Origin: Streptomyces sp. GSL17-111
GTDB taxonomy: Bacteria; Actinomycetota; Actinomycetes; Streptomycetales; Streptomycetaceae
Assembly: GCF_037911585.1 (NCBI RefSeq)
Contig: NZ_JBAJNS010000001.1
Location: 3,776,001-3,840,000, forward strand
Length of the DNA stretch: 64,000 nt
Reading direction: 5' to 3'
The position numbers and the translations under genes were made by a program. Under the pieces are notes generated by a model that had not been told where the DNA came from, did not search any database, and was given only the letters and a program-made list of their open reading frames with translations. Below, one piece after another: positions 1 through 64,000 of the stretch (position 1 is the first letter of the stretch; the number at the start of each line of letters is the position of its first letter).

Positions 1-239
1 CGCTGGGCCTTGTGGCGGGCGCGGTCGGGTGCGTACCCCAGCGTCTCCAGGGTGTACGCCGCCGCCGCGTCCGGCACGAAGAAGTGCGCGGCCCCGAAGC
101 GCGCCAGCGCCCACTGCGCCAGCCGGCGCAACCGCGGAGTGCTGAAGTAGCTGTTGAATGGACTTACTCCGATGCACACGTGCGTGGCCGAGGGTAAGAG
201 GCTGCTACATCGTTCGGTAAGTGGTTCAAATTCAAACAT
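1..239 (-). CDS. tRNA-dependent cyclodipeptide synthase, N-terminal part
   Basis: The reading frame starts at ATG 239 and runs off the left edge (80 residues visible, no stop). Residues 23-33 read IGVSPFNSYFS, the core CDPS signature. By alignment to AlbC as I remember it, Ser26 is the catalytic nucleophile (Ser37 of AlbC) and Asn29 corresponds to Asn40, which marks the NYH subfamily. The segment ARFGAAHFFVPD followed by TLETLGY and a basic RARHKAQ stretch also fits the family. Such enzymes take two aminoacyl-tRNAs and make a cyclodipeptide. A GAGGGG ribosome-binding site lies five bases before the ATG. The C-terminal Tyr-His motif is outside the window, so subfamily and product cannot be fixed. 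The gene diverges from the LysR pair; tailoring genes are expected further left. Confidence 0.86.
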   Translation of the reverse strand, partial: MFEFEPLTERCSSLLPSATHVCIGVSPFNSYFSTPRLRRLAQWALARFGAAHFFVPDAAAAYTLETLGYAPDRARHKAQ

Positions 240-502
240 GTTTCCCCTCGGGCAGTGTGTGGACAGACCCCCCTCGCGCCGCCGGGCCGTCGGCTCGGGA
301 AGCGATGAGTGGAATGGTGGCGGGCGCCGGTGGAGCTGAATACTGCCGTGCGGCTATGCCACTCCCGCACCTCCCGAACGGGCAGCGGAGCGTGCCCGTG
401 GGTAAACGGTTGGTGACCGGCCCGCACGGGTGCTTCACGGAAATTCGACCGCGTTCCGGTCAAGCCCTGGTGAACGGCCTGAGAAGCGGCTTAACTCAAG
501 TT

Positions 503-1414
503 ATGGACCTGCAATTCCGTCACTTACGCCAGCTGTGCGTCATCTCCGAAACCGGGAGCCTGAACAAGGCCGCGACGATCCTCGGCCTGCCGCAGCCGGC
601 CCTCAGCCGTCAGATCCGGAGACTGGAGCAGCTGTTCGGCGGCGCGCTGTTCGAGCGCGACCAGTTCGGCACGCGTCCGACCCCGCTGGGCAGCGCCGTC
701 CTGGAGCACGCGGCGAGCATCCTCCGCTCCCTCGACGACTTCGGGGAGCAGCTGCGCGACTACCGCACCCTCCGGAGCCGGACGCTCCGCATCGGCTGGG
801 CGCACAGCGTCCTCTACGAGCCCCTGCTGAGCTCCCTACGGCGGCTGGCGTCCGCCGAGCGCCTCCAGATCGTCGCCCCCAACTCCACGCGCGAGCTCCT
901 GACCCTCCTGCGCGCCGGTGAGGTGGACATCGCCCTGCGGGACCACGCCACGACCAACGGCCCCGTCCCCTCCGGCGACGGGGCGATCACCTACGTCCCC
1001 TGGGGCGAGTCCGCCGTCCTGCTCGCGGTGGCGGCCGACCGACCGCCGGCGACCGCCGAACGGCTCACGATGGCGGACCTGGCGGGCGAGGAGTGGATCT
1101 CCTGCACCGGGCCCGACGCCTGCGACGAGAAGCTCCGCCGGCTCTGCGCCGCCTACGGCTTCGTCCCCCGCATCACGCACGACATCCCGATGTCCGGCCC
1201 CCGCGGCCAGGTGATCCGGCACCAGGGCTGCGTGGCCCTGACCCAGGCCCACCGGCCCCCGGAGCCCGGCGTCGTGTACCGGACCGTGACGGACCTGGAC
1301 ATGACGGTCGTCCACCTGGTGGGCTTCCGCGGCTGGACCGCCGACCTGATGCCGAAGCTGGTGTCGCTGCTCTCCGCCGCCCTGCGGGAGCGGGCGCCGG
1401 TCACCCCCTCATGA
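503..1414 (+). CDS. LysR-family transcriptional regulator
   Basis: This 303-residue protein has the usual LysR length. Residues 1-62 form the winged HTH (MDLQFRHLRQLCVISETGSL..., then LPQPALSRQIRRLE); the rest is the periplasmic-binding-fold effector domain, with LRIGWAHSVLYEP opening it near residue 93. I chose ATG 503 because the LysR N-terminus begins exactly there, although the frame is open upstream. It diverges from the cyclodipeptide synthase across about 260 bases, the usual position for a LysR protein controlling the opposite gene. Its stop overlaps the start of a second LysR gene. The effector is unknown, but a product or precursor of the cyclodipeptide pathway is a reasonable guess. 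Confidence 0.88.
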   Translation: MDLQFRHLRQLCVISETGSLNKAATILGLPQPALSRQIRRLEQLFGGALFERDQFGTRPTPLGSAVLEHAASILRSLDDFGEQLRDYRTLRSRTLRIGWAHSVLYEPLLSSLRRLASAERLQIVAPNSTRELLTLLRAGEVDIALRDHATTNGPVPSGDGAITYVPWGESAVLLAVAADRPPATAERLTMADLAGEEWISCTGPDACDEKLRRLCAAYGFVPRITHDIPMSGPRGQVIRHQGCVALTQAHRPPEPGVVYRTVTDLDMTVVHLVGFRGWTADLMPKLVSLLSAALRERAPVTPS

Positions 1415-2376
1415 AGGTGGAGGTCCAGGACCTGCGCGTGCTGCGGGCCGTGGCCGACAGCGGCAGCCTGGCCGGCGCCGCGCGCGCCCTCGGCGTCCAC
1501 CAGGCCGCCGTCACCCGCCGCGTCCAGCACCTGGAACGCGTGACCGGGCTCGTCGTCCTGCACCGCGACCACCGGGGCGCCTACCTCACCGGCGCGGGAC
1601 GGCTGCTGCTGCGGTGCGCCGACGAACTGCTCCCGCGCATCGACCGGCTGCTGGCCGCCGGCAGCCCCGGCGGCACGCCCGGCCCGGCGGCGGAACGCCT
1701 GCGCATCGGCGCGGTGCCCAGCTCCGCGCTCCCGCTCGTCACCGCCCGCGCCCAGGCCCTGTTCCCGTCGGCCGTCATCGAGCTCCGCACCGTCACCGGT
1801 GCCTACCGCGAGCCGGTCGGCGACAGCGGGCCGGACGACAGCGGCGCCGCCCTGCTGAGCCTCTTCCGCCTGCAGCGGCTCGACCTCGCGGTGGTCCGGC
1901 ACTCCGCCGTCCTGGGCGGCCCCCTCCCGGACCTCCTCGACTCCGCCGTGCTCGCCGAGGAGAACCTGCTCGTCGGCACCGGCGAGGGGCACCGGCTGGC
2001 GCGACGCCCCTCCGTCGCGCTCGCCGACCTGGAGGGGGAGCGGTGCCTGCTCGCCGGGGGCCGTCGGCACGCGGTGCTGCGCCGTCACTTCACGGCCGCC
2101 GTGCGCCGGGCCGACGTGGGCGTCGGGCTGCACTGGGCGCCCGACGAGGCCGAGGCGGCGGCCATCGCCTGCGCGGTCCGGGGCGTGCTGCCCGCCTACC
2201 CCTTCCCCGCCCCGGCCGCCGGCGTCGTCTACGTTCCGCTGTCCGACGCCGTCACCCGGCACGAGCTGCTGCTGGTCTGGCCGTCGGACGGCCCCGCAGC
2301 CGCCTGGGCGCCCCGGTTGGCGGACACGGTGCGCGCGGCGTATCCCGGCGCGGCGTATCCCGGGTGGGCGGGCTGA
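1411..2376 (+). CDS. Second LysR-family regulator, overlapping the first
   Basis: The start ATG 1411 overlaps the upstream stop as ATGA, so the two regulators are probably translationally coupled. The protein is 321 residues: the HTH lies in residues 1-63 (MKVEVQDLRVLRAVADSGSL, HQAAVTRRVQHLE), and the effector domain begins near residue 95 (RLRIGAVPSSALPL). The sequence is only distantly like its neighbour, so this is a pair of paralogues rather than a recent duplication. Two cotranscribed LysR genes are uncommon and may act as a pair on the divergent promoter. The gene ends 63 bases before the tRNA-Cys on the opposite strand. Confidence 0.88.
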   Translation: MKVEVQDLRVLRAVADSGSLAGAARALGVHQAAVTRRVQHLERVTGLVVLHRDHRGAYLTGAGRLLLRCADELLPRIDRLLAAGSPGGTPGPAAERLRIGAVPSSALPLVTARAQALFPSAVIELRTVTGAYREPVGDSGPDDSGAALLSLFRLQRLDLAVVRHSAVLGGPLPDLLDSAVLAEENLLVGTGEGHRLARRPSVALADLEGERCLLAGGRRHAVLRRHFTAAVRRADVGVGLHWAPDEAEAAAIACAVRGVLPAYPFPAPAAGVVYVPLSDAVTRHELLLVWPSDGPAAAWAPRLADTVRAAYPGAAYPGWAG

Positions 2377-2439
2377 CGCGCGGACCGTACGGCGGTCGTC
2401 GGCGCGCGTCCCTCGGGGGCGACGCGCGCCGACGGGCGG

Positions 2440-2510
2440 AGGTGGAGACAGGATTCGAACCTGTGTGAACGGCTCTGCGGGCCGTCGCCTCGCCTCTCGG
2501 CCACTCCACC
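2440..2510 (-). tRNA. tRNA-Cys (GCA) with atypical anticodon loop
   Basis: A complete cloverleaf folds: acceptor GGTGGAG/CTCCACC, D arm GCC/GGC, anticodon stem ACGGC/GCCGT, four-base variable loop, T stem ACAGG/CCTGT and loop TTCGAAT. The anticodon is GCA and the discriminator base is U, both Cys identity elements. The anticodon loop is CCGCAGA, so the nearly universal U33 is C and position 37 is G; the usual Streptomyces tRNA-Cys loop, from memory, is CTGCAAA. No CCA is encoded. The gene lies between the LysR pair and the MFS exporter, inside the putative cyclodipeptide locus, on the same strand as the synthase. Confidence 0.85.
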
Positions 2511-2787
2511 GCGGACGGAAGAACCGCCGGGCACCTGCGCGAAAGCGGCCGCATTCCGTTCGCATGCGGCGCCGTGCCGGTACCGGAAAGCTAGCACCTG
2601 ACGCCCTTTCGGGGAATACCGAATGTGCGCGCATTTTCTGCGTAGCCCCACCGGGCGGTCGCCCGGGGCGATTCCGTCATGCCTTTCCGGCACAGGGGTA
2701 TGCCTTCTTGTCAGGTCGGTCGACAGAAGTCGCCGGGAAAAGCTTCACTGGCCCGGACGGGGAGAATCCGACGAAACCGGTGGCAGC

Positions 2788-4353
2788 GTGGCCGAGCACG
2801 GGTCCGAAGAGTCAAAAAAATGGTGGGCTTTCGCAGGGCTGGGAACGCTGAGTTTTCTCGGCTGCATCGACCTGACCATCGTCAGCACCGCCGCGCCCGT
2901 CATTCAGGACGAACTCGGCGCGACGGTGACCGAACTCCAGCTGGTCGTCAACGTCTTCATCGTGGCCCTGGCCACCGGCATGGTGACGGCGGGCCGACTC
3001 GCCGACAGCCACGGCCGTCGCAGGGTGCTGCTCGTCGGGGCCGTCCTGTTCGGGATCGCCTCGCTCCTCGCGGGCTTCGCGGCCTCCGCGCCCTGGCTGA
3101 TCGTCTTCCGTTTCCTCCAGGGCATGGCCTGCGCCGTGCTCTACACCGCCACCGGGGCGTTGGTCTCCGCGATCTTTCCGCCGCACCAGCGGGGCAGGGC
3201 GATCGGCTGGCTCTACGGGGTCAACGGACTCGGTCTCGCGGCCGGGCCCGTGCTGGGCGGCGTCCTCGTCACCTCGGCGTCCTGGTCCTGGATCTTCTGG
3301 CTGAACGTGCCCCTCGTCCTGGTCGCGCTGGCCGTCTGTCTGCGGACGGTGCCCGAGTCGTTCGGTGAGAGGCTCACCGGCGGCATGGACCGCGCCGGCG
3401 TCGCGCTGTTGTTCACCTCCGTGCCCGCCCTCGTCCTGGGACTGACGCTCGGTCACACCGAGGGCTGGACGTCACCGGCCATCGTCGCTCTCCTCCTCTA
3501 CGGCTGCGCCGCCCTCGTCGCCTTCGGCCGTGTGGAGCTCCGGGTACGGAATCCGCTCATCCGCCTGCGCCTGTTCGCGGGGCGGAACTTCCTGGGCGCG
3601 GTCACGGCGGACTTCTCGCTGGCGTTCTTCTACTGCGTCGCCCTGTTCCTGATGCCGCTCTACCTGCACGCCGTGCGCGGCTTCGACGGGCACACCACCG
3701 GCCTGCTGCTCCTGCCGTGCACGGCGGCCGTCGCGGTCCTGTCCCCGCTCGTCGGGCGGCTCGTCGACCGCTTCGGGACGCGCCCCATGCTCTGCCTGGG
3801 CTTCCTGACCTTCGCCCTGTGCGCGCTGCTCCAGACGCGGCTGACGCCGACCACGCACCTCGGTTCCCTGATCGCCGCGTTCGTCCTGATGGGGGTCGGC
3901 TGGGCCCTCGTCCTGGGCCCCGCCACGGTCGCCGCGCTCTCCGCCGTGCCCGGCCACCTGGCCGGGACGGCCGTGGGCGCCTCGTGGACCTGCCACAACC
4001 TCGGGGGCGCCCTGGGCCTGGCCGTCGGCATGGAGGTCCACCGGATCGCGGCGCACCACGCGCTGGCCGACCGGCTGGCCGAACAGGGCCTGCCCTCCGG
4101 CCCCTGGACGGCTCAGGTCGTGGAGAGTCCGCAGGACGGCCCGGCCCTGCTCCAGCAGTACACCGGCCTCACGGCCGAGCAGGCGCACGACGTCTTCGCC
4201 GCCGTGTTCACCGGTGGCAGCCGCGCCGCGATGGAGCTGCTGCTCGTCGTCGCCGTGGTCACCCTGGCCGTCATCGCCCTCGGGCTCCGCCCGGCCCCGC
4301 CCGCGCGGAGCGTGCCGCGCGGCACGGAGCGCACGTCGGCCACGTCCCGCTGA
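2788..4353 (+). CDS. MFS efflux transporter, DHA2 (EmrB/QacA) family
   Basis: The 521-residue protein has the length and hydrophobic profile of 14-helix drug/proton antiporters. The family motif appears as IDLTIVSTAAPVI in the first helix, and motif A as GRLADSHGRRRVLL in the loop after the second. I chose GTG 2788 (VAEHGSEESKKWW), just ahead of the first helix; the frame is open further upstream but that part looks non-coding. Its position beside the cyclodipeptide synthase and LysR genes suggests that it exports the pathway product, perhaps as self-resistance. A strong inverted repeat follows the stop. Substrate specificity cannot be read from the sequence. Confidence 0.82.
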   Translation: MAEHGSEESKKWWAFAGLGTLSFLGCIDLTIVSTAAPVIQDELGATVTELQLVVNVFIVALATGMVTAGRLADSHGRRRVLLVGAVLFGIASLLAGFAASAPWLIVFRFLQGMACAVLYTATGALVSAIFPPHQRGRAIGWLYGVNGLGLAAGPVLGGVLVTSASWSWIFWLNVPLVLVALAVCLRTVPESFGERLTGGMDRAGVALLFTSVPALVLGLTLGHTEGWTSPAIVALLLYGCAALVAFGRVELRVRNPLIRLRLFAGRNFLGAVTADFSLAFFYCVALFLMPLYLHAVRGFDGHTTGLLLLPCTAAVAVLSPLVGRLVDRFGTRPMLCLGFLTFALCALLQTRLTPTTHLGSLIAAFVLMGVGWALVLGPATVAALSAVPGHLAGTAVGASWTCHNLGGALGLAVGMEVHRIAAHHALADRLAEQGLPSGPWTAQVVESPQDGPALLQQYTGLTAEQAHDVFAAVFTGGSRAAMELLLVVAVVTLAVIALGLRPAPPARSVPRGTERTSATSR

Positions 4354-4376
4354 CCCCGCCGCCGGGCGCACGAAAG

Positions 4377-4430
4377 GGGGTCGGGAGACGCGCGGCCTGA
4401 GTTTCCCAAGCCGACCGGTCTCCCGACCCC
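4377..4430 (+). terminator. Long inverted repeat after the MFS gene, probable terminator
   Basis: The 13-base arms GGGGTCGGGAGAC (4377-4389) and GTCTCCCGACCCC (4418-4430) are perfectly complementary around a 28-base loop, 24 bases after the MFS stop. There is no U tract, which is common for actinomycete terminators. Confidence 0.6.
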
Positions 4431-4649
4431 GGTGCCCCGATGAGGGGGCAACCCGCGGCGTACGGACCCCCGTTGCCGTACGCCGCTCGTCTATTTCGTT
4501 TTACGCGACGTGGAGAGAGTACGACCTGGGTCACCCCCCTTGTCAAGCTGACTTTACGATAGGGCCGGAGCTCTCCGAGTGCGTAAACTTCATGAGAGAA
4601 CGGCTGCGGTTCGGACCAGCCGCAGTCGCCGACCACAAGGGGTGATGGG

Positions 4650-5141
4650 GTGGACAGGGGGTCACCCGGCAACGGGCGCACCATCGCGGAACGGCTGGAC
4701 CATCTCATCGGGACCATCCACCCGCCGGAGCGGGGACCGCTCAGCTACATGGAGATCGCCGAGGCGATCAAGCGCAAGGCCGGACCCGATGGGCCGACCG
4801 TCTCGCACGCGACCATCCAGAAGATCCGCAAGGGCGAGATCACGGACCCGAAGGTGTCGACGCTCACCGTCATCGCCGGGTTCTTCGGCGTGCCCGTCAC
4901 GTACTTCTTCGACGACGCCGTGGCCGACCGGGTCGACGCGAAGATCGCGAAGGTCAAGGAACGGGTGGAGTTGACGCGGGCCCAGCGCGAACTGGCCGAC
5001 ATGCTCGGCGACGGCGACGTGCGGGACGTCGCCGTCCGCATGAACGGGCTCTCGGCGGACAGCCTGCGGGCGATCCGGGGCGTGATCGACCAGGCGCGCC
5101 GCCTGGAGGGGTTGCCCGAGACGCCCGGCCGCGACGCCTGA
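4650..5141 (+). CDS. XRE-family HTH regulator
   Basis: The 163-residue protein begins at GTG 4650 behind AAGGGG. Residues 10-80 carry an XRE-type HTH (LSYMEIAEAI, VSHATIQKIRKGEITDPKVSTL, FFGVPVTYFFDD); the remaining C-terminal half is helical and charged. This layout matches Streptomyces regulators that precede ImmA/IrrE and MAB_1171c genes, as is the case here. It probably controls the downstream cassette and may be cleaved by the adjacent ImmA/IrrE protein, as in the ICEBs1 ImmR/ImmA pair; that last point is inference. A 196-base gap follows. Confidence 0.8.
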   Translation: MDRGSPGNGRTIAERLDHLIGTIHPPERGPLSYMEIAEAIKRKAGPDGPTVSHATIQKIRKGEITDPKVSTLTVIAGFFGVPVTYFFDDAVADRVDAKIAKVKERVELTRAQRELADMLGDGDVRDVAVRMNGLSADSLRAIRGVIDQARRLEGLPETPGRDA

Positions 5142-5260
5142 CCCCGTCGCGTCCGGAGGTTACGCCCTTCCGTATTCGGGGGGAACCTGCCGAATACGCT
5201 GAAGTAACCTTTCCGCTATCTGGTTGAACATGAAAACGATTCATGTCCGGACACCCGCTC

Positions 5261-5266
5261 TTGACA
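5261..5266 (+). promoter_or_regulatory. Possible -35 element before the ImmA/IrrE gene
   Basis: A perfect TTGACA lies 72 bases before the ImmA/IrrE start. The 196-base gap is much less GC-rich than its surroundings and also contains the dyad CATGAA...TTCATG (about 5229-5244), a possible XRE operator. No convincing -10 sits at the right distance, so the promoter call is weak. Confidence 0.35.
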
Positions 5267-5337
5267 TGTGATCAGTTGGCGGAATTTGGTCGCCGGACTC
5301 CGGCAGAGCCTAAACTCGGAGGCCCTAAGGAGTCCGC

Positions 5338-5895
5338 ATGCCCAAGACGAGCCGCCGTGCCCGCTGCGAGGCCGTCGCCGACGCTCTCGAGCTGCCCCGT
5401 CCGTTCGACCTCGACGCCCTCTGCGAGCGCATCGCCGAGCGGCGTGGACGCCCCCTGCGCCTGATCGCCCTGGAGGGTGTGCCCGACGGCAGCACGCCCT
5501 GCGGGGTGTGGGTCGCCACCGGCACCGCGGACCTGATCTTCTACGAGCCGGCGACCAGCGCCTTCCACAAGCTCCAGATCGTCCTGCACGAACTCTCCCA
5601 CATGCTGCTCGGGCACGGTTCGTCGGACGCGGAGCGCCCCGCCTACGTGGCCCGGCTCATGGCGGAGAGCGACACCGCCCCGGTCGAGGACGCCGAGGAG
5701 GACCTGGACATGGACCAACTCCTGCACATCCTCGGCCGCACCAGCTACACCGACGACGAGGAGCGCGACGCCGAACTCCTCGCGACGATCCTCAGCGACC
5801 GCGCCGTCAGCACACCCGCCCCGGCCACCTCGCACGAGGCCGCCGAGGTGCTCGACCGGCTCAACGACGCCTTCGGGCTCCCCAGACGCTGGTGA
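5338..5895 (+). CDS. ImmA/IrrE-family metallopeptidase
   Basis: The 185-residue protein has the zinc motif HELSH (HExxH) near residue 84, in the context QIVLHELSHMLLGHG, and a later acidic helix ERDAELLATIL that probably supplies the third ligand. AAGGAG lies well spaced before ATG 5338. ImmA/IrrE peptidases typically cleave XRE-type repressors, and one is encoded immediately upstream, so a sensor-repressor pair is likely. The stop lies 7 bases before the next start, so it is the first gene of a tight three-gene run with the membrane protein and the PAP2-like protein. Confidence 0.82.
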   Translation: MPKTSRRARCEAVADALELPRPFDLDALCERIAERRGRPLRLIALEGVPDGSTPCGVWVATGTADLIFYEPATSAFHKLQIVLHELSHMLLGHGSSDAERPAYVARLMAESDTAPVEDAEEDLDMDQLLHILGRTSYTDDEERDAELLATILSDRAVSTPAPATSHEAAEVLDRLNDAFGLPRRW

Positions 5896-5902
5896 GGAGC
5901 GC

Positions 5903-7105
5903 ATGGAACTCGCCGTACTGATCCTCCTGTGGGCCACGGTGCTCTGGCGGGCCCCGGCCGCCTTCCGGTCGCCGATCCAGCGCAGCCTGTGGGTGACGTT
6001 CGCCACCCTCACCGTCGCCATGACGCTCCGGCTGCCGGACGTCATGCTCGCCATCGACGAGGGGACCGGCGTCAACAACCTCGCCACCCTGCTCAAGCAC
6101 ATCCTCGGCATCATCTCGGCCGCCGCGCTGCTGGAGTTCGTCTACGGCATCACCAAAGGGAGCGCGGCCTGGGGACGCCGCCTGCGGCAGGCCCTCGCGG
6201 GGGTGACGCTGCTCGTCCTCGGCGTCCTCTTCTTCCTCACCCCGCGCACGGTCGAGGCGCCGGACTACTTCGAGAGCAAGGCCGGCGAGGGCGGCGCCGC
6301 CACCGCCTACCTCCTGGTCTGGTACGCCTACCTGGGCGGCGCGTTGCTCCTCGCCGCGCTGCTCTTCCTCGGCGCCCGGCGGCACGCGGCGGGCTGGCTG
6401 CGGGCCGGACTGTTCCTGCTGGGCGCCGGGTCGGCGGCCAGCGTCGCCTACGCGCTCGTGCGTGCCCTCTACCTCGTCCTGGCGCTGTGCGGCCGGACGG
6501 ACGACGGCATGGACGCAGCCTTCACGCACTGGACGGACGTGGCCAAGCACATCGCCATCGTCTTCATCCTCGTCGGCAGCCTGCTGCCCGCCGTCGGCGT
6601 CACGTCGCGCGCCGTCCGGCACTGGCGCAGGCTCCGGGAGCTCGGCCCGCTGTGGAAGGACCTCACGGACGCGGTGCCGGAGGTCGTCCTCCACGAGGAG
6701 CTGGGCCGGGGCGAGCTGCGGATACGGCTGCACCGGACCGTCGTGGAGATCCGCGACGCGATGCTCGCCCTGGAGCCCTACAGCTCGGCGGAGGACCGGC
6801 GCCGGGCCGAGGCCGTGGCCGCGGACAGCGGCCTGACGGGGGCGGAGCGGCGGGCGCTCGCGGGCGCGTGCCGGATCGAGGCGGCCCGCCGGACCAAGCT
6901 GTCCGGTGTCCCGCCGCTCGAACCCGCCCTGCGCGCCGACCCCGAGGACGCCGGGACCCGCCTGGACGACCCGGGGGAGCTGGGCGACCTGGACGCCGAA
7001 GCGGCCCTGCTGCGGCAGCTGGAGATCGCCCGGCGCCACCCCGCCGTCCAGGAGCTCACCGCCCGGCACCCGACCGACAGCACCCAGGAGGCAGCCCGGC
7101 CGTGA
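5903..7105 (+). CDS. MAB_1171c-type membrane protein
   Basis: The 400-residue protein starts with a membrane segment (MELAVLILLWATVLW) and contains about six to seven hydrophobic helices in the first 230 residues, followed by a long soluble, charged C-terminal region of about 170 residues. This matches what I remember of the MAB_1171c / DUF6545 family, annotated as a putative transporter with unknown function. A GAGGAG site precedes the ATG. It overlaps the next gene by four bases (GTGA). The constant company of XRE and ImmA/IrrE genes suggests one regulated membrane system. Confidence 0.75.
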   Translation: MELAVLILLWATVLWRAPAAFRSPIQRSLWVTFATLTVAMTLRLPDVMLAIDEGTGVNNLATLLKHILGIISAAALLEFVYGITKGSAAWGRRLRQALAGVTLLVLGVLFFLTPRTVEAPDYFESKAGEGGAATAYLLVWYAYLGGALLLAALLFLGARRHAAGWLRAGLFLLGAGSAASVAYALVRALYLVLALCGRTDDGMDAAFTHWTDVAKHIAIVFILVGSLLPAVGVTSRAVRHWRRLRELGPLWKDLTDAVPEVVLHEELGRGELRIRLHRTVVEIRDAMLALEPYSSAEDRRRAEAVAADSGLTGAERRALAGACRIEAARRTKLSGVPPLEPALRADPEDAGTRLDDPGELGDLDAEAALLRQLEIARRHPAVQELTARHPTDSTQEAARP

Positions 7106-7728
7106 CCACCTCCGCCGACCGGCCCGCGCGGGCCGAGCAACCCCGCCCGGCCGAGCGACCCCGCCCGGCCGCACGCCTCGTCACCGACGGGTTCGAGCCG
7201 AAGAACTGGATCATCGTGCTCACCCTGCTCGTCGGCTGGCGGGTGGACGGCCTCGCGGGCGTGGGGTGGGGCCTGTTCGGGGCGTTCTTCGCCGCCGTCG
7301 TCCCCGTCCTGTTCATCACGTTCGGCGTCCGGCGCGGCAGCTGGGCCGACCGGCACGTCGGCGTCCGGCAGCAGCGGCTCGTCGTGATGGTGTTCATCAT
7401 CGGTTCCGTGGCCACCGGCACCCTGCTCATGGGTGCCCTGGGGGCACCCATGCCGATGATCGCGCTCGTCGCCGCGATGGTCGCCACGCTCGTCGTCCTG
7501 CTGGCGATCACCGTGGTGTGGAAGGTGTCCGTCCACGCCGCCGTGTCCTCCGGGAGCGTCGCCATCCTGGCGCTGGCGTACGGGCCGTGGGCGCTGACCG
7601 CCTACCCGCTCGTGGCGCTGGTCGGATGGTCCCGGGTCAGGCTGCGGGACCACACGACCGGCCAGGTGCTGGCCGGCGCCGCGCTCGGGGCACTCGTCGC
7701 CGCCGGGACGTTCGCCCTGCTGCGCTGA
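7102..7728 (+). CDS. PAP2-like membrane phosphatase
   Basis: This 208-residue protein begins at GTG 7102 inside the previous stop. After a 30-residue proline-rich leader come about five hydrophobic helices. The end, GWSRVRLRDHTTGQVLAGAALGA, resembles the third PAP2 signature (SR...H...DV.AG), with Arg and His retained. I see no convincing KX6RP first motif, so it may be a degenerate member without lipid phosphatase activity. It is the last gene of the XRE-ImmA-MAB_1171c cassette. Confidence 0.65.
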   Translation: MTTSADRPARAEQPRPAERPRPAARLVTDGFEPKNWIIVLTLLVGWRVDGLAGVGWGLFGAFFAAVVPVLFITFGVRRGSWADRHVGVRQQRLVVMVFIIGSVATGTLLMGALGAPMPMIALVAAMVATLVVLLAITVVWKVSVHAAVSSGSVAILALAYGPWALTAYPLVALVGWSRVRLRDHTTGQVLAGAALGALVAAGTFALLR

Positions 7729-7767
7729 CGACCGCCCCGGCGCCGCACCCCGCCGCCGCGCCCGGCG

Positions 7768-9645
7768 TCACTCCGCCTCGGCCGGAGGCTCATCCCCGGT
7801 CGGAGGTTCGTCCCCGGCCAGTACGGCCAGCACCGCGTCCCCGAACTTCGCCAGCTTGCCCTCGCCGACGCCGCTGACCGTCCCCAGTTCGGCCGTCGAG
7901 CGCGGCGCCCGGGCGGCGATCTCCCGCAGCGTCGCGTCGTGGAAGATGATGTACGCGGGCACGCCCTGCTCCTTCGCCGTGGCCGCCCGCCACGCGCGCA
8001 GCGCCTCGAAGACGGGCTCCGCCTCCGGGGGCAGCTCCACGGCCGCCGCCTTCCCGCCCCGCCCGGACCCGGCCGCCTTCGCCACGCTCCTCGCCGGGGC
8101 CGCGGGGCGCGGGTCGCGGCGCAGCGGCACCTCGCGCCGACCGCCCAGCACGTCCGCGCTCGCCTCCGTCAGCACCAGCGTCCCGTACTCGCCCTCCACG
8201 GCCAGCAGGCCGAGGGCCACCAACTGCCGCACCACGGAACGCCACTGCGCCTCGCCCAGCTCCGTGCCGATCCCGAAGACCTTCAGGGCGTCGTGGTCGA
8301 ACTGGATGACCTTCGCCGACTTCCGGCCCAGCAGAATGTCGATGATCTGGCCCGCGCCGAACTTCTGACCGCGCTCCCGCTTCAGCCGGACCACGGTGGA
8401 CAGCACCTTCTGCGCGGCCACCGTCCCGTCCCACCGCTCCGGCGGCGTCAGGCAGGTGTCGCAGTTCCCGCAGGGGCCGCTCTCCTCGCCGAAGTACGCC
8501 AGCAGCCGCACCCGGCGGCACTCCACCGTCTCGCACAGGGCGAGCATCGCGTCCAGGTGCGCGGTGAGCCGCCGCCGGTGCGCGTCGTCCCCGAGCCCGG
8601 TGTCGATCAGCTTGCGCTGCTGCACGACGTCCTGCAGCCCGTAGGCAAGCCACGCCGTCGACGGCAGCCCGTCCCGGCCGGCGCGACCCGTCTCCTGGTA
8701 GTAGCCCTCGATCGACTTCGGGAGGTCCAGGTGGGCCACGAACCGCACGTCGGGCTTGTCGATGCCCATGCCGAACGCGATGGTCGCCACGACGACCAGG
8801 CCGTCCTCGCGCAGGAACCGGGCCTGGTTCTCCGCGCGCACCGCCGGATCGAGCTTCGCGTGGTAGGGCACCGCCGGAACACCCTGCTGCACAAGCCACT
8901 CCGCCGTCTTCTCCACCGAGGCGCGGGAGAGGCAGTAGACGATCCCGGCGTCCCCCTCATGCTCGGTGCGCAGCAGCTTCAGCAGCTGCTTCTTCGGCTC
9001 CTCCTTGGGCACGATCCGGTACTGGATGTTCGGCCGGTCGAAGCTGGCCACGAAGTGCCGGGCGTCCTGGAGCTTCAGCCGTGAGGCGATCTCCGCGTGG
9101 GTGGCCTCCGTCGCCGTCGCCGTCAGCGCGATCCGCGGCACGTGCGGCCACCGCTCGTGCAGCTCGGACAGCATCAGGTAGTCCGGCCGGAAGTCGTGCC
9201 CCCACTGGGCCACGCAGTGCGCCTCGTCGATGGCGAACAGCGACACCGTGCCCCGGTCGAGCAGCCGGAGCGTCGACTCCACCCGCAGCCGCTCCGGGGC
9301 GAGGTACAACAGGTCGATCTCCCCGGCCAGGAACTCGGCCTCCACGAGCCGCCGCTCCTCCAGGTCCTGCGTGGAGTTGAGGAAGCCGGCCCGCACGCCC
9401 AGCGCCCGCAGCGCGTCCACCTGGTCCTGCATGAGGGCGATCAGCGGCGAGATCACCACCCCGACGCCCTCCCGCACCAGGGCCGGGATCTGGTAGCACA
9501 GCGACTTCCCGCCCCCGGTCGGCATCAGGACCAGCGCGTCCCCGCCGCCGACGACGTGCTCGATGATCTCCTGCTGCGGCCCGCGGAACGCGTCGTAGCC
9601 GAAGACGCGGTTCAGGACGTCGAGAGGGGTGCGCTGCTCAGCCAT
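7768..9645 (-). CDS. recQ: ATP-dependent DNA helicase RecQ
   Basis: The 625-residue protein has full RecQ architecture. The helicase core has Walker A MPTGGGKS (residues 41-48), the family motif [17 protein letters not shown] just before it, DEAH followed by the aromatic-rich loop [13 protein letters not shown], and motif VI GRAGRDG. The RQC zinc cysteines are seen in [11 protein letters not shown]-terminal HRDC domain (about 520-600, with [15 protein letters not shown]) is present. RecQ unwinds recombination intermediates and stalled forks. It is monocistronic, convergent with the PAP2-like gene. Confidence 0.95.
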
Positions 9646-9811
9646 CCGCCCATGCTAAGAGCGCGGGGCGACACCCGGGGACCACTTCCGGACGCCGACC
9701 GGCCCCCGGCGACCACCGCCGGCGCCGCAGCCGCGCGCGGAGCGGCGGGCGTCCGCGCGCGGGCATAGGCTCGACAGTGGAGACGAACTCGACGCGCACA
9801 GGAGGCCCACC

Positions 9812-10174
9812 ATGTCGGGCGTCAGCCGCAAGAATTTCGACTCACCCGAGGAGGTCCGCCCCTTCGAGCAGGGGACCGGGCACCTCGACCTCGTGAACCT
9901 GGAGAGCGGACCGGTGGTGCGCGGCGTCTTCGAGCCGGGCTGGCACTGGTCCCGGCACGTCAAGCCCATCGTCGGCACGGACAGCTGCCAGAGCCCGCAC
10001 CTCGGCTACGTCACCGCCGGACGCCTCCGGGTGCGCATGGACGACGGCGAGGAGGTCGAGTTCGGCCAGGGCGACCTGCTGATCGTCCAGCCGGGACACG
10101 ACGCCTGGGTCGTCGGCGACGAGCCGTGCGTGATCATCGACTGGATGACCAGCCCCACCTACGCCAAGCGCTGA
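9812..10174 (+). CDS. Small cupin-domain protein
   Basis: The 120-residue protein is a single cupin barrel. Cupin motif 1 is visible around residues 48-75 (SRHVKPIVGTDSCQSPHLGYVTAGRLRVRM, with two His) and motif 2 around residues 82-96 (FGQGDLLIVQPGHDAWV). AGGAGG precedes ATG 9812. Proteins of this type are often annotated as cupin-domain sensors or isomerases; no substrate can be inferred. It stands alone between recQ and the sigma factor. Confidence 0.75.
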   Translation: MSGVSRKNFDSPEEVRPFEQGTGHLDLVNLESGPVVRGVFEPGWHWSRHVKPIVGTDSCQSPHLGYVTAGRLRVRMDDGEEVEFGQGDLLIVQPGHDAWVVGDEPCVIIDWMTSPTYAKR

Positions 10175-10267
10175 GCCCCGCCCCGTCTCATCCCGGTGCG
10201 GCGCGGCCGGTGTTCGGGGTGTCGAGGCCCAGCAGCACGGCGGCCGCACACCTAAACCGCAGGCGGT

Positions 10268-11173
10268 CTAGGCTCCCGCCGCGCGGGTGAGCCGGGTCTC
10301 CGAGGCGATCCGGGTCAGCTTCTCCGGGTTGCGGACGTAGTAGAGGCCCGTGATCCGCCCCTCCCGCACGTGCGCCGCGATCACGCCGTCGACGGCACCG
10401 TCCAGCCGCACGAGCAGCGCCGGGTTCCCGTTGACGACGGTCGGCGCGGCGGTCAGCAGCCCCTTGACCCTGCTCAGGGCGCCGACGAGCATGCGCGCCA
10501 CCTTGTCGGCGCCGTTGATCGGTCGCAGGGCGGCCTGCCTGACCCCGCCGCCGTCGCTCGTGAGGACGACGTCGGGGGCGAGCACGTCGAGCAGGCCCTG
10601 GAGGTCCCCGGTCTCCAGCGCCCGCAGGAACGACTCCAGCGCCGCCCGCATCTCACCCGGCGAGACCACCGCGCGGGAGCGACGGGCGTCGACGTGCCGA
10701 CGGGCGCGGTGCGCGATCTGCCGCACGGCCGCGGGCGACTTCTCCACGGCGGCGGCGATCTCGTCGTACCCGACGTCGAACACCTCACGCAGCACGAACA
10801 CCGCGCGCTCGGTGGGCGTCAGCGTCTCCAGGACCAGCATCAGCGCCATCGACACGCTCTCCGCGAGTTCGACGTCCTCGGCGACGTCCGGCGCGGTGAG
10901 CACCGGCTCCGGCAGCCAGGGGCCGACGTACGCCTCCTTGCGGCGCGACAGCGTGCGCAGCCGGTTCAGCGCCTGCCGGGTCGTGATCCGGACCAGGTAG
11001 GCGCGCCGGTCCCGCACCCGGGCCAGGTCGACGTCGGCCCACCGCAGCCACGTCTCCTGCAGCACGTCCTCGGCGTCGGCCGCCGAACCGAGCATCTCGT
11101 AGGCGACGGTGAACAGCAGGTTGCGGTGGGCGACGAACGTCTCGGTCGCCGGGTCGGCCGCGTACCGGCTCAT
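10268..11173 (-). CDS. ECF41-type sigma factor (SigJ-like) with SnoaL-like C-terminus
   Basis: The 301-residue protein has sigma region 2 (residues about 8-70, with AEDVLQETWLRWADVD) and region 4 (about 105-160, with SPAAVRQIAHRARRHV). A C-terminal SnoaL-like domain follows. Two motifs diagnostic for ECF41 are present: WLPEP in the linker and DGGG in the extension. I start at ATG 11173 because GAGGGA precedes it; an ATG 18 bases upstream is less well placed. ECF41 factors have no anti-sigma factor: the fused domain controls activity, and they act on a neighbouring COE-type gene. Here the oxidoreductase directly upstream carries a matching promoter. Confidence 0.87.
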   Translation of the reverse strand: MSRYAADPATETFVAHRNLLFTVAYEMLGSAADAEDVLQETWLRWADVDLARVRDRRAYLVRITTRQALNRLRTLSRRKEAYVGPWLPEPVLTAPDVAEDVELAESVSMALMLVLETLTPTERAVFVLREVFDVGYDEIAAAVEKSPAAVRQIAHRARRHVDARRSRAVVSPGEMRAALESFLRALETGDLQGLLDVLAPDVVLTSDGGGVRQAALRPINGADKVARMLVGALSRVKGLLTAAPTVVNGNPALLVRLDGAVDGVIAAHVREGRITGLYYVRNPEKLTRIASETRLTRAAGA

Positions 11174-11289
11174 CTCTCGGTCCCTCTCCATGTGCACGCA
11201 CGCCGCGCGGCCCCCTGCCCCTCTCAGGGGGGCGACACCGCCCGGCGTGCGCGAATCCGCTGGGTTCGAAGCGTTGCGCTGGGCTCGGA

Positions 11290-12495
11290 CTATGCCGCGC
11301 GCTCGGCGGCCGCCGGGGACGCGGCGCGCCGGGCCCGGAGCGCCCGCTCCCGCGCGGCACCCCCGGAGACCCGGTGCAGACCGTACGAGCCGGGCCGACG
11401 CGCCTCTGCGGCGAGGTGCCTGACGATCGCCGCGCACACCAACTCCTTCACCCCGGCGCCCGCCCGGCCGCCGATGTGGAACCCCACCGCGACGTCCCGC
11501 CGCCGTGCGAACTGGAACATCCCCGCCCGGCGCCCCAGGCTCAGGCACTGGCCCCCGAACACCTGGTTCAGCGTCTCGGGACGCTCACCCGCGAGGCGGC
11601 TGAGCACCGTGTCGGCGGCCCGCGCCCCGAGCGGCATCGCGGCCTGGCAGCTCATCCGCAGCGGCAGCCCGGACGGCGCCGCCGCGTCCCCGGCCGCCAC
11701 CACCCGTTCGTCGTCCACACTCGTGAGCGTCTCGTCCGTGAGCAGCCGGCCCAGGGCGTCGGTGGACAGTCCGCTGCGGCGGGCCAGGTCCGGAACGCCG
11801 AACCCGGCCGTCCAGACCGTCACCGCGCTCGGCAGCTCCCGTCCGTCGCGCAGGCGCACGGCCTCCCGCGTCACCTCCGTCACCTCGGCGTCCGGCCCCT
11901 CGCACACCGTCACACCGAGCCGGGCCAGCCGCCGGGCCACCGCACGCCGGCCCCGGGGGTGCAGGTACGGGCCGAGCACCCCGCCGCACACCAGGGTCAC
12001 GGCCCGGCCCCCCTCCGCGAGTTCGGCCGCCGTCTCGATACCGGAAGGGCCCGCTCCGACGACCGTCACGGCGGCCGTCGCCGACGCCGCGTCGAGCACC
12101 GGACGCAGCCGCCGCGCCTCCTCCAGGGAGGCGAGCGGGTAGGCGTACTCCGCCGCTCCCGGCACCCGCGGATCGGCGCTGCCGCTGCCCACCGCGTACA
12201 CCAGGTAGTCGTAGTCGACCGTGCCGCCGGAGGCCAGCGTCAGGCCGCGAGCGGGCACGTCGATCCGCGTCACGCCGTCGACCACCAGGCGGACGCCCGC
12301 GTGCAGCACGTCCCCGTACTCCACGACCGCCTCGTCGGTCCCGCCGGCCAACTGGTGCAGGCGGACGCGGTGGACGAACGAGGCGCGCGGGTTGATCAGG
12401 GTCACGGCGACGTCGTCGCGCCGCGTCAGGCGGTTGGCCGCCATGACGCCGGCGTACCCGCCGCCGATCACCACTACGTCGGTCTTCCCAGCCAT
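11290..12495 (-). CDS. FAD-dependent NADH-dehydrogenase-like oxidoreductase
   Basis: The 401-residue protein is a two-dinucleotide-fold flavoprotein of the NDH-2/AIF type. The FAD site is VVVIGGGYAGVMAANRL at residues 6-22 and the NAD(P) site is VTVVGAGPSGIETAAEL near residue 150; the FAD-closing motif ERVVAAGDAAA lies near residue 275. ATG 12495 is preceded by GGAGAG. It lies upstream of the ECF41 gene on the same strand, the expected partner arrangement, and its promoter matches the ECF41 consensus. Electron acceptor and physiological role are unknown. Confidence 0.85.
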   Translation of the reverse strand: MAGKTDVVVIGGGYAGVMAANRLTRRDDVAVTLINPRASFVHRVRLHQLAGGTDEAVVEYGDVLHAGVRLVVDGVTRIDVPARGLTLASGGTVDYDYLVYAVGSGSADPRVPGAAEYAYPLASLEEARRLRPVLDAASATAAVTVVGAGPSGIETAAELAEGGRAVTLVCGGVLGPYLHPRGRRAVARRLARLGVTVCEGPDAEVTEVTREAVRLRDGRELPSAVTVWTAGFGVPDLARRSGLSTDALGRLLTDETLTSVDDERVVAAGDAAAPSGLPLRMSCQAAMPLGARAADTVLSRLAGERPETLNQVFGGQCLSLGRRAGMFQFARRRDVAVGFHIGGRAGAGVKELVCAAIVRHLAAEARRPGSYGLHRVSGGAARERALRARRAASPAAAERAA

Positions 12496-12530
12496 GGTGT
12501 CTCTCCTCCGCATCAGGGATACGCCCACCA

Positions 12531-12557
12531 GACACCGCGCCCCCGCCCCCTGTGACA
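12531..12557 (-). promoter_or_regulatory. ECF41-type promoter for the oxidoreductase gene
   Basis: Reading the minus strand, TGTCACA (12557-12551) is followed after exactly 16 bases by TGTC (12534-12531), 36 bases before the start codon. The published ECF41 consensus, as I recall it, is TGTCACA-N16-CGTC, so only one of 11 fixed bases differs. The cognate sigma factor is encoded just downstream. Confidence 0.72.
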
Positions 12558-12626
12558 CCCCGTGGCCCACCTCACACCCGGCCCGCGGGGCGTCGCGGCG
12601 GGCTCGGGCTCGGCGCGTGCTCGGGC

Positions 12627-14819
12627 TCAGTCGAAGGCCCGCAGGCACACCAGGGTGGCGCCGTCGTCCACGGTGACCGACCAGTACGTGTTCCGGTCGT
12701 AGCCGCCGTACCGGCAGGACTCGGTGCCGGAACCCGGCGTCGCCCGGTAGAGGGCGGTGACGACCAGGATCTCGTTGTACGCGGCCGGGACCCTGCGGTC
12801 CGTGCAGGTCGGGGAGGACAGCATCGCGACGCTCTCGACGTAGTCACCGTCGCGGCGGGCCAGCAGACAGTCGCCCTGGCGGTACTGCCCGGTGAGGCAC
12901 AGCTCCGTCCGCTCACCGCTGCCGGAGGAGTGGTACGACCAGGTGGCCTTGCCCGTGCCGGACGGGCAGCCCCCGGCCGTGCCCGTCACCCGCACGCGCG
13001 TCCCCCCACCGCAGGACGTCGTGCGCGGCTCCTCGGCGCTCCAGTCGTACCGGGTGAGGCCGCCGTACCCGGTGTCGACGACGTCCAGGCAGTCACCGGG
13101 CGAGACGGCCCTGAAGGCGTCCTCGGTGGGATCGGGCTCCGGTTCCGGTTCCGGTTCGGGCTCGGGCTCGGGCTCCGGTTCGTCGAAGCCGCCGCTCGCC
13201 GAACCGGCCGGGCCGCCGGAGCCGGGGTCCACGTCCGTACCGGCACCCGTGTCGTCGACGCCGCCGACCGAGAGACCGTCGCCGCCCCCGCCGTCGGACG
13301 TCACGCCGGGCGTCGGACCGCCCTGCGCGGTGTCGTCCCACCGGTTCCAGGGCTGCCAGATGAACAGCCCGACGGCGAGCAGGACGACGAGCAGGCCACC
13401 CCATCCGTCGGAGGGCTTCTTCCCGCCGGTGGACCCGCCTCCCGCGCCCGCCCCACGCGCCGCCCGCTCCCGGCGCTGCCGCTCCTCCTGTTCCCGCCGC
13501 TGCCGCTCCTCTAGTTCCCGGCGCTGCCGCGCCTCTTGTTCTCGGCGCTCCCGCGCCTTCCGGTGCCGCTCCCGCGCCTCCCGTTCGCGGCGCTCCCGGG
13601 CCCGGCGTTCCCGCTCCCCGCGCTCCGCCTCCTCCCGCCGCTCCCGTTCGCGGCGCTTGCGCTCCGCCGCCTCCCGGTGGGCCCGTACCCGCGCTTCCTC
13701 CTCCGCCTGCTCGTCGGCCCGCTCCCGTGCCCGGGCCTCCCGCTGCCGACGCAGCGCGTCCAACTGCTCGCGCATCGCCCCGAAGGTCCGGCCCGCAGCG
13801 CCGAACGTTCCGCCGGGCGTCACCCGGGTCGGTGCCTCGGCCGCGTCGAGTCGCAGCGCCTCGTCGCGCAGCCGACGCCCCTGCTCCGCGTACTCCTCGA
13901 TCAGCGTCGTCCACGCCGGCGGCAGCGACCGGCCCGCCCGCGAGGCCGCCGCCCCCGCACCGAGCCCGGCGAGCGCGTCGCGCAGCACGTCGGCGGGGGT
14001 GGGGCGGCTCCGGGGGTCGGGCCGCAGCAACGGAAGGATCAGCGGCTCCAGTTCCGGCGGCAGCCCGGTCGTGTCGATCTCGCCGCGCTGGACGAGGGCG
14101 AGGAGCCCGAAGGAGTGGTCGGTCTGCTCGTAGGGCGGGCGGCCGACCGCGAGGAAGAAGAGGGTGGCGCCGAGCGCGTAGACGTCCGACGCCGCCGTCG
14201 ACCTCCTCCCGCAGGCCTGTTCCGGCGAGGTGAACGCGAACGTGCCGAGCGTCGTCGTCGAACTGGTGTGGTCGTGGGCGTGGGAGATGCCGAAGTCGAT
14301 CAGCCGGGGGCCGTCGTGCGGCAGCAGGACGTTCAGCGGCTTGACGTCGCGGTGGACGACGCCCACGCCGTGCAGTTCGACCAGCGCCCGCGCCACCCCG
14401 GCCGCCAGCCGACGCACCCCCGAAACGGGTAACGTCCCGGCGTTCCCGACGAGTTCGGCCAGATTGGGCGCGGGCAGGAACTCGATGGCCAGCCACGGAC
14501 GCTCCGCCCGCGCGTCGGCGTCGAGCACCCTGGCGGTGTACTCGCTGTCGACGCGCCCCGCCAGCTCCACCTCGCGGGCGAACCGTTCCCGGTCCGGCCG
14601 GCTCACGATCCCCTCGGCGAGGAGCGTCTTGACCGCCACGAGCCCGGGAGCCACCACCGTCCCCGTCGGCCCGGCGGCCCCCGCCCCCCTCCCCGGGCTC
14701 TCCCGCCGGGCCAGATAGACGCGGCCCATGCCGCCCGTGGCGATCCTGCGCAGCAACCGGTACGGCCCGAGCCGCCGCGGATCGGCGGAATCCAGCGCGT
14801 ACAACGTCATCCCGGCCAT
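12627..14819 (-). CDS. Membrane Ser/Thr protein kinase with charged helix and extracellular Cys domain
   Basis: The 730-residue protein has a PknB-like kinase domain (about 17-285): glycine loop IATGGMGRVYL, catalytic VVHRDVKPLNVLL, LIDFGIS in place of DFG-and-beyond, and SPEQACG. Residues about 335-470 are almost entirely Arg, Glu and Ala, a probable single helix or coiled coil. One membrane segment (GLLVVLLAVGLFIWQPW) follows, then an acidic Gly/Asp linker, eight or so Glu-Pro dipeptides, and an extracellular domain with multiple cysteines (GDCLDVVDTG, YRQGDCLL) resembling LppU-like domains. It probably senses an envelope signal. No partner kinase or phosphatase gene is adjacent. Confidence 0.9.
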   Translation of the reverse strand: MAGMTLYALDSADPRRLGPYRLLRRIATGGMGRVYLARRESPGRGAGAAGPTGTVVAPGLVAVKTLLAEGIVSRPDRERFAREVELAGRVDSEYTARVLDADARAERPWLAIEFLPAPNLAELVGNAGTLPVSGVRRLAAGVARALVELHGVGVVHRDVKPLNVLLPHDGPRLIDFGISHAHDHTSSTTTLGTFAFTSPEQACGRRSTAASDVYALGATLFFLAVGRPPYEQTDHSFGLLALVQRGEIDTTGLPPELEPLILPLLRPDPRSRPTPADVLRDALAGLGAGAAASRAGRSLPPAWTTLIEEYAEQGRRLRDEALRLDAAEAPTRVTPGGTFGAAGRTFGAMREQLDALRRQREARARERADEQAEEEARVRAHREAAERKRRERERREEAERGERERRARERREREARERHRKARERREQEARQRRELEERQRREQEERQRRERAARGAGAGGGSTGGKKPSDGWGGLLVVLLAVGLFIWQPWNRWDDTAQGGPTPGVTSDGGGGDGLSVGGVDDTGAGTDVDPGSGGPAGSASGGFDEPEPEPEPEPEPEPEPDPTEDAFRAVSPGDCLDVVDTGYGGLTRYDWSAEEPRTTSCGGGTRVRVTGTAGGCPSGTGKATWSYHSSGSGERTELCLTGQYRQGDCLLARRDGDYVESVAMLSSPTCTDRRVPAAYNEILVVTALYRATPGSGTESCRYGGYDRNTYWSVTVDDGATLVCLRAFD

Positions 14820-15126
14820 ACGGCGTCACTCCCCACGCGCGTCCCCCATCCCCGCCGCCCCCGCCCCCGCAGGCCCGCCCGCCCAGCGAACCCTCCCAAG
14901 ATAAGCCCGCTCGCGGCCCCGTACCGCGAGATCCCGTGGGGCGGCCCGTCCGGTTCGCTGAGAACCCCGACGAGCGGGAGCCGATGCCCGGACGCGCGCC
15001 GGGTACGGCGGTCGTCGCGTGTCGGAGCACCTTCCGGCAGTCGATCCGTCGAGCATCGTCGTGACGGTCGGCGGGCCCTTCCGTCGCACCGCTGACCCCG
15101 GACCACGACAGACGAAGAGGGACGAC

Positions 15127-15738
15127 ATGAGCGACCCCAGCGCCGCGCGGACGGGCGGCACCGGCCAGGACCCGGACACTCGCGGGCGAAACCCCCGGTT
15201 CCCCACCCTCTCCTGGCCCGCCGTCGTGACCGCCGCCCGGGCCGCCCTCATCACCGTCGCACTCGTCACCGCGTACTACGTGCTGCCGCTCGACGAGCGC
15301 GACACGGCCGCGTCGGTGCTGCTCGTCGGCGGACTCCTCGTCACCCTGCTCGTGTTCCTGTGGGAGGTGCGCGCCATCGCGCGCTCACCTCACCCGCGCA
15401 TGCGGGCCGTCGAGGCCCTGTCCGCGACGGTGGTCCTGTTCCTGGTCCTCTTCGCCGGCACCTACTACCTGCTGGACAGCAACACCCCCGGTTCGTTCAC
15501 CGAGGAGATGACCAGGACGGACGCCCTCTACTTCACCCTGGCCACGTTCAGCACCGTCGGCTTCGGCGACATCACCGCGAGCTCGGAGACCGCGCGGGTG
15601 GTGACGATGTTGCAGATGGTGGTGGGACTGCTGCTGGTGGGCGTCGCCGCCCGGGTGCTGGCGAACGCGGTCGAGACCGGCCTGCGCCGACAGACCCGGG
15701 CACCCTCCGACGCCCCGCGCCCCGACCCCGCGCCGTGA
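15127..15738 (+). CDS. Two-TM potassium channel
   Basis: The 203-residue protein has four hydrophobic segments, the last two forming a channel unit: outer helix LFLVLFAGTYYLL, pore helix DALYFTLATFS, selectivity filter TVGFGD and inner helix VVTMLQMVVGLLLVGVAARVL. ATG 15127 follows GAGGGA. There is no RCK or cyclic-nucleotide domain, so gating is not evident. It is likely a small K+ leak channel like those common in Streptomyces. It is convergent with the SHOCT protein. Confidence 0.87.
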   Translation: MSDPSAARTGGTGQDPDTRGRNPRFPTLSWPAVVTAARAALITVALVTAYYVLPLDERDTAASVLLVGGLLVTLLVFLWEVRAIARSPHPRMRAVEALSATVVLFLVLFAGTYYLLDSNTPGSFTEEMTRTDALYFTLATFSTVGFGDITASSETARVVTMLQMVVGLLLVGVAARVLANAVETGLRRQTRAPSDAPRPDPAP

Positions 15739-15757
15739 GGCCCGGGCCCCGAGTGGC

Positions 15758-16180
15758 TCAGGCGTGCAGGATCTTCTCCTTTGCCCGGCGGAACTCCTCG
15801 TCGGTGAGGTCGCCCCGGGCCCGTACCTCCGAGAGACGCGCGAGCTGTTCCGCCTCGCTGACGGGGCCGGTGGCGCCCACGGTCTCGCGGATGTAGCGGT
15901 TCGTGCTCTCCAACTGGGCCCGCGCATGCTCCTGCTCCCGCTTGCCCATCCCCCGACCCCGGGCGATGAGGTAGACGAACACGCCGAGGAACGGAAGGAC
16001 GAGTACGAAGATCAGCCAACCGGTCTTGGCCCAGCCGCTCAGATCGTCGTCGCGGAAGAGATCGACGATGACGCGGAAGATGAGGAAGATCCACATGACC
16101 CAGAGGAAGATCCACATGATCGTCCAGAAGGCCCCCAGGACCGGATAGTCATAGGCCAGACTCACTACGTCGCCACTCAT
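15758..16180 (-). CDS. PLDc_N / SHOCT-domain membrane protein
   Basis: The 140-residue protein has two N-terminal membrane segments (FWTIMWIFLWVMWIFLIF and TGWLIFVLVLPFLGVFVYLIARG) in the layout of the phospholipase-D-nuclease N-terminal module, and a C-terminal SHOCT motif (EQLARLSEVRARGDLTDEEFRRAKEKIL). ATG 16180 is chosen because AAAGGAG lies just upstream. Such proteins are widespread in Streptomyces and have no assigned biochemical function. Confidence 0.82.
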   Translation of the reverse strand: MSGDVVSLAYDYPVLGAFWTIMWIFLWVMWIFLIFRVIVDLFRDDDLSGWAKTGWLIFVLVLPFLGVFVYLIARGRGMGKREQEHARAQLESTNRYIRETVGATGPVSEAEQLARLSEVRARGDLTDEEFRRAKEKILHA

Positions 16181-16551
16181 GCTGACTCCTTTCACCACCG
16201 TCCCCGCCGACCTCTCCTCCTCCAGCCTTTCGGAAGGGAGGAGCAGGCCGCATCGCCCGGCGGCCAAGGCGGGACAGGCGAAAGCGCCGGAGGAGTGCCG
16301 AGAAGAGGGCACGACGAGGTTCCAGGCCGACCTTCCGAGAGACCGGCTCCGTTCGGCGGAGCCGGGCCCGGATCGGCACCTCAGCGGCTGCCGTGCGGCA
16401 CCTCATCAGAGGCATTCGCATCGGCAAGTCACCTACGTTCAACGATAGCCACGGCACGAGGCGCCCGCATGCCCACCGGCAGGTCGTCCCGTCCGCCGAC
16501 TGCTCCCCGGTCGAGCCGAAGGCGCCTCGCCCCCTGCGGACATCCGCGCAT
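16181..16551 (-). other. Gap without a recognisable gene
   Basis: These 371 bases separate the SHOCT protein from the deaminase. No frame shows actinomycete third-position GC bias with plausible protein content, and I see no RNA fold or clear repeat. It probably holds the upstream region of the SHOCT gene and the left edge of the accessory region. Confidence 0.4.
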
Positions 16552-16986
16552 TCAGCTCGGCCCGAGCGGTGCGCTCTTCTCAGCGTCGAGCTGGTGGTCC
16601 GCCCAGACGTAGCTGTCGGGAAGCAGGTCCGCGACGGTCACCGTCCGGAGGTCGTCGCGCGCCCCGACGATGACCTTGAGCGCGGGGAAGTAGTCAAGGA
16701 GGACCTGGCGGCAGCGCCCACACGGGGGCACGACACCTCGGCCGCGATCCCCCACGGCGACGACCGTCTCCAGGTCGTAGACGCCCTGGGCGGCAGCGCT
16801 GCCGATCAGCACCAGCTCCGCGCACGGGCCACCGGTGAAGTGATAGGCGTTCACGGACGTGACGATCCGCCCGTCCCGCGCGCGGGCCGCTGCCGCCATG
16901 GTGTGCCGGTCACCCCGGCAGCGCGTGGCCGCGACCTCCGCCGCCGCCCGAACCAACTCGTGGTCGACCTGCTGCCGCGTGCTCAT
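16552..16986 (-). CDS. Blasticidin-S-deaminase-like cytidine deaminase
   Basis: The 144-residue protein contains the cytidine deaminase zinc site: Cys55-Ala-Glu57 (in YHFTGGPCAEL) and Cys89-x2-Cys92 (in PPCGRCRQVLLDY). The stretches around both motifs, and the end LLPDSYVW, are very close to the fungal blasticidin S deaminase BSD as I remember it, closer than to housekeeping cytidine deaminases. It may therefore deaminate a nucleoside antibiotic, giving resistance, although plain cytidine salvage is possible. ATG 16986 follows GAGGCGGAG. It stands alone at the left edge of the mobile region. Confidence 0.82.
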   Translation of the reverse strand: MSTRQQVDHELVRAAAEVAATRCRGDRHTMAAAARARDGRIVTSVNAYHFTGGPCAELVLIGSAAAQGVYDLETVVAVGDRGRGVVPPCGRCRQVLLDYFPALKVIVGARDDLRTVTVADLLPDSYVWADHQLDAEKSAPLGPS

Positions 16987-17290
16987 CCGCTCCGCCTCCC
17001 TCTGCCAGACCGTGCAAGGCCGCCCACCCCACCACAGACGCAGCACTCGCTCTCCGGCATACGCGACGCCGCAGACCGGCTGTCCTCACCATGTCGTGCG
17101 CCACGGCGATCACCTGGTTCGTCCTGTGTGCGCCCCGGATACGGACAGTGGCCGATTCCGCAGTCAGGGCCTGCGCAAGTCCCCGGGATCGCCCACTGAC
17201 CTGAGATGCCGGAGGTTGGGGTGGATGACAGAGCGGACACGGGATCCGTGATCATTCAGGTGTCTGAGCCAAGCGAACAAGAGGGTTCCC
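16987..17290. other. Gap between deaminase and IS remnants
   Basis: I see no gene here. The right part (about 17195-17290) resembles the end of an insertion sequence leading into the transposase fragment that follows, but I could not define an inverted repeat. Confidence 0.35.
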
Positions 17291-17400
17291 GTGTCCACCG
17301 TCTCGTCTTCCCCGATCCCCCCCGCGTCGGCCAAGTTGGGTCCGCTCAATCCTGACAACACATCTGACCTGCGCGTCTTCCTGGAGGCGGTGCGCCTTGG
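17291..17400 (+). pseudogene. Transposase N-terminal fragment (possibly ISAs1 type)
   Basis: A GTG-started frame gives VSTVSSSPIPPASAKLGP followed by TSDLRVFLEAV, which resembles the beginning of actinomycete ISAs1-type transposases. After about 37 residues the similarity stops and the frame becomes meaningless, so only the 5' tip survives. The family assignment is from memory and weak. Confidence 0.4.
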
Positions 17401-17462
17401 TGGGCGACCGGGTGTGGTGCCGGACCGAGTGAGAAGGCCCGCCACCCGATCTCCGACCTGCG

Positions 17463-17945
17463 TCACTGGAGGTACTGCCAGTTCCAGAGTTGATAGCTCT
17501 GGTCTTTCCAGCTCTGTTGGACCACGGGGGCTCCCCGCAGCGGAGAACCGTCGCGAACGGAGAGCGCCTGCCCGCTGTGCTTCGCCGTCAGGCGCAGCGC
17601 TCCGTTCTCCAGGATGTCGAGGGACCAGCGCTGGTAGTCCGCGCCGTTCCAGTCCCATTGGACGACCGCCGCTCCCTCGTCCTTGGAGGCAGCCCTGACG
17701 TCGAGCACCTTTCCACTGAGCAGGGACACCACGCGGAGGGTTCCTTCTCCCACTGCTTCCAGGCGCCAGAACTGGTTGTCCTGCCCGGTCCATGCCGACT
17801 GGACGGCCAACGCCCCGTTCTTCTTCGAGGCGTTCTCGATATCGAGCGCCATGTGCGTGCTCTTGACGACGAGGGGCGTCTCGACGCTCCAGCCGATGTG
17901 ACTCAGGGAGCGACTCTGTCGGGGATCTTGGAGTTCTCGGGACAA
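17463..17945 (-). pseudogene. Ricin-type lectin domain, 5'-truncated by the IS
   Basis: From residue 14 on, the frame encodes a ricin-B/CBM13-like domain with repeating units: ALDIENASKKNGA, QSAWTGQDNQFW, KVLDVRAASKDEGAAVVQW, YQRWSL, QALSVRDGS, QLWNWQYLQ and stop. These carry the Q-W repeat of the trefoil. The first 13 residues, from a TTG at 17945, are read out of the IS1182 end, so the true N-terminus (perhaps a secretion signal or enzyme domain) has been lost. Nothing on the other side of the IS resembles the missing part, which implies a deletion as well as an insertion. Whether the chimeric frame is expressed is unknown. Confidence 0.72.
17908..17929 (+). repeat. Left inverted repeat of the IS1182 element
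   Basis: This 22-base end begins GAGCGACTCTGTC and is the exact reverse complement of 19676-19697. Confidence 0.9.
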
Positions 17946-18008
17946 GGGCTGTCGGTGCTTGGAACGCTTCGGACAGTCCTGCGCAGTTCCGTCCTCCTGA
18001 GGTGATCA

Positions 18009-19664
18009 GTGTCCGTTCGTCCCCGGTCCGGTGCAGTAGTTCCCAAGCTCACGGCCCAGATGGCGCGGGCCAGCAACCCCCGCGGCACCACGGCGATGTG
18101 GGCACGTGATCACCTCGACGGACTCTGGAGCGACAGGGACTTCGCCTCCTGGTACCCGCGCGACGGCCGCCCCGGGCTCTCGCCGGCCCAACTCGCCACG
18201 GTCTGTGTGCTGCAGTTCCTGCTCAACCTCTCCGACCGGCAGGCGGCCGAGGCGGTCCGGTGCCGGATCGACTTCAAGTACGCCCTGGCCCTGGAGCTGG
18301 ACGACCCGGGATTCCACCACAGCGTGCTGACCGACTTCCGTGATCGTCTGTGCGAGGACGATCGCGCGGACCAGCTGCTCTCGTTGTCGCTGGAGCGGAT
18401 GCGGGAGGCCGGCATGGTCACCGAGCGCGGGAGGCAGCGCAGCGACTCCACTCAGGTCCTCGCTGCCGCGCGGGACCTCACCCGCCTAGAGCTGGTCCTC
18501 GAAGCGGTACGCGCGGCCTTGGAGGAAGCCGCTCAGCGGGCACCTGAGGTCCTGGACGGGCTGGTGGACAGCGATTGGGCCACCCGCTACGGGCGTCCGG
18601 TGCGCCTTCCCAGTCAGCCGAGTCACCCTGTCACCCGGCTCAAGCAGGCGGGAGCGGACGCCCGCCAACTCCTGGAACGCTTGACGCCCCACCAGCGCGG
18701 TCCTCGCGCGGAAGCGCTACGGAGGATCATCGTGCAGAACTTCCTCCTCGACGCCCGTGGCGGGTTACGTCCTCGCACCCAGAAGGACGGACAGCCCAAA
18801 GGAGCTGTGCGGATCGTCTCGCCCTACGACTGCGAAGCCCGCCGGGCCATCCGGGGCAATACCCGCTGGAGCGGCTATCTGGTCCACATCACCGAGACCT
18901 GCGAGACCGGCGCCCGGACCAACCTGATCACGGACATCGCCACCACCAGGCCGACCCGGGACACCGAGGCCCTCCCCGGCATCCACACCCGCCTCCGTGA
19001 CCGCCGACTGCTGCCCCGGCAGCACCTTCTCGACGGCGGCTACCTCTCCGTTTCGCTGCTGCACCGCTCCCTCCGCGACCACGAGGTCGAACTCGTCGGA
19101 CCCGTCAAAGCCAGCGGAGCATGGCAGAGCAAGGAACAGACCGGCTTCACCCGGGACGAGTTCTCTATCGACTTCGACCAGCGCCAGGTCACCTGCCCCA
19201 ACGGCAAAACCAGCCACATCTGGATCGAACCACCGGCCATGGCGCCCTACACCGTGGCCCGGTTCCGCCCACACCAGTGCGACCCGTGCCCCGACCGGTC
19301 TGCCTGCACCCGTGGCACCGCCGCCCGCACCGTGAACTTCCTCCCCCGACCCCTCCACGAGCTCCAGGCTCGAAACCGCACAGACCAGCAAGACCCCCAG
19401 TGGAGAAGGCTCTACGCCACCCGGTCCGGAGTCGAAGGCACCATCTGCGAGTTCATCAACGGACACCGGGCCCGCCGCAGCCGCTACCACGGCATCCGCA
19501 AGACACACGTGCAGCACGTCCTGACCGGCATCGCGATCAACATCGAACGCCTCGCCTCACGCACTACCCGACACCCCCACCGCCCTCGCTCCTCCACGAC
19601 CTTCCAGCAGTACCTCACCGCCCGCGGTCTGACCTGGCAATGCTGGTGGCGACAAGGCAAATGA
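18009..19664 (+). CDS. IS1182-family transposase
   Basis: The 551-residue protein has the family layout: N-terminal region MWARDHLDGLWSDRDFASWYP, then RIDFKYALALELDDPGFHHSVLTDFR, and a DDE core with aspartates in RSDSTQV (about residue 145) and LLDGGYLS (about 342) and the glutamate in SGVEGTICEF (about 476). A Cys-rich insert (QCDPCPDRSACTRG) precedes the last motif. GTG 18009 follows GAGGTG at good spacing. No frameshift or stop interrupts it. Confidence 0.9.
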   Translation: MSVRPRSGAVVPKLTAQMARASNPRGTTAMWARDHLDGLWSDRDFASWYPRDGRPGLSPAQLATVCVLQFLLNLSDRQAAEAVRCRIDFKYALALELDDPGFHHSVLTDFRDRLCEDDRADQLLSLSLERMREAGMVTERGRQRSDSTQVLAAARDLTRLELVLEAVRAALEEAAQRAPEVLDGLVDSDWATRYGRPVRLPSQPSHPVTRLKQAGADARQLLERLTPHQRGPRAEALRRIIVQNFLLDARGGLRPRTQKDGQPKGAVRIVSPYDCEARRAIRGNTRWSGYLVHITETCETGARTNLITDIATTRPTRDTEALPGIHTRLRDRRLLPRQHLLDGGYLSVSLLHRSLRDHEVELVGPVKASGAWQSKEQTGFTRDEFSIDFDQRQVTCPNGKTSHIWIEPPAMAPYTVARFRPHQCDPCPDRSACTRGTAARTVNFLPRPLHELQARNRTDQQDPQWRRLYATRSGVEGTICEFINGHRARRSRYHGIRKTHVQHVLTGIAINIERLASRTTRHPHRPRSSTTFQQYLTARGLTWQCWWRQGK

Positions 19665-19675
19665 GCCGCAGGCAC

Positions 19676-19697
19676 AAGATCCCCGACAGAGTCGCTC
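19676..19697 (+). repeat. Right inverted repeat of the IS1182 element
   Basis: This end, finishing GACAGAGTCGCTC, pairs perfectly with 17908-17929. Confidence 0.9.
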
Positions 19698-19968
19698 ACT
19701 GACCGGGATCGGGGCTTCAGCCTCGGTCGGGTCGGTCGCAGACAGCTACGACAATGCGATGGCCGAGGCGCTGAATGGCACCTTCAAGGCCGAGCTGATC
19801 GAGATGCAAGGACCGTGGCGGGACGTTGACCAGGTCGAGCGGGCGACCTTCCAATTGGTCACCTGGTACAACGAGGAACGGCTCCACTCCGCCCTCGAAT
19901 ACGTACCGCCCGCCGAGTACGAACGCGAGTGGTGGCGACAACAGGAAACCACCCCGCAGTCCGCCTGA
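19698..19968 (+). pseudogene. IS3-family transposase, C-terminal fragment
   Basis: From the IS1182 edge onward one frame reads SVGSVADSYDNAMAEALNG, then TWYNEERLHSALEYVPPAEYE and a stop at 19968. This is the typical end of an IS3-family OrfB, with the glutamate of the DDE triad present in AEALNG. The first two-thirds of the gene are missing. The sequence after the stop, about 19981-20001 (ACTCTACGAAACTCGGGGC), looks like the outer end of that element. Confidence 0.78.
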
Positions 19969-20000
19969 AACAAGATCACCGGACTCTACGAAACTCGGGG

Positions 20001-20314
20001 CAGCTCACCTGACCGCGGCCCGCGCCCATGGCATCGTCCAAGCCTGCCTCACCAGGCAGATCCTCGTGCTGGCCGACCGCGCCTACCAGGGCGCCGGCGC
20101 CACCGTCCGCACCCCGTACTACGGCCATCGCGACCTACCCGAGCACTATCAACGGTTCAACCGCGATCACGCCCGGCTGCGCGCACCCGGCGAACGCGCC
20201 TTCGCCCGACTGAAGTCCTGGCGAGCACTGCGCAGAGCCCGCTGCTCAACCCGACGCATCGGCCGCACCGTCCAAGCCGTACACGTCCTCCTGACCTGCT
20301 ACTACACAGGATGA
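20001..20314 (+). pseudogene. IS5-type transposase, C-terminal fragment
   Basis: The frame encodes ILVLADRAYQGAGATVRTPYY, NRDHARLRAPGERAFARLKSW and RTVQAVHVLLTCYY before a stop at 20312-20314. This is the end of an IS5/IS1647-like DDE transposase (D in LADRAYQG, E in GERAFARLKSW). It abuts the IS3 end with no start of its own. It is the third broken element in this pile. Confidence 0.75.
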
Positions 20315-20449
20315 AAGAGGTTCACTGACACAGCCTTGTACATGAGGGGCCGTTGAGCGGTGGTGCGTGTCTGACTGCGTGATAGCGCCACGAGCAGGGC
20401 GGCCTCGGCCGCCCGAGCCCCGAGCAGACGGGGCCGCCGCCGAGCGGCC

Positions 20450-22723
20450 TCAGGTGCCGTCGGAAGTGAGCGTGGCCATCATGCGGGCCACGCCCTCCCT
20501 CTCGGCCACCGTCGGCCCGGTCGAACGGGCGGGCGCAGGGCGTCTCGGGGTCCTCGGGGCGCTGAGGGACGATGCCGATGCCTCCACGAGGGCGCGGACC
20601 TTGGCGAAAATCTCCTCGTCAAGCCGGTAAAGGTCCCCATCCCCGGATTCGTAATGACGGAAGATGGCCTCCATCTCGGTCAGGTCATATCTGGACCCAT
20701 CACCGTGCTCCATCCAGCTCTCCAGAGCCCATTCGACGTAATCGTCCATGCGGCCTGCGACATACTCATACGCCTCTTCGCCTTTTTCGAAATCCGTCAG
20801 CAGTGAGGCGAAATCCAGGGCGTCGCTCAAGGATCGCCAATCCGAAAGATCGAACTCCATTATCCATTCGGCTGCCTGGTCGGCTGCTTGCGGGAGGAAT
20901 TCTCTGAGATCCTGCCTCTTCGAATCGCCGAGAAAGCTGAGAATGTCCTGAACCGTCTGTTGATCCCATGCTTCGCTGATCGCGCTGTCTTCGCTGATAC
21001 TCTGCCAACCAATGTCATGCACGCGCTCGGACGTCACAGCGGTTCCCAGCTTCAGGTAGAGCAGGGCCCGGTGGGCGTTGTCATGCGCGGAGTGGTGACC
21101 TTCTACCACGACGGTCTCCGACCGGAAGGCAAGCTCCGCACTCCGTTCCAACTCCGGCATGCAGCGCATCAAGGCTTTCAGTACCTGCTCCGCGTTACGG
21201 GAGGACAGCATGGACCATAGCGACTCGACCTGCTCGAAGAGCCGGATGCGACCGACGAAGTCCTTCATCTCGGAGTGATCGGAAGAGATGAAATCGCGCA
21301 TGTAGTCACGCACCGACGGGTTATGGAACTCCACGAACACCACTTCTCCGTGACGCACGCTCCTGAGCATCGTCCCGTCCAGTACCTTCAAGGCATTGTG
21401 CAGGTCCCGGAGTGCACCCCCCGATGAAGCCCAGACGCTTTCGAGGGTATCCATCCGGATGCCGGACAGGAAGGATAGTTGCGTTTTAAGTAGGAGGGTG
21501 TCAGATGGGCCGATTTGGTGGTTGACGATGTGACCCCAAACGCGGCCGGGGTCATTCAGGTTCGCAACCATTTCGGTCGCGATGCGCTTCCCGGCGGCCC
21601 CGAATGCTACAGCCTCGGACAGTGTCGCGGCGATGACGCGCGGATTGAAATTCTCGTGCTGGACAATGGGTGCGTACGCATCTGGAGATGCGAATATTGA
21701 CTTCGTGCGGGCCGGAAGGCTGGAGGCGGAGACGTGGTTGTAGAGGATTGATGCCCTCGCCCCGTACGTGTAATTGGCCACATCGAGCACGCACGTCTGG
21801 ATATCGAAACGGTGCCTATCGAGGCGCTCGTACCTCTGTCTGGCCTGCGCGAGAATGTACTCCCGCGTGGTGAGTAAAAGCCTCTTGTTGGGGGAGTTCG
21901 TCGCCCGCTGCATCAGAGATATGAGGCGGCCGTCCTCGTTCTTCCCCAGCTTTTCGTCAATCGCGGTCTGTCCCAGAAAATCGTCGTAGTAGAAAAGTTG
22001 AGGGACGCCAGGGTCCCATAGTGCATTTGCTTCCTCCGCGTCTTCGGCGATCTCTATGATGTCGTACCCGTGACTTGCGTAGTGAGCACACAGCACATGG
22101 CTGAGCGTGGTCTTACCTACTCCCGGAGCCCCGGCGACCACGCACACGTGCCGATTGTCAAGGAGTCGCAGCGCCTCCCCGAGGCTGCCGTTGTCGGCAT
22201 ACGTGCGCAGTGTGGCGTTGACTGCGTCGGCGAGGGCGTGGGAACGCGTGACGATGCTCTTGGACATGAGGGCGTTGAGTACCGAAGCGCTCGTGAGCCA
22301 GAGTCGCAGATGCCGCCTGACCACCTGATCGTGCTTGCGGAGAAGCGCATCGATGTCATCTTTGCCGTAGATGTCGCCCGGTGACCTGACGAACGGCTGC
22401 AGCATGTCGTAGAGCTTGTCCTTGGCGGCACGGCTGAGCTCGACCGATGTGGCAAGGACATAGCGCCCTGGCTTGAGATGGGCGAGCTTGGGGGCCTCGA
22501 CCTTCCGCATGTGGGCCAGCAGCTTGGCTCGGCCGGACCGGTGGAAGTGCTTGCACTGCACGATGAGAGCGGGATCGTCTCCCTGCATATGCCGCAGATC
22601 CACGCCTCCGTCCGGCCCGGAGGTGAAGATCTCCAGCCGAACGCCGAATTCCAGCTCGAGGAGGTCCTTGCACACGGCCTCGAAGTCGAAGTCCGTCAGC
22701 CTGCCCACGTCGAACGTTTCCAT
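20450..22723 (-). CDS. Mrr-like nuclease / STAND NTPase fusion, putative phage defence
   Basis: The 757-residue protein (ATG 22723) joins two modules. Residues 10-110 form a restriction-endonuclease-like domain: FDFEAVCKDLLELEFG, then Asp38/Asp42 in SGPDGGVDLR and the QCK motif at 56-58, the Mrr-type PD-(D/E)xK site. Residues about 185-450 form a STAND/AAA-type NTPase of the nSTAND3 kind, with Walker A GAPGVGKTT at 198-206 and Walker B QLFYYDDF near 245. The last 300 residues are helical and probably sense the trigger. STAND-nuclease fusions such as Avs proteins recognise phage proteins and destroy DNA. GC content is visibly lower than in core genes, supporting transfer. A GTG 39 bases upstream is an alternative start. 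Confidence 0.82.
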   Translation of the reverse strand: METFDVGRLTDFDFEAVCKDLLELEFGVRLEIFTSGPDGGVDLRHMQGDDPALIVQCKHFHRSGRAKLLAHMRKVEAPKLAHLKPGRYVLATSVELSRAAKDKLYDMLQPFVRSPGDIYGKDDIDALLRKHDQVVRRHLRLWLTSASVLNALMSKSIVTRSHALADAVNATLRTYADNGSLGEALRLLDNRHVCVVAGAPGVGKTTLSHVLCAHYASHGYDIIEIAEDAEEANALWDPGVPQLFYYDDFLGQTAIDEKLGKNEDGRLISLMQRATNSPNKRLLLTTREYILAQARQRYERLDRHRFDIQTCVLDVANYTYGARASILYNHVSASSLPARTKSIFASPDAYAPIVQHENFNPRVIAATLSEAVAFGAAGKRIATEMVANLNDPGRVWGHIVNHQIGPSDTLLLKTQLSFLSGIRMDTLESVWASSGGALRDLHNALKVLDGTMLRSVRHGEVVFVEFHNPSVRDYMRDFISSDHSEMKDFVGRIRLFEQVESLWSMLSSRNAEQVLKALMRCMPELERSAELAFRSETVVVEGHHSAHDNAHRALLYLKLGTAVTSERVHDIGWQSISEDSAISEAWDQQTVQDILSFLGDSKRQDLREFLPQAADQAAEWIMEFDLSDWRSLSDALDFASLLTDFEKGEEAYEYVAGRMDDYVEWALESWMEHGDGSRYDLTEMEAIFRHYESGDGDLYRLDEEIFAKVRALVEASASSLSAPRTPRRPAPARSTGPTVAEREGVARMMATLTSDGT

Positions 22724-22915
22724 GGTCCCGCCCCCTGCCTGATCATCCGCGGGCCGGGCCACTAGCCAGGGCTGCGGGCCCCGAAGTCACGCTGAACGGA
22801 GCGTGGATCAGCATTCCATGAGTCGCGATGCCATGCGTGCGGCTCGCGCTGGCCAGGGCTTTGGATACGGCAGAGCAGCTGTGTCGTTCGAAGACGGCGG
22901 GGTCGTAAGCGCCGA
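22724..22915. other. Gap upstream of the STAND gene
   Basis: No convincing gene lies in these 192 bases. They separate the STAND gene from the GNAT gene on the same strand and presumably hold the STAND gene promoter. Confidence 0.35.
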
Positions 22916-23440
22916 TCAGCGGACGACGCGGATCATCACGGTGAGGATCGGCGAGGCCGGTGACGGCTGGCTCTGCCCGATGTCCTCGTACCCCCACGAC
23001 CTGTAGAGCGCGTGGACCTTTCCGCCACCGGCGGCCGGGTTGACCATGAGCGTGACATACGGCTCGTCGTGCGTGGCGGGGAGAGCATCATGGATGCGCC
23101 GGGCAGTACCGGTCTTCCTCCAGGCTGGCCGGACGCCGATCTCCTTCAGGGCCACGGCCGGTCGCTCGGTGTACTTCTCCGCCAGCGCGGGACTCGTGCG
23201 CTGCCAGTAGCGGTCACCGTGCTCGATAGTGTTTCCGTAGGCGCAGCCGACCGGACGCCCGTCCGCGTACGCGAGGACGACCGTGAACCCCGGCTCGGTG
23301 CTGTGCCGGTCCAGGCGCTCGCCGAACGCGGTGATCGCGTAGTTCGGCAGGTGGAGCAGCGGGACGCGCACGTCGGCGTACACGTCGAGGGGATCGCCGC
23401 GGATGGTGTCGAGACCGGTGAAGGTGCGCAGTCCGATCAC
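22916..23440 (-). CDS. GNAT-family acetyltransferase
   Basis: The 174-residue protein has a GNAT fold: FTVVLAYADGRPVGCAYGNTI (strands 2-4), AVALKEIGVRPAWRKTGTARRIHDAL (the acetyl-CoA loop, here with R-x-T-G-T-A rather than Q-x-x-G-x-G) and VNPAAGGGKVHALYRSWGYEDIG. The start is GTG 23440, without an obvious ribosome-binding site. Similar proteins are common in Streptomyces; the substrate is unknown. It lies between two likely defence genes and could be a cargo gene. Confidence 0.82.
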   Translation of the reverse strand: MIGLRTFTGLDTIRGDPLDVYADVRVPLLHLPNYAITAFGERLDRHSTEPGFTVVLAYADGRPVGCAYGNTIEHGDRYWQRTSPALAEKYTERPAVALKEIGVRPAWRKTGTARRIHDALPATHDEPYVTLMVNPAAGGGKVHALYRSWGYEDIGQSQPSPASPILTVMIRVVR

Positions 23441-23609
23441 GGGGGCCGTGGTCGTGCGGCACCCTCCATGTGGCGGTGTGCTCGGTCCAGGTCTGGACGG
23501 TGGTGCTGCCGGGCGCGGTAGCGCGCAGCGCGGCCCCGAATTCCTGCAGCATGTGCGCTACGCGAGCATTTCGGGTAGCGGCGGTGGAGGAGACCGGGCC
23601 TTGGGCCAA
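23441..23609 (-). other. Possible short ORF or frameshifted leader before the GNAT
   Basis: From 23609 the minus strand encodes VAHMLQEFGAALRATAPGS and TVQTWTEHTATWRVPH, which looks like real protein; it then runs on, out of frame with the GNAT gene, into low-quality sequence ending at 23214. Either it is a small gene whose 3' end overlaps the GNAT, or a frameshift has split a longer gene. I cannot decide. The remaining bases to 23954 hold no visible gene. Confidence 0.3.
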
Positions 23610-23954
23610 GGGCCCCGCTCCCGGACCCGCGCTGTGGTGTCGAGCGAAGTGGCAGCTTTCCCTGCTCCCACTGGTCCGCTCGCTGCGTGAGCGTTGCTCG
23701 GGGGCGGCATCGGGCCAGCTCTGAAGGTTCTCGCCAGGGAATCCGTGGTTCGGCTTGGACGGGCGCGAGATGCACAGGTTGCGCCTGGATCGGTCCGAAT
23801 CGGTCAGATCCGTTCACGGTGCCAACAGGTCACCCCCACAAGGCATAAGATGATGCGCCTGGGGTGGTTGTTGCCCAGGTCAATGTGTGTGGCGAGGCGC
23901 CGCTGGTGGCTTGCCTCTGCCCCGAGACGCTAGGGAACGGAGCGGCTGAGAACG

Positions 23955-25826
23955 GTGCACCTGCACAGCTTCACCGTGTGCGGATTCCGATCCCTCAAGG
24001 ATGTCCGCGATATTCCAGTCAGCACACCGACCATCCTTGCCGGCCAGAACGACGGTGGTAAGAGCGCGGTGCTTGCCGCGCTGGCTTTTCTCGTGGGCAA
24101 TGAGCAGTTGACTGAGGACGATCGTACCTACGAGCTCGACTCTCCCGATGACGTGGACGTTGATGACTCGGCGCCTCTCCTGCGGTGTTCGACCACATGG
24201 GTGGATGGGCAGTTCACCCTCGACCCCTGGGAGTTGGAAACGTTCGGCTTCCCGGTAGAGGAGTTGCGCGTACGGCGGCGTGCCGTCAACGGCGAGGAAC
24301 CCGTCCTTGAGTGCTGGGCGCCGCTCGCGGACGACGAGCGGCTGCGTGACCCTTCTAAGCTGTCCCTCAACGAGGTGAGAGCCCTCGCCAAGCAGTTACT
24401 TCCTGAGCTGTCGTCCATTAAGCGCGGCGACATCGAGCCAGCCCTGTGCAAGTACGGCATGGCTCACGCATCGGCGTCGGGCTGGGTTCCTGCTCCGAAG
24501 GGGATGGTGCGCCGCATGCCCCGGCTGATGCCGTTCGACGGGAAGTCCGCCGATCCCGACGCTGCTGTGAAAACCGCGCTGATGGGCCGTTACCAGGTAC
24601 ATATGGCGGATCCCACGCTTGAGGGGCAACTGCAGTCGATCGAGGCCGGAATCAGGGAACGCCTTCAGGGTGACGCTCGGTCTCTGTGCGAACACATTCA
24701 GAGCCGTTGCGACGACCTCACCGAGGTAGACGTCGAGCCCGTGGTCTCGTTCACTCACGGTTTCCGGGGAGCGCCGCTGCGGATCGCCCGTACGAAGGGC
24801 GAGACCGTGGGCCTGGAGCGTTCCGGCCTGGGCAGCGCACGCCGTATCTCCTTGGCGATCTGGGAGTGGAACAGTCGGCTGCTCACGCGTGAGGAGTTCG
24901 CCGACGTCGACTCTCCAGCGGATCCTGAGGCCGCCGAGGACACCCCGCCGCCGGTACAGACGATCGTGATCTACGACGAGCCGGACACGCATCTCGACTA
25001 CGGACACCAGCGCAAGATTATGCAGCTCATCCGTGACCAGTGCGCACTGCCCCATGTGAATGTCATCGTCGCCACCCATTCCATGAACCTGATCGATGGT
25101 GTCGACATCGCCGATGTCGTCCATCTGCGGCTGGAGCACGGCCGGACGCTGATCGAGCGACTGGGGGCTGACACCCACGACGATATCGATATCCACCTGG
25201 GTCGCATCGCCGCAGCGGTGGGCCTCCGCAACTCCGTTCTGCTACACGAGCGTTGCTTCCTGGCTGTTGAGGGCGACACCGAACAGCGGGTGATCCCCAT
25301 GCTGTTCCGGCTGTCCGAGGACCAGTCTCTGCAGTCGGCTGGCGTTGCCCTGTGGGCGTGCTTCAACAACGAGGGGGCGCTGCACCTTGCCCACTATCTG
25401 GTCGAGCACGGCCGCTCTGTGATGCTCATGGTGGATGCCGACAGCCGGACCTTGCCCAAGGGTCTCTTCAAGGAAGCCCGTCTCCAACAGTTCTTCGGCA
25501 GCGCTGTCGACGACGTGGTCCGTTTCGTGGGTGAGCCGGACTCCTTCAACGAGTTGGAGGAACTGTTTCCGGACGACCTGTGGGCCGAGGCCGCCAATGA
25601 ACTTTGGCCGAAGGGTGAGCTGTGGACCACGGACGACTTCACTGCTCAGCGCGGCAAGAAGTTCAGCAAGGAAGTGTTGAACATGCTCCGCAGCCGCAGC
25701 ACGAGCGGGCCCAGCGGCAAGCCCGACATGATGTTCGGGCTGGTGAGCACGCTCACCAGCCCTGATCAGGTGCCCGCACAACTGCGTGAGGTCTTCGGTG
25801 AGATCAGAAAGCTGGCCGCAGGATGA
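23955..25826 (+). CDS. OLD-family ATP-dependent nuclease (class 1 type)
   Basis: The 623-residue protein pairs an ABC-type ATPase with a Toprim nuclease. Walker A is GQNDGGKS (30-37); the signature-like ERSGLGSARRIS precedes Walker B VIYDEPDTHLD (about 339-347); H-loop ATHSMNL follows. The Toprim domain starts near residue 433 with FLAVEGDTEQ (metal-binding Glu about 437) and has VDAD near 493-496. No UvrD/GajB-like helicase lies next to it, so a class 1 stand-alone OLD is more likely than a Gabija pair. Its family includes phage P2 Old, which excludes other phages. GTG 23955 has only a weak ribosome-binding site. Confidence 0.85.
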   Translation: MHLHSFTVCGFRSLKDVRDIPVSTPTILAGQNDGGKSAVLAALAFLVGNEQLTEDDRTYELDSPDDVDVDDSAPLLRCSTTWVDGQFTLDPWELETFGFPVEELRVRRRAVNGEEPVLECWAPLADDERLRDPSKLSLNEVRALAKQLLPELSSIKRGDIEPALCKYGMAHASASGWVPAPKGMVRRMPRLMPFDGKSADPDAAVKTALMGRYQVHMADPTLEGQLQSIEAGIRERLQGDARSLCEHIQSRCDDLTEVDVEPVVSFTHGFRGAPLRIARTKGETVGLERSGLGSARRISLAIWEWNSRLLTREEFADVDSPADPEAAEDTPPPVQTIVIYDEPDTHLDYGHQRKIMQLIRDQCALPHVNVIVATHSMNLIDGVDIADVVHLRLEHGRTLIERLGADTHDDIDIHLGRIAAAVGLRNSVLLHERCFLAVEGDTEQRVIPMLFRLSEDQSLQSAGVALWACFNNEGALHLAHYLVEHGRSVMLMVDADSRTLPKGLFKEARLQQFFGSAVDDVVRFVGEPDSFNELEELFPDDLWAEAANELWPKGELWTTDDFTAQRGKKFSKEVLNMLRSRSTSGPSGKPDMMFGLVSTLTSPDQVPAQLREVFGEIRKLAAG

Positions 25827-26043
25827 AAGTGCGCAGCGCTGACCCGGTCTCATTGGTACCGCTGCGGTGTCGCCGCCGTGCGAGCATGCGGTCCTTGCGT
25901 TGCTCCAACGTCGGTGGTTCCCACCTATGCCACCCCACCGGAGGCTTCCAGCGCTGCGCATGCTCCCGCGCCTCAAGTCCACACCATCGGCAACCACCCG
26001 GAGTAGGAATGTGCTGGTCAGAGTCACTTCGCTGGTCAGTCAT
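25804..26043 (-). CDS. Small zinc-ribbon-like protein
   Basis: The 79-residue protein contains GGCRWCGLEAREHAQRW, then VGWHRWEPPTLEQRKDRM: a CxxC and two histidines, suggesting one bound zinc. I recall near relatives in actinophages and Streptomyces mobile elements, all without function. ATG 26043 follows GGGAGGGAGACTC. The 3' end overlaps the OLD gene by 23 bases on the opposite strand. Confidence 0.65.
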   Translation of the reverse strand: MTDQRSDSDQHIPTPGGCRWCGLEAREHAQRWKPPVGWHRWEPPTLEQRKDRMLARRRHRSGTNETGSALRTFILRPAF

Positions 26044-26420
26044 GAGTCTCCCTCCCCGCTGCAGAGTCTTCCCTATGGCACTGACATCACCCCTGTCTGG
26101 AGGGTGGTTTATCTCATGCTAAAACGGGTGGAATGGGTGGGCCGCTGGGGCCGGTCCTGTCACCTCCGCCGCATCGACACGGTTTGTCGGGCACAGCCGC
26201 ATCGCACTGCGCGTCTACTGACCTTCGTGCACTGTCGATGACCGGCTGTTCGGATACGGCCGCTCGCCGCCGTCCGAATGGGTGAAGAACGGTGGGCGTC
26301 TAAATCGTTGATTCGGAGCCGATTTCCAGCTTGAGGCAAGGAAGCGCCGAGCTGACTGTGGTGCTTCCTCACCTCGTCCGGAACCGGTTTGGGTAGCGCT
26401 ATTGGCTGCTCAGGAACCAG
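26044..26420. other. Gap without a recognisable gene
   Basis: These 377 bases separate the small zinc protein from the end of the peptide operon. No frame looks coding. The GC content is lower than average. I see no hairpin that clearly ends the operon. Confidence 0.4.
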
Positions 26421-27245
26421 TCAAACCAGTTCAGCAGCCCGGGAGCGCAGCGCTGGGACGAGTTCGGGATGGTCTCCGCGTGAGGCCGACTGCAGTAGCT
26501 CGGTCACGACGATGATCTGGGCGATGCGTCCGAGTTCCGTCTTGAGTACGGGGAAGGCGTCACGGACGCGCTGGGCGAAGCGGGGAACGAGCAGGGAGTA
26601 CGCCAGCAGCATGGCAGCGTCGTGGCCTACCGGTGCCAGGCCGAAGCCCTCCCAGTCGAGCAGATAGGGGGTGGTGCTCGTGAGGTTGGCCGTGTGCAGG
26701 TCTCCGTGCGCCGTCGCCCAGTCCGTGATCTTCGGGGCAGGCATGCCGAGGAAGCGCGGGACGCTGCGGTCCACCCACTCCTGTCGTACGGCCACGCGGT
26801 CTGTGGGGGCGACGCTCACGTAGTCGAGGTCGGTACGGAGGGAGTGCCACCAGGCGGTCGGCAGGTCTGGGTCCGTGTGCAGGACGGGGCTGTGGGAGCA
26901 GATAGGCTCGGCGACGTACTGGTGTAGCTCGGCCTGGTAGGCGTAGCCGTCGCTGCTGGACTCCGTGGTGTCGTGGAGCAGGGGCTTATGAACGTGCCCG
27001 TCGAAGAGTGCGGCGGCCTGGCGATTGCCCTCCCAGATCTTTCCTGCGGCTCTGTCCTGTGGCGTGGAGAGCAGACGCAGCCAGCAGGCGCCCCGGTCCG
27101 GGTGCTCGACGCGGCTGCTGAGGGTGCGGCCGTGCCAGCCCCAGACCTCGGGGCCGGTGACTGTGACATCCAGCGTCTCAGCAGACTGCGCGAAGACCCG
27201 GCGCATGCGCTGCTGGTCCGTAGGGTCAGCCGGCGGCGAGTACAT
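26421..27245 (-). CDS. APH-like small-molecule kinase, last gene of the peptide operon
   Basis: The 274-residue protein has the aminoglycoside/choline kinase core: catalytic HGDLHTANL (about 179-187) and metal-binding LLDWEGFGLAPVGHD (Asp about 196), then a helical end. The N-terminal lobe is recognisable but divergent (GPEVWGWHGRTLSSRVEH). The family phosphorylates hydroxyl groups of antibiotics, sugars or other small molecules, and sometimes peptides. Its start overlaps the end of the aldo/keto reductase gene by 20 bases, so both are surely cotranscribed. A role in phosphorylating or detoxifying the operon product is inference. Confidence 0.75.
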   Translation of the reverse strand: MYSPPADPTDQQRMRRVFAQSAETLDVTVTGPEVWGWHGRTLSSRVEHPDRGACWLRLLSTPQDRAAGKIWEGNRQAAALFDGHVHKPLLHDTTESSSDGYAYQAELHQYVAEPICSHSPVLHTDPDLPTAWWHSLRTDLDYVSVAPTDRVAVRQEWVDRSVPRFLGMPAPKITDWATAHGDLHTANLTSTTPYLLDWEGFGLAPVGHDAAMLLAYSLLVPRFAQRVRDAFPVLKTELGRIAQIIVVTELLQSASRGDHPELVPALRSRAAELV

Positions 27246-28134
27246 CCAGCACCTTTCGCAGTGTAGGGACAGGGAGGGCCGGGTTCCGCAGGGCGGCTTG
27301 GGCTTCGGCCCAGTGTGCCGGGGTGGAGGCGGAGAGCAGAGTCCGCGTCACCCCGGGGCAGGACGCCGCCGCCAGCAGGCATGCCTGGACGGTGGTGAGG
27401 TCCGGGTTCAGCAGCGCGGTGAGTTCGCGGGTGGCCAGGTGTGGCAGTTCGCCGCCGAAAAGGGGTGCCGAGGCGTACACCTGCCATCCGAGGCCGGCCG
27501 CCTGAGCGATGGGGCCATCGCCGTTCAGGGCCTGGGCGAAGGCGGTGGCGGTGACGAGGGATACGGGCAGCTGGATGGCCCGTAGGTGGTGCTGTTCCGT
27601 GCCGGCGGCTTCGGTGGCCAGCCGGTGCAGGGCAGTGATGCTCAGGGCGCCGGTGTCGAAGCCGTCCCAAGTGGCGACGCCGTATGAGGTGAGGGTGCCG
27701 GCGGCCGCTTCTGCTTCGAGGGCGGCAAAGGTGCCGCGGAGGGCTTCGTAAGGGTCGCCGACGGTGCGCTCGGGGTTGTGGGCGAAGACGAGGTCCAGGC
27801 GGCCGCGGCCGAGTTCGGTGCGGTTGCGGGCGCATTGCCAGTGGACGTACGGGCTGCTCAGGCAGTGCCCGTGCTCCGCGTCAACGCTGGTGATGACTCC
27901 GTCTGAAACAGCATCCTTGGCGGATTGGCCGGTCAGGAATCCGACCTTGGTGGAGACCTGAACGGAATGCTGGGTGAGAACGGGGGCGAGCAGCGGCTGC
28001 GCCTGCCCACCGAGGTAGTTGGGTGCGGTGTCAAGCCACGCGGTGCCGGGGTCGGTGGCCGCGCGGCCAACAGCGTCGTTGAGCGCGGAGGGGCGGAGGC
28101 GATAGGTGCCCAGCCCCAGGGCTGCCGTCGTCAT
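27226..28134 (-). CDS. Aldo/keto reductase family protein
   Basis: The 302-residue protein has the whole catalytic tetrad: Asp35 and Tyr40 (WLDTAPNYLGG), Lys63 (VSTKVGF) and His119 (LVFAHNPE). The barrel continues with SYGVATWDGF and YASAPLFGGEL. It would reduce a carbonyl using NADPH. The start overlaps the JmjC stop by four bases (ATGA) and its end overlaps the kinase start, so it is the middle of a coupled enzyme trio. Confidence 0.83.
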   Translation of the reverse strand: MTTAALGLGTYRLRPSALNDAVGRAATDPGTAWLDTAPNYLGGQAQPLLAPVLTQHSVQVSTKVGFLTGQSAKDAVSDGVITSVDAEHGHCLSSPYVHWQCARNRTELGRGRLDLVFAHNPERTVGDPYEALRGTFAALEAEAAAGTLTSYGVATWDGFDTGALSITALHRLATEAAGTEQHHLRAIQLPVSLVTATAFAQALNGDGPIAQAAGLGWQVYASAPLFGGELPHLATRELTALLNPDLTTVQACLLAAASCPGVTRTLLSASTPAHWAEAQAALRNPALPVPTLRKVLDVLAAG

Positions 28135-29324
28135 CGTTCGTTCCCCTCCACTGCGATCGCTTGGCCGCTCATCAGCTCGGAGACGACGGCCGCCACCTCA
28201 GCGATCGAGATGCGAGCCGCTGCAGCCAGCTCACCGAGAGGCATGGTGCGGGGTGCGACGGACATCAGGCGCTGGAGTAGCGGCAGGGCTTCCTCGGCCA
28301 TCTCCCACTCGTTGTCGCAGGCTCGGAACACCACTCTGCTCCCGGTGGCCACGGGCTCCAAGCGGGCTCGTGTGGTGGTCAGCCCTACGCGTACCGCCGG
28401 ATCTGCGGGGATACCGGCGATGTGGGGCAGGCTCGGCCGCAGACGAGTGAGGTCGGTTCCATCGAGCATTGCCGTGTACCGGTCGATGAGGTCTGGAGCT
28501 TCCAGGGCGGATACGACTTCTCTGCGCAACCCATCCAGGTAGGCGGCCCGCTGCGCAGCCGACGCGTGTACAGGCAGGTCTTCACGCAGGACGTCGTGGC
28601 GGCGCAGGTCGTCGGCGAGCCAGGACAGCAGCTGTGCGCCGGTGGTGGTCTGGAGGCCGAAGGTGAGATGAAGGGAGCGCTCGCCCTCTGAGGCGGCCAC
28701 CGAGTGCCACCAGCCGCGCGGGAGGTACAGCACGTCCCCGGGGCGCAGTACCAGTTCCGCGACCGGCTCCTCCGGCGGAGGCTCAGGTTCGTCGGTGTCC
28801 TTGTGCATGGGAGCTGTGCGGGTCGGCCCGTACAGCTTCCAGCGCTTGGCGCCGTCGATCTGGATGACAACGACGTCGTGGTCGTCCCAGTGCACGCCGA
28901 AGCCCTCGCGGGCGGTCCACGACGCGTACAGGTTGACCTGCACGCCGGTGCGCAGCCACTGCTCCAGCTCCATCGCGGCACGGCTGACGGGCGGGTGGAG
29001 TTCGTCGACGGCGTCGATGACGAGGGAGGCGCCCTCGGCGAGAAGGGCGTGCAGCTCGGCGGGGTGCAGGCGCTGCCAGACGGTGTGCCGACGGGTGGTG
29101 ACCGGGGTGGTGTAGCGGTAGGCGGGCAGCATCTCGCCGTCCGCGGACAGGCGGAGACGGGGCGGATCCAGGCGATGGGTGGCGAGGATGGTGTTGACGT
29201 CGCCCCACGTGACCAGTCGGCTTGGGTCGGGAACGGCGGTGGGGACGTAACGGTGGTGGCGGTGGAGCACCTGGGCCAGGAACTCGTCCTGGCCCAGGTG
29301 CGCCGCCAGGTTCAGCGGCGACAA
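28131..29324 (-). CDS. ROX-type JmjC oxygenase (Cupin_4)
   Basis: The 397-residue protein has the JmjC iron site His145-x-Asp147 (GVHWDDHDVVVIQIDGAKRW) and His207 (LPRGWWHSV), followed by a helical region and a winged-helix end (about 340-395). This three-part layout is that of ribosomal oxygenases (YcfD, MINA53, NO66), Fe(II)/2-oxoglutarate enzymes that hydroxylate Arg or His in proteins. It begins at TTG 29324, placed by GGAAGGAG five bases upstream, only 16 bases after the stop of a 48-residue peptide. That peptide is therefore an attractive substrate. Fe-binding residues are intact. Confidence 0.84.
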   Translation of the reverse strand: MSPLNLAAHLGQDEFLAQVLHRHHRYVPTAVPDPSRLVTWGDVNTILATHRLDPPRLRLSADGEMLPAYRYTTPVTTRRHTVWQRLHPAELHALLAEGASLVIDAVDELHPPVSRAAMELEQWLRTGVQVNLYASWTAREGFGVHWDDHDVVVIQIDGAKRWKLYGPTRTAPMHKDTDEPEPPPEEPVAELVLRPGDVLYLPRGWWHSVAASEGERSLHLTFGLQTTTGAQLLSWLADDLRRHDVLREDLPVHASAAQRAAYLDGLRREVVSALEAPDLIDRYTAMLDGTDLTRLRPSLPHIAGIPADPAVRVGLTTTRARLEPVATGSRVVFRACDNEWEMAEEALPLLQRLMSVAPRTMPLGELAAAARISIAEVAAVVSELMSGQAIAVEGNER

Positions 29325-29340
29325 CGCGTCTCCTTCCGAA

Positions 29341-29487
29341 TCAGTCGTTGCCGTCGGAGCGGCCGGTGCTGCCGCCGTCGGACGGGGTGACGCCGCGCTC
29401 GCGGGCGGCCTGGATCCGGCGACGTGCCTTGACCAGTCCGGCCTGGGCCGGACCGGCCGTCGGCGTGGTGGCAGGGGTGTGAGGCAT
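29341..29487 (-). CDS. 48-residue peptide, putative modification substrate
   Basis: A strong AGGAGG site five bases before ATG 29487 and tight spacing to the JmjC gene support translation. The peptide has three parts: a Thr/Pro/Ala-rich start (MPHTPATTPTAGPAQ), a basic predicted helix (GLVKARRRIQAARERG) and a flexible Ser/Gly/Asp end (VTPSDGGSTGRSDGND). It has no Cys and no signal peptide. The layout of leader helix plus small polar tail would suit a RiPP precursor; Arg and Asp/Asn residues are possible hydroxylation sites. I recognise no named family, so it could equally be a small regulator. Confidence 0.68.
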   Translation of the reverse strand: MPHTPATTPTAGPAQAGLVKARRRIQAARERGVTPSDGGSTGRSDGND

Positions 29488-29601
29488 TGCTCCTCCTAGA
29501 GCCGATGGATGAAGTGGCATTGCTGACCCACCTCGGACGCCGCTCGGCCTGTCCAAGCGGCGTAGTGGCTGGACCGTCCGAAGCGGGGTCTTGCGGCCCG
29601 C

Positions 29602-29655
29602 CCCTGCCGGGACTTCTCGAAGTAGGGAACATCTCGATCGGTACGTCCGGCAGGG
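29602..29655 (-). terminator. Nested hairpin between membrane peptide and 48-aa peptide genes
   Basis: Arms CCCTGCCGG (29602-29610) and CCGGCAGGG (29647-29655) are complementary; inside the loop, ACTTC/GAAGT form a second small hairpin. It lies just after the 40-residue ORF and 115 bases before the peptide gene. It may be a terminator or attenuator, or may stabilise the downstream transcript. Confidence 0.4.
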
Positions 29656-29663
29656 ACGGGAAC

Positions 29664-29786
29664 TCAGGGGCCGGCCGGGGCGGCGGAGACCGCGATGCCG
29701 ACTACGAAGCCGCACGAAGCGGAGATCAGCACGATCAGCAGTGGGCCCGTGTAGCGCGCCAGTCGGGCCACGGCGCGGCTCATCAT
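29664..29786 (-). CDS. 40-residue single-pass membrane peptide
   Basis: ATG 29786 overlaps the DUF7848-like stop as ATGA. The peptide has a basic N-terminus (MMSRAVARLARYTG) and one hydrophobic segment (PLLIVLISASCGFVVGIAV) ending in SAAPAGP. It is too short for normal gene-length cut-offs, but coupling to the upstream gene argues that it is real. It could anchor or export something, or be a small toxin-like membrane peptide. Confidence 0.55.
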   Translation of the reverse strand: MMSRAVARLARYTGPLLIVLISASCGFVVGIAVSAAPAGP

Positions 29787-30022
29787 GGCTTCCACCACGC
29801 CCGCCAGAGCCGGGTGATGATCTCCCGGTGGCTGTGATGCGAAGGATTGCGGCCACCGTGCACGAGCATCCGGTTCTGCGGTTTCGCGGAGTCGACGCTC
29901 GTTGGCGAGTTCTCACCGCAGACTGCGTACTGCATCGCGTAGGTGGTGGGCTCGGCGTCGGGCTCCCGGTCGGGCTGAAGGGTCCACTCCTTGTGGCACA
30001 TGACCGCTCGGACGGCTGCCAC
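29783..30022 (-). CDS. DUF7848-like small protein
   Basis: The 79-residue protein has MCHKEW near the start, then TTYAMQYAVCGENSPTS and GGRNPSHHSHREIITRLWRAW, which I recognise as a recurrent small protein of Streptomyces regulatory or RiPP-like neighbourhoods; the number DUF7848 is from memory. Usual relatives have more cysteines, and some appear replaced here (MQYAVCG). The start is GTG 30022 or ATG 30001. It heads the minus-strand operon. Confidence 0.6.
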   Translation of the reverse strand: MAAVRAVMCHKEWTLQPDREPDAEPTTYAMQYAVCGENSPTSVDSAKPQNRMLVHGGRNPSHHSHREIITRLWRAWWKP

Positions 30023-30338
30023 CCGTGCTTTCGAGGATCTGGGCGAGCCGGAGGACTGGTCGGTCGCTCACCAGAAGCTGGCCTTGGCCCATCGTGGCGC
30101 CGGCGATCTGAAGCAGGCCCTGCACTACATCGACATCGCACGCACCACTGGCACCGTCGACTCCCCGATGCAGCGGGTCCGGTTGGACACCGCCTACGGG
30201 CACATCCTTCTGTCGGATGCGGCGACCCGGAATGATGGACTGTCCGTCCTCGACCAGGCGGCACAGGTGGCCCGGCAGTACGGGTTGAGCCACCAGCTGC
30301 GCAGCATCGAGGGCATCCGAAAGGACCAGCAGGGATGA
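30000..30338 (+). pseudogene. C-terminal remnant of a TPR regulator
   Basis: The frame has TPR-like helices (WSVAHQKLALAHRGAGDLKQ, HYIDIARTTG, RLDTAYGHILLSDAATRNDG) like the end of XRE/TPR regulators in Streptomyces, but starts with no HTH, and its 5' end overlaps a gene on the other strand. A stop at 29976 closes the frame upstream. It may be a truncated gene, or a short protein from ATG 30000. Its stop overlaps the YdcF start (ATGA), so the original operon link is preserved. Confidence 0.55.
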
Positions 30339-31024
30339 ACCAGGGAGTGCCAGTGCCGGAGCACGAGCAGCGTCAGATCACCGACGAGCAGTTCCACGAC
30401 GCGACGCTGATCTGGAACTACCACCAGATGGGCCACGAGCAGCGGCCCTGCTCGGCGGCAATCGGCCTGGGCAGCCACGACCTGGGTGTGGCCACTACGG
30501 CAGCCGATCTGTACCGCGCCGGCCTTTTCCCGGTCGTGGTGTTCAGCGGGGGCAACAGCCCCACCACCCGCGACCGCTTCCCGCGCGGCGAGGCCGTCCA
30601 CTACCGCGAACATGCTCTGAGCCTGAGCGTGCCCGACGGGGCCATCCTGGTCGAGCCGAAGGCGTCCAACACCGGCCAGAACGTCACCTTCTCCCACGAG
30701 CTGCTGGCCGAGGCCGGGGTGGAGGTCGAGTCGCTGATGCTGATCTCCAAGCCGTACATGGAGCGCCGCTCGTACGCGACCTGCCGCAAGCTATGGCCCG
30801 AGGTGGACGTCGTGTGCGCCTCGGAGCCGCTGGAACTGGATGACTACATCAAGTCCATCGGCGACGAGAAGCTCGTCGTCGACATGCTCGTCGGCGACCT
30901 GCAACGGGTGATCGAGTACCCGAAGCTTGGTTTCGCCGTCGAGCAGGACGTACCAGGGGATGTGCATGACGCTTACGGGCGCCTCCTGCGCGCTGGCTTC
31001 GACAGCCGTCTCATCAGCACCTGA
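30335..31024 (+). CDS. YdcF-like (DUF218) protein
   Basis: The 229-residue protein has the DUF218 pattern: CSAAIGLGSHDLGVATTAADLY, then VVVFSGGNSPTTRDRFPRGEA and ILVEPKASNTGQNVTFS, followed by LMLISKPYMERRSYATC. DUF218 proteins (YdcF, SanA, ElyC) are linked to envelope or S-adenosylmethionine-related functions, but the activity is unsettled. No membrane segment is visible, so this is the soluble type. It overlaps both neighbours. Confidence 0.75.
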   Translation: MNQGVPVPEHEQRQITDEQFHDATLIWNYHQMGHEQRPCSAAIGLGSHDLGVATTAADLYRAGLFPVVVFSGGNSPTTRDRFPRGEAVHYREHALSLSVPDGAILVEPKASNTGQNVTFSHELLAEAGVEVESLMLISKPYMERRSYATCRKLWPEVDVVCASEPLELDDYIKSIGDEKLVVDMLVGDLQRVIEYPKLGFAVEQDVPGDVHDAYGRLLRAGFDSRLIST

Positions 31025-31781
31025 GCTGCCCCGCGTCGGCCCGCCGGGCGGAGCGTGCGCGATCCACCAACCGAATCTGTTCCCGCGGCTGTCCACATTG
31101 GCGAAGCTCTTCGCCGCCGACCGCTGGATCGTCCTCGACGACGTGCAGTTCGCTCGGCGCGACTACCAGCACCGAGCCCGCCTCGCCGCCCTGGACGACC
31201 CCGGTCTGCAGCAGTGGCTCACACTCCCGACGCACCTTCCTCACGGCCGCCCGACGCTGATCAACGAGGCCCGGCTCGTTGATCAGCGCCGCTCACGCCG
31301 GACGGTCGAGCTGCTCGTGCGCCAGTACTACGGTCGCAGTCATCATTGGGATGCCGTGCGCGAGGTCCTGGGCGCGGTCCTGGATGCACTCGACACCACA
31401 GACCACTTGGCAGGTATCGCGAGAGCGTCGACGACCGCCCTGCTCGCGGCTCTCGGCTGGACGGGGGAAGTGCTGGACAGCCGCGAGATCCCCGCCCGCC
31501 AGGGTCGGTCCGAGCGCCTCGCCGACCTCGCCGCGGCCACGGGCAGTACCCACTATCTGTGCGGTACCGGCGGCCTGCGTTACCTCGACACAGGCCCCTT
31601 CGAAGCCCATGACATCCCGGTGCTGCCCTTCTGTACCCCTGTAGGTACGGATGTCCCACTCTGGCAGTGGAGCCGTCGGGTCAGCAGCCTCTGGGCCCTG
31701 AGCAAGATCGGCCCTGGGGCGTTGGCGAACCGACTGGCTTCCCGACGAGAAGCACGCTTCTTCAAGCCAGGGCGATACTGA
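30966..31781 (+). CDS. WbqC-like family protein
   Basis: The 271-residue protein shows the WbqC signature CAIHQPNLFPRLSTLAKLF, then DRWIVLDDVQFARRDYQHR and a C-terminal TPFC-like segment (FCTPVGTDVPLWQWSRRVSSL). I start at ATG 30966, six bases after AGGGG; it overlaps the YdcF gene by 59 bases. WbqC-type proteins are found in sugar-nucleotide and natural-product clusters and are suspected to transfer amino or acyl groups; no firm reaction is established. Together with YdcF it forms the gene pair that faces the peptide operon. Confidence 0.76.
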   Translation: MTLTGASCALASTAVSSAPELPRVGPPGGACAIHQPNLFPRLSTLAKLFAADRWIVLDDVQFARRDYQHRARLAALDDPGLQQWLTLPTHLPHGRPTLINEARLVDQRRSRRTVELLVRQYYGRSHHWDAVREVLGAVLDALDTTDHLAGIARASTTALLAALGWTGEVLDSREIPARQGRSERLADLAAATGSTHYLCGTGGLRYLDTGPFEAHDIPVLPFCTPVGTDVPLWQWSRRVSSLWALSKIGPGALANRLASRREARFFKPGRY

Positions 31782-31785
31782 GCCG

Positions 31786-32955
31786 CTACTGCACGAGGCG
31801 TAGAACGGGACGCTGTTCCTGGACTTCGAGTAGTTCGCGGACCCGCTTGGTCGTCCAGGCCAGTTCATGAGCCAGCGCGGCCACCGACAGACCGGCTTCC
31901 TTGCAGGCCAAATCGAAGGCTTGGCGGAGCAGGGACGGCTGCTCACCAGAGTAGTTCGAAACCGACTCCGGAATGAAACCTGGTTGGCCCTCCAGGGCTC
32001 GGAGTCGTTGATAGGTACGGCTGGTTGTGGCGTCGGAGATAAGCCCGAGTTCACGGCACCGGTAGACGAGTGAGTGGATGGAGACGCCCCAGACCTGGCG
32101 GAGCTCGGCCAGACGAGCGAGGTCCATTCGTTTGGGCAGGAGAGGGAGGATGCTGCCTTGCGGAGTGAGGAACTCGGCGGCGAAGGCGTCGGCCTCCTTC
32201 TCCTGACGGCTGTCACCGGTGGCTTCGCCGTGGAGTACGAGGTGTCCCAGTTCATGGGCGGCCGTGAAGCGGTGGCGATAGACGTCGTCAGCGCGGTTGG
32301 CGGTAAGAACCACAAGTGGCCGTGCCGCACGCGTGGAGAACGCGTCGACCGTCGCGGCCGAAGGATCGGATGCAGGGGGCATCACGACAACGATGCCGTG
32401 GGACTCCATGCGTCGGACCAGATGGGTGACGGGGCCGTCTCCTACGCCCCAGCGCCGCCGCAGCTCGCGTGCTGCTGCAGCCGGGTCCGTGGGCAGCTCT
32501 GCTCCAGGATGGATCTCACCACCGGCAAAGCCGGGCAGGTCTACGAGGGGGAGCTGGATTCGCCGTTCGAGGGCGTAGGTGAGCTCCCACACCTGCTCGG
32601 CGAAGGCCAGAGCCCGTTCCCTCTGGGACTTCGGCGTGCTGCGCAGGCTGCGGAAGTGGGCCATGGAGGAGTCGAGCCGATTCGATGGGCGGCCGACGAG
32701 GAAGAAAGTGGCCGGTACGCCGAGCACTTCGGCAAGGCGAGGGACGAGGTCAGGGCGAGGGCGAGATACGCCCGTCTCGTACTGGCCCACCGCCGCAGGA
32801 GTCACCCCGAGGGCATGCGCGACGTCCTTCTTCGTCATCTCGGCCAACCGACGTGCCTGCGTCAGCCGGGCCGGATCGAAACCGTCGGAGATGGCGCGGG
32901 GCGTTGTGCCCCGCTCCTCCAAGCCTGGGATGAGGTCTTGCTTAATGGTTCGCAT
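31786..32955 (-). CDS. XRE HTH + ImmA/IrrE metallopeptidase fusion
   Basis: The 389-residue protein has an XRE HTH at about 25-90 (TQARRLAEMTKKDVAHALGVTP, AVGQYETGVSRPRPDLVPRL) and an ImmA/IrrE peptidase at about 190-270 with HELGH (RFTAAHELGHLVLHGE) and the glutamate helix QEKEADAFAAEFL. Such one-protein regulators sense stress and cut themselves or a partner. Its 5' end overlaps the stop of the upstream gene by 14 bases, so the two act together. This looks like the control part of a toxin-antitoxin or defence pair. Confidence 0.84.
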   Translation of the reverse strand: MRTIKQDLIPGLEERGTTPRAISDGFDPARLTQARRLAEMTKKDVAHALGVTPAAVGQYETGVSRPRPDLVPRLAEVLGVPATFFLVGRPSNRLDSSMAHFRSLRSTPKSQRERALAFAEQVWELTYALERRIQLPLVDLPGFAGGEIHPGAELPTDPAAAARELRRRWGVGDGPVTHLVRRMESHGIVVVMPPASDPSAATVDAFSTRAARPLVVLTANRADDVYRHRFTAAHELGHLVLHGEATGDSRQEKEADAFAAEFLTPQGSILPLLPKRMDLARLAELRQVWGVSIHSLVYRCRELGLISDATTSRTYQRLRALEGQPGFIPESVSNYSGEQPSLLRQAFDLACKEAGLSVAALAHELAWTTKRVRELLEVQEQRPVLRLVQ

Positions 32956-33751
32956 CGTCTTCGCTGGTCTGGTCGTCGGCCGGCTCTGCTTCGGTCAGCG
33001 GCGGAACGTCGCGCTGCTGATCAACATTCGCACGCGACGACAGCGTAAGGGTCGGCTCTGCCCCGTCGCCGAAGCTGGTCAGTTCCAGCTCGGGCGATGT
33101 CGGCTGCTTGGGGACACTCCTGAGAGGCTGCCCGTGGAAGGTGACGGTGTCGGGCAGGGCGAGAGGTTCGGGGACCGTCTCCCACACCAAGCGCCGGTCC
33201 GTACCCAGTGCGGCCAAGCCCCAGTAGGCGTCCAGTAGCTCGGAGGCATTGCAGGAGAAGGGGACCAGAACCAGCCGCGTGTCAGGAGGCACAGTCGCGA
33301 GACCACCTCGCGGCTCCACTGCCTGACCGGTCTCGCCGAAGCCGTCGAAGTCAAACGCGTCCTGCACATGAGCCGGCTCGGCAGCGAAGGTGAACAGCTC
33401 ATGCACCAACCGGGACTCGCGCGGGATGCGGGCTGTGCGTACGTCCGACCGGGTCTTCGAGTAGAGGAACGGATAGATCAGACCACGCCCGACGAGCATG
33501 AGCTCGAAGGGGAACCCGAACGGTCTAACGGGAACGGCTCCCGCCAGATCCTTCAACTCTTCCCGCACCCGCTCGAACTGGCCCTGCCAGCGGGCCGAGC
33601 CGTAAGTGTGGTTGGTCCGCGAGTCGGTCTGCTCCTGCGCAGCCTGCGCGTTGGCCTGCATGTTCCGCAGAGCCTGCCCGATGCTCACGCGGACTACTGG
33701 AGCTTGCTTGCCGAACACCTCGGTCGCCCAAGGGGAGAGAGGCACACTCAT
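32942..33751 (-). CDS. Unknown partner of the XRE-ImmA protein
   Basis: I do not recognise this 269-residue protein. It begins MSVPLSPWATEVFGKQAPVV (ATG 33751, after GGAGGAG), is soluble, and is mostly alpha/beta in composition: GSARWQGQFERVREELKDL, FPFELMLVGRGLIYPFLYSK, RLVLVPFSCNASELLDAYWG. The last 60 residues are acidic and disordered. There are no obvious catalytic motifs. The overlap with the XRE-ImmA gene indicates one operon; it could be the toxin or effector half, but this is inference from position only. Confidence 0.6.
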   Translation of the reverse strand: MSVPLSPWATEVFGKQAPVVRVSIGQALRNMQANAQAAQEQTDSRTNHTYGSARWQGQFERVREELKDLAGAVPVRPFGFPFELMLVGRGLIYPFLYSKTRSDVRTARIPRESRLVHELFTFAAEPAHVQDAFDFDGFGETGQAVEPRGGLATVPPDTRLVLVPFSCNASELLDAYWGLAALGTDRRLVWETVPEPLALPDTVTFHGQPLRSVPKQPTSPELELTSFGDGAEPTLTLSSRANVDQQRDVPPLTEAEPADDQTSEDDANH

Positions 33752-33942
33752 GCGGACGACTCCTCCGGTCGGACTTCGCATTGGGGCACTTCACTGGGCG
33801 GCAGACTTTAGTTGATGTACGAATTATTACACAAGCGCTTCTGTGTCGTGCGCGATGCGTTACGAGTGCAGCCCGTTCCAGAGTCCACGCGTCCGCCGAT
33901 CGAGGAAGCGTGTGGGGGTACGGCCCTGTAGCCGACTGTGGG

Positions 33943-34731
33943 TCAACGGTGCCGTTGGCCGCCTGGTGCGGACTGCTGGGTCGGAGGCGACTTTGCCGAC
34001 GTGGGTGGCGTCTGCCCGGTCGAAGCAGGGGTACGGTCCGTGCGTTGGACGCCTGCCGGACGCCGATGCGCTGGATGCGCCAGGTCGTACCGGTTCACGA
34101 CCTTCTGGTTCGGTCGGGGCTGGGTGAGGGCGGCCAGTGGTACGGCGGCTTGCTGGTAGGCGACCTGGAGATTGGTGAGGGTCTGGTGGGCGGCTTCGGT
34201 CTGCTGGGCGTGGTGGCGCCTGGTGTGCCAGTGGGCGGCGGCGATGATAACGACCAAGGCGGTGTCGAGGAACAGGGCCAGCCCGGTTCCGTCGCCGGTC
34301 ACTGGTGCAGTGCGTGGCTCTCGGATGGCGCGGTGCAGGGCGCGGGCGTGCCAGCCTTGGGTGCGGATGCGGATGCGGATGCGGATGCGGATGCGGGTGG
34401 CGCGTTCGAAGGTTTCGGCGGCTGCCGCAACCGGGGGCATAGGCCGTGGGGGCGCGAGCAGTGGCAGAGTGTCGAGGGCTTCGCCGAAGGCGGCGAGGTG
34501 GGCCTGGGCGACTGCGTCGTCGCTGTGGTCGAGGTGGTGGGGGATGCGGTCGGCCGCGGCGGCGGCCTGCTGCCAGGGGCTGGTCCGATAGCCCAGCTCC
34601 TGGGTGTTTTGGGGGCCGATGATGGTGAGGCGTTCCGCGATTTTGGGGTAAGACAGGTCGGGGCGAGGGCGGAGCCGGAGATAGCTCGTCCTTCGCGGGC
34701 ATCTCGTGACAGCTCCCCACCCTCTGCGCAC
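33943..34731 (-). pseudogene. Probable mobilisation-protein remnant
   Basis: The frame encodes YPKIAERLTIIGPQNTQEL, a helical part (ADRIPHHLDHSDDAVAQAHL), GTGLALFLDTALVVIIAAAHWH and a Gln/Ala-rich helix (QTLTNLQVAYQQAA). This resembles the C-terminal half of Streptomyces relaxase/mobilisation proteins as I remember them, but no relaxase motif is present, so the front is missing. A six-base tandem repeat adds an (Ile-Arg)n run. Its place next to tRNA-Arg fits the leftover of an integrated element. Confidence 0.45.
34362..34397 (+). repeat. Hexanucleotide tandem repeat
   Basis: Five perfect copies of TGCGGA and one variant (TGCGGG). On the minus strand the repeat encodes alternating Ile and Arg inside the mobilisation-like frame. 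It could change copy number without shifting the frame. Confidence 0.85.
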
Positions 34732-34816
34732 ACGGCGTGTGTGCCATATGTGTGCTGCGAGCTCGGAGGCCCTCCGGTTCGCTGGACGGAAGGGCCTCTG
34801 ACCTGGTGTTGCTCTG

Positions 34817-34889
34817 TGCCCCCGGCAGGATTCGAACCTGCGACACCCGCTTTAGGAGAGCGGTGCTCTATCCCCTGAGCTACGGAGGC
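34817..34889 (-). tRNA. tRNA-Arg (CCU)
   Basis: The 73-base gene folds fully: acceptor GCCTCCG/CGGGGGC, anticodon stem CCGCT/AGCGG with loop CTCCTAA (anticodon CCT), T stem GCAGG/CCTGC with TTCGAAT. The discriminator is A and no CCA is encoded. Its 3' end faces the accessory region to the left, the side on which integrases insert elements. I found no second copy of its 3' end elsewhere in the window. Confidence 0.95.
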
Positions 34890-35043
34890 GGGGATGTGAC
34901 GCGGTCAGTGTAGCGGGCCGGGGAGGGGTGGACGGGGCGGAGGGTCGGGGGTGGGTGACGGGGGTCACGCCGGTGAAAGAAATAAGTGGGGAACAGGTCC
35001 CCGTTTGTGGTTGTGTCGACAGTGACGGGAAGAGGAGGCCGGA

Positions 35044-35652
35044 GTGCGGGCGGACGCGGCGCGGAACCGGGAGCGGATCGTAGGCGCGGCTCGGGAGCTG
35101 TTCGTCGAGTGGGGTGCCGAGGTGCCGCTCGACGAGGTGGCGCGCCGGGCCGGCGTGGGTAACGCCACGCTGTACCGGCACTTCGCGGATCGGGACGCGC
35201 TGGTGCGCGGGGTCGTGGCGCACGTGACCGACAGCGTCGCCGGGCGGGCCCGGGAGGCGCTGGCGGACGACGGTGACCCGTTCGACGCCCTGTGCCGGTT
35301 CGTCTTCGGTGCGGTGGAGGAGCGGATCGGGGCGCTGTGTCCGATGATCTCGCACGCCTTCGACCGCGCGCATCCGGAACTGCTGGCGGCCCGGGACCGG
35401 CTGGACGCCCTGGTGGCGAGGCTGCTGGACCGGGCGCAACGGGCCGGTGCCGTGCGGCCGGACGTGGCCGTCGGCGATCTGCTGATGGCACTCAGCCAGT
35501 TGAGCCGTCCGCTGCCGGGGACGGGGTGCGATCAGCTCGAACAGTTCATGGCCCGGCACGTCCGGCTGTTCCTCGACGGCCTCCGCGCCCCGGCGCCGTC
35601 CCGGCTTCCGGGGACTCCGGCGACGTTGGAGGCGTTGCGCCGACCCGTCTGA
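35044..35652 (+). CDS. TetR-family repressor
   Basis: The 202-residue protein begins at GTG 35044 after GGAGGCCGGA. Its HTH lies in residues 8-50 (RERIVGAARELFVEWG, VPLDEVARRAGVGNATLYRHF), and the helical ligand domain fills the rest. It is transcribed just ahead of an MFS exporter, 60 bases away; TetR/MFS pairs of this kind generally autoregulate and respond to the exported drug. Confidence 0.9.
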   Translation: MRADAARNRERIVGAARELFVEWGAEVPLDEVARRAGVGNATLYRHFADRDALVRGVVAHVTDSVAGRAREALADDGDPFDALCRFVFGAVEERIGALCPMISHAFDRAHPELLAARDRLDALVARLLDRAQRAGAVRPDVAVGDLLMALSQLSRPLPGTGCDQLEQFMARHVRLFLDGLRAPAPSRLPGTPATLEALRRPV

Positions 35653-35712
35653 GACCGAAGGCCCCTTCGGTCTCCTCAGTTCTTTCGTTCGTGCTCTCCA
35701 AGGGGGGAATCC

Positions 35713-37212
35713 GTGGTGTCCGAAACACCGACGCAACCTGATCCCAAGCGGTGGAAGGCCCTGGCCTTCATCGCCATAGCCCAGCTGATGGTCGTCCTGG
35801 ACGCCACCATCGTCAACATCGCCCTGCCCTCGGCCCAGGAGGATCTGGGCATCTCCGAGGCCAACAAGCAGTGGGTCATCACCGCGTACGCGCTGGCCTT
35901 CGGTGGTCTGCTGCTCTTCGGCGGCCGGGTCGCCGACCTGTGGGGACGTCAGCGGACGTTCGTGACCGGCCTGATCGGCTTCGCCCTGGCCTCCGCGCTG
36001 GGCGGCATGGCCGTCAACCAGGGCATGCTCTTCGGCGCGCGGGCGCTGCAGGGCGTGTTCGGGGCGCTGCTGGCCCCGGCCGCGCTGTCGCTGCTCGCGG
36101 TGATGTTCACCGACGCCAAGGAGCGGGCCAAGGCGTTCGGCATCTACGGTGCCATCGCGGGCGGTGGCGGTGCCATCGGCCTGATCCTCGGCGGCGTCCT
36201 GACGGAGTACCTCGACTGGCGCTGGACGTTCTACGTCAACATCCCGTTCGCCGTCGTCGCGGCGGTCGGGGCCGTCCTGGTCATCCGGGAACCGGCCGGC
36301 GCGCGGAACCGTTCGACGCTGGATATTCCCGGTGTGCTGCTCTCGACGCTCGGCCTCGTGGCCCTGGTGTACGGCTTCACGCGCGCCGAGGTGCACGGCT
36401 GGTCGGACGCGGGCACGGTGTGGACGTTCGTGGCGTCCGTCGTGCTGCTGGCCGCGTTCGTCCTGACGGAGTCCCGTACCCGGGCGCCGCTGCTGCCGCT
36501 GCGCGTCGTCGCGGACCGCAACCGTGGCGGGGTGTACCTCTCGCTCGGGCTCGCGATCATCGCGATGTTCGGACTGTTCCTCTTCCTCACCTACTACCTG
36601 CAGTTGGTGAAGGGGTACGACCCGATGAAGACCGGCTTCGCCTTCCTGCCCATGATCATCGGCATGGTGACCGGTTCGACGCAGATCGGCGCCCGGCTGA
36701 TGACCCGGGTCCGGCCGCGGCTGTTGATGGGGCCGGGCTTCCTGGTCGGCTCGCTCGGGATGCTGATGCTGACGCAGCTGGAGACGGACAGCTCCTACCT
36801 CACCCTGATCCTGCCCGCGCAGTTGCTGCTGGGCCTCGGCATGGGGTCGGCGTTCATGCCGGCGATGTCGCTGGCCACGTACAACGTGCGGCCGCAGGAC
36901 TCCGGGGTCGCCTCGGCGATGGTGAACACCTCGCAGCAGGTCGGCGGGGCCATCGGTACGGCGCTGCTCAACACCATCGCGGCGAGCGCCGCCGCGTCGT
37001 ACGTGCCCTCGGCGCCGGTTGTGGGGGACGTGCGGCTGCTGGCCGTCGTGCACGGATACACGACGGCGATCTGGTGGGCGTTCGGCATCCTGGTGCTGGC
37101 CGCGACCCTCGCCTTCACGCTGGTCAACGCCAAGGGCCAGCGGGGCGGTCCGGTGACGGGCAGCCCGAAGGACGCCGGGGAGGCGGAGCCCGTGCCGGTG
37201 CTGGCGCCTTGA
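35713..37212 (+). CDS. DHA2-family MFS drug exporter
   Basis: The 499-residue protein shows VLDATIVNIALPSAQEDLG (family motif) in helix 1, GGRVADLWGRQRTF (motif A) and about 14 membrane segments. It starts at GTG 35713, ahead of which lies an AAGGGGGGA site. The TetR gene upstream probably controls it. The substrate is not inferable, but the family exports hydrophobic drugs in exchange for protons. Confidence 0.9.
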   Translation: MVSETPTQPDPKRWKALAFIAIAQLMVVLDATIVNIALPSAQEDLGISEANKQWVITAYALAFGGLLLFGGRVADLWGRQRTFVTGLIGFALASALGGMAVNQGMLFGARALQGVFGALLAPAALSLLAVMFTDAKERAKAFGIYGAIAGGGGAIGLILGGVLTEYLDWRWTFYVNIPFAVVAAVGAVLVIREPAGARNRSTLDIPGVLLSTLGLVALVYGFTRAEVHGWSDAGTVWTFVASVVLLAAFVLTESRTRAPLLPLRVVADRNRGGVYLSLGLAIIAMFGLFLFLTYYLQLVKGYDPMKTGFAFLPMIIGMVTGSTQIGARLMTRVRPRLLMGPGFLVGSLGMLMLTQLETDSSYLTLILPAQLLLGLGMGSAFMPAMSLATYNVRPQDSGVASAMVNTSQQVGGAIGTALLNTIAASAAASYVPSAPVVGDVRLLAVVHGYTTAIWWAFGILVLAATLAFTLVNAKGQRGGPVTGSPKDAGEAEPVPVLAP

Positions 37213-37281
37213 CGCGGCCCCTTCACGGAGCCGGTGCACAGGGGCGGTTCGGCCGAGGGCCGGGCCGCCCCGAGGCGTGCG

Positions 37282-38154
37282 TCAGACGGGCACCCGGAGC
37301 CGGGTCGGGGCGGGAGCTTCGAGGGCGCCCCTCACGGACGCCTGCGCGCGGGCGGCCAGTTCGCGACGGGTGAGGCCGTCGGACGCGAACGGAGGATGGG
37401 CCCGCACGGTGACGGACAGCCCGGAGGCCCGCGCCACGCGTCGCAGCGACGTGCCGAACGACGCCGCACCGACGTAGGCCGGGACGGTGCTGGGCGCGCC
37501 GAACTGGCGGTACCCGAGGCTCACCGGCTGGACGGGCGCGCCCGCGTCGACGGCGGCCTGGAACGTGGCACGGCGGAAGGCGCCACCGGGCGGCGCGCAC
37601 CACGTCGTGGCGCCGGGGAAGAGCGCGACGTTCCGCCCCGAGCGCAGGACGGCGGCGATCTCGGCGACGGCGTCGGGCAGTGTCCGGACGGCGTCGCGGT
37701 CGAGGAACAGGGTGCCGGCCCGTCCGGCCAGCCGCCCCAGCACCGGCCAGCCGGCCACGTCCCGCTTCGCGAGCAGCGGCGTCGGCACGACGGCGAGCAG
37801 CGCGACGGCGTCCAGCCAGGAGATGTGGTTGGCGACGATGAGTGTGCCCGGAGGGCCGGTGCCGCCCGTGGCCCTGCCGTCCGCCCCACTGCCACCCGTG
37901 CCCCTGCCGTCCGGCGCCACGGACGGCAGGGGCACGCCCTGCGTCTCCAACGTGACGCCGAGCGCGCCGAGGACGGACCGGGCCCGCTCCCGCAGCAGGA
38001 GCGGGTCGGCGAGCCGCTCACCGTCGCGGAAGGCGCGGCCGACCGTGGCGGTGACGGCCGCCAGACGTCGGGCTGCCGTCGTGGCGGGCACCGGCTGCGC
38101 GCTCGGCCCCACACACCGCACGGTGCACGGGGAGGTGACGCGCCACAGCGTCAT
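37282..38154 (-). CDS. olsA: 1-acylglycerol-phosphate-type acyltransferase (OlsA-like)
   Basis: The 290-residue protein has the PlsC signature: NHISWLD (HX4D) and the acyl-acceptor motif FPGATTW with LFLDRDA before it. ATG 38154 overlaps the olsB-like stop (ATGA). In ornithine-lipid synthesis OlsA puts the second fatty acid on lyso-ornithine lipid; the neighbour makes that lyso-lipid, so this pairing is much more specific than the domain alone. The insert GRGTGGSGADGRATGGTG is low complexity. Confidence 0.75.
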   Translation of the reverse strand: MTLWRVTSPCTVRCVGPSAQPVPATTAARRLAAVTATVGRAFRDGERLADPLLLRERARSVLGALGVTLETQGVPLPSVAPDGRGTGGSGADGRATGGTGPPGTLIVANHISWLDAVALLAVVPTPLLAKRDVAGWPVLGRLAGRAGTLFLDRDAVRTLPDAVAEIAAVLRSGRNVALFPGATTWCAPPGGAFRRATFQAAVDAGAPVQPVSLGYRQFGAPSTVPAYVGAASFGTSLRRVARASGLSVTVRAHPPFASDGLTRRELAARAQASVRGALEAPAPTRLRVPV

Positions 38155-39005
38155 CTCCCGGCTCCGTCGGGGGACGTGCCGAGGAAGTAGCGCCGGTAGC
38201 GGTCGCCCAGGCGCTCCATGTCCAGCAGCGTGAAGAAGTCGGCGGTGCCGAACTCGGGGTCGTACGCGGGCGGTCCGCACAGCCACGCCCCGATGCGCAG
38301 GTACCCGCGCAGGAGGGGCGGCAGGTCGGCGGGGGAGGGTCGCTCGGTGAACGGCTCGGTGAACGGCTCGGTGGGGCGCCACGGCCGGTGCGGAGTGACG
38401 CGCAACTGCGCGGGGGCGGCGTGCCGGCCCTCGGCCAGACGCAGGGCGGTGTGCGCGGCCCGCTCGCCGTCGGCCAGCGGGACGGAGGCGCAGCCGGCGA
38501 GGTAGCGGTGCCCGGAGAGCAGCACGTAGCGGGTGAGGGCCGACCACAGGAGGTTGATCACCGTGCCGTTGCGGTGCTCAGGGTCGACGCAGGAGCGGCC
38601 CGCCTCGACCAGTGACGGGCGCAGCGGGGCGAGCGCCGTCAGGTCGAACTCGCCGTCCGAGTAGAGGCGGTCGCCACGGCCCGGCGGCACCAGGCGGTAG
38701 GTGCCGACGACGGCGCCGGTGGCGCGCTCCGTCACGACGAGATGATCGGCGAGGCCGTCGACGTCGTCCACGTCGTGACCGGCCAGCGGGGTGTGCAGCC
38801 GTGCCCCCAACTCGTCGCTGAAGACCCGGTAGCGCAGGCGCTGGGCGGCCCGGATCTCCTCGGCCGTGTGCGCGATCGACGCGGTGTACGCCGCCGCGCG
38901 GGGCGTTGCGGCGGCGGGTGCGTCGGCGGCGGCGGGTGCGCCGGGGGAGTCGGGTGCGGTGGTGGAGTCGGGTGCGGTGGTGGCGGGTGTGGCGGGCGGG
39001 GGCAT
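38151..39005 (-). CDS. olsB: GNAT-type N-acyltransferase (OlsB-like)
   Basis: The 284-residue protein contains AAQRLRYRVFSDELGA, then VVGTYRLVPP, EFDLTAL, and EAGRSCVDPEHRNGTVINLLW, the pattern of OlsB/hemolysin-like acyl-ACP acyltransferases. The first 40 residues are Ala/Pro/Thr-rich and poorly conserved-looking. It would acylate ornithine with a 3-hydroxy fatty acid. Coupling with the PlsC gene supports ornithine-lipid synthesis, a phosphate-free membrane lipid. Confidence 0.75.
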   Translation of the reverse strand: MPPPATPATTAPDSTTAPDSPGAPAAADAPAAATPRAAAYTASIAHTAEEIRAAQRLRYRVFSDELGARLHTPLAGHDVDDVDGLADHLVVTERATGAVVGTYRLVPPGRGDRLYSDGEFDLTALAPLRPSLVEAGRSCVDPEHRNGTVINLLWSALTRYVLLSGHRYLAGCASVPLADGERAAHTALRLAEGRHAAPAQLRVTPHRPWRPTEPFTEPFTERPSPADLPPLLRGYLRIGAWLCGPPAYDPEFGTADFFTLLDMERLGDRYRRYFLGTSPDGAGR

Positions 39006-39786
39006 GGTGACTCTCGCTTCCGTTGCGCGTCCCGGAACCTGTCGGACGTGTCACGTCCGGGCGCGAGGACGTCGCGCCCGCACGCCAGCGTCACCGGGAG
39101 CCCGGCCCGTGTCCGGAGGCGGGCGGCGACATAGGGGTACGGCACCCGTCCGTAGGGGGATGCGGCGCGGCTCGTCCTGCCGCGTTCACCCGTCGGTGAC
39201 GTCCCGTACCGGGCTCCGTACCCGGCACCGTCCCGGAAGCGGCGGGGCGCCCGCCCGGCGCGGGCGACGGCGGCGGGTCCGGTGAGGGAGCGGCGTCGGC
39301 CGCGTAAGCGGGAGCGCTCCGGGTACGCGGCCCTCATCGGGACGGCAGGAGACGTCCGGCCCTCCGGCCGCGCCAGGGGGCGCGCCACCGTTTCCCGGCG
39401 CAACCGGGAGCGGGCGGGTGCCGTCCTTGGAGGAGAGCAGTCGCGGACGTCGCTCGACGGGGGTGAACGGCAGCATGGCGGATGTGATCGACGTCTCGGC
39501 CACCTCGGAGCGGCGGAGCCCGCCGTGACCGCGAGGAAGCCCTCCCCGCCCGATCTGACCTGCACGTCCGTCGGGCCTGTCGGCTCTCGCCCGCGCACCT
39601 GCGGGGGGTCAGGGTACTGCATGATCGAAAAAATAGCGGGCGCATTGGGAATTCTGTCCCGATTCGACTCGTTGAGATGTTCGGAAACGGTTACCCGGTC
39701 AGGGGAGGAAGGCGCTCCGGGCGTCCTTCACCCCGGGCACCCGGTTCCGCCACCGCCCGGCAAGTGACACACGCAAGGGAGAGCGC
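39006..39786. other. Long intergenic region between olsB and hrdD
   Basis: This is 781 bases with no believable gene on either strand. The last 150 bases are AT-richer and contain the sigma-R-type promoter listed separately. The rest presumably holds the olsB promoter and untranslated leader. Confidence 0.5.
39647..39673 (+). promoter_or_regulatory. Sigma-R-type promoter of hrdD
   Basis: GGGAAT (39647-39652), exactly 18 bases, then GTT (39671-39673). This is the consensus for the thiol-stress sigma factor SigR. In S. coelicolor hrdD is, to my knowledge, an established SigR target, which makes the match meaningful. The start codon lies 114 bases downstream. Confidence 0.82.
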
Positions 39787-40797
39787 ATGGCAACCCGTGC
39801 CGTCGCCCGTCGTCAGCAGCCCGCCACCGAAGGCGCTGAAAGGGCAACCAGTGCGCGCGCGAGCGGCGATGTCGCCGACCGTGATCTGGTCGGCATGTAC
39901 CTGGACGAGATCGCCCGTACGCCACTGCTGGACGCGGCGAAGGAGGTGGAGCTGTCCCTCGCCATCGAGGCCGGCGTCTACGCCCAGCGTCTGCTGAACG
40001 GCGAGGAGGAACCGATCGCGGACGGCGCGGGAGCGCACGCCACGCGGGAGGAGCTGGAGGTGATCGTGGCCGAGGGCGAGCGCGCCAAGGACGTGTTCAT
40101 CCGCTCCAACCTCCGGCTCGTCGTGGCCGTGGCCCGGCGCTACCCCCGCAGTGGTCTGCCCCTGCTCGACCTCATCCAGGAGGGCAACGCCGGCCTGGTG
40201 CGCGCCGTGGAGAAGTTCGACTACACCAAGGGCTTCAAGTTCTCCACGTACGCGACGTGGTGGATCCGTCAGGCCATCACGCGCTCCATAGCCGACCAGT
40301 CGCGGACGATCAGGCTGCCCGTCCACCTCGTCGAGGAGCTGGGCCGCATCCGGCGCGTCCAGCGTGAGTTCAACCGCGAGCACGGGCGGGACCCCGAGGC
40401 GACGGAGATCGCCGCCGAACTGGGCTCCACGCCCGAGCGCGTCACGGACGTGCTGGACTGGGCGCGCGATCCCGTGAGCCTCAACATGTCGGTGGACGAC
40501 GAGGGCGAGACGCAGTTCGGTGATCTCCTGGAGGACACCTCGGCCGTCTCTCCCGAGCAGTCCGTGCTCACGCTGCTGCGCAGTGAGGAGTTGGAGAGCC
40601 TCATAGGCCGCCTCGACCACCGGACGGCGTCCATCATCCGCGCCCGGTACGGCATCGAGGACGGTCGCGAGCGCACGCTCACCGAGGTCGGCAAGCAGCA
40701 CGGCCTCACCCGGGAACGCATCCGGCAGATCGAGAAGCACGCGCTGCTGGAGCTGAAGCGCATGGCGCACGACACCGGCTTCGACGCGGCGGCGTAG
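39787..40797 (+). CDS. hrdD: Group 2 RNA polymerase sigma factor HrdD
   Basis: The 336-residue protein opens MATRAVARRQ and has all sigma-70 regions: 1.2 (DLVGMYLDEIARTPLL), 2 (AKDVFIRSNLRLVVAVARRY, FSTYATWWIRQAITRSI), 3 (LVEELGRIRRVQREF) and 4.2 (LTRERIRQIEKHALLELKR). From memory it is nearly identical to S. coelicolor HrdD. It lacks the long N-terminal extension of HrdB, so it is not the housekeeping sigma. It is usually dispensable and transcribed under stress. Confidence 0.95.
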   Translation: MATRAVARRQQPATEGAERATSARASGDVADRDLVGMYLDEIARTPLLDAAKEVELSLAIEAGVYAQRLLNGEEEPIADGAGAHATREELEVIVAEGERAKDVFIRSNLRLVVAVARRYPRSGLPLLDLIQEGNAGLVRAVEKFDYTKGFKFSTYATWWIRQAITRSIADQSRTIRLPVHLVEELGRIRRVQREFNREHGRDPEATEIAAELGSTPERVTDVLDWARDPVSLNMSVDDEGETQFGDLLEDTSAVSPEQSVLTLLRSEELESLIGRLDHRTASIIRARYGIEDGRERTLTEVGKQHGLTRERIRQIEKHALLELKRMAHDTGFDAAA

Positions 40798-40819
40798 CTC
40801 CGCCGGTCGGCCGGAGCGG

Positions 40820-41872
40820 TCAGCCGCCGTACAGGTCCCGGTAGGAAGGGAACTCACGGCCGCCCGCCCGGACGGTCTCGGCGGCGAGCACCGCCTTGAC
40901 CACTGCGCGCGTCAGAACGTCGGCGCCGGCCGCCAGGATGGCGTTCGCCTCCATGACGTCGGCCGGGTCCCGCTTCCCGGTGGCGAGGCCGAACACGGTG
41001 TCGCCGTCGTGCAGGAGGTGCGCGGGCCGGATCGCGCGGGCGAGCCCGTCATGAGCGCATCCGGCGAGCTTCTGCACCTGCGCCTTGGTCAGGGAGGCGT
41101 CCGTGGCGATCACCGCCAGGGTCGTGTTCAGGGGCGGCATGCCCAGGGACGCCCGCGAACGGTCCAGCCGCTCCCGGGCCGCCGCGTGGCGCTCGGCGTC
41201 CGGAACGACGTACCGGCCGGAGAACAGCTCGCCGTAGAGCGCGCCCGAGGCCGGGTCCAGGACAGAGCCGACGGCGTTGACGACCGTCAGAGCCGCGACC
41301 GTCGCTCCGGAGGGCAGCACTGTGGCCGCCGTGCCGACGCCCCCCTTGAGCCCGGCCGTGACCGCCCCCGCGCCCGCACCCACGTTGCCCTGGGGCACGT
41401 CCGGGCCGCTCGCGTGCGCGGCGGATACGGCCGCCCGGCCGAGTGCGGCGTCGGGGCGGGCCCGCCACTCGCCGCCCCGCCCCAGGTCGAAGAGGCAGGC
41501 TGCGGGAACGACCGGCACGACCTGCGCGGGGTCGGGGCCGACCGGCACACCACGACCCTGCTCCTCCAGCCACGCCGCGACGCCCGAGGCCGCGTCCAGA
41601 CCGAAGGCGCTGCCGCCGGTGAGGACGACGGCGTCGACCCGCTGCACGACGTTGCGCGGGTCGAGCGCGTCGGTCTCACGGGTGCCCGGCCCACCTCCGC
41701 GCACGTCCACGGCGGCGACTGCCCCGCCCGGGGGCGCCAGCACCACGGTGGTGCCCGTCAGCCAGCCGTCGCCCACCCGCTCCGCGTGTCCGACACGCAT
41801 CCCGGGCACGTCGGTCAGGGCGTCGCGCCGCGTGGGTTCGGTCGTTTCCGTCGATCCGGTTTCGTCAGCCAC
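40820..41872 (-). CDS. P1-family (DmpA/S58) aminopeptidase-like protein
   Basis: The 350-residue protein begins its domain with LTDVPGMRVGHAER and contains VVLTGGSAFGLDAASGV, GNVGAGAGAV and PPLNTTLAVIATDA. The Thr pair at about 250-251 sits where DmpA has its self-cleaving nucleophile Ser250. Members cut themselves into two chains and release N-terminal D- or L-amino acids. It converges with hrdD, 22 bases apart. Confidence 0.85.
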   Translation of the reverse strand: MADETGSTETTEPTRRDALTDVPGMRVGHAERVGDGWLTGTTVVLAPPGGAVAAVDVRGGGPGTRETDALDPRNVVQRVDAVVLTGGSAFGLDAASGVAAWLEEQGRGVPVGPDPAQVVPVVPAACLFDLGRGGEWRARPDAALGRAAVSAAHASGPDVPQGNVGAGAGAVTAGLKGGVGTAATVLPSGATVAALTVVNAVGSVLDPASGALYGELFSGRYVVPDAERHAAARERLDRSRASLGMPPLNTTLAVIATDASLTKAQVQKLAGCAHDGLARAIRPAHLLHDGDTVFGLATGKRDPADVMEANAILAAGADVLTRAVVKAVLAAETVRAGGREFPSYRDLYGG

Positions 41873-41984
41873 GGAACATGGGTACCAGCTGCGACGGCGC
41901 GGTGGGAGACGGCAAGGACAGCGGCCCGTGCGCGTACAACGAACGTTGATCAGACGTTCATGCGGCCCCTCGACGCTTACCGGT

Positions 41985-42545
41985 ATGTCGGCCGATCAGC
42001 AGCAGACCCTCAGCCACCCGGTTCCCCGGCCCGCTCCGAACGCGGCTCCGCGCGCGCAGGCGGAGCGGGAGCCGCAACAGGACGCCGGACCCGGGGCGCC
42101 GGACGTCGCCGTTCCGCAGCCCGCCGCCGAGTACCTGCACGTCCGGCTGTTGGAACAGGCGCGCCGCGTCGCCGGGACGCTCGCCCGGCAGGGCGTTCGG
42201 CCGGCGGAGCGGGTGGCCGTCCTGCTGCCGATGTCGCCGGAATCCGTCGCGGTGACGATGGCGTGCGGCCGACTGGACGCGGTGCGTGTCAGCCTGCCGG
42301 TCGGCGCCGGGTCGCCCCTCCTGCGCGAGCGCATTCGGAGCTCGGGGGCGGGCGTCCTGGTCGTCGCGGACAGCTGCGTGCACGCCGGTCGGATCTATCC
42401 GGCGAAGCAGCTCGTCGAGCGGGTGTTGGACGGCTGTCCGGCCGTGCGCTCCGTGATCGTCGTGCACCAGGTGGCGCGGCCGGTGCCGTGGACACCCGGG
42501 CGCGACCTCTGGTGGCACGAGGCCCTGGCTAGGCTGGAGGTATGA
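41985..42545 (+). CDS. Truncated AMP-forming acyl-CoA-synthetase-like protein
   Basis: The 186-residue protein matches only the front of acetyl-CoA synthetases: EYLHVRLLEQARRVAGTLARQG, RVAVLLPMSPESVAVTMACGRLDAVRVSLP, VVADSCVHAGRIYPAKQLVERVL and a stop after WWHEALARLEV. The ATP/AMP-binding and C-terminal domains are absent, so it cannot be a full ligase. The end is coupled to another small gene, and no fragments of the rest follow, so this looks like an evolved short protein rather than a fresh pseudogene. Confidence 0.72.
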   Translation: MSADQQQTLSHPVPRPAPNAAPRAQAEREPQQDAGPGAPDVAVPQPAAEYLHVRLLEQARRVAGTLARQGVRPAERVAVLLPMSPESVAVTMACGRLDAVRVSLPVGAGSPLLRERIRSSGAGVLVVADSCVHAGRIYPAKQLVERVLDGCPAVRSVIVVHQVARPVPWTPGRDLWWHEALARLEV

Positions 42546-42751
42546 CCGCACCGCGAGAGCCGTCCGCACCGGACCGGCCCACCCCCCGGCCCCCGCGCGA
42601 CCCTGCCGCGGCGCTGGACTTCGGCGACCCACTGAGCCGTCCCTCGGCGGACGACTCCGACAGCGGCTGGGGGGACGCCCCCTCGGGGGGCGCGGGCGCG
42701 GCCGGCGACCTGGCGCGCTTCCTGGACGAGAAGCCACCGCACCATCTGTGA
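42542..42751 (+). CDS. Small acidic hypothetical protein
   Basis: The 69-residue protein overlaps the previous stop (ATGA). It is Pro/Asp/Gly-rich and probably disordered, with one helix near the end (AAGDLARFLDEKPPHHL). I know no function; tight coupling suggests it acts with the truncated synthetase-like protein. Confidence 0.6.
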   Translation: MTAPREPSAPDRPTPRPPRDPAAALDFGDPLSRPSADDSDSGWGDAPSGGAGAAGDLARFLDEKPPHHL

Positions 42752-42805
42752 CGCTGGCCGGCCCCGACACCGCCCTGTCCTTCGCGTCCGCCGTGAGCGT
42801 GTGCC

Positions 42806-43315
42806 TCAGGGCTTCGGGCTCTGCCCGCCTTCGCGGGGCGCTCCCACCGTTGCACCCCCGTGCTCCTCGGAGGACGTGCGCTGGGTGACGAGGGCGTCGC
42901 GGATCTCGGTCAGGACGTCCAGCTCCGTCTTCGTCGGCGGGGTCTCCACCACGGGTGTGCGAGCCGCGACGCGCTGCTTGTAGCGGTTCATCGGCATGAT
43001 CATGAGGAAGTAGACGACGGCGGCGGTCATCAGGAAGGTGATGGACGCGCTGAGCACCAAGCCCCACTGGATCGAGATGCCGATCGCCTCGCCCGTCTCC
43101 GGGTCCACGGAGCAGGGCGCCTTCAGGCAGGACTGGTAGGCGTCCAGGTCCTTCGGGCCGATGGCGCCGACCACGGGGTTGATCACGCCCTCGACCACGG
43201 CGTTCACGATCTTGGTGAACGCGGCGCCGATCACGACGGCGACCGCGAGTTCGACCACGTTGCCCCGCATCAGGAATTCCTTGAATCCCGCCAGGACGCT
43301 CTGCTTCTCGCTCAA
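42806..43315 (-). CDS. mscL: Large-conductance mechanosensitive channel MscL
   Basis: The protein is 169 residues from TTG 43315 (first residues LSEKQSVLAG), with AAAGG upstream; there is no nearer ATG or GTG. TM1 is GNVVELAVAVVIGAAFTKIV and TM2 lies at WGLVLSASITFLMTAAVVYFLM, followed by the amphipathic NRYKQR helix. The periplasmic loop has two cysteines (SCLKAPC), and the tail is long and Thr/Glu-rich. It opens under osmotic downshock. Confidence 0.92.
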   Translation of the reverse strand: MSEKQSVLAGFKEFLMRGNVVELAVAVVIGAAFTKIVNAVVEGVINPVVGAIGPKDLDAYQSCLKAPCSVDPETGEAIGISIQWGLVLSASITFLMTAAVVYFLMIMPMNRYKQRVAARTPVVETPPTKTELDVLTEIRDALVTQRTSSEEHGGATVGAPREGGQSPKP

Positions 43316-43510
43316 CGGACTGCCTTTCTGTGCACGCTGCGGCACACGCTGGTGGACGGGCTGCGGCACCCGCCGGAGGGCATGCTTCCGGGACACCGCA
43401 TCGGGCACGCTGCACGAGTGCCCTCCCGGCTGTCCAATCCGGTGACCCCGTACGGTCGGGCCTGCGGGCACCAGTGCGGACGGCCCCGGCCGTGCCCCGG
43501 GGCTCCGCCC

Positions 43511-44344
43511 TCACCACAGCGTCACAGCCAGCGGAGATCCCTCGGCGGCGCGTCCGACGAGGTGGGCCGCGATCGAACGCGGTACCGACAGAACCACCAG
43601 GGCCCCGTCCCCCGCAATCGTCTGTGCCACACCGCCCGCCACACCGCCCGAAGCAGCGCCCGACGCGACGGCTCCGCCTGCTAGGTCCCCGCCCGCGACG
43701 TCGCCGCCCGCGACGTCGCGGGCCTCGCCGGGCACGCCCGGTTCGGGCACGGCCACGACCCGGGCCCGGGAAGCGAGGACGTCGGCGGCCCCGGTGGCCG
43801 CCGTGACACCTCCGGGAGGCTCCGGGGCCGGGCCCGCGAGGACGTCCACCCGGTCGCCCGGCTTCAGCAGCCGGACGACGCCCGGGTCGGCCAGCCGTAC
43901 CGGAGCCCGTACCAGGGCGTCGTCGGGTGGGCGGCCGTCGTCGCCCCCGGCCGACGCACCCGGCACCGACCCGGCGGCGCCCACGGCCACGGCCCGATCA
44001 CCGTCGTCGGACGGAGGGCCCCCGCCCCCGGCCCGGGGACGGTCGTGCGCGCCCGGCGGCCCGAGCGCGACGAGCAGCACGGCTGCGACGCCCAGGCCCA
44101 CGGCTGCCGTGCGACGGGCCCGACGCAACCCCGCGCGCAGGCGGTGCCGGAGGAGCCCACCCGCCCGGACCGGGGGGAAGGAGGGTACGGCGGCGGTCGG
44201 CGGCACGTCCGTGGGCGGGTCCGGCGGCGGGACCGCAGCGGCGACGGTGGTCGTGGCGGATGCCGTGGAGGCGACGGACGCCGTGGTCGTGGCGGACGGA
44301 TCGGTAGCGGACGGATCGGCGGAAAGAGCAGCGGAAGAAGACAT
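43511..44344 (-). CDS. SAF-domain membrane protein (CpaB/RcpC-like)
   Basis: The 277-residue protein has a disordered Ser/Thr/Ala N-terminus, one membrane segment (TAAVGLGVAAVLLVALG) near residue 80, and then a SAF-type domain (VRAPVRLADPGVVRLLKPGDRVDVLAGP) followed by ALVVLSVPRSIAAHLVG. It contains a low-complexity run of AGGDVAGGDLAGGAV. CpaB/RcpC proteins help assemble Flp pili, but no pilus genes are nearby; such orphan versions are typical of Streptomyces. Confidence 0.72.
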   Translation of the reverse strand: MSSSAALSADPSATDPSATTTASVASTASATTTVAAAVPPPDPPTDVPPTAAVPSFPPVRAGGLLRHRLRAGLRRARRTAAVGLGVAAVLLVALGPPGAHDRPRAGGGGPPSDDGDRAVAVGAAGSVPGASAGGDDGRPPDDALVRAPVRLADPGVVRLLKPGDRVDVLAGPAPEPPGGVTAATGAADVLASRARVVAVPEPGVPGEARDVAGGDVAGGDLAGGAVASGAASGGVAGGVAQTIAGDGALVVLSVPRSIAAHLVGRAAEGSPLAVTLW

Positions 44345-44581
44345 CGACAGCACCTCGCTTCGGGAACGACGACTCCCTCACGGTGCCGCACCCGCCCCGA
44401 TGGCGCTGGGGCCTGTGGATTACTCCCCGGTTGTGGACAACTTCGGCCACGCCGCCCACAACGCGTCCCTCACGAACACCGCCACGCTCCCCTGGCGCTC
44501 ATCCCTACAGCCCCCGGGCACGGTCGGGCGCCGCCGCCCGCACGGCACGGGTGGCGGCGCGCACGGCACGGGCCGCCCGCG

Positions 44582-45418
44582 TCACGGCAGGGCGATACCC
44601 GGGTCGAAGCCGGCCAGTGCGTCCGCGCAGCCGCAGGAACGGGTGGCGGGCAGGGCGGCCACGGCGTCGAACAGGACCGTGCGCAGCCGTCCCAGGTTCT
44701 CCCGGAAGACCTCCAGCACCTCGGAGTGCGAGACGCCCTCGCCCGTCTCCGCCCCGGCGTCCAGGTCGGTGACCAGGGCGAGTGAGCTGTAGCAGAGGCC
44801 GAGTTCGCGGGCGAGCACGGCTTCCGGGTGGCCCGTCATACCGACCACGGCCCAGCCCTGCGCGGCGTGCCACAGGGACTCCGCGCGGGTGGAGAACCTC
44901 GGCCCCTCGACGACGACCATCGTGCCGCCGTCCACCGGTTCCCACTCCCGGCCCCGGGCGGCGCTCAGGGCGGCCTCCCGGCCCGTCTCGCAGTAGGGGT
45001 CGGCGAAGGTGACGTGCACGACGTTGGGCCGCTGCCCGTCGGCCCGCTCCTCACCGTCGAAGTAGGACTGCGCCCGTGACCTGGTCCGGTCCACGAGCTG
45101 GTCGGGTACGACGAGCGTGCCGGGCCCGAACTTCTCCTGGAGCCCCCCGACCGCGCACGGTCCGAGCACCTGGCGCACCCCGGCGGCACGCAGGGCCCAC
45201 AGGTTGGCGCGGTAGTTGATGCGGTGCGGCGGCAGGGTGTGGTCGCGGCCGTGACGGGGCAGGAACGCGACCCTGCGGCCGGCCAGCTCCCCGACGAAGA
45301 GGGCGTCGCTGGGCTCTCCGTAGGGCGTGGTCACCGGCACCTCGGTGACGTCGTCCAGGAAGGAGTAGAAGCCGGAGCCGCCAATGACGCCGATGTCGGC
45401 CTGCGGAGGTGTCGTCAT
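44582..45418 (-). CDS. mtnP: S-methyl-5'-thioadenosine phosphorylase
   Basis: The protein is 278 residues from ATG 45418 (or 280 from the GTG six bases upstream). IGVIGGSGFYSFLDD and FLPRHGRDHTLPPHRINYRANLWAL form the phosphate and base sites; VVVEGPRFSTRAES and VGMTGHPEAVLARELGLCYSSLALVTDLDAG complete the PNP/MTAP family II signature. It splits MTA from polyamine synthesis or other SAM reactions into adenine and methylthioribose-1-phosphate. Confidence 0.9.
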   Translation of the reverse strand: MTTPPQADIGVIGGSGFYSFLDDVTEVPVTTPYGEPSDALFVGELAGRRVAFLPRHGRDHTLPPHRINYRANLWALRAAGVRQVLGPCAVGGLQEKFGPGTLVVPDQLVDRTRSRAQSYFDGEERADGQRPNVVHVTFADPYCETGREAALSAARGREWEPVDGGTMVVVEGPRFSTRAESLWHAAQGWAVVGMTGHPEAVLARELGLCYSSLALVTDLDAGAETGEGVSHSEVLEVFRENLGRLRTVLFDAVAALPATRSCGCADALAGFDPGIALP

Positions 45419-45564
45419 GCGCACACCTTAAGCGCCGCCCGCCGAGGGTGACCCGACGTGCCGGGCCGCCGCCCGCGCCGGCGGCGGCCGGTACGGGCGG
45501 CGGTGGGCCGGCCGCGCGACGACGCCGGGGGCGTCAGCGCGCCACCGGGCCCGGACGGGAGACG

Positions 45565-45906
45565 TCAGGCCGCGGAGGTGGTGGCGGCGGGCTTCGTGTC
45601 GCTCTTCGCCGCGCTCTTGTCCGACGACGAGCCGGCCCCCGACGAGCCGGAGCCCGCATCCGAGGAACCGGAGCCGGACGAGCCCGAGGAGCCGGACGAA
45701 CCCGACGCCGGGCTGCTGCTGGACGACGAGCCGCGGCTGTCGTTCCGGTAGAACCCGGAGCCCTTGAACACGATGCCGACGGCGGAGAACACCTTCTTCA
45801 GGCGTCCCGAGCAGCTCGGGCAGTCGGTGAGGGAATCGTCGGTGAACTTCTGCACCGCCTCAAGGCCCTCGCCGCACTCGGTGCACTGGTACTGGTAGGT
45901 CGGCAC
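45565..45906 (-). CDS. FmdB-family zinc ribbon with Ser/Gly-rich tail
   Basis: The 113-residue protein starts at GTG 45906 behind AGGAGG. The ribbon reads PTYQYQCTECGEG and DCPSCSG (two CxxC), then the family ending VGIVFKGSGFYRNDSR. Residues 57-100 are almost entirely Ser, Gly, Ala and Asp. Function is unknown, although FmdB members are often regulators of amide uptake or ribosome-associated proteins. Confidence 0.87.
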   Translation of the reverse strand: MPTYQYQCTECGEGLEAVQKFTDDSLTDCPSCSGRLKKVFSAVGIVFKGSGFYRNDSRGSSSSSSPASGSSGSSGSSGSGSSDAGSGSSGAGSSSDKSAAKSDTKPAATTSAA

Positions 45907-45972
45907 TTGCTCCTCCTGGCACTCGTCCCTGTGGAGTGCTAACGACGCTCCATGGTGCAGCATTCCGGCGGC

Positions 45973-47244
45973 TTAGTCCACTGCGACGGGCACACGGTGA
46001 TCGGCGCCACGTGCCACGACGCGGGCGTCGGCCGGCTGTGCGGGGCGCGGTGCCAGGTGTCGGCGCAGGGTCACGACGGCGAGCGCGGCCAGCGCCGTTC
46101 CGGCGAGCGGGACGGTGAAACCGGCCGTGGAGCCGAACCCGTCGGTCAGCTGGCCCGCCGTGGTGGCCGCGAGGGCCTGGCCCAGCGCCACGGAGCCGGT
46201 CAGCCAGGTGAACGCCTCGGTGCGCGACCGGGCCGGGACGAGTCGCTCCACCAGGGTGAACCCGGTGATCATCGCCGGTGCCGTGGCGAGGCCGACCAGC
46301 AGACCCACCGCACCGAGCAGCACCGGGGAGCCGTCGGAAGCGGCGAACCACAGCGGCACGGTCACCAGTGCCAGGACGGCGTAGGCGCGGGGCAGCCGGT
46401 GGTGCGCCTCGGAGCGCCAGGCGATCACGCCGCAGGCGACGCCCGCGAGCATGTTGCCGCCCGCGAAGACGCCGTAGAGCAGTCCGTTCGCGGCGGGCTG
46501 GCCGATGGCCTCGGTGAACGCCGTGAAGGAGACCTGGAGGCCGCCGAAGACGGCACCGATGCCCAGGAAGACGGGGATGAGCACGCGGACGCCGGGCTCG
46601 GCGAGGGCCGAGCCGCCGGAGCGGCCCGCGAGGGTGTCGCGGTGGGCGGGCGGAGCCGTGCGGGTCTGGGCCGCGAACACCAGGCCGCCGACGACCGTCA
46701 GGACCGCTTCGGCGACGAGACCGGCGGCGGGGTGCACGCCGGTGCACAGGGCGGTGGCCAGGACCGGTCCGACGACGAACGTCAGCTCGTCGGTGACGGA
46801 CTCGAAGGCGGCGGCCGTCGGCAGCAGCGGACCACCGCCGAGCCGGTGCGCCCAGCGGGCCCGCACCATGGGGCCGATCTGCGGCACCGACGCGCCGGTG
46901 GGCACGGCGACGAGCAGGAGCGCCCACAGCGGGGCGCCGGTGAGGGCCAGGGTGATGAGCGCGGTGACGGCGGTCGCGTGGGCGAGTGCGCCGGGGACCA
47001 GGACGGCGCGCTGCCCGAACCGGTCGGCGAGGCGGCCCACCTGCGGGGCGCACAGCGCCATGGAGACGCCGGTGGCCGCCGAGACGGCGCCGGCGGCCCC
47101 GAAGGACCCGGTGGTGTGCTGGACGAGCAGCACGATGCCGATGGTGAGCATCGCGAACGGCTGCCGGGCCAGGAAGCCGGGGAGAAGGAAGGACCACGCA
47201 CCCGGGGTGCGCAACAGCTGACGGTAGCCGGGCTTCGACGCCAC
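45973..47244 (-). CDS. MFS transporter (12 TM)
   Basis: The 423-residue protein from GTG 47244 (AAAGG upstream) has 12 hydrophobic helices. The motif-A equivalent is GRLADRFGQRAVLVPG. SFLLPGFLARQPFAMLTIGIV opens the first helix. It most resembles sugar/arabinose-type or multidrug MFS exporters, but the substrate is not evident. The FmdB gene follows 66 bases downstream on the same strand. Confidence 0.83.
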   Translation of the reverse strand: MASKPGYRQLLRTPGAWSFLLPGFLARQPFAMLTIGIVLLVQHTTGSFGAAGAVSAATGVSMALCAPQVGRLADRFGQRAVLVPGALAHATAVTALITLALTGAPLWALLLVAVPTGASVPQIGPMVRARWAHRLGGGPLLPTAAAFESVTDELTFVVGPVLATALCTGVHPAAGLVAEAVLTVVGGLVFAAQTRTAPPAHRDTLAGRSGGSALAEPGVRVLIPVFLGIGAVFGGLQVSFTAFTEAIGQPAANGLLYGVFAGGNMLAGVACGVIAWRSEAHHRLPRAYAVLALVTVPLWFAASDGSPVLLGAVGLLVGLATAPAMITGFTLVERLVPARSRTEAFTWLTGSVALGQALAATTAGQLTDGFGSTAGFTVPLAGTALAALAVVTLRRHLAPRPAQPADARVVARGADHRVPVAVD

Positions 47245-47457
47245 GGCCGTGCCTTTCTGCCGCCTGGTAGTGCGCACCCGGATCGAACGGGGCTTGTGCG
47301 CACCGAGAGCCGTCCGCTCGCGTCGCACCGGGTGGTTCACACCGGTGACGCCGGCTCTGCATCAGGCAGGGTCGGGGAAAACGTGTCTGGGTACTCGCAG
47401 TGTAACCCGTACGTTCTGCCTGGTATTCCAAGGTCAGAGGCTCAGCGACTCGGTGGT

Positions 47458-49002
47458 TCAGCGGCTCGGCGCCGAGCGTCCCGGCGGGCCGGAGACGCCG
47501 GGCGGCCCCGGGTGCGGGCGGCGGCCGAGCCACCCCGCGAGCTTGCCGCCCCGGCCGACGGCGATGAGCCGCTGCTCGGCCTGGTCCCGCACGGCGTTGG
47601 TGGCGACGACGAGGAGTTCGTCCCCGCGCATAAGGACGGTCGTCGGCGTCGGGACGAAGCTCTTGCCGTTGCGGACGACGAGCGTCACCGCCGAGCCCGG
47701 CGGCAGCCGGAGCTCGTTGATCTCCACGCCGTGCATGCGGGACGCCGAGGGGATCGAGACGGAGAGCAGGTGACCGCGCAGCCGTTCCAGCGGTGCGGAC
47801 TCGATGTCGACGTCCGTGGCGCCGTCGGTGGCGCCCAGCCGCAGTTTCCGCGCCAGCCACGGCAGGGTCGGGCCCTGCACGAGGGTGTAGACGACGACGA
47901 GCACGAACACGATGTTGAAGATCCGGTCGCTCTGCTCGATCCCGGCCACCATCGGGATCGTCGCGAGGACGATGGGCACGGCGCCGCGCAGCCCGGCCCA
48001 CGACATGAGCATCTGCTGCCGCCACGGCATCCGGAACGGCGTCAGGCTCACCACGACGGACAGCGGGCGGGCCACCAGCGTCAGGGCCAGGCCGATGAGG
48101 ATGGCGGGCCAGAAGTCGGCCGTGAGCGCGCTCGGCGTGGCGAGCAGGCCCAGCAGCACGAAGAGGCCGATCTGGGCGATCCACGCGACCCCGTCGGCGA
48201 ACCCGCGCACGGCGGGACGGTGCGGCAGCTTGGCGTTGCCGAGGATGAGGCCGGTGATGTAGGTGGCGAGGAAGCCGCTTCCGTGGGCGAGCGCGCCCAC
48301 GGCGTAGGAGAGGACGCACAGCGCCAGCACGGCGATCGGGTAGAGACCGGAGGCGGGCAGGGCGATGCGCCGCAGCCCCAGCTCACCGAGCTTGCCGACG
48401 CCGAGGCCGCACAGGACGCCGACCGCCAGCTGGAACACGATCGTGCCGACGAGCTGGTACCAGGGCTGCGGGTCGGTGGCGAGGGCCGAGAACGCGACGA
48501 CGAGGATGACGACGGGCGCGTCGTTGAAGCCGGACTCCGCCTCCAGCATGCCGCTCAGCCTGCGCGGCAGCGGGATCACCCGCAGGACGGAGAAGACGGC
48601 GGCCGCGTCCGTGGAGGAGACGACCGCGCCGAGGATCAGGGACAACTGCCAGGACAGCCCCACGAGGTAGTGCGCCGCCGCCGCCGTGACGAGCACGCTG
48701 ATCGCCACGCCGAACGTCGCGAGCACCGCCGCACCGCCCACCGCCGGGCGGATCTCCCGCCATTTCGTCGCGAGCCCGCCCTCGGCGAGGATCATCACGA
48801 GGGCGGCGTAGCCGAGCACCTGCATCAGCTCGGGGTCGCTGAACTCCACCCCCAGCCCGTCCTGACCCATCGTGACGCCGATGCCCAGATAGATGAGCAG
48901 GGTGGGGAGCCCGCTGCGCGTGGAGAGCCGCACGGCCGCCACCGCGACCAGGAGCACGAGTGCGCAGGCGAGCAGGAGTTCGTTGAGGCGGTCGACAGTC
49001 AG
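47458..49002 (-). CDS. Cation/proton antiporter with TrkA-C domain
   Basis: The 514-residue product has 12-13 helices of the CPA1/NhaP2 type (LPTLLIYLGIGVTMGQDGLG, GAVVSSTDAAAVFSVL with the ion-binding Asp pair region, SGFNDAPVVILVV) and, from about residue 405, a TrkA-C domain (LPPGSAVTLVVRNGKSF). The start is uncertain: homologues begin at TVDRLNELLL, and the only start-like codon in frame there is CTG 49002, with GAGAGGA upstream. A longer frame from 49176 has poor-quality sequence. It probably exports K+ or Na+ for protons. Confidence 0.85.
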   Translation of the reverse strand: MTVDRLNELLLACALVLLVAVAAVRLSTRSGLPTLLIYLGIGVTMGQDGLGVEFSDPELMQVLGYAALVMILAEGGLATKWREIRPAVGGAAVLATFGVAISVLVTAAAAHYLVGLSWQLSLILGAVVSSTDAAAVFSVLRVIPLPRRLSGMLEAESGFNDAPVVILVVAFSALATDPQPWYQLVGTIVFQLAVGVLCGLGVGKLGELGLRRIALPASGLYPIAVLALCVLSYAVGALAHGSGFLATYITGLILGNAKLPHRPAVRGFADGVAWIAQIGLFVLLGLLATPSALTADFWPAILIGLALTLVARPLSVVVSLTPFRMPWRQQMLMSWAGLRGAVPIVLATIPMVAGIEQSDRIFNIVFVLVVVYTLVQGPTLPWLARKLRLGATDGATDVDIESAPLERLRGHLLSVSIPSASRMHGVEINELRLPPGSAVTLVVRNGKSFVPTPTTVLMRGDELLVVATNAVRDQAEQRLIAVGRGGKLAGWLGRRPHPGPPGVSGPPGRSAPSR

Positions 49003-49459
49003 GGGCCGGTCCTCTCTCTTCTGGTCTCGGTCTCGTCGATCTGGTCGGTCGTCCGTCTCGTCGGCCCGCCAACCCGTCGGGTGGTGCGGGCGGCGGGCTC
49101 GGTCGTACGTGGCGCCGGTCGGGCGGCGGCGACCGCGAGGCCGCGCGATCACCGGTCCCCCCGACGGTCGGGGCACCCGTCCGTGAACCGGCCCGGCACG
49201 GGCGCCGCTTCAGCCGAAACGGTGCCGCGCAAGCCCGTCCGCGCGCTAAGAAGCCGTTAATATTCGTTGCCTAGTCTAACAATTTACCATCCCATGACCG
49301 TCGGGGCCCGGTGAAGGCCTGGTGACGGCATGGGGACGGCATGGGGTGGAGCAGCACTCGCCGCAAGACTCCGCATCGCCTCCGCCTACAGTTGCTCCAG
49401 CACGGAATCCCCCCGGAATCCATAGGTCGTAAGGTCCCACCCTGCCCCGAAGGACAGCG
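49003..49459. promoter_or_regulatory. Divergent control region of antiporter and acylase
   Basis: This gap holds an AT-rich segment at about 49254-49292 (containing TTAATATTCGTTGCC and TAGTCT), rare in this GC-rich window and likely promoter DNA. I see no gene or RNA fold. The start of the penicillin acylase is preceded by GAAGGACAG. Confidence 0.4.
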
Positions 49460-52228
49460 ATGCCCGTCAAGAAACGGTCCCGGCGCGCCCGCCTGGTTGT
49501 GATCACTCTGGTGCTGCTGCTCGTCGGGGGGCTGGTCGCCGGGGGCTTCTGGACGGTCGGCACCGTCCGCGCCTCCTTCCCCCAGACGACCGGCTCGGTG
49601 CAACTGGAGGGTCTGTCCGGCACGGTCGAGGTGAAGCGGGACGGCAACGGCGTCCCGCAGATCTACGCGTCCAGCGCCGAGGACCTGTTCATGGCGCAGG
49701 GCTTCGTCCACGCCCAGGACCGGTTCTGGGAGATGGACGTGCGCCGGCACACCACGGCGGGTCGGCTCTCGGAGATGTTCGGCGAGGAGCAGGTCCGCAC
49801 GGACGCCTTCCTCCGCACGCTCGGCTGGCACGACGTGGCGAAGGAGGAGTACGAGACGGAGCTGTCCGAGGAGACCAAGGACCACCTCACGGCGTACTCG
49901 GCCGGGGTCAACGCCTACCTGGAGGAGCACGGCGGCGCGGAGCTCTCGCTGGAGTACGCGGCACTCGGCCTCGTCAACGACGCGTACGAGCCGCAGCCCT
50001 GGACGCCCGTCGACTCGGTCGCCTGGCTCAAGGCCATGGCCTGGGACCTGCGCGGCAACGTCGAGGACGAGATCGACCGCTCGCTGCTGTCGACACGGCT
50101 CGACGAGGAGGAGATCGAGGACCTCTACCCCGACTACCCCACCGAGCGGCACCGCCCGATCGTGGAGGGCGGCGCGGTCGACGAGGCGACGGAGACCTTC
50201 CTCCCCGACGCCGACTCCGACGCCAGTCCTGACGCAGCCCCTGACGCCGCCTCCGATCCCGACCCCGCCCCCGGGGACGCCGCCGACGGCACCGGGCCGG
50301 ACGACGCGCTGCCCGGTGAGGTGAGCACGCAGCTCGGCGGGCTGGCCGCGTCGCTGGACGACCTGCCCGCGCTGCTCGGCCCGAACGGCAGCGGTATCGG
50401 GTCCAACTCCTGGGTGGTCTCGGGCGACTACACGACGACCGGCCGTCCGCTGCTCGCCAACGACCCGCACCTGGCCCCGCAGCTGCCCTCGGTCTGGACG
50501 CAGATGGGCCTGCACTGCAAGAAGGTCAGCGAGCGCTGCCCGTACGAGGTCTCCGGCTTCACCTTCGCGGGTCTGCCGGGCGTCGTCATCGGCCACAACC
50601 AGGACATCGCCTGGGGGCTGACGAACCTCGGCGCCGACGTCACCGATCTCTACCTGGAGAAGATCGAGGACGGCCGCTACCTGTACGACGGCGAGATGGT
50701 CCCCTACGAGACGCGCACCGAGGTCATCAAGGTGGCCGGGGGGAAGGACCGCGAGATCACCGTGCGCTCCACCCGGCACGGACCCATCGTGTCGGACCGG
50801 AACACCGAGCTGTCCCGCGTCGGCGAGGGCGCGCCCGTCACCGGTCCGGCGCCCGACCGGGGCGACGGGTACGCCGTCTCCCTGCGCTGGACGGCCCTGT
50901 CCCCGTCGAACACCATGGACGCCGTCTTCAAGATCAACAAGGCGAGCGACTTCGAGGAGTTCCGCGCGGCCGCCGCCGACTTCGCCGTCCCCTCCCAGAA
51001 CCTGGTCTACGCCGACACCGAGGGCAACATCGGCTACCAGGCCCCCGGCCGCATCCCCGTGCGCGGCAAGGGCGACGGCCGCTACCCGGCACCGGGCTGG
51101 GACCCGGACTACGAGTGGACCGGCTACGTGGAACAGTCCGCGCTGCCCTACGAGTACAACCCCGAGCGCGGCTACATCGTCACCGCCAACCAGGCGGTCA
51201 TCGACCAGGAGACCTACCCCTACCTGCTGACCGAGGACTGGAGCTACGGCGCCCGCAGCCAGCGCATCAACGACCTCATCCAGTCCAAGATCGAGGACGG
51301 CGGCAAGGTCTCCATGGACGACATGCAGTCCATGCAGTCCGACAGCAGCAGCGAGATCGCCAAGCTCCTGGTGCCGTACCTGCTCAAGATCGACGTCGAG
51401 GACCCCTACGTCCGCGAGGCGCAGCAGCTCCTGGAGGGCTGGGACTACACGCAGGACGCGGACTCCGCCCCGGCCGCCTACTTCAACGGCGTCTGGCGCA
51501 ACCTGCTCATGCTGGCCTTCGGCAACAAGCTGCCCAAGGAGCTGCGGGTCGAGGGCGAGTGCCTGCGGGTGCGTCCGGCCGACGACTCCGGTCCGCTGGA
51601 GGACCTGGACGGCACCGCCCGCACCGTGCGCGAGTGCGGCACGCGCGCCCCCGACGCCGCGCAGCCCGACGGCGGCGACCGCTGGTTCGAGATCGTGCGC
51701 CGCCTGGTGGAGGATCCCGACAACGCCTGGTGGTCCGCCCCCGCCGACGGCCTGGACACCCCGGCCACCGAGGGACGCGACGAGCTGCTGGCGCGGGCCA
51801 TGAAGGACGCCCGCTGGGAACTCACCACCAAACTGGGCAAGAACATCGACACCTGGAGCTGGGGCCGCCTCCACCGCCTGATGCTGGAGAACCAGACCCT
51901 CGGCACCGCAGGACCCGGCCTGGTGCAGCGCATGCTGAACCGCGGCCCGTGGGAGGTGCCCGGCGGCAAGGACGCCGTCAACGCCACCGGCTGGAACGCC
52001 GCAGGCGGCTACGACGTCGTCTGGGTGCCGTCCATGCGGATGGTGGTGAACCTGGAGGACTTCGACAAGTCCCGCTGGATCAACCTCACCGGCGCCTCCG
52101 GGCACGCCTACCACCCGCACTACACCGACCAGACCGACCTGTGGGCGAAGGGCGAGCTGCTGCCCTGGGCCTACAGCCGGGAGGCCGTGGACGCGTCGGC
52201 CGAGGACACCATGGCGCTCACCCCGTAG
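49460..52228 (+). CDS. Penicillin-acylase-family Ntn hydrolase, membrane-anchored
   Basis: The 922-residue protein begins with a basic stretch and one hydrophobic helix (VVITLVLLLVGGLVAGGF), a signal anchor. The alpha part has GTVEVKRDGNGVPQIYASS and VHAQDRFWEMDVRR. The beta-chain nucleophile is Ser315 in GIGSNSWVVSG, where self-cleavage would occur after an acidic Asp/Ala/Pro linker (about 250-290). NDPHL and the Asn in VTANQAV are also conserved. Streptomyces relatives cleave acyl-homoserine lactones or penicillins, or act in cell-wall peptide breakdown; which applies is unknown. Confidence 0.9.
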   Translation: MPVKKRSRRARLVVITLVLLLVGGLVAGGFWTVGTVRASFPQTTGSVQLEGLSGTVEVKRDGNGVPQIYASSAEDLFMAQGFVHAQDRFWEMDVRRHTTAGRLSEMFGEEQVRTDAFLRTLGWHDVAKEEYETELSEETKDHLTAYSAGVNAYLEEHGGAELSLEYAALGLVNDAYEPQPWTPVDSVAWLKAMAWDLRGNVEDEIDRSLLSTRLDEEEIEDLYPDYPTERHRPIVEGGAVDEATETFLPDADSDASPDAAPDAASDPDPAPGDAADGTGPDDALPGEVSTQLGGLAASLDDLPALLGPNGSGIGSNSWVVSGDYTTTGRPLLANDPHLAPQLPSVWTQMGLHCKKVSERCPYEVSGFTFAGLPGVVIGHNQDIAWGLTNLGADVTDLYLEKIEDGRYLYDGEMVPYETRTEVIKVAGGKDREITVRSTRHGPIVSDRNTELSRVGEGAPVTGPAPDRGDGYAVSLRWTALSPSNTMDAVFKINKASDFEEFRAAAADFAVPSQNLVYADTEGNIGYQAPGRIPVRGKGDGRYPAPGWDPDYEWTGYVEQSALPYEYNPERGYIVTANQAVIDQETYPYLLTEDWSYGARSQRINDLIQSKIEDGGKVSMDDMQSMQSDSSSEIAKLLVPYLLKIDVEDPYVREAQQLLEGWDYTQDADSAPAAYFNGVWRNLLMLAFGNKLPKELRVEGECLRVRPADDSGPLEDLDGTARTVRECGTRAPDAAQPDGGDRWFEIVRRLVEDPDNAWWSAPADGLDTPATEGRDELLARAMKDARWELTTKLGKNIDTWSWGRLHRLMLENQTLGTAGPGLVQRMLNRGPWEVPGGKDAVNATGWNAAGGYDVVWVPSMRMVVNLEDFDKSRWINLTGASGHAYHPHYTDQTDLWAKGELLPWAYSREAVDASAEDTMALTP

Positions 52229-52922
52229 CGCCCCGCCCGAAGCGGTGCACGCCGGACGGAGTGACGGCGGCGTGCACCGGCCGGTCGTGCGGCTCGGCCG
52301 GTACGACGGGCAGCAGCTCGTCGTCGTACAGCAGGACGACGAGCGCCGGGTCCGCCCCGGCCCCGGCCAGCCGCGCCAGCACCCGGTCGTAGGAGCCGCC
52401 GCCCCGGCCCAGCCGCAGCCCGGTGGCGTCCACCGCGAGCCCCGGCAGCAGGACGGCGTCCGCCCCGGTGACGGCGGCGGCCCCCAGCCGGGGGCCGTCC
52501 GGTTCCCACAGTCCGCGCCCGGCGCGGCGCAGGCTCCCCGGCCCGCCGTACGCCGCCCAGTCCAGGTCGTCGTCCGGCAGCAGCACGGGCAGCAGCACCC
52601 GGACCCCGCGCCCGCGCAGGGCGTCCAGCAGCTCCCGCGTGCCCGGCTCCCGTCCGACGGAGACGTAGGCGGCCACCGTGCGGGCCCCGGCCAGCTCCCG
52701 CAGCCTGAGCGCGCGCTCGGCGAGAACCGCCGCGGCGTCGGCCGCGTCCTTCTCCGGCAGGGCCCGGCGGCGCTCCAGCAGCACGCGCCGCAGGGCCCGC
52801 TTCGGTTGTCCGGGGCCCGGCGTGCCGGGGCCGCCGCTGCCGGGGTGGGGGTCGTGCGTCACGTCGAGGTCCTCACTCGCGGGCCGTGGACCGGCCCCGC
52901 CGTTCGTCCGTTTCGACGGCAT
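52218..52922 (-). CDS. 5-formyltetrahydrofolate cyclo-ligase
   Basis: The protein is 234 residues if it starts at ATG 52922; GTG 52862 after GAGGACC is another good start. ALRRVLLERRRALPE, VAAYVSVGREPGT and the ATP-site loop GLRLGRGGGSYDRVLARL are typical. It converts 5-formyl-THF to 5,10-methenyl-THF with ATP. It overlaps the acylase end by 11 bases on the opposite strand and diverges from galU. Confidence 0.88.
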   Translation of the reverse strand: MPSKRTNGGAGPRPASEDLDVTHDPHPGSGGPGTPGPGQPKRALRRVLLERRRALPEKDAADAAAVLAERALRLRELAGARTVAAYVSVGREPGTRELLDALRGRGVRVLLPVLLPDDDLDWAAYGGPGSLRRAGRGLWEPDGPRLGAAAVTGADAVLLPGLAVDATGLRLGRGGGSYDRVLARLAGAGADPALVVLLYDDELLPVVPAEPHDRPVHAAVTPSGVHRFGRGATG

Positions 52923-53005
52923 GGTGTCACCGCCCCGGCGGCACCCGTCGGGGGGTCACCCGACTTCCGTCCGTACGCGAGAAATCACCAGATAGGGTTC
53001 CCGAC

Positions 53006-53980
53006 ATGACTGAGCCACGTACCCCGATCCGCAAGGCCGTCATCCCGGCCGCCGGTCTCGGCACGCGCTTCCTGCCCGCCACCAAGGCGACGCCCAAGGA
53101 GATGCTCCCGGTCGTCGACAAGCCCGCGATCCAGTACGTCGTCGAGGAAGCGGTCGCCGCCGGTCTGTCGGACGTGCTCATGGTCACCGGGCGCAACAAG
53201 CGCCCCCTGGAGGACCACTTCGACCGCAACTACGAGCTGGAGGAGGTCCTGCGCACCAAGGGCGACGAGCGCAAGCTCGAGCGGGTGCAGGAGTCCAGCG
53301 AACTGGCCACCATGCACTACGTCCGTCAGGGCGACCCGAAGGGCCTCGGACACGCCGTCCTGTGCGCGGCGCCGCACGTCGGGGACCAGCCGTTCGCCGT
53401 CCTCCTCGGCGACGACCTCATCGACCCGCGCGACCCGCTGCTCACCCGTATGACCGAGGTGCAGGAGCAGCACGGCGGCAGCGTCATCGCCCTGATGGAG
53501 GTGGACCCGGCCAGCATCCACCTCTACGGCTGCGCCGCCGTGGAGACCACCGGGGCCGAGGACGTCGTCCAGGTCCGCGACCTGGTGGAGAAGCCCGCCA
53601 CCGCCGAGGCGCCCAGCAACCTCGCCATCATCGGCCGCTACGTCCTCGACCCGGCCGTGTTCGACGTGCTGGGCCGCACCGAGCCCGGGCGCGGCGGCGA
53701 GATCCAGCTCACCGACGCCCTCCAGACCCTGGCCGCCGACCCCTCCCTCGGCGGGCCCGTCCACGGCGTCGTCTTCCGCGGCCGCCGCTACGACACCGGC
53801 GATCGGGGCGACTACCTGCGCGCCATCGTCCGGCTCGCCTGCGAGCGCGAGGACCTCGGCCCGGAGTTCCGCTCCTGGCTGCGCGACTTCGTGGCGAAGG
53901 AGATGGACGAGGCGGCGGCCCGCACCGACGCCGACGGCCGCGACCTCGAACCGGTGATGCAGGGGGCCGTGCGGCTGTGA
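53006..53980 (+). CDS. galU: UTP-glucose-1-phosphate uridylyltransferase
   Basis: The 324-residue protein starts at ATG 53006 with IRKAVIPAAGLGTRFLPATK (nucleotide loop), EMLPVVDKPAIQYVVEEA and GDPKGLGHAVL; the catalytic LVEKP and GRRYDTGDRGDYL are present. It makes UDP-glucose for wall polymers and trehalose. GTGA overlap with moeA indicates an operon; this galU-moeA-moaC-mog order looks conserved in Streptomyces. Confidence 0.95.
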   Translation: MTEPRTPIRKAVIPAAGLGTRFLPATKATPKEMLPVVDKPAIQYVVEEAVAAGLSDVLMVTGRNKRPLEDHFDRNYELEEVLRTKGDERKLERVQESSELATMHYVRQGDPKGLGHAVLCAAPHVGDQPFAVLLGDDLIDPRDPLLTRMTEVQEQHGGSVIALMEVDPASIHLYGCAAVETTGAEDVVQVRDLVEKPATAEAPSNLAIIGRYVLDPAVFDVLGRTEPGRGGEIQLTDALQTLAADPSLGGPVHGVVFRGRRYDTGDRGDYLRAIVRLACEREDLGPEFRSWLRDFVAKEMDEAAARTDADGRDLEPVMQGAVRL

Positions 53981-55311
53981 CCGACATCTGGTCCGTCGAC
54001 GACCACCTCGCGGACGTCCTGGCCTCCGTCCGTCCCCTGGAGCCCATCGAGCTGTCCCTGCTGGAGGCACAGGGCTGCGTCCTCGTCGAGGACGTGACCG
54101 TGCCCGCCCCGCTGCCGCCGTTCGACAACAGCTCCATGGACGGCTACGCCGTGCGCACCGCCGACGTCGACGGTGCCGGACCGGAGTACCCGGCCGTCCT
54201 GACCGTCGTCGGGGACGTCGCGGCGGGCAGCGCCGAGCCGCCCACCGTCGCCCCGGGACAGGCGGCCCGCATCATGACCGGAGCCCCGCTGCCGCCCGGC
54301 GCCGAGGCCGTCGTCCCCGTGGAGTGGACCGACGGCGGCACCGGCGGCGGCCCCGCCGACGCCATGTCCGCGCACGCCGCCGACCCCTCCGGCGCCGGGG
54401 GAGAGGTCCGCGTCCACCGCGCCGTGCGCGCCGGGCAGCACGTGCGCCGGCGCGGCAGCGACGTGGGGGCGGGCACGCTCGCCCTGCGCGCCGGCACAGT
54501 GCTCGGCCCGCCCCAGCTCGGCCTGCTCGCCGCCATCGGGCGCGGCTCCGTGCCCGTGCGGCCCCGCCCGCGCGTCGTCGTCATGTCGACCGGCAGCGAA
54601 CTCGTCGCGCCAGGCGAGGAGCTGGGCGCCGGGCGCATCCACGACTCGAACAGCTACGTCCTCGCCGCCGCCGCCCGCGACGCCGGCGGGCAGGCCTACC
54701 GGGTCGGCGCCGTCGCCGACGACGCCGACTCCCTGCGCGCCGCCGTCGACGACCAGCTCGTCCGGGCCGACGTCCTCGTCACCAGCGGCGGCGTCAGCGT
54801 CGGCGCGTACGACGTCGTCAAGGAGGCCCTCGGCGGTACGGGCTCCCGGCCGGGCGAGGAGCCGATGGCCTGGGGCGGCGGTGTGGAGTTCCGCCGGCTG
54901 GCCATGCAGCCCGGCAAGCCGCAGGGCTTCGGACTGATCGGGCCCGACCGCGTCCCGCTGCTCGCCCTGCCCGGCAACCCGGTGAGCGCCTACGTCTCCT
55001 TCGAACTGTTCGTCCGGCCCGTCATCCGTAAGCTGATGGGTTGCGAGGACGTCCACCGGCCCCGGGTGCGGGCCGTGGTGCGGCTCGGTGACGCCGGACC
55101 GCTCGGCTCACCCGAGGGCAAGCGGCAGTTCCTGCGCGGCGCCTACCGGCCGCCCTCCGCGCCGGGCGGGACGGGCGAGGTGCGGCCGGTCGGCGGTGCG
55201 GGTTCCCACCTCATCGCCGCGCTCGCCCAGGCGGACTCGCTCATCGTCGTCCCCGAGTCCCGCACCCGGGTGGCCGACGGCGACGAGCTGGACGTCGTGC
55301 CCCTCGGCTGA
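53977..55311 (+). CDS. moeA: Molybdopterin molybdotransferase MoeA (Glp)
   Basis: The 444-residue protein begins at GTG 53977. It has PPFDNSSMDGYAVR, GQAARIMTGAPLPPGAEAVVP, VVVMSTGSELVAPGEELG and VLVTSGGVSVGAYD, then a C-terminal beta-barrel domain. It inserts molybdate into adenylated molybdopterin. A 30-residue low-complexity insert (about 118-142) separates the domains. The two following genes belong to the same pathway. Confidence 0.93.
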   Translation: MTDIWSVDDHLADVLASVRPLEPIELSLLEAQGCVLVEDVTVPAPLPPFDNSSMDGYAVRTADVDGAGPEYPAVLTVVGDVAAGSAEPPTVAPGQAARIMTGAPLPPGAEAVVPVEWTDGGTGGGPADAMSAHAADPSGAGGEVRVHRAVRAGQHVRRRGSDVGAGTLALRAGTVLGPPQLGLLAAIGRGSVPVRPRPRVVVMSTGSELVAPGEELGAGRIHDSNSYVLAAAARDAGGQAYRVGAVADDADSLRAAVDDQLVRADVLVTSGGVSVGAYDVVKEALGGTGSRPGEEPMAWGGGVEFRRLAMQPGKPQGFGLIGPDRVPLLALPGNPVSAYVSFELFVRPVIRKLMGCEDVHRPRVRAVVRLGDAGPLGSPEGKRQFLRGAYRPPSAPGGTGEVRPVGGAGSHLIAALAQADSLIVVPESRTRVADGDELDVVPLG

Positions 55312-55373
55312 CGTCCGTCCCGCGGATCGGTCGGCCCGTCACGGGCGGTGCCGTGCGGGTACGGTTGCTGCCC

Positions 55374-55859
55374 ATGAAAAGCCAGCAGCACCTCACGCAC
55401 CTCGACGAATCCGGGGCCGCCCGGATGGTGGACGTCTCCGCCAAGGACGTCACCACGCGCACGGCGACGGCCAGCGGACGGGTCCTGGTCGCCCCCCGCG
55501 TCGTCGAACTGCTGCGCGGCGCCGACGGCGGGCTGCCCAAGGGCGACGCGCTCGCCACCGCCCGCATCGCGGGGATCATGGGCGCGAAGAGGACGCCCGA
55601 GCTGATCCCCCTGTGCCACCCGCTGGCCGTCTCCGGCGTCAACGTCGAGCTGACGGTCGCCGACGACGCCGTGGAACTGTCGGCGACCGTGCGCACCACC
55701 GACCGCACCGGGGTGGAGATGGAGGCGCTCACCGCCGTCTCCGTCGCCGCGCTGACGGTCGTCGACATGGTCAAGGCCGTCGACAACGGCGCCGTGATCA
55801 CGGACGTCCGCGTGGAGGAGAAGACGGGCGGCGCGTCCGGGGAATGGAAGCGCTCATGA
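55374..55859 (+). CDS. moaC: Cyclic pyranopterin monophosphate synthase MoaC
   Basis: The 161-residue protein has ARMVDVSAKDVTTRTATASG at the front, then AGIMGAKRTPELIPLCHPL and GVEMEALTAVSVAALTVVDM with the conserved catalytic Lys in the VKAVDNG loop. It completes cPMP formation with MoaA, which is not in this window. No clear ribosome-binding site precedes ATG 55374. Its stop overlaps the next start. Confidence 0.95.
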   Translation: MKSQQHLTHLDESGAARMVDVSAKDVTTRTATASGRVLVAPRVVELLRGADGGLPKGDALATARIAGIMGAKRTPELIPLCHPLAVSGVNVELTVADDAVELSATVRTTDRTGVEMEALTAVSVAALTVVDMVKAVDNGAVITDVRVEEKTGGASGEWKRS

Positions 55860-56389
55860 CGGCCGCGACACCGGAACCGACACCGGCCACCCCCGGAGCG
55901 CCCGTGCGGGCGCTGGCCGTGACCGTCTCCAACCGGGCGTCCGCCGGCGTCTACGCCGACACCGGCGGCCCCCTGCTGGCCGACGGACTGCGGGCGATGG
56001 GCTTCGACGTCGACGGGCCGAGCGTCGTCCCCGACGGCGAACCGGTCGAGGAGATCCTGCGCCGCGCCGTCGCCGCCGGATACGACGTCGTCGTCACCAC
56101 GGGCGGCACCGGGCTCACCCCGATGGACCTCACCCCCGAGATGACCGGCCGCGTCCTCGACCACGAGATCCCCGGCATCCCCGAGGCCATCCGTGCCACG
56201 GGCCGGACGAAGGTCCCCACGGCGGCCCTCTCGCGTGGCCTCGCCGGGGTCGCGGAACGTACCCTGATCGTGAACCTGCCCGGCTCCCGGGGAGGCGTCA
56301 AGGACGGGCTCGCCGTCCTGACGGAGATCCTTCCGCACGCCGTCGACCAGCTCCGCGGCGGCGACCACCCCAGAGGTGAATCCCACTGA
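55856..56389 (+). CDS. mogA: Molybdopterin adenylyltransferase (MogA/MoaB family)
   Basis: The 177-residue protein starts at ATG 55856 inside the moaC stop. TVSNRASAGVYADTGGPLLA, VVTTGGTGLTPMDLTPE and NLPGSRGGVKDGL are the MPT-binding motifs. It adenylates molybdopterin before MoeA acts. The first 20 residues are Thr/Pro-rich. Confidence 0.92.
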   Translation: MTAATPEPTPATPGAPVRALAVTVSNRASAGVYADTGGPLLADGLRAMGFDVDGPSVVPDGEPVEEILRRAVAAGYDVVVTTGGTGLTPMDLTPEMTGRVLDHEIPGIPEAIRATGRTKVPTAALSRGLAGVAERTLIVNLPGSRGGVKDGLAVLTEILPHAVDQLRGGDHPRGESH

Positions 56390-56403
56390 ACGCCGTATGG
56401 CCG

Positions 56404-57012
56404 GTGGAACTGGCGGACGGCGACCTGGCCCTCCGCCCGATAAGGATGCGCGACCAGCGGGCCTGGCGGGAGGTCAACCAGCGCAACCGCGCCTGGCTGC
56501 GGCCCTGGGAGGCCACCGTTCCGCCAGCCCCGCCCGGACGGCTCCCCCCGCAGCGTCCCACCTACCGGCAGATGGTCCGCCACCTGCGCGGCGAGGCCCA
56601 GGCGGGCCGGATGCTGCCGTTCGTGATCGTGTGGCGCGGCCGGCTCGTCGGCCAGCTCACCGTCGCGGGCATCACCTGGGGCTCCATGTGCTCCGCGCAC
56701 GTCGGCTACTGGATCGACCGGGCCGTCGCGGGCCGCGGCCTCACCCCGACGGCGGTCGCGCTCAGCGTCGACCACTGCTTCGGTGCCGTGGGCCTGCACC
56801 GCATCGAGGTCTGCATCCGCCCGGAGAACATCCCGAGCCGCCGCGTCGTGGAGAAGCTCGGCTTCCGCGAGGAGGGCCTCCGCCCCGCCTACCTCCACAT
56901 CGACGGAGCCTGGCGCGACCACCTCGTCTACGCCCTGACGGCCGAGGAGGTCCCCGAGGGCCTGCTCACCCGCTGGCACGACCGCTCCCTGCCGGGCCCC
57001 GCCCAGAGGTAG
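56404..57012 (+). CDS. RimJ/RimL-type GNAT acetyltransferase
   Basis: The 202-residue protein from GTG 56404 has LALRPIRMRDQRAWREVNQR, LVGQLTVAGITWGSMCSAHVGYWID, RGLTPTAVALSVDHCF and RIEVCIRPENIPSRRVVEKLGF. RimJ/RimL family enzymes acetylate protein N-termini or amines. It follows the molybdenum genes by 14 bases but probably has a separate role. Confidence 0.88.
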   Translation: MELADGDLALRPIRMRDQRAWREVNQRNRAWLRPWEATVPPAPPGRLPPQRPTYRQMVRHLRGEAQAGRMLPFVIVWRGRLVGQLTVAGITWGSMCSAHVGYWIDRAVAGRGLTPTAVALSVDHCFGAVGLHRIEVCIRPENIPSRRVVEKLGFREEGLRPAYLHIDGAWRDHLVYALTAEEVPEGLLTRWHDRSLPGPAQR

Positions 57013-57235
57013 CCGGGTGGGCAAGCGGCCCTGCGGCAGGAACGGCGTCACGGGATCACGGGATCACGGAATACCAGCCCCCGCAGTTATTCGCATTCCT
57101 GTTCGAATTCCCGTCAGTTTCGGTGATTTATCGGTCTGAACCAGCCGTGAAAAAGTGTCGAGATGTCAGGCAGATCGTGCGACACACCGCGTCAATTGGC
57201 TGATGCACCTCCCGAAACCCCTCTACGGTGTGAGA

Positions 57236-58159
57236 GTGAGCAGCAGCGGCCTCATTTACGCAGTCATCGTCGGGGCCTGGGCCGCCTACCTGGTACCGAT
57301 GTGGCTCCGCCGCCAGGACGAGCTGAACGACGCACGTCCGACGGAACGGTTCAGCACCGCGATCCGCATGCTGACGGGACGAGCGTCGGCCGAGCGGCGT
57401 CAGGCGAAGGAGAACGGCGACCGGCCGGAGCCCCCGGCCCCCGAGGAGCCGGACGGCACCGCCGACCGGTCCCTCGCCGACCCCGCACCCGCCCGGCCCG
57501 GCACCCTCCACCCCGAGGAGCGGGCCGTCCGCGCGAAGGTCCTCGCCCGTCGGCGCCGCACCACGATGGTCCTCTTCCTCGCGCTCACCCTCGGCTCCGT
57601 CACCGCCGCCGTGGGCGGCCTCCACCTCCTGTGGGCACCCGCCGTGCCGGCCGGTCTGCTGACCGCCTACATCCTGTACGTCCGCGCGCAGGAGCGCCGA
57701 CGCTACGCCGTCCGGCTCGCCTCCGCCCGCCTCGACCAGCACCGGGCCGAGGACGCCGCCCGGCGGCTGCGCGCCCGCCGCCGTCCCACCGACCCGGTCC
57801 CGGCCGCCGCCCCCACCTCCGAACAGCCGCACAGCGCCCCGAGCCCGGCGGATGACCGCCGCGCCCTCGTGGAGGCCACCGACCACGCCGAGTGGGTCGA
57901 CCAGCAGCGCGCCCCCCGCGCCCTGCACGACGGGGACGGCTGGGAGCCCGTCCCCGTCCCGCTGCCGACCTACGTCAACGCCCCGGTGGCCCCCCGGCAC
58001 GCCTCCGGCGTCGACCTGGAGGCCCCCGACGCCTGGAGCTCCGCCCGCGCCACCGACCCGGCCCCGACTCCGTCCTCCACCGAGGACCGCCGTCGCGGCC
58101 GCACCCCGCTGTTCGACCAGTACGCCGACCAGGAACGACGCCGCGCCGCGAACGAGTAG
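57236..58159 (+). CDS. sepX: Divisome membrane protein SepX (GlpR)
   Basis: The 307-residue protein begins at GTG 57236 with one N-terminal membrane segment (SSSGLIYAVIVGAWAAYLVP) followed by MWLRRQDELNDARPTERFSTAIRML, the conserved cytoplasmic part. Two further hydrophobic helices (about 107-150) and a Pro/Ala-rich disordered end follow. SepX, described in S. venezuelae, stabilises FtsZ rings and cross-walls. The AT-rich 200 bases upstream probably contain its promoter. Confidence 0.87.
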   Translation: MSSSGLIYAVIVGAWAAYLVPMWLRRQDELNDARPTERFSTAIRMLTGRASAERRQAKENGDRPEPPAPEEPDGTADRSLADPAPARPGTLHPEERAVRAKVLARRRRTTMVLFLALTLGSVTAAVGGLHLLWAPAVPAGLLTAYILYVRAQERRRYAVRLASARLDQHRAEDAARRLRARRRPTDPVPAAAPTSEQPHSAPSPADDRRALVEATDHAEWVDQQRAPRALHDGDGWEPVPVPLPTYVNAPVAPRHASGVDLEAPDAWSSARATDPAPTPSSTEDRRRGRTPLFDQYADQERRRAANE

Positions 58160-58189
58160 CGCCCTCCCGCGGGCCCCCGACCGGGATTT

Positions 58190-58217
58190 TTGCACCGCCC
58201 TCCCCAGGTGCTACAGT
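58190..58217 (+). promoter_or_regulatory. Promoter of tRNA-Ala
   Basis: TTGCAC (58190-58195) and TACAGT (58212-58217) are separated by 16 bases, and the tRNA starts 15 bases after the -10 box, as expected for a housekeeping (HrdB-type) promoter. Confidence 0.65.
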
Positions 58218-58231
58218 TTCACCCGTTGCAA

Positions 58232-58305
58232 GGGCCTGTAGCGCAGCCTGGTAGCGCATCTCGTTCGCAACGAGAGGGTCAGGGGTTCAAATCCCCTCAG
58301 GTCCA
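58232..58305 (+). tRNA. tRNA-Ala (CGC)
   Basis: The 74-base gene folds with acceptor GGGCCTG/CAGGTCC, anticodon stem TCTCG/CGAGA with loop TTCGCAA (anticodon CGC) and T arm GGGG/CCCC with TTCAAAT. The discriminator is A. Confidence 0.94.
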
Positions 58306-58319
58306 CAACACAGCACACG

Positions 58320-58354
58320 AGATCCCGTCCGATCTGGTTGATCGGACGGGATCT
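58320..58354 (+). terminator. Strong intrinsic terminator after tRNA-Ala
   Basis: Perfect 15-base arms (58320-58334 and 58340-58354, beginning AGATCCCGTCC) surround a five-base loop, followed by TCGTTGTTTT. It could act on both strands, for the tRNA and for the vapC transcript coming the other way. Confidence 0.88.
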
Positions 58355-58405
58355 TCGTTGTTTTCGGCCTCGCTGCGAGGTGTCTGGGGGCGGGTGCCCC
58401 TGGAG

Positions 58406-58840
58406 TCAGTGGTCGGCGGGGAGGATGCGGAAAGCGGTGAGCCCGGGGGTCAGTGGGGTGATCGCGCGGTAGTCGCGTTGGTCAAGAGTGAGGATGCGGT
58501 CCGTCTTGTACCGGTCCGCGAGGACGACGCCCACGGCATCCGCCAGGTCGAGTCGGAGTCCCTCGTACTTCACACGTACCTCGTGGGCAGCGATGAGGTC
58601 CGCCGGCCGCAGTGCGGCCAGCTTGTACTGGCCGTCCGCCATGCGGGCGTTCAGTGCCTCCATGACCTGCAGGGCCGGGGTGAATCCCAGATCCCGGTGC
58701 ACGAGGTGGTCGAGTTCGGTGATGACCAGAGGGGAGAGGGCGAGGACTTCCCGGTCCACGATGTCCAGGGCGTCACGATGCTCCTGCTGCGCCGCGTCGA
58801 ACGCGGCGAACAGGGCGGACGTGTCGGCGACGATGATCAA
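58406..58840 (-). CDS. VapC-like PIN-domain toxin
   Basis: The 144-residue protein carries the four acidic PIN residues: Asp in IIVADTSAL, Glu in LVITELDHLV, Asp in LDLADAVGVVLADRY and Asp in ILTLDQRDYR. It is an RNase; VapC enzymes usually cut tRNA or rRNA. It overlaps the vapB-like gene by four bases and lies beside tRNA-Ala. Confidence 0.88.
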   Translation of the reverse strand: MIIVADTSALFAAFDAAQQEHRDALDIVDREVLALSPLVITELDHLVHRDLGFTPALQVMEALNARMADGQYKLAALRPADLIAAHEVRVKYEGLRLDLADAVGVVLADRYKTDRILTLDQRDYRAITPLTPGLTAFRILPADH

Positions 58841-59079
58841 CGGCGCGCCGATCGTTCCTTGATGTGCTCGTAGAGCGCGTCATCCATCGCTTCGGCGGTC
58901 ATGGTCCGGCCGCTGTTGAAGACGGGCAATGCGTTGCCCTGTCGAGGGCGCGTCGAGTGCTCGAGCAGCATGGCGATTCCCCGCCGGATGAGCTCGGCCT
59001 TGCTGACGCCGGTGGCGGCGGCCTCGGCGTCCAACCGCACTTCCAGCTCTTCGGGAAGGTAGACGCTCGTCTTTATCAT
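58837..59079 (-). CDS. VapB-like ribbon-helix-helix antitoxin
   Basis: The 80-residue protein begins MIKTSVYLPEELEVRLDAEA, followed by VSKAELIRRGIAMLL, a ribbon-helix-helix DNA-binding domain; the C-terminal part (MTAEAMDDALYEHIKERS) would wrap the toxin. Just before the start, TAGGG (59085-59089) and CCCTA (59099-59103) form a dyad that may be its operator. Confidence 0.85.
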   Translation of the reverse strand: MIKTSVYLPEELEVRLDAEAAATGVSKAELIRRGIAMLLEHSTRPRQGNALPVFNSGRTMTAEAMDDALYEHIKERSARR

Positions 59080-59133
59080 GAACGTAGGGTACCACCTGCC
59101 CTATATCTCCGCCCGCTCACGTGGTCCGGGAAG

Positions 59134-59155
59134 TTCTGGATGTGTAGTATCCAGG
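59134..59155 (+). promoter_or_regulatory. Rrf2 operator/promoter 1
   Basis: CTGGAT...ATCCAG is a near-perfect dyad ending four bases before the Rrf2 start. It contains TAGTAT (59145-59150), a good -10 box whose transcript would begin at or next to the ATG, so the mRNA is probably leaderless. The same site occurs before the MFS gene. Confidence 0.72.
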
Positions 59156-59158
59156 ATC

Positions 59159-59638
59159 ATGAAGATGAGTGAGGGTGTGGAGTGGGCGCTGCACGGCGTG
59201 CTGAATCTCGCCTGGGTCGGCCCGGACCGCCCGGTGACGGCGGCCAGACTGGCGGCGTACCACGAACTTCCCGCTCCGTACTTCAACAAGCAGCTGCAGG
59301 CTCTCGCCCGGGCCGGCATCGTCACCTCGACGTCCGGCCCCCGGGGTGGCTTCCGGCTGGCGCGGCCGTTGACGCAGGTCACGCTGATGGACGTGGTCGC
59401 CGCGATCGAGGGGCCCGAGGAGGCGTTCCGGTGCGCCGAGATCCGGCAGCAGGGGCCCGGAGCGGGGAGCCCGAGCAGCTATCAGAAGCCGTGTGCCTTC
59501 GCGCACGCCATGGCACGGGCCGAGCTCGCCTGGCGCCGGGAGCTCGCCCGGCAGACGCTCGACGACGTGCGGGAGCAGGCCGAACGGCAGGCGCCCGGGG
59601 CGCCGGAGCGGGTCAGGCGCTGGTTCCTGAACGGCTGA
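59159..59638 (+). CDS. Rrf2-family repressor
   Basis: The 159-residue protein has the Rrf2 winged helix: EGVEWALHGVLNLAWVG, VTAARLAAYHELPAPYFNKQLQAL, GIVTSTSGPRGGFRLAR. Only two cysteines are seen in the region where Fe-S members have three, so it probably does not bind a cluster. ATG 59159 has no ribosome-binding site, fitting a leaderless mRNA. It likely represses itself and the MFS-RidA genes through matching operators. Confidence 0.86.
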   Translation: MKMSEGVEWALHGVLNLAWVGPDRPVTAARLAAYHELPAPYFNKQLQALARAGIVTSTSGPRGGFRLARPLTQVTLMDVVAAIEGPEEAFRCAEIRQQGPGAGSPSSYQKPCAFAHAMARAELAWRRELARQTLDDVREQAERQAPGAPERVRRWFLNG

Positions 59639-59683
59639 CATGAGCGACCGGCCCGCAGGGGCGGGATCGAGGGAGGGGGGGTA

Positions 59684-59705
59684 TTCTGGATGTCGAGTAT
59701 CCAGG
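59684..59705 (+). promoter_or_regulatory. Rrf2 operator/promoter 2
   Basis: It is identical to operator 1 at 20 of 22 positions, again placed just before a start codon, with GAGTAT as the probable -10. ATG 59708 follows two bases after it. Confidence 0.72.
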
Positions 59706-59707
59706 TT

Positions 59708-60916
59708 ATGGAGAGACGGGCCGCTGTGCGCGGTTGGCTCGCGGTCGCAGCGGTCACGCTCGGCATCTTCACCGTGATGACCGCGGAGTTGCTGCCCGTG
59801 GGGCTCCTCACGCCGATCGGCGGGGAGTTGCACGTCTCGGACGGCACGGCGGGGCTGATGGTCACCGTCCCCGGGCTGGTCGCCGCGGTGTCGGCGCCGC
59901 TGCTGGCGGTGGCCGCCGGGCGGCTCGACCGCCGACTCGTCCTCTGCGCGCTGATGGCCCTGGTGGCCGCCGCCCACCTCCTGTCCGCCACGGCCGGGCA
60001 CTTCGCCGTGGTGCTCGGCGCGCGGGTGCTGCTGGGGGTGAGCATCGGGGGCTTCTGGGCCTTCGCGGGTGGGCTCGCCCTGCGCCTGGTGCCCGCACGG
60101 CACGTCGGACGGGCCACCTCCGTCATCTTCGCCGGGGTCTCCGCGGCCTCCGTCCTCGGCGTCCCCCTGGGGACCCTCACCGGAGAACTCGGCGGCTGGC
60201 GGACGGCGTTCGCCGCGCTCGGCGTGCTGGCGCTGGCGGTGCTGGGCGGCCTCGTCCTGCAGCTGCCGCCCCTGCCGGCCGAGCGGGGACTGAGCCCGGC
60301 CGACCTCGGCGGGCTGCTGCGGTCCAACCCCGGCGTGCGGGCCGGCCTGGCGCTGACGTTCCTCATCGTCACCGGGCACTTCCTCGCCTACACCTTCGTC
60401 CGCCCGATGCTGCAGGACCGCTACGGCATCGGCGACGACCTCGTCGGTGTGCTGCTGCTCGCCTACGGCGGTGCGGGGCTGGCCGGGAACTTCCTCGTCG
60501 GCGGTGCCGCCGCCCGGGCGGCCCGGCCGGCACTGCTGCTGGTGGCGGGTGGGCTCACCGCCGTGCTCGCCGCCCTCGCGCTCACCGCAGGCAGCACGGC
60601 GGGCACGCTCCTGCTGCTGGGGTGGGGGCTGGCCTTCGGCGGGGTCTCGGTCGGCCTGCAGTCGTGGTTCCTGGCCGCCGCCCCGGACGCCGCCGAGGCC
60701 GCCACCTCGCTCTTCGTCGCGGCGTTCTGCCTGTCCATCGCCCTGGGCGCCTTCCTCGGCGGGCGTCTCGTCGACTCCGTCTCCCTCTCCGCACCCCTGT
60801 GGGCCGGGGCGACGCTCTCGCTCGCCGCCGCCGCCGCCGTCGCCGTCGGCGTCGGCGCTCTCGGTCGTCACGTGTTCATCGACACCACCACCAAGGAAAA
60901 GGAAACACCGTCATGA
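59708..60916 (+). CDS. MFS exporter (DHA1 type)
   Basis: The 402-residue protein has 12 helices. GIFTVMTAELLPVGLLTPIGGEL and GRLDRRLVLCALMAL are typical of AraJ/DHA1 efflux proteins, and GVPLGTLTGELGGWRTAFAAL is motif C-like. I start at ATG 59708, directly after the operator; an earlier start would lie within the operator. Its stop overlaps the RidA start (ATGA). Confidence 0.86.
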   Translation: MERRAAVRGWLAVAAVTLGIFTVMTAELLPVGLLTPIGGELHVSDGTAGLMVTVPGLVAAVSAPLLAVAAGRLDRRLVLCALMALVAAAHLLSATAGHFAVVLGARVLLGVSIGGFWAFAGGLALRLVPARHVGRATSVIFAGVSAASVLGVPLGTLTGELGGWRTAFAALGVLALAVLGGLVLQLPPLPAERGLSPADLGGLLRSNPGVRAGLALTFLIVTGHFLAYTFVRPMLQDRYGIGDDLVGVLLLAYGGAGLAGNFLVGGAAARAARPALLLVAGGLTAVLAALALTAGSTAGTLLLLGWGLAFGGVSVGLQSWFLAAAPDAAEAATSLFVAAFCLSIALGAFLGGRLVDSVSLSAPLWAGATLSLAAAAAVAVGVGALGRHVFIDTTTKEKETPS

Positions 60917-61311
60917 CCCGCACCATCACCAACCCCGCAGGCCTGCACAACCCGACCGGCTTCGGCTACAGCCACGTCGTCACCGCACCCGGCGAGCAGG
61001 TCTTCATCGCCGGCCAGTACGCCTCGGACGCCTCCGGCGCGGTCACCACCGGGGACTTCGCCGCCCAGGTCGAACAGTCCCTGGCCCATCTCCGTACCGC
61101 GCTCGCGGCCGTCGGCCTCGACGTCGGCCACGTCGTCCGCCTCGGCACCTACATCGTCGACCACGACCCGGAGAAGCTGCGGATCCTGGGCGCCGCGCTG
61201 CACCGGACGTGGGGCGAGGAACTGCCCGCCCAGACGCTGGTCGGGGTGGCCGCGCTGGCGCTGCCGGAGATGCTCTTCGAGATCGACGCGGTGGCGATCG
61301 CACCGCGCTAG
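60913..61311 (+). CDS. RidA-family (YjgF) protein
   Basis: The 132-residue protein has the RidA fold (GYSHVVTAPGEQVFIAGQYASDASG, QVEQSLAHLRTALAAVGLDVGHVVRLGTYIVD). RidA enzymes hydrolyse reactive enamines from PLP enzymes; the conserved Arg of canonical RidA (usually in a C.R.ALP-like region) is not clearly present, so it may be an Rid subfamily member. It is coupled to the MFS gene. Confidence 0.85.
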   Translation: MTRTITNPAGLHNPTGFGYSHVVTAPGEQVFIAGQYASDASGAVTTGDFAAQVEQSLAHLRTALAAVGLDVGHVVRLGTYIVDHDPEKLRILGAALHRTWGEELPAQTLVGVAALALPEMLFEIDAVAIAPR

Positions 61312-61396
61312 GCCACCCGGTCCGCGCACCGCCGTCACGGAGGCGGCGGTGCGCGGACCGTAGGAGGAGGGCACGGCACACGGGGGCGCGCGGGGG

Positions 61397-62581
61397 TCAG
61401 GGGAGGGCGCTGCGGGCCTGCCAGTCGGGCCAGGACACGTTCCAGGCGCCGAAGCCGTTGCCCGGCGCGACGACGCCCTTGGTGTCCTCGCCGGTGATCT
61501 CGAACGGGTCGCCGGGGCGGACCTGGGCGTAGAACCAGGCGGCGTCCGCGTCGCTCATGCCGATGCAGCCGGAGCTCTTGTTGGCCTTGCCCATCCACCG
61601 GTCGTTCCAGGGCGCGGCGTGCGCGTACATGCCGGACCAGGTCAGCCGCATCGAGTGGTCGACCATCTTGTCGTAGGCGTCGCCGAGCCCGACCGTCTCG
61701 GAGTTCATGTTGATGGTGCCCTCCTTGGCCATGAGCACGGCCGTGCCGCGCCAGGAGCGCTTGTCGCCGCCGGGGGTGCCGCCGGAGACCGGGATCGTGC
61801 GGACCTCCTTCCCGTCCCGCACCAGGGTGAGCCGCTTGCGGTCGAGGTCGACCTCGACGACCTGGCGCGCGCCGATGGTGAAGGTGGTCGTGTAGTCGCG
61901 GACGAACCAGCCGCCGTCGCCGGAGTCCGTGCCGTTCAGCTCTGCGGTCAGCGTCACCCGGGTGCCGGACTTCCAGTACGTCTCGGGACGCCAGTCGATC
62001 CGGTCGCGGCCGGAGTGGTCCGTGAGCCAGGCCCACGCGCCCTCCGTCCCGTTGGACGTGGTGACCGTCAACTGCCGCTCGACGGCTGCCTTGTCGGTGA
62101 CCGGGTGGTCGAAGACCAGGGATATTGGCTGGGCGACGCCCACGGTGGTGTCCGTCCCGGGCCGCCAGTCGACCTTGTTGACCCCGTCGGCCTCCGCCGT
62201 GGTGAAGGCGGACTTCCAGGTGCGGTCACCGCCGTCCCCGGTGGCCGTCACGGCGGTGACGCGGTACGAGGTGCCGGGGGCGGCCTTGCGCCGGGAGGTC
62301 CACTCCGAGCCGTCCGGGGCGAGTTCGCCCGCGAGGGGGCCGCCGTCGGCGTCGGTGACGGTGACCGACGTCAGCCGTCCGTCCGACGCCGTGACGCGGA
62401 CGGGCTCGCCGGCCGGGGCGTCCTCGCCGTGCGGTGTCACCGTCACGGCCGCCGGCCGGTCCTCGCCGGCCGCGTCGCCCGGGCCGTCGGTGCCCTGCGG
62501 CCCCGGGGCGGACGTCGAGCAGGCGGCGAGCGGCACGAGCAGCGCCGCGAGTGCCGCTCCGCGCATACGTATGTGGTCCAA
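61397..62581 (-). CDS. Lipoprotein L,D-transpeptidase
   Basis: The 394-residue protein starts at TTG 62581, placed by GGGGAG upstream. A lipobox LAAC puts the lipid on Cys21. Two Ig-like domains (about 45-245) precede the YkuD domain, whose catalytic part has MYAHAAPWN and the nucleophile in NKSSGCIGMSDAD (Cys about 339). It makes 3-3 peptidoglycan cross-links, important at Streptomyces poles. Confidence 0.93.
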   Translation of the reverse strand: MDHIRMRGAALAALLVPLAACSTSAPGPQGTDGPGDAAGEDRPAAVTVTPHGEDAPAGEPVRVTASDGRLTSVTVTDADGGPLAGELAPDGSEWTSRRKAAPGTSYRVTAVTATGDGGDRTWKSAFTTAEADGVNKVDWRPGTDTTVGVAQPISLVFDHPVTDKAAVERQLTVTTSNGTEGAWAWLTDHSGRDRIDWRPETYWKSGTRVTLTAELNGTDSGDGGWFVRDYTTTFTIGARQVVEVDLDRKRLTLVRDGKEVRTIPVSGGTPGGDKRSWRGTAVLMAKEGTINMNSETVGLGDAYDKMVDHSMRLTWSGMYAHAAPWNDRWMGKANKSSGCIGMSDADAAWFYAQVRPGDPFEITGEDTKGVVAPGNGFGAWNVSWPDWQARSALP

Positions 62582-62787
62582 CGGGGCTCCCCCGGTCGTG
62601 AGTGGTGGTGTATCCGTGACCGTAGAGGCGGGAAAGCGCAGGTGGGTTGCCCCGTGGGGCAGATGACGGCGATTGCGGGGGAACGGTCATCGTCCCGTCA
62701 CACACGTCGCGCGGAGCGGTCAAGAGCGGCTGTGAGCATCCTCGGCGTCCCCGAAGAACCGGACGTCCCGACCGAGAGGGTCTCACC

Positions 62788-63960
62788 GTGTCAGCGCTGC
62801 TTGTGACGGCCGACCGCAGCCAGGAGACGCCGCTGCGGCCTGTCTCCGCCGTGACGTACCGCCGCTTCCTGGAGTCCCGTGAGGGGGCGGCGCTGGCTCC
62901 CGGCTTCCTCCAGTGCCCGTCCTGGGCGCAGGTCAAGGAGGGCTGGCAGGCGCGGTTCGTCGGGTGGGGAGCGGACCCGGCGGGCGGCCGGCTGTCCGGG
63001 GCGGCACTCGTGCTGCTACGCCAACTTCCGGGCACGCACAAGCACTTCGCCTACCTGCCGGAGGGGCCCGTCGCCGACTGGACCGATCCCCGCATCGACG
63101 ACTGGCTCGGCCCGCTGCTGCGGCACCTGCGCGCGTCCGGGGTGTTCGCGGTGCGGATCGGACCCTCGCCCGCCTACCGTCGCTGGAGCGCGGCCCGGCT
63201 GAAGGCGGCGACCGGGCCGGGGCGGCGGCTGGGGGACGTCCTGGCGAGCGAGGTGGACCCGCTGGGCACGGCCGTCGCCGACCGGCTGCGGGCGCGGGGC
63301 TGGCGGCGCTGCGGCGGCGAGGAGGACGGCGACGCGCAGCCCCGGCACGTCTTCCGGTTGCCGCTCGCCGGTCGGAGCCCGGACGACCTGTGGGCGGGGC
63401 TCAACCAGGAGTGGCGGCGCAACGTGCGGCGCGCGCGGAGGTCCGGCGTGGAGGTGACCGTCGGCGGTGCGGCCGACCTGCCCGCGTTCTACCGGCTGCT
63501 GCGGATCACGGAGGAGCGGGACGGGTTCCGGCTCGGTCGCTCGCTCGCCTACTACGAGCGCCAGTACGCGGCCCTCAACGCGGAGGAACCGGGCCGGATG
63601 AAGCTCTACCTGGCCCGGCACGGCGGCGAGATCCTCGCCGCCCACACCATGATCCGCGTGGGGCGGCGCGTGTGGTACCAGACGGGGGCCTCGGCCGACC
63701 ACCGCCGCGAGGTCCGCCCCTCGAACCTGCTCCAGTGGCACATGCTGCTCGACGCCCGGGCCCTCGGCGCCCACGTGTACGACATGCGCGGGGTACCCTC
63801 CACCCTCGACCCCGACGACCGGCCCTACGGGCTGCTGCGCTGGAAGCTCGGCACCGGGGGTGAGGTCGTCGAGACCCTCGGGGAATGGGAGAGGCCCTTG
63901 GACGGCGCCGCCAACCACGCGTTGTACCGGGCGTTCCAGACGTACCTGGCGCGCCGGTGA
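62788..63960 (+). CDS. FemX-like peptidoglycan branch aminoacyltransferase
   Basis: The 390-residue protein from GTG 62788 (GAGAGGG upstream) consists of two GNAT-like subdomains. FLQCPSWAQVKEGW, HVFRLPLAGRSPDDLWAGLNQEWRRNVRRARRSGV, ITEERDGFRLGRSLAYYERQY and DMRGVPSTLDPDDRPYGLLRWK are Fem signatures. It would add Gly from Gly-tRNA to lipid II, forming the glycine bridge of Streptomyces peptidoglycan; FemX homologues in vancomycin producers adapt this step. It diverges from the L,D-transpeptidase. Confidence 0.87.
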   Translation: MSALLVTADRSQETPLRPVSAVTYRRFLESREGAALAPGFLQCPSWAQVKEGWQARFVGWGADPAGGRLSGAALVLLRQLPGTHKHFAYLPEGPVADWTDPRIDDWLGPLLRHLRASGVFAVRIGPSPAYRRWSAARLKAATGPGRRLGDVLASEVDPLGTAVADRLRARGWRRCGGEEDGDAQPRHVFRLPLAGRSPDDLWAGLNQEWRRNVRRARRSGVEVTVGGAADLPAFYRLLRITEERDGFRLGRSLAYYERQYAALNAEEPGRMKLYLARHGGEILAAHTMIRVGRRVWYQTGASADHRREVRPSNLLQWHMLLDARALGAHVYDMRGVPSTLDPDDRPYGLLRWKLGTGGEVVETLGEWERPLDGAANHALYRAFQTYLARR

Positions 63961-64000
63961 CGGCGCCGGGCCCGGCGCCCGCCCCGGCGGCGCCCGCCGC

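Follow-up and report, generated by a model that had tools for sequence, protein, structure and literature searches.

The stretch of DNA analysed here (the window; 64,000 nt of Streptomyces sp. GSL17-111) carries an extra tRNA-Cys gene that is a fixed member of a cyclodipeptide synthase (CDPS) gene cluster and not a stray duplicate. We consider it fairly likely that this tRNA provides a supply of Cys-tRNA to the CDPS and is partly withdrawn from translation; judging from sequence comparison, several Streptomyces species probably have here an extra tRNA-Cys set aside for the synthesis of small molecules and not of proteins.

The tRNA gene and its cluster

The following features were located in the window:

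1-239, minus strand: 5' part of the CDPS gene, which starts at 239 and leaves the window at its left edge (whole gene, L059:11499-12239)
503-1414, plus strand: LysR1 regulator (PF00126 and PF03466), divergent from the CDPS, conserved neighbour
1411-2376, plus strand: LysR2 regulator (PF00126 and PF03466), convergent with the tRNA, conserved neighbour
2398-2433, minus strand: GC-rich hairpin immediately downstream of the tRNA, resembling a terminator but with no T run (direct reading)
2438-2510, minus strand: extra tRNA-Cys(GCA), mature body 2510 to 2440, then CC and G (ARAGORN and Rfam RF00005)
2450-2462, minus strand: T-arm pair 51-63 (positions 2462 and 2450), A-U here and G-C in canonical tRNA-Cys
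2474-2480, minus strand: anticodon loop 32-38, with C33 at 2479, GCA at 2478-2476 and G37 at 2475 (direct reading)
2588-2596, minus strand: extended -10 promoter of the tRNA, TGCTAGCTT, with GGTATTCC at 2620-2613
2680-2713, no strand assigned: LysR-box-like dyads (T-N11-A) between tRNA and MFS gene, TGCCTTTCCGGCA at 2680-2692 and TGCCTTCTTGTCA at 2701-2713
2788-4353, plus strand: DHA2/EmrB-type MFS exporter (TIGR00711), divergent from the tRNA, conserved neighbour

ARAGORN, Rfam (57.4 bits against a cut-off of 29) and direct reading agree on the intact fold, GCA anticodon and U discriminator proposed in the preliminary description; the cloverleaf, GCA and U73 expected of a tRNA-Cys are all present, and the predicted fold is like that of canonical tRNA-Cys. 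The 3' end encoded by the gene is CCG, CCA not being encoded. The unusual anticodon loop that had been pointed out is likewise real, reading C32 C33 G34 C35 A36 G37 A38 (CC-GCA-GA). U33 shapes the U-turn of the anticodon loop and A37 supports the A36-U1 pairing; both the U33 and the A37 beside A36 are missing from the copies of the window genome, S. chumphonensis, S. calvus, G388 and G148, which share the loop CCGCAGA.

The tRNA lies between LysR2 and the MFS exporter (TIGR00711, 246 bits against a cut-off of 230). Past LysR1, on the other strand, come the CDPS, an NCS1 permease, a secreted thioredoxin, an S8 subtilase, a thioredoxin reductase (TrxR), an ArsR-type regulator and a glyoxalase-like protein; we regard as cluster members the EmrB-type MFS, the tRNA-Cys, the two LysR genes and the series from the CDPS to the TrxR. 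The CDPS neighbour assumed in the preliminary description, of which the first 239 bases are in the window and the remainder lies just outside, was verified by matches to PF16715 (E 3e-67) and TIGR04539 (254.7 bits against a cut-off of 45). Residues of NYH type (equivalents of N40, Y202 and H203) were recognised by eye in comparison with Rv2275 and YvmC, as SPFNS and YH. A dithiol oxidase of the GliT/HlmI kind was considered for the TrxR and rejected, because its profile score, 360.8 bits against 343.45, marks it as an ordinary thioredoxin-disulfide reductase.

The motif TGNTANNNT was found upstream of all ten cluster-type tRNA genes, at distances of 27-117 nt (expectation 0.6; maximum of 4 in 2000 shuffles). 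Dyads of the T-N11-A kind (TGCC-N5-GGCA type) numbered 14 across the ten loci in the interval between tRNA and MFS gene, against 1.5 expected and with none of 300 shuffles reaching that count, and similar dyads numbered 15 against 2.7 expected between LysR1 and CDPS, figures that are indicative only since the motif was derived from the very sequences in which it was counted and these are related to one another. This arrangement suggests that the tRNA may belong to a LysR-controlled set. Comparable GC-rich hairpins follow the tRNA gene in several other species.

The window genome (6.03 Mb, 99.96% complete) contains exactly one further tRNA-Cys, the canonical copy (G000:C1:5515395-5515467), which lies in a Gly-Cys-Val-Val-Val tRNA cluster, encodes CCA and has the loop CUGCAAA with U33 and A37. 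The gene count and the loop comparison proposed in the preliminary description gave neither of the results that would have refuted its reading: the window copy is not the sole tRNA-Cys, and C33/G37 is not the general loop of Streptomyces tRNA-Cys. Among 94 distinct tRNA calls from all the loci examined, the credible cases without U33 are cluster tRNA-Cys only, a fourth such call being a false tRNA-Ala. As for charging enzymes, the genome has one true CysRS and one weaker CysRS-like match, probably MshC; a CysRS dedicated to the cluster was ruled out on this count.

Linkage to the CDPS across Streptomyces and a second tRNA-Cys type

Searching for CDPS relatives in contigs representing one genome per species led to four further Streptomyces, and in all four a tRNA-Cys was found at the same place. 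The T-arm of the variant tRNA-Cys, used as a probe against 393 Streptomyces genomes, matched in eight; the match in G355 turned out to be a canonical tRNA-Cys gene with one T-loop difference. The cluster-type tRNA-Cys is thus present in seven of the 393 genomes, six of which have this CDPS subfamily and five an adjoining CDPS cluster (window genome, S. rimosus, S. calvus, G388 and G392). Counting as the same slot a tRNA beside LysR2, and beside the MFS gene where the contig reaches it or the MFS is present, it is occupied in seven species: the window genome, S. chumphonensis, S. calvus, G388, S. somaliensis, G392 and S. rimosus. The expectation that the variant tRNA accompanies the CDPS in other strains was therefore borne out. 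An eighth species (G341; L107 and L251) is rearranged: some 107 kb separate tRNA and MFS gene from the LysR-CDPS-NCS1-Trx-subtilase-TrxR block. The ninth (G148, L106:8861-12736) has a decayed locus, in which CDPS, NCS1 permease and MFS are lost and LysR2 is broken, while tRNA, subtilase and TrxR are kept.

In the tree of CDPS, NCS1 permease and thioredoxin the tRNA-bearing clusters form one clade with G392 basal (support 98-100) and with no firm branching order inside it; a single gain of the cluster-type tRNA, kept afterwards, would therefore be the simplest history. In a search of 316 relatives, aimed at genomes outside Streptomyces, the cluster-type tRNA turned up in three Streptomyces already known to have it and in no others. 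Not every cluster of this CDPS subfamily includes a tRNA: none is linked in the Actinokineospora cluster L094 or within about 9 kb of the related clusters of G031, G154 and G090, while the contig of the G198 cluster is too short to judge. More distant CDPS genes (Streptomyces CDPS below about 51% identity and three elsewhere in the class) have no tRNA-Cys within about 9 kb.

Genome G231 falls outside the tRNA-bearing clade and has the same operon, followed on the same strand, 7 nt past the TrxR stop, by a tRNA-Cys of another type (type B). The type-B body is unrelated to the cluster-type one and occurs elsewhere as the scattered second tRNA-Cys of many Streptomyces, so the G231 gene points to a second, independent recruitment. 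Type-B tRNA-Cys genes are also present in G031, G154 and G090, elsewhere in the genome.

Some observations on these extra tRNA-Cys genes stand apart from the cluster. At least two tRNA-Cys matches were obtained in about 70% of the sampled Streptomyces genomes, many of them of the second type (GGCCGTGTGCCCGAGTGG...; L185, L187, L198, L204, L206, L234, L244 and other loci), and in several genomes two copies lie on one strand at a distance of 4-20 kb, as the two ends of an integrated element might. Streptomyces somaliensis has two cluster-type tRNA-Cys (L167:990-1061 and L091:519-592; loops CUGCAGA and UCGCAAA) plus a canonical copy; the second copy lies on a 2.5 kb contig without any cluster protein. 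A cysteine dioxygenase-like protein is encoded about 7 kb from the orphan tRNA-Cys of G148 (L106:16237-16782, minus strand). A second, divergent tRNA-Cys was seen in Actinokineospora (L214:9254-9326), whose genome also has a CDPS-NCS1-Trx-TrxR cluster; no cluster genes lie within about 9 kb of it.

Constraint on the tRNA and expected use by the ribosome

Window and canonical tRNA-Cys derive from the same parent sequence, with identical acceptor stem, anticodon and U73; they differ at positions 26, 33, 37, 44, 45, 51, 57 and 63, and the window copy has its own promoter sequence and no encoded CCA. When the ten cluster-type tRNAs were compared with canonical tRNA-Cys, acceptor stem, U73 and GCA were invariant in all ten, all ten had A51-U63 for G51-C63 together with G57, and most had G26 and U44 for A26 and C44. 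G18G19 is kept in every copy. Within the anticodon loop the species vary at positions 32, 33 and 37 only. Besides CCGCAGA there are three further loops: the normal CUGCAAA, seen in S. rimosus and G341; CUGCAGA, shared by G392 and the second of the S. somaliensis copies; and UCGCAAA, in the first S. somaliensis copy, where the D-loop is also changed and 27-43 is a C-U mismatch. Of the four positions of this loop outside the anticodon three are variable, compared with 8 of the 67 others, an enrichment with Fisher p 0.01.

Between species the tRNA body is 96% identical, whereas the 5' and 3' flanks reach 62% and 66%, near the 58% of the shuffle control. A conserved body amid near-random flanks led us to reject the pseudogene reading, and with it the plain drift in an extra copy that had been offered as the alternative. 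The pattern of substitutions is one of purifying selection on shape and Cys identity under relaxed or changed decoding demands and not of free drift.

The preliminary description had also put forward a tRNA dedicated to synthesis. The dedication itself is well supported by association and conservation, because the same slot is occupied in seven species and G231 has its operon-end tRNA. C33 is not its defining mark, given the normal loops of S. rimosus and G341, the change common to all copies being that at 51-63 and 57. Impaired decoding is thus not required; that the cluster tRNA decodes poorly is plausible, but such a defect would not be universal.

The non-proteinogenic tRNA-Gly of Staphylococcus aureus has A49-U65 and A51-U63 in place of G49-U65 and G51-C63, pairs that favour strong EF-Tu binding, and the substitution at 51-63 is listed among those that make this binding weaker (PMC4052509); the same account is given in outline elsewhere (PMC9976931). 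Both weakened T-stem pairs are present in the cluster tRNA-Cys, A49-U65 being common to canonical tRNA-Cys as well. We had regarded A51-U63 as exceptional, a view toned down after a control on the other tRNAs of the window genome, where it occurs in ordinary elongators (Arg, Gln, Ile, one Pro and one Met). Since it is so common there, any evasion of EF-Tu would be partial at most: A51-U63 predicts an affinity below that of canonical Cys-tRNA, not exclusion.

Proposed role, alternatives and known systems

In the mechanism that we propose, transcription of the tRNA would start at the gene's own promoter, with the LysR regulators of the cluster probably in control. The housekeeping CysRS would charge it by reading GCA and U73, the Cys identity elements (PMC9976931). 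The resulting Cys-tRNA would feed the CDPS, cysteine entering one of its pockets or both, with cyclo(Cys-Cys) or cyclo(Cys-X) as the probable product, the MFS pump exporting it and thioredoxin and TrxR handling the thiols. Aminoacyl-tRNA is shared between CDPS and EF-Tu, the CDPS taking it by the acceptor end (PMC7566563). As the acceptor stems are identical, the CDPS should be able to use both canonical and cluster Cys-tRNA. The extra gene would add a pool that is less used by EF-Tu and the ribosome (through A51-U63 and mostly C33 and/or G37), and synthesis would then not starve translation. Canu (2020) is said to have found that the acceptor arms alone are needed by CDPS, in which case the loop changes should not hinder it. 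That the CDPS uses cysteine is probable, judging from the tRNA-Cys, the thioredoxin pair and the known cyclo(Cys-Cys) group of NYH CDPS (11 characterised, 60 members; PMC5816076). Against the supply role we count the retention of the tRNA in G148 after the CDPS was lost and the clusters of G031, G154 and G090 that have no linked tRNA. In its strongest form, to which we give a tentative and slightly less than even chance, the cluster would encode its own non-proteinogenic Cys-tRNA donor, freed from decoding, shifted away from EF-Tu, switched on with the CDPS and recruited at least twice from different tRNA-Cys lineages.

An ordinary extra tRNA-Cys, boosting translation of Cys codons or replacing tRNA drained by the CDPS, with C33/G37 as tolerated drift, would agree with the normal loops of S. 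rimosus and G341, with an A51-U63 pair inside the range of normal elongators and with the second tRNA-Cys, of another type, that most Streptomyces have. C33, however, occurs in no other credible tRNA call examined, and the loop changes recur at two decoding positions while identity elements never change; we hold this explanation to be unlikely, and it overlaps the supply of Cys-tRNA to the CDPS in that the tRNA is still tied to the CDPS cluster. Substitutions at normally invariant sites, the persistence of the tRNA in G148 and the irregular first copy of S. somaliensis could instead betray a decaying, functionless duplicate carried along by linkage to the cluster, but the conserved body between near-random flanks, the compensatory change at 51-63 with a paired change at 26/44, the promoter sequence kept in ten of ten and the independent recruitment in G231 make this very improbable.

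Transfer RNA genes are common integration sites, and the same-strand pairs formed by some type-B tRNA-Cys would suit an attachment site, or the scar of an integrative element that brought the cluster; yet in intact loci the tRNA has an internal place in the cluster, flanked by LysR2 and the MFS gene, and a conserved promoter sequence of its own; of the neighbouring reading frames examined none stood out as an integrase, and the G231 tRNA sits elsewhere, at the operon end. We give this origin very little credence, and equally little to a regulatory tRNA acting as sensor or effector, for instance via a T-box, and not as amino acid donor: the two LysR genes and the LysR-box-like repeats nearby would fit such a role, but no T-box or other Rfam leader was found in the window, L059, L089, L104 or L146, and the Cys identity elements are conserved.

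The supply of Cys-tRNA to the CDPS has its closest parallel in the S. aureus tRNA-Gly, which serves FemXAB in building peptidoglycan bridges: both would be extra isoacceptors for a ribosome-independent enzyme using aminoacyl-tRNA, and both show the listed EF-Tu-weakening change of 51-63 from G-C to A-U (PMC4052509). The cluster tRNA-Cys differs in amino acid and pathway and in sitting within a biosynthetic gene cluster; unlike the S. aureus tRNA-Gly, in which the GG at 18-19 is replaced, it keeps G18G19, and it has additional changes at 33/37. In the valanimycin cluster the seryl-tRNA synthetase VlmL is a comparable case of a secondary-metabolite cluster supplying part of its own aminoacyl-tRNA system (PMC4052509), although here the cluster brings the tRNA and not the synthetase. 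The CDPS itself resembles the NYH enzymes, including the cCC/cCX groups, in its PF16715/TIGR04539 match and NYH-type residues; full-text searches, which covered few subscription papers, found no description of a tRNA gene with a role in a CDPS cluster. Bicyclomycin clusters near tRNA genes have been discussed as mobile-element neighbourhoods (PMC5930311).

In the strongest form of the proposal, the secondary pathway would have an aminoacyl-tRNA pool to itself. A co-regulated tRNA borne by the cluster, with loosened translational constraints, would be a direct answer, for cysteine, to the competition between CDPS and EF-Tu or translation for aminoacyl-tRNA, in a genome whose canonical Cys-tRNA pool comes from a single gene. 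The tRNA gene would also predict the substrate of an uncharacterised CDPS subfamily, embedded tRNA genes would be worth scanning for in biosynthetic clusters, and a natural cluster tRNA-Cys may serve cyclodipeptide production.

Further along the window, the stretch 17000-35000 contains a transposase-like gene (18009-19664) and mixed genes and ends at a tRNA-Arg(CCT) (34816-34889); it may be an integrated element.

Follow-up and report, generated by a model that had tools for sequence, protein, structure and literature searches.

A short peptide gene linked to a ROX-type JmjC oxygenase gene: a candidate RiPP-like pathway in Streptomyces

Described systems and the gene set of the locus

ROX oxygenases are familiar chiefly for modifying the ribosome (the known substrates of NO66, MINA53 and YcfD are His or Arg residues of ribosomal proteins), and a winged helix is common to ROX proteins in general. 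A 2025 study in JACS is said to treat macrocyclisation by 2OG-dioxygenases in RiPPs and may overlap with the window's enzyme group. An APH-fold protein belongs to the lanthipeptide cluster of SprPT and SprH3, which we take to be 'class V'. In that Streptomyces cluster, SprPT (PF01636) is assigned to dehydration/cyclisation in the available text (PMC7794033). The biphenomycin pathway, in the available part of its description, uses the JmjC 2OG oxygenase BipG, which hydroxylates a residue inside the ribosomal precursor, an Orn made from Arg; its cluster also encodes an MNIO, a B12 radical SAM enzyme and a TldD-type protease (PMC12707348). Finally, PF08007 JmjC proteins with an RRE-like winged helix have been described, with bacterial homologues in RiPP-like contexts; the available sections name no precursor family for them, and the words aldo-keto, phosphotransferase and cupin are absent from the main text (PMC12710340).

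The operon that we analyzed lies in a 64,000-nucleotide stretch of Streptomyces DNA (the window, meaning that whole stretch). Judged against the available parts of these sources, it shares a JmjC 2OG oxygenase with the biphenomycin cluster (PMC12707348), a C-terminal bbb-aaa domain in that oxygenase with the PF08007 proteins (PMC12710340) and an APH-fold PF01636 protein with the cluster of SprPT and the HopA1-type SprH3 (PMC7794033). However, in place of the biphenomycin partner enzymes it has an aldo/keto reductase (AKR) and an APH-fold kinase; its peptide core, unlike that of biphenomycin, has no conserved Arg and no conserved aromatic residue; and Cys, on which the (methyl)lanthionine of SprPT-type lanthipeptides depends, occurs in only 1 of 108 unique peptides (L205). 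By eye, the neighbour clusters of the window's group showed no HopA1, flavoprotein or M16 gene. The JmjC model matches NO66, MINA53 and YcfD (PDB 4ccm, 4bxf, 4csw/4liu) over its whole length (Z 22.6–24.9) at 18–21% identity, but in the window the oxygenase gene is preceded by a dedicated peptide gene.

The initial annotation called the pathway undescribed. As far as could be searched this stands for the peptide family: neither the peptide nor the gene set turned up in any paper, in a search that mostly left subscription journals aside. However, a RiPP pathway with a JmjC enzyme (BipG) and RRE-like JmjC proteins in RiPP-like settings have already been published, as the available parts of two reports make clear (PMC12707348, PMC12710340). 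Given the conserved gene set, the selection on the peptide tail, the intact active sites and the modelled folds, we judge it reasonably likely that a modified peptide of RiPP-like type is the product of the operon.

An ORF and family check of the window confirmed the six minus-strand genes (26421–30022; Table 1). They had been described as packed with overlaps or short gaps; this is so for the DUF7848 and membrane peptide genes (ATGA overlap), the AKR and JmjC genes (4 bases) and the APH and AKR genes (20 bases), but 176 bases lie between the membrane peptide gene and the 48-aa peptide gene. The AGGAGG site upstream of the latter's ATG and the 16 bases between its stop and the TTG start of the JmjC gene are both seen in the sequence, as annotated. 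The XRE-TPR-type regulator that is a remnant here is whole in locus L034.

Table 1. Genes of the operon and an adjoining remnant (window positions)
Feature	Position	Strand	Remarks
APH-fold kinase	26421..27245	-	PF01636, E 2.7e-6; HGD....N ... DWE intact
Aldo/keto reductase (AKR)	27226..28134	-	PF00248, E 2.5e-10; tetrad D35/Y40/K63/H119
JmjC 2-oxoglutarate/Fe(II) oxygenase, ROX fold	28131..29324	-	PF08007, E 3.7e-30; TTG start
48-aa peptide, proposed RiPP-like precursor	29341..29487	-	Variable N-terminus, conserved helix region, near-invariant tail
40-aa single-TM peptide (RYTGPL... motif), accessory	29664..29786	-	Window ORF
DUF7848 protein, accessory	29783..30022	-	PF25232, E 2.2e-28
XRE-TPR-type regulator remnant, divergent	29991..30338	+	C-terminal; matches residues 243-348 of 348

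As a unit, the six-gene set holds in part: the JmjC, AKR and APH genes are intact (the AKR is absent from one clade of loci), but tblastn detects DUF7848 in 6/110 loci, the window being one of the six, and upstream small TM ORFs in sense orientation are seen in 34/126 loci (antisense control, 3/126). By these sequence counts, the DUF7848 protein and the small membrane peptide are accessory and outside the core set.

Linkage and selection on the peptide

Among 128 close JmjC loci that are distinct, the peptide gene lies just upstream of the JmjC gene in 126, the APH gene is present in 125 and the AKR gene in 117; the loci are counted as distinct JmjC sequences, since the sets L002-L031 and L032-L111 partly overlap, and JmjC matches under 250 bits are excluded. 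The initial annotation proposed looking for homologous peptides beside orthologous JmjC genes elsewhere; they are present nearly everywhere, and this attempt at refutation failed. One locus (L030/L189) keeps JmjC and APH, and no peptide was found there. The same four-gene set occurs in another family of the class (L143-L147). In a survey of 392 genomes of the genus, with a profile search for the peptide, JmjC was found in 56, the peptide in 55 and both in 50; that is, the peptide is present in 50/56 JmjC genomes vs 5/336 genomes without a JmjC match. Two of these five have marginal peptide matches (E 3.5e-4 and 5.2e-4), in two the peptide adjoins fragments of a broken JmjC gene, and in the last the 8 kb taken contain no JmjC. 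The JmjC gene is also found on plasmids, and on pSV2 and pSglau1 RefSeq annotates the same peptide gene, its product labelled hypothetical; a phage origin was rejected, as 50,697 phage records gave zero JmjC matches. The window peptide matches no Pfam or NCBIfam family, and only one of 20 relatives' peptides had an NCBIfam match, a weak one (E 0.037). The near-constant linkage of peptide, oxygenase and kinase in many Streptomyces and their relatives suggests an undescribed family of enzyme-modified ribosomal peptides.

In the alignment of relatives (without L046 and L206, for which the script found no ATG start), the peptide has a variable N-terminus, a conserved helix region (GLVKARRRIQAARERG) and a hydrophilic, Gly/Ser/Asp-rich tail (SDGGSTGRSDGND) that is nearly fixed as SD…G[RKV][STG]DxND. 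A conserved front and a variable tail had been anticipated; the alignment and the pN/pS values show the reverse. For 17 loci with the window's tail type, pN/pS is 0.32 in the last 13 codons vs 1.22 in the N-terminal part; for 32 loci of a second clade, the values are 0.12 and 0.67. The low tail values in both clades mean that the peptide is not a chance ORF; purifying selection, as read from these codons, is acting on the tail. With regard to a split into recognition region and core, helix region and tail are both conserved and only the N-terminus varies. One criterion for a RiPP is a short ORF under selection within an operon of putative modifying enzymes, and the locus has one; the modification itself is a prediction. 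A conserved tail is unlike most RiPP cores and counts against a RiPP reading.

The tail Asp and Asn residues are invariant among relatives; the motif by which the peptides were spotted (D...D.ND) fixes these D and N residues in advance, and the profile search of genomes provides the independent check. Arg, 6 of the 48 residues in the window peptide, had been hinted at as the residue oxidised. At the core Arg position, 126 peptides have R (85), K (31) or V (10), and Arg-to-Val needs three changes on the tree, so we rejected this Arg as a necessary JmjC target. Two other Arg residues are well conserved (106/108 and 101/108); both are in the central helix.

A hairpin lies 5' of the peptide gene in some clades. 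In 12 rows chosen for having it, three of five covariation measures stand out from shuffles (0/500), and two, pairs changed on both sides (33/500) and further pair types (79/500), do not; no Rfam family reached the gathering score in six loci. The hairpin would suit a JmjC protein that is a ROX ribosomal-protein hydroxylase (Arg or His) preceded by a translational leader, and the full ROX fold with NO66, MINA53 and YcfD as best matches also agrees with such a role. A leader, however, needs no invariant C-terminal amino-acid tail with low pN/pS, and a patchy (56/392 genomes), plasmid-borne gene is unlike a housekeeping ribosome modifier; we consider this explanation highly improbable.

The enzymes and their predicted reactions

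The annotated HxD...H triad and winged helix of the JmjC protein are borne out: H145/D147/H207 is present in 118/118 relatives (all groups pooled), and the model (pLDDT 91.8) shows the ROX fold in full, ending in a winged helix (residues 321-386) at the C-terminus. With both iron triad and modelled fold, the protein is of the ROX/JmjC_2 type. The best match is NO66 (Z 24.9, rmsd 6.9, 373 aligned); YcfD 4liu aligns with Z 22.6 (rmsd 4.3, 336 aligned). By DSSP on the model, the winged helix has the order bbb-aaa (E321-324, E330-335, E338-343, H344-356, H363-370, H374-386), which is that of RiPP recognition elements; as ROX proteins generally are winged-helix, this is by itself a weak pointer.

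The full AKR tetrad that had been reported is invariant across relatives (D35 69/69, Y40 69/69, K63 79/79, H119 82/82; all groups pooled). Likewise, HxDxxxxN, the metal-binding Asp and the modelled APH fold agree with a predicted APH-like kinase, as annotated: H180, D182, D197 and E199 are each found in 92/92 relatives and N187 in 91/92 (all groups pooled). The APH model's best fold match is 3csv (Z 16.8, rmsd 3.2, 237 aligned), and it also matches the corramycin and amicoumacin kinases; PDB sequence searches gave no match for APH (E up to 1) or AKR (E up to 1e-6). Many of the top APH fold matches are drug kinases, as would be expected of a self-resistance or resistance cassette in which the APH (with the AKR) detoxifies either a harmful product or an antibiotic from outside, JmjC and peptide being only linked to it; we find this very unlikely, as the APH gene overlaps the AKR gene, is kept with JmjC in 125/128 loci and has a distant relative beside JmjC in the more distant group B too (9/9).

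The proximity of the APH model to small-molecule kinases (3csv, corramycin, amicoumacin) also speaks for a different explanation, in which the 48-aa peptide is a small stable partner or regulator of JmjC (docking factor, inhibitor, antitoxin-like), while some other protein or a small molecule is what the enzymes act on. The peptide is conserved throughout its helix region and tail, like a small functional protein, and no protease or exporter gene was seen recurring at a fixed place in the window's group (45 largest neighbour clusters, 120 loci, named by eye). This last result also counts against the RiPP-like pathway; not all RiPPs need genes for removing the leader or for export. A hydrophilic Gly/Ser/Asp-rich tail whose fixed residues include ones that an oxygenase or kinase could modify argues against a mere partner, as does the pairing of the group D peptide with a peptidase gene; we regard this explanation as fairly unlikely.

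For the favored RiPP-like pathway, we propose that the helix region serves for recognition by docking on the RRE-like winged helix of JmjC, whose JmjC domain would oxidise the tail. Judging from their invariance, the Asp and Asn residues are the likeliest sites, giving beta-hydroxy-Asp/Asn. The APH-fold kinase would then phosphorylate a tail hydroxyl, either Ser/Thr or the new OH. The product class would be RiPP-like, with a near-invariant Asp/Asn-rich core that is JmjC-oxidised and probably APH-phosphorylated. Where present, the AKR might interconvert alcohol and carbonyl, a possible site being the Ser/Thr that precedes the second Asp. This position is S/T in 115/117 loci with AKR and G in 8/9 loci with the peptide and without AKR; the ninth, L044, has neither AKR nor APH, and its JmjC match stops at residue 277. 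We do not regard a tie between AKR presence and this Ser/Thr as established: it comes down to one independent tree pair, and L146/L147 have both AKR and G.

With so little change in the tail, nearly one and the same molecule is to be expected from every host. Such a constant product would suit a role as signal, cofactor or metal ligand more than that of an antibiotic that diversifies, and would raise the question of what keeps a ribosomal product almost unaltered.

More distant JmjC groups

A peptide gene also precedes JmjC in 8/9 loci of group B, 7/7 of group C and 15/15 of group D (two of the peptides counted for groups B and D, those of L178 and L174, were spotted without the motif; L224 and L225, at 116 and 127 bits, are not counted in group D). 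These peptides have a related helix, an Asp/Gly-rich tail and other partner genes. The hhalign probability is 65% between A and B/C and 67% between B/C and D, and A and D profiles have no direct similarity; by sequence, the peptides are weakly related, in a chain. Among JmjC relatives ~35–41% identical (L184, L185, L200-L203) and in L199, no such peptide was found by motif or eye; the ROX/JmjC fold by itself is thus no sign of a peptide substrate.

In 15/15 loci of group D, the gene just before that of the peptide encodes a prolyl oligopeptidase, and in group B the distant APH relative is convergent and adjoins JmjC. In 14/15 group D loci there is a gene for an FhuF-like reductase, closely preceded by an iron-box-like site (at least 15 of 19 matches); in the fifteenth, L207, the contig continues for less than 3 kb downstream. 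Group C has a convergent sucrase/ferredoxin-like gene (7/7) with an iron box in 5/7. At the same threshold, 1.54 Mb from loci L032-L111 of the window's group contain 0 boxes, so iron regulation of the window operon was rejected; there are also 0 in five group-A loci (L167-L171), though the group-D loci of the same five genomes carry one. A special case of the RiPP-like pathway, a ribosomal metallophore whose tail binds metal through hydroxy-Asp, would accord with tails rich in Asp/Asn/Ser throughout and with the iron-box-linked reductase-type genes of groups D and C. The box, however, sits at the reductase gene rather than the peptide operon, is missing from the scanned loci of the window's group, and occurs three times in L199, the only JmjC_A-labelled locus with iron boxes, which lacks the peptide; we hold the metallophore to be unlikely.

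More tentatively, these groups could together make up a large superfamily of RiPPs in Actinomycetes, so far undescribed, in which a ROX-type JmjC enzyme is combined with interchangeable partners. The JmjC protein would read an [L/F]xVxVExLxxVxxR-like helix and oxidise an Asp/Asn/Gly-rich tail, with AKR and APH, APH, or prolyl oligopeptidase with iron-reductase neighbours as partners; the window's group would make one near-invariant hydroxylated, phosphorylated peptide that serves as signal, cofactor or metal ligand, not as a weapon. An encoded peptide partner for a whole bacterial branch of ROX oxygenases would supply dedicated, testable substrates and would open a new RiPP class that extends from Streptomyces to Kitasatospora and to a further family of the class. 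The genome of the window itself has a second, more distant JmjC gene, also after a short peptide gene.

Organization of the operon and linkage of its genes

The six-gene minus-strand set proposed at 26421-30022 is present, with every gene in its place; the 48-residue peptide has AGGAGG 5' of its ATG and a stop codon 16 bases ahead of the TTG start of the JmjC gene. The JmjC and aldo/keto reductase (AKR) genes overlap, as do the AKR and APH-fold kinase genes. Pfam assigns the DUF7848, JmjC_2, Aldo_ket_red, and APH families to window genes; the same search finds no confident family for either of the operon's small peptides. The operon is adjoined by a regulator remnant (see table). In locus L034 the regulator is whole and divergent, and is separated from DUF7848 by two further genes that have no match in the window. 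The genes named by eye within 18060-25826 possibly mark a variable or defence region.

Features near the peptide operon in the window
Feature	Position	Strand	Remark
XRE-TPR-type regulator remnant	29991-30338	+	matches residues 243-348 of the whole regulator (348 aa) in L034; adjoins operon
Transposase-like ORF	18060-19664	+	named by eye
Restriction-endonuclease-like gene	20450-22723	-	named by eye
AAA/OLD-like nuclease gene	23955-25826	+	named by eye

The association of the peptide and JmjC genes exceeds chance. The JmjC gene is present in 53 of 245 genomes of the order (E<=1e-30). Scanning named genomes yielded 453 relatives; the best 80 of 453, retained for comparison, are from Streptomyces, Kitasatospora, Streptacidiphilus, Actinacidiphila, Wenjunlia, and one record titled 'Actinobacteria bacterium'. 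A motif peptide is located upstream of JmjC in 109 of 110 loci (at greater distance in L046), the sole exception being L030. Among the 128 distinct JmjC sequences scoring at least 250 bits, 126 are accompanied by the peptide, 117 by AKR, and 125 by APH; the outcome that would have refuted the first proposal, no homologous peptide beside orthologous JmjC genes elsewhere, did not occur. The same four genes occur in another family of the class (L143-L147).

Within the genus, a profile search found the peptide in 55 of 392 genomes, 50 of which are among the 56 JmjC genomes (E<=1e-80; the two lists were matched by hand). The five peptide-only genomes comprise two marginal matches, two peptides beside broken JmjC pieces (L227, L228), and L229, with no JmjC in the 8 kb examined. 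The six JmjC-only genomes include four with scores of 301-326 bits, which appear to belong to another subfamily; the others are L199 (412 bits) and L030/L189 (609 bits). In L230 (genome G440), the peptide, AKR, and APH genes are still there, but the family JmjC gene is split by an insert whose 586-aa ORF resembles, by eye, a group II intron maturase.

Peptide conservation and the candidate target residues

Across an alignment of 108 unique peptides, an N-terminus of variable length and sequence leads into a conserved center (GL[LVI]xx[RK]RxIxAARxR) and a nearly fixed tail. The invariant columns are L25, D46, G51, D54, N56, and D57, although the invariance of D46, D54, N56, and D57 was partly pre-selected by the motif used to spot the peptides. 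For two locus sets, pN/pS falls from 1.22 and 0.67 in the N-terminal stretch to 0.32 and 0.12 in the tail. The initial annotation had asked whether the front is conserved and the tail variable; the reverse is observed. This pattern suggests a single product that is held constant, not a diversifying one.

The initial annotation had pointed to arginine, noting that ROX enzymes hydroxylate Arg or His and that the peptide is Arg-rich. At window tail position R43, however, the 126 peptides have R (85), K (31), or V (10), and the JmjC tree requires three separate changes to account for V (L024 group; L097/L108; L020/L021; FastTree, 41 of 123 inner branches open); Arg is thus not required at this position. 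The tail Asp and Asn never change and the R43 Arg does, so we favor, from conservation, Asp/Asn oxidation as the candidate JmjC reaction. The AKR may act on the hydroxyl of the Ser/Thr that precedes the second Asp: in the one clade without AKR, this residue is Gly. This single event is suggestive; L146 and L147, from the other family of the class, are contrary, with Gly at this position yet AKR present.

The catalytic residues of JmjC, AKR, and APH are all conserved across relatives. The JmjC model (pLDDT 91.8; 38 sequences) matches NO66 (Z 24.9, rmsd 6.9, 373 aligned), MINA53 (Z 23.8, rmsd 7.2, 367 aligned), and YcfD (4liu; Z 22.6, rmsd 4.3, 336 aligned) over nearly its whole length, followed by YxbC (Z 18.0). 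In its predicted C-terminal domain, strands (321-324, 330-335, 338-343) precede helices (344-356, 363-370, 374-386), that is, the bbb-aaa order of RiPP recognition elements (RREs). Because ROX enzymes generally carry a winged helix, this modeled fold alone is weak evidence for an RRE role. One paper that defines RREs by the bbb-aaa order reports fish and algal PF08007 JmjC proteins with fused RRE-like domains, and places the closest bacterial homologues in RiPP-like contexts (PMC12710340). The APH model (pLDDT 95.8) has the common APH fold; its best match is a putative aminoglycoside phosphotransferase (Z 16.8, rmsd 3.2, 237 aligned), closely followed by antibiotic, choline, corramycin, and amicoumacin kinases.

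A JmjC enzyme in a RiPP pathway is already known from BipG, an Orn gamma-hydroxylase (PMC12707348), and a RiPP cluster of Streptomyces is known to include a protein of the APH fold (PMC7794033). Our literature search, with most subscription journals outside it, found no paper on the 48-residue peptide family or the JmjC, AKR, and APH set.

More distant JmjC-peptide groups and a 5' hairpin

Short peptides also precede more distant JmjC genes (groups B, C, and D; group A is the window's type), and the bolder case is a wider reading in which groups A-D form one JmjC-peptide superfamily. In group B, the peptide is seen in 8/9 loci and a convergent APH relative in 9/9; L183, a second copy inside the window's own genome, has the peptide tail SDNAGSSGDSPWPGGDGNLHDGE and an APH relative that is APH-like by alignment, with no Pfam match of its own. 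In group C, SDSDGSDG-type tails and a convergent sucrase/ferredoxin-like gene are present in 7/7 loci, with an iron-box-like site in 5/7. Group D (L172-L176, L207-L216) has tails such as DSDGTDSSSDFI in 15/15 loci; the peptide, of the type MDP.EVEVEDLAEVTSRD.TAGGDSDGTDSSSDFI, is encoded between JmjC and a prolyl oligopeptidase that is upstream in 15/15, and a FhuF-like gene with an iron-box-like site shortly 5' is downstream of the peptide/JmjC genes at variable distance in 14/15. Comparison by hhalign relates the peptide profile of A to that of B/C (65%) and the B/C profile to that of D (67%), with no direct similarity between A and D. The iron link in groups C and D belongs to the neighbor gene, not the peptide operon; none of the 80 loci scanned from the window's group had an iron-box-like site. 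L199 is without the peptide, yet has three such sites.

A hairpin (TCCCGCCGG-loop-CCGGCGGGA) is located directly 5' of the ribosome site in several clades. Perfect stems of at least 7 occur in 23/124 sequences vs 2.6% of letter shuffles. For 12 sequences that were picked, not randomly sampled, pairing holds in 94.4% of cells vs 41-63% in slid controls; three pairs changed on both sides, a count also reached by 33/500 shuffles, and the covariation score and the number of both-side-changed cells were each reached by 0/500. A 28-base pattern from a group-A leader matches a single place in the 6.03-Mb window genome (3 mismatches; backward control 0), C1:1731114-1731141 in L183, ~20 bases before the group-B peptide; a cis element thus appears to be common to groups A and B. 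The hairpin, with compensatory changes, is found in L183 and in the 5' regions of L023, L026, L018, L132, and L071. It is absent from the window operon (best stem 3), and no Rfam family reaches the gathering score in six loci.

A JmjC subfamily with ~35-41% identity (L184, L185, L200-L203) was seen without such a peptide upstream; the neighborhood of L184 has a BTAD-type regulator gene and that of L185 an amidohydrolase gene. Among plasmids, ~7.9-kb E. coli records (matches H60, H63-H80) encode a JmjC-type cupin protein with 27-28% identity to the window JmjC, its gene adjoining NTF2/DUF4440-type genes; Escherichia accounts for 25 of the 69 plasmid records.
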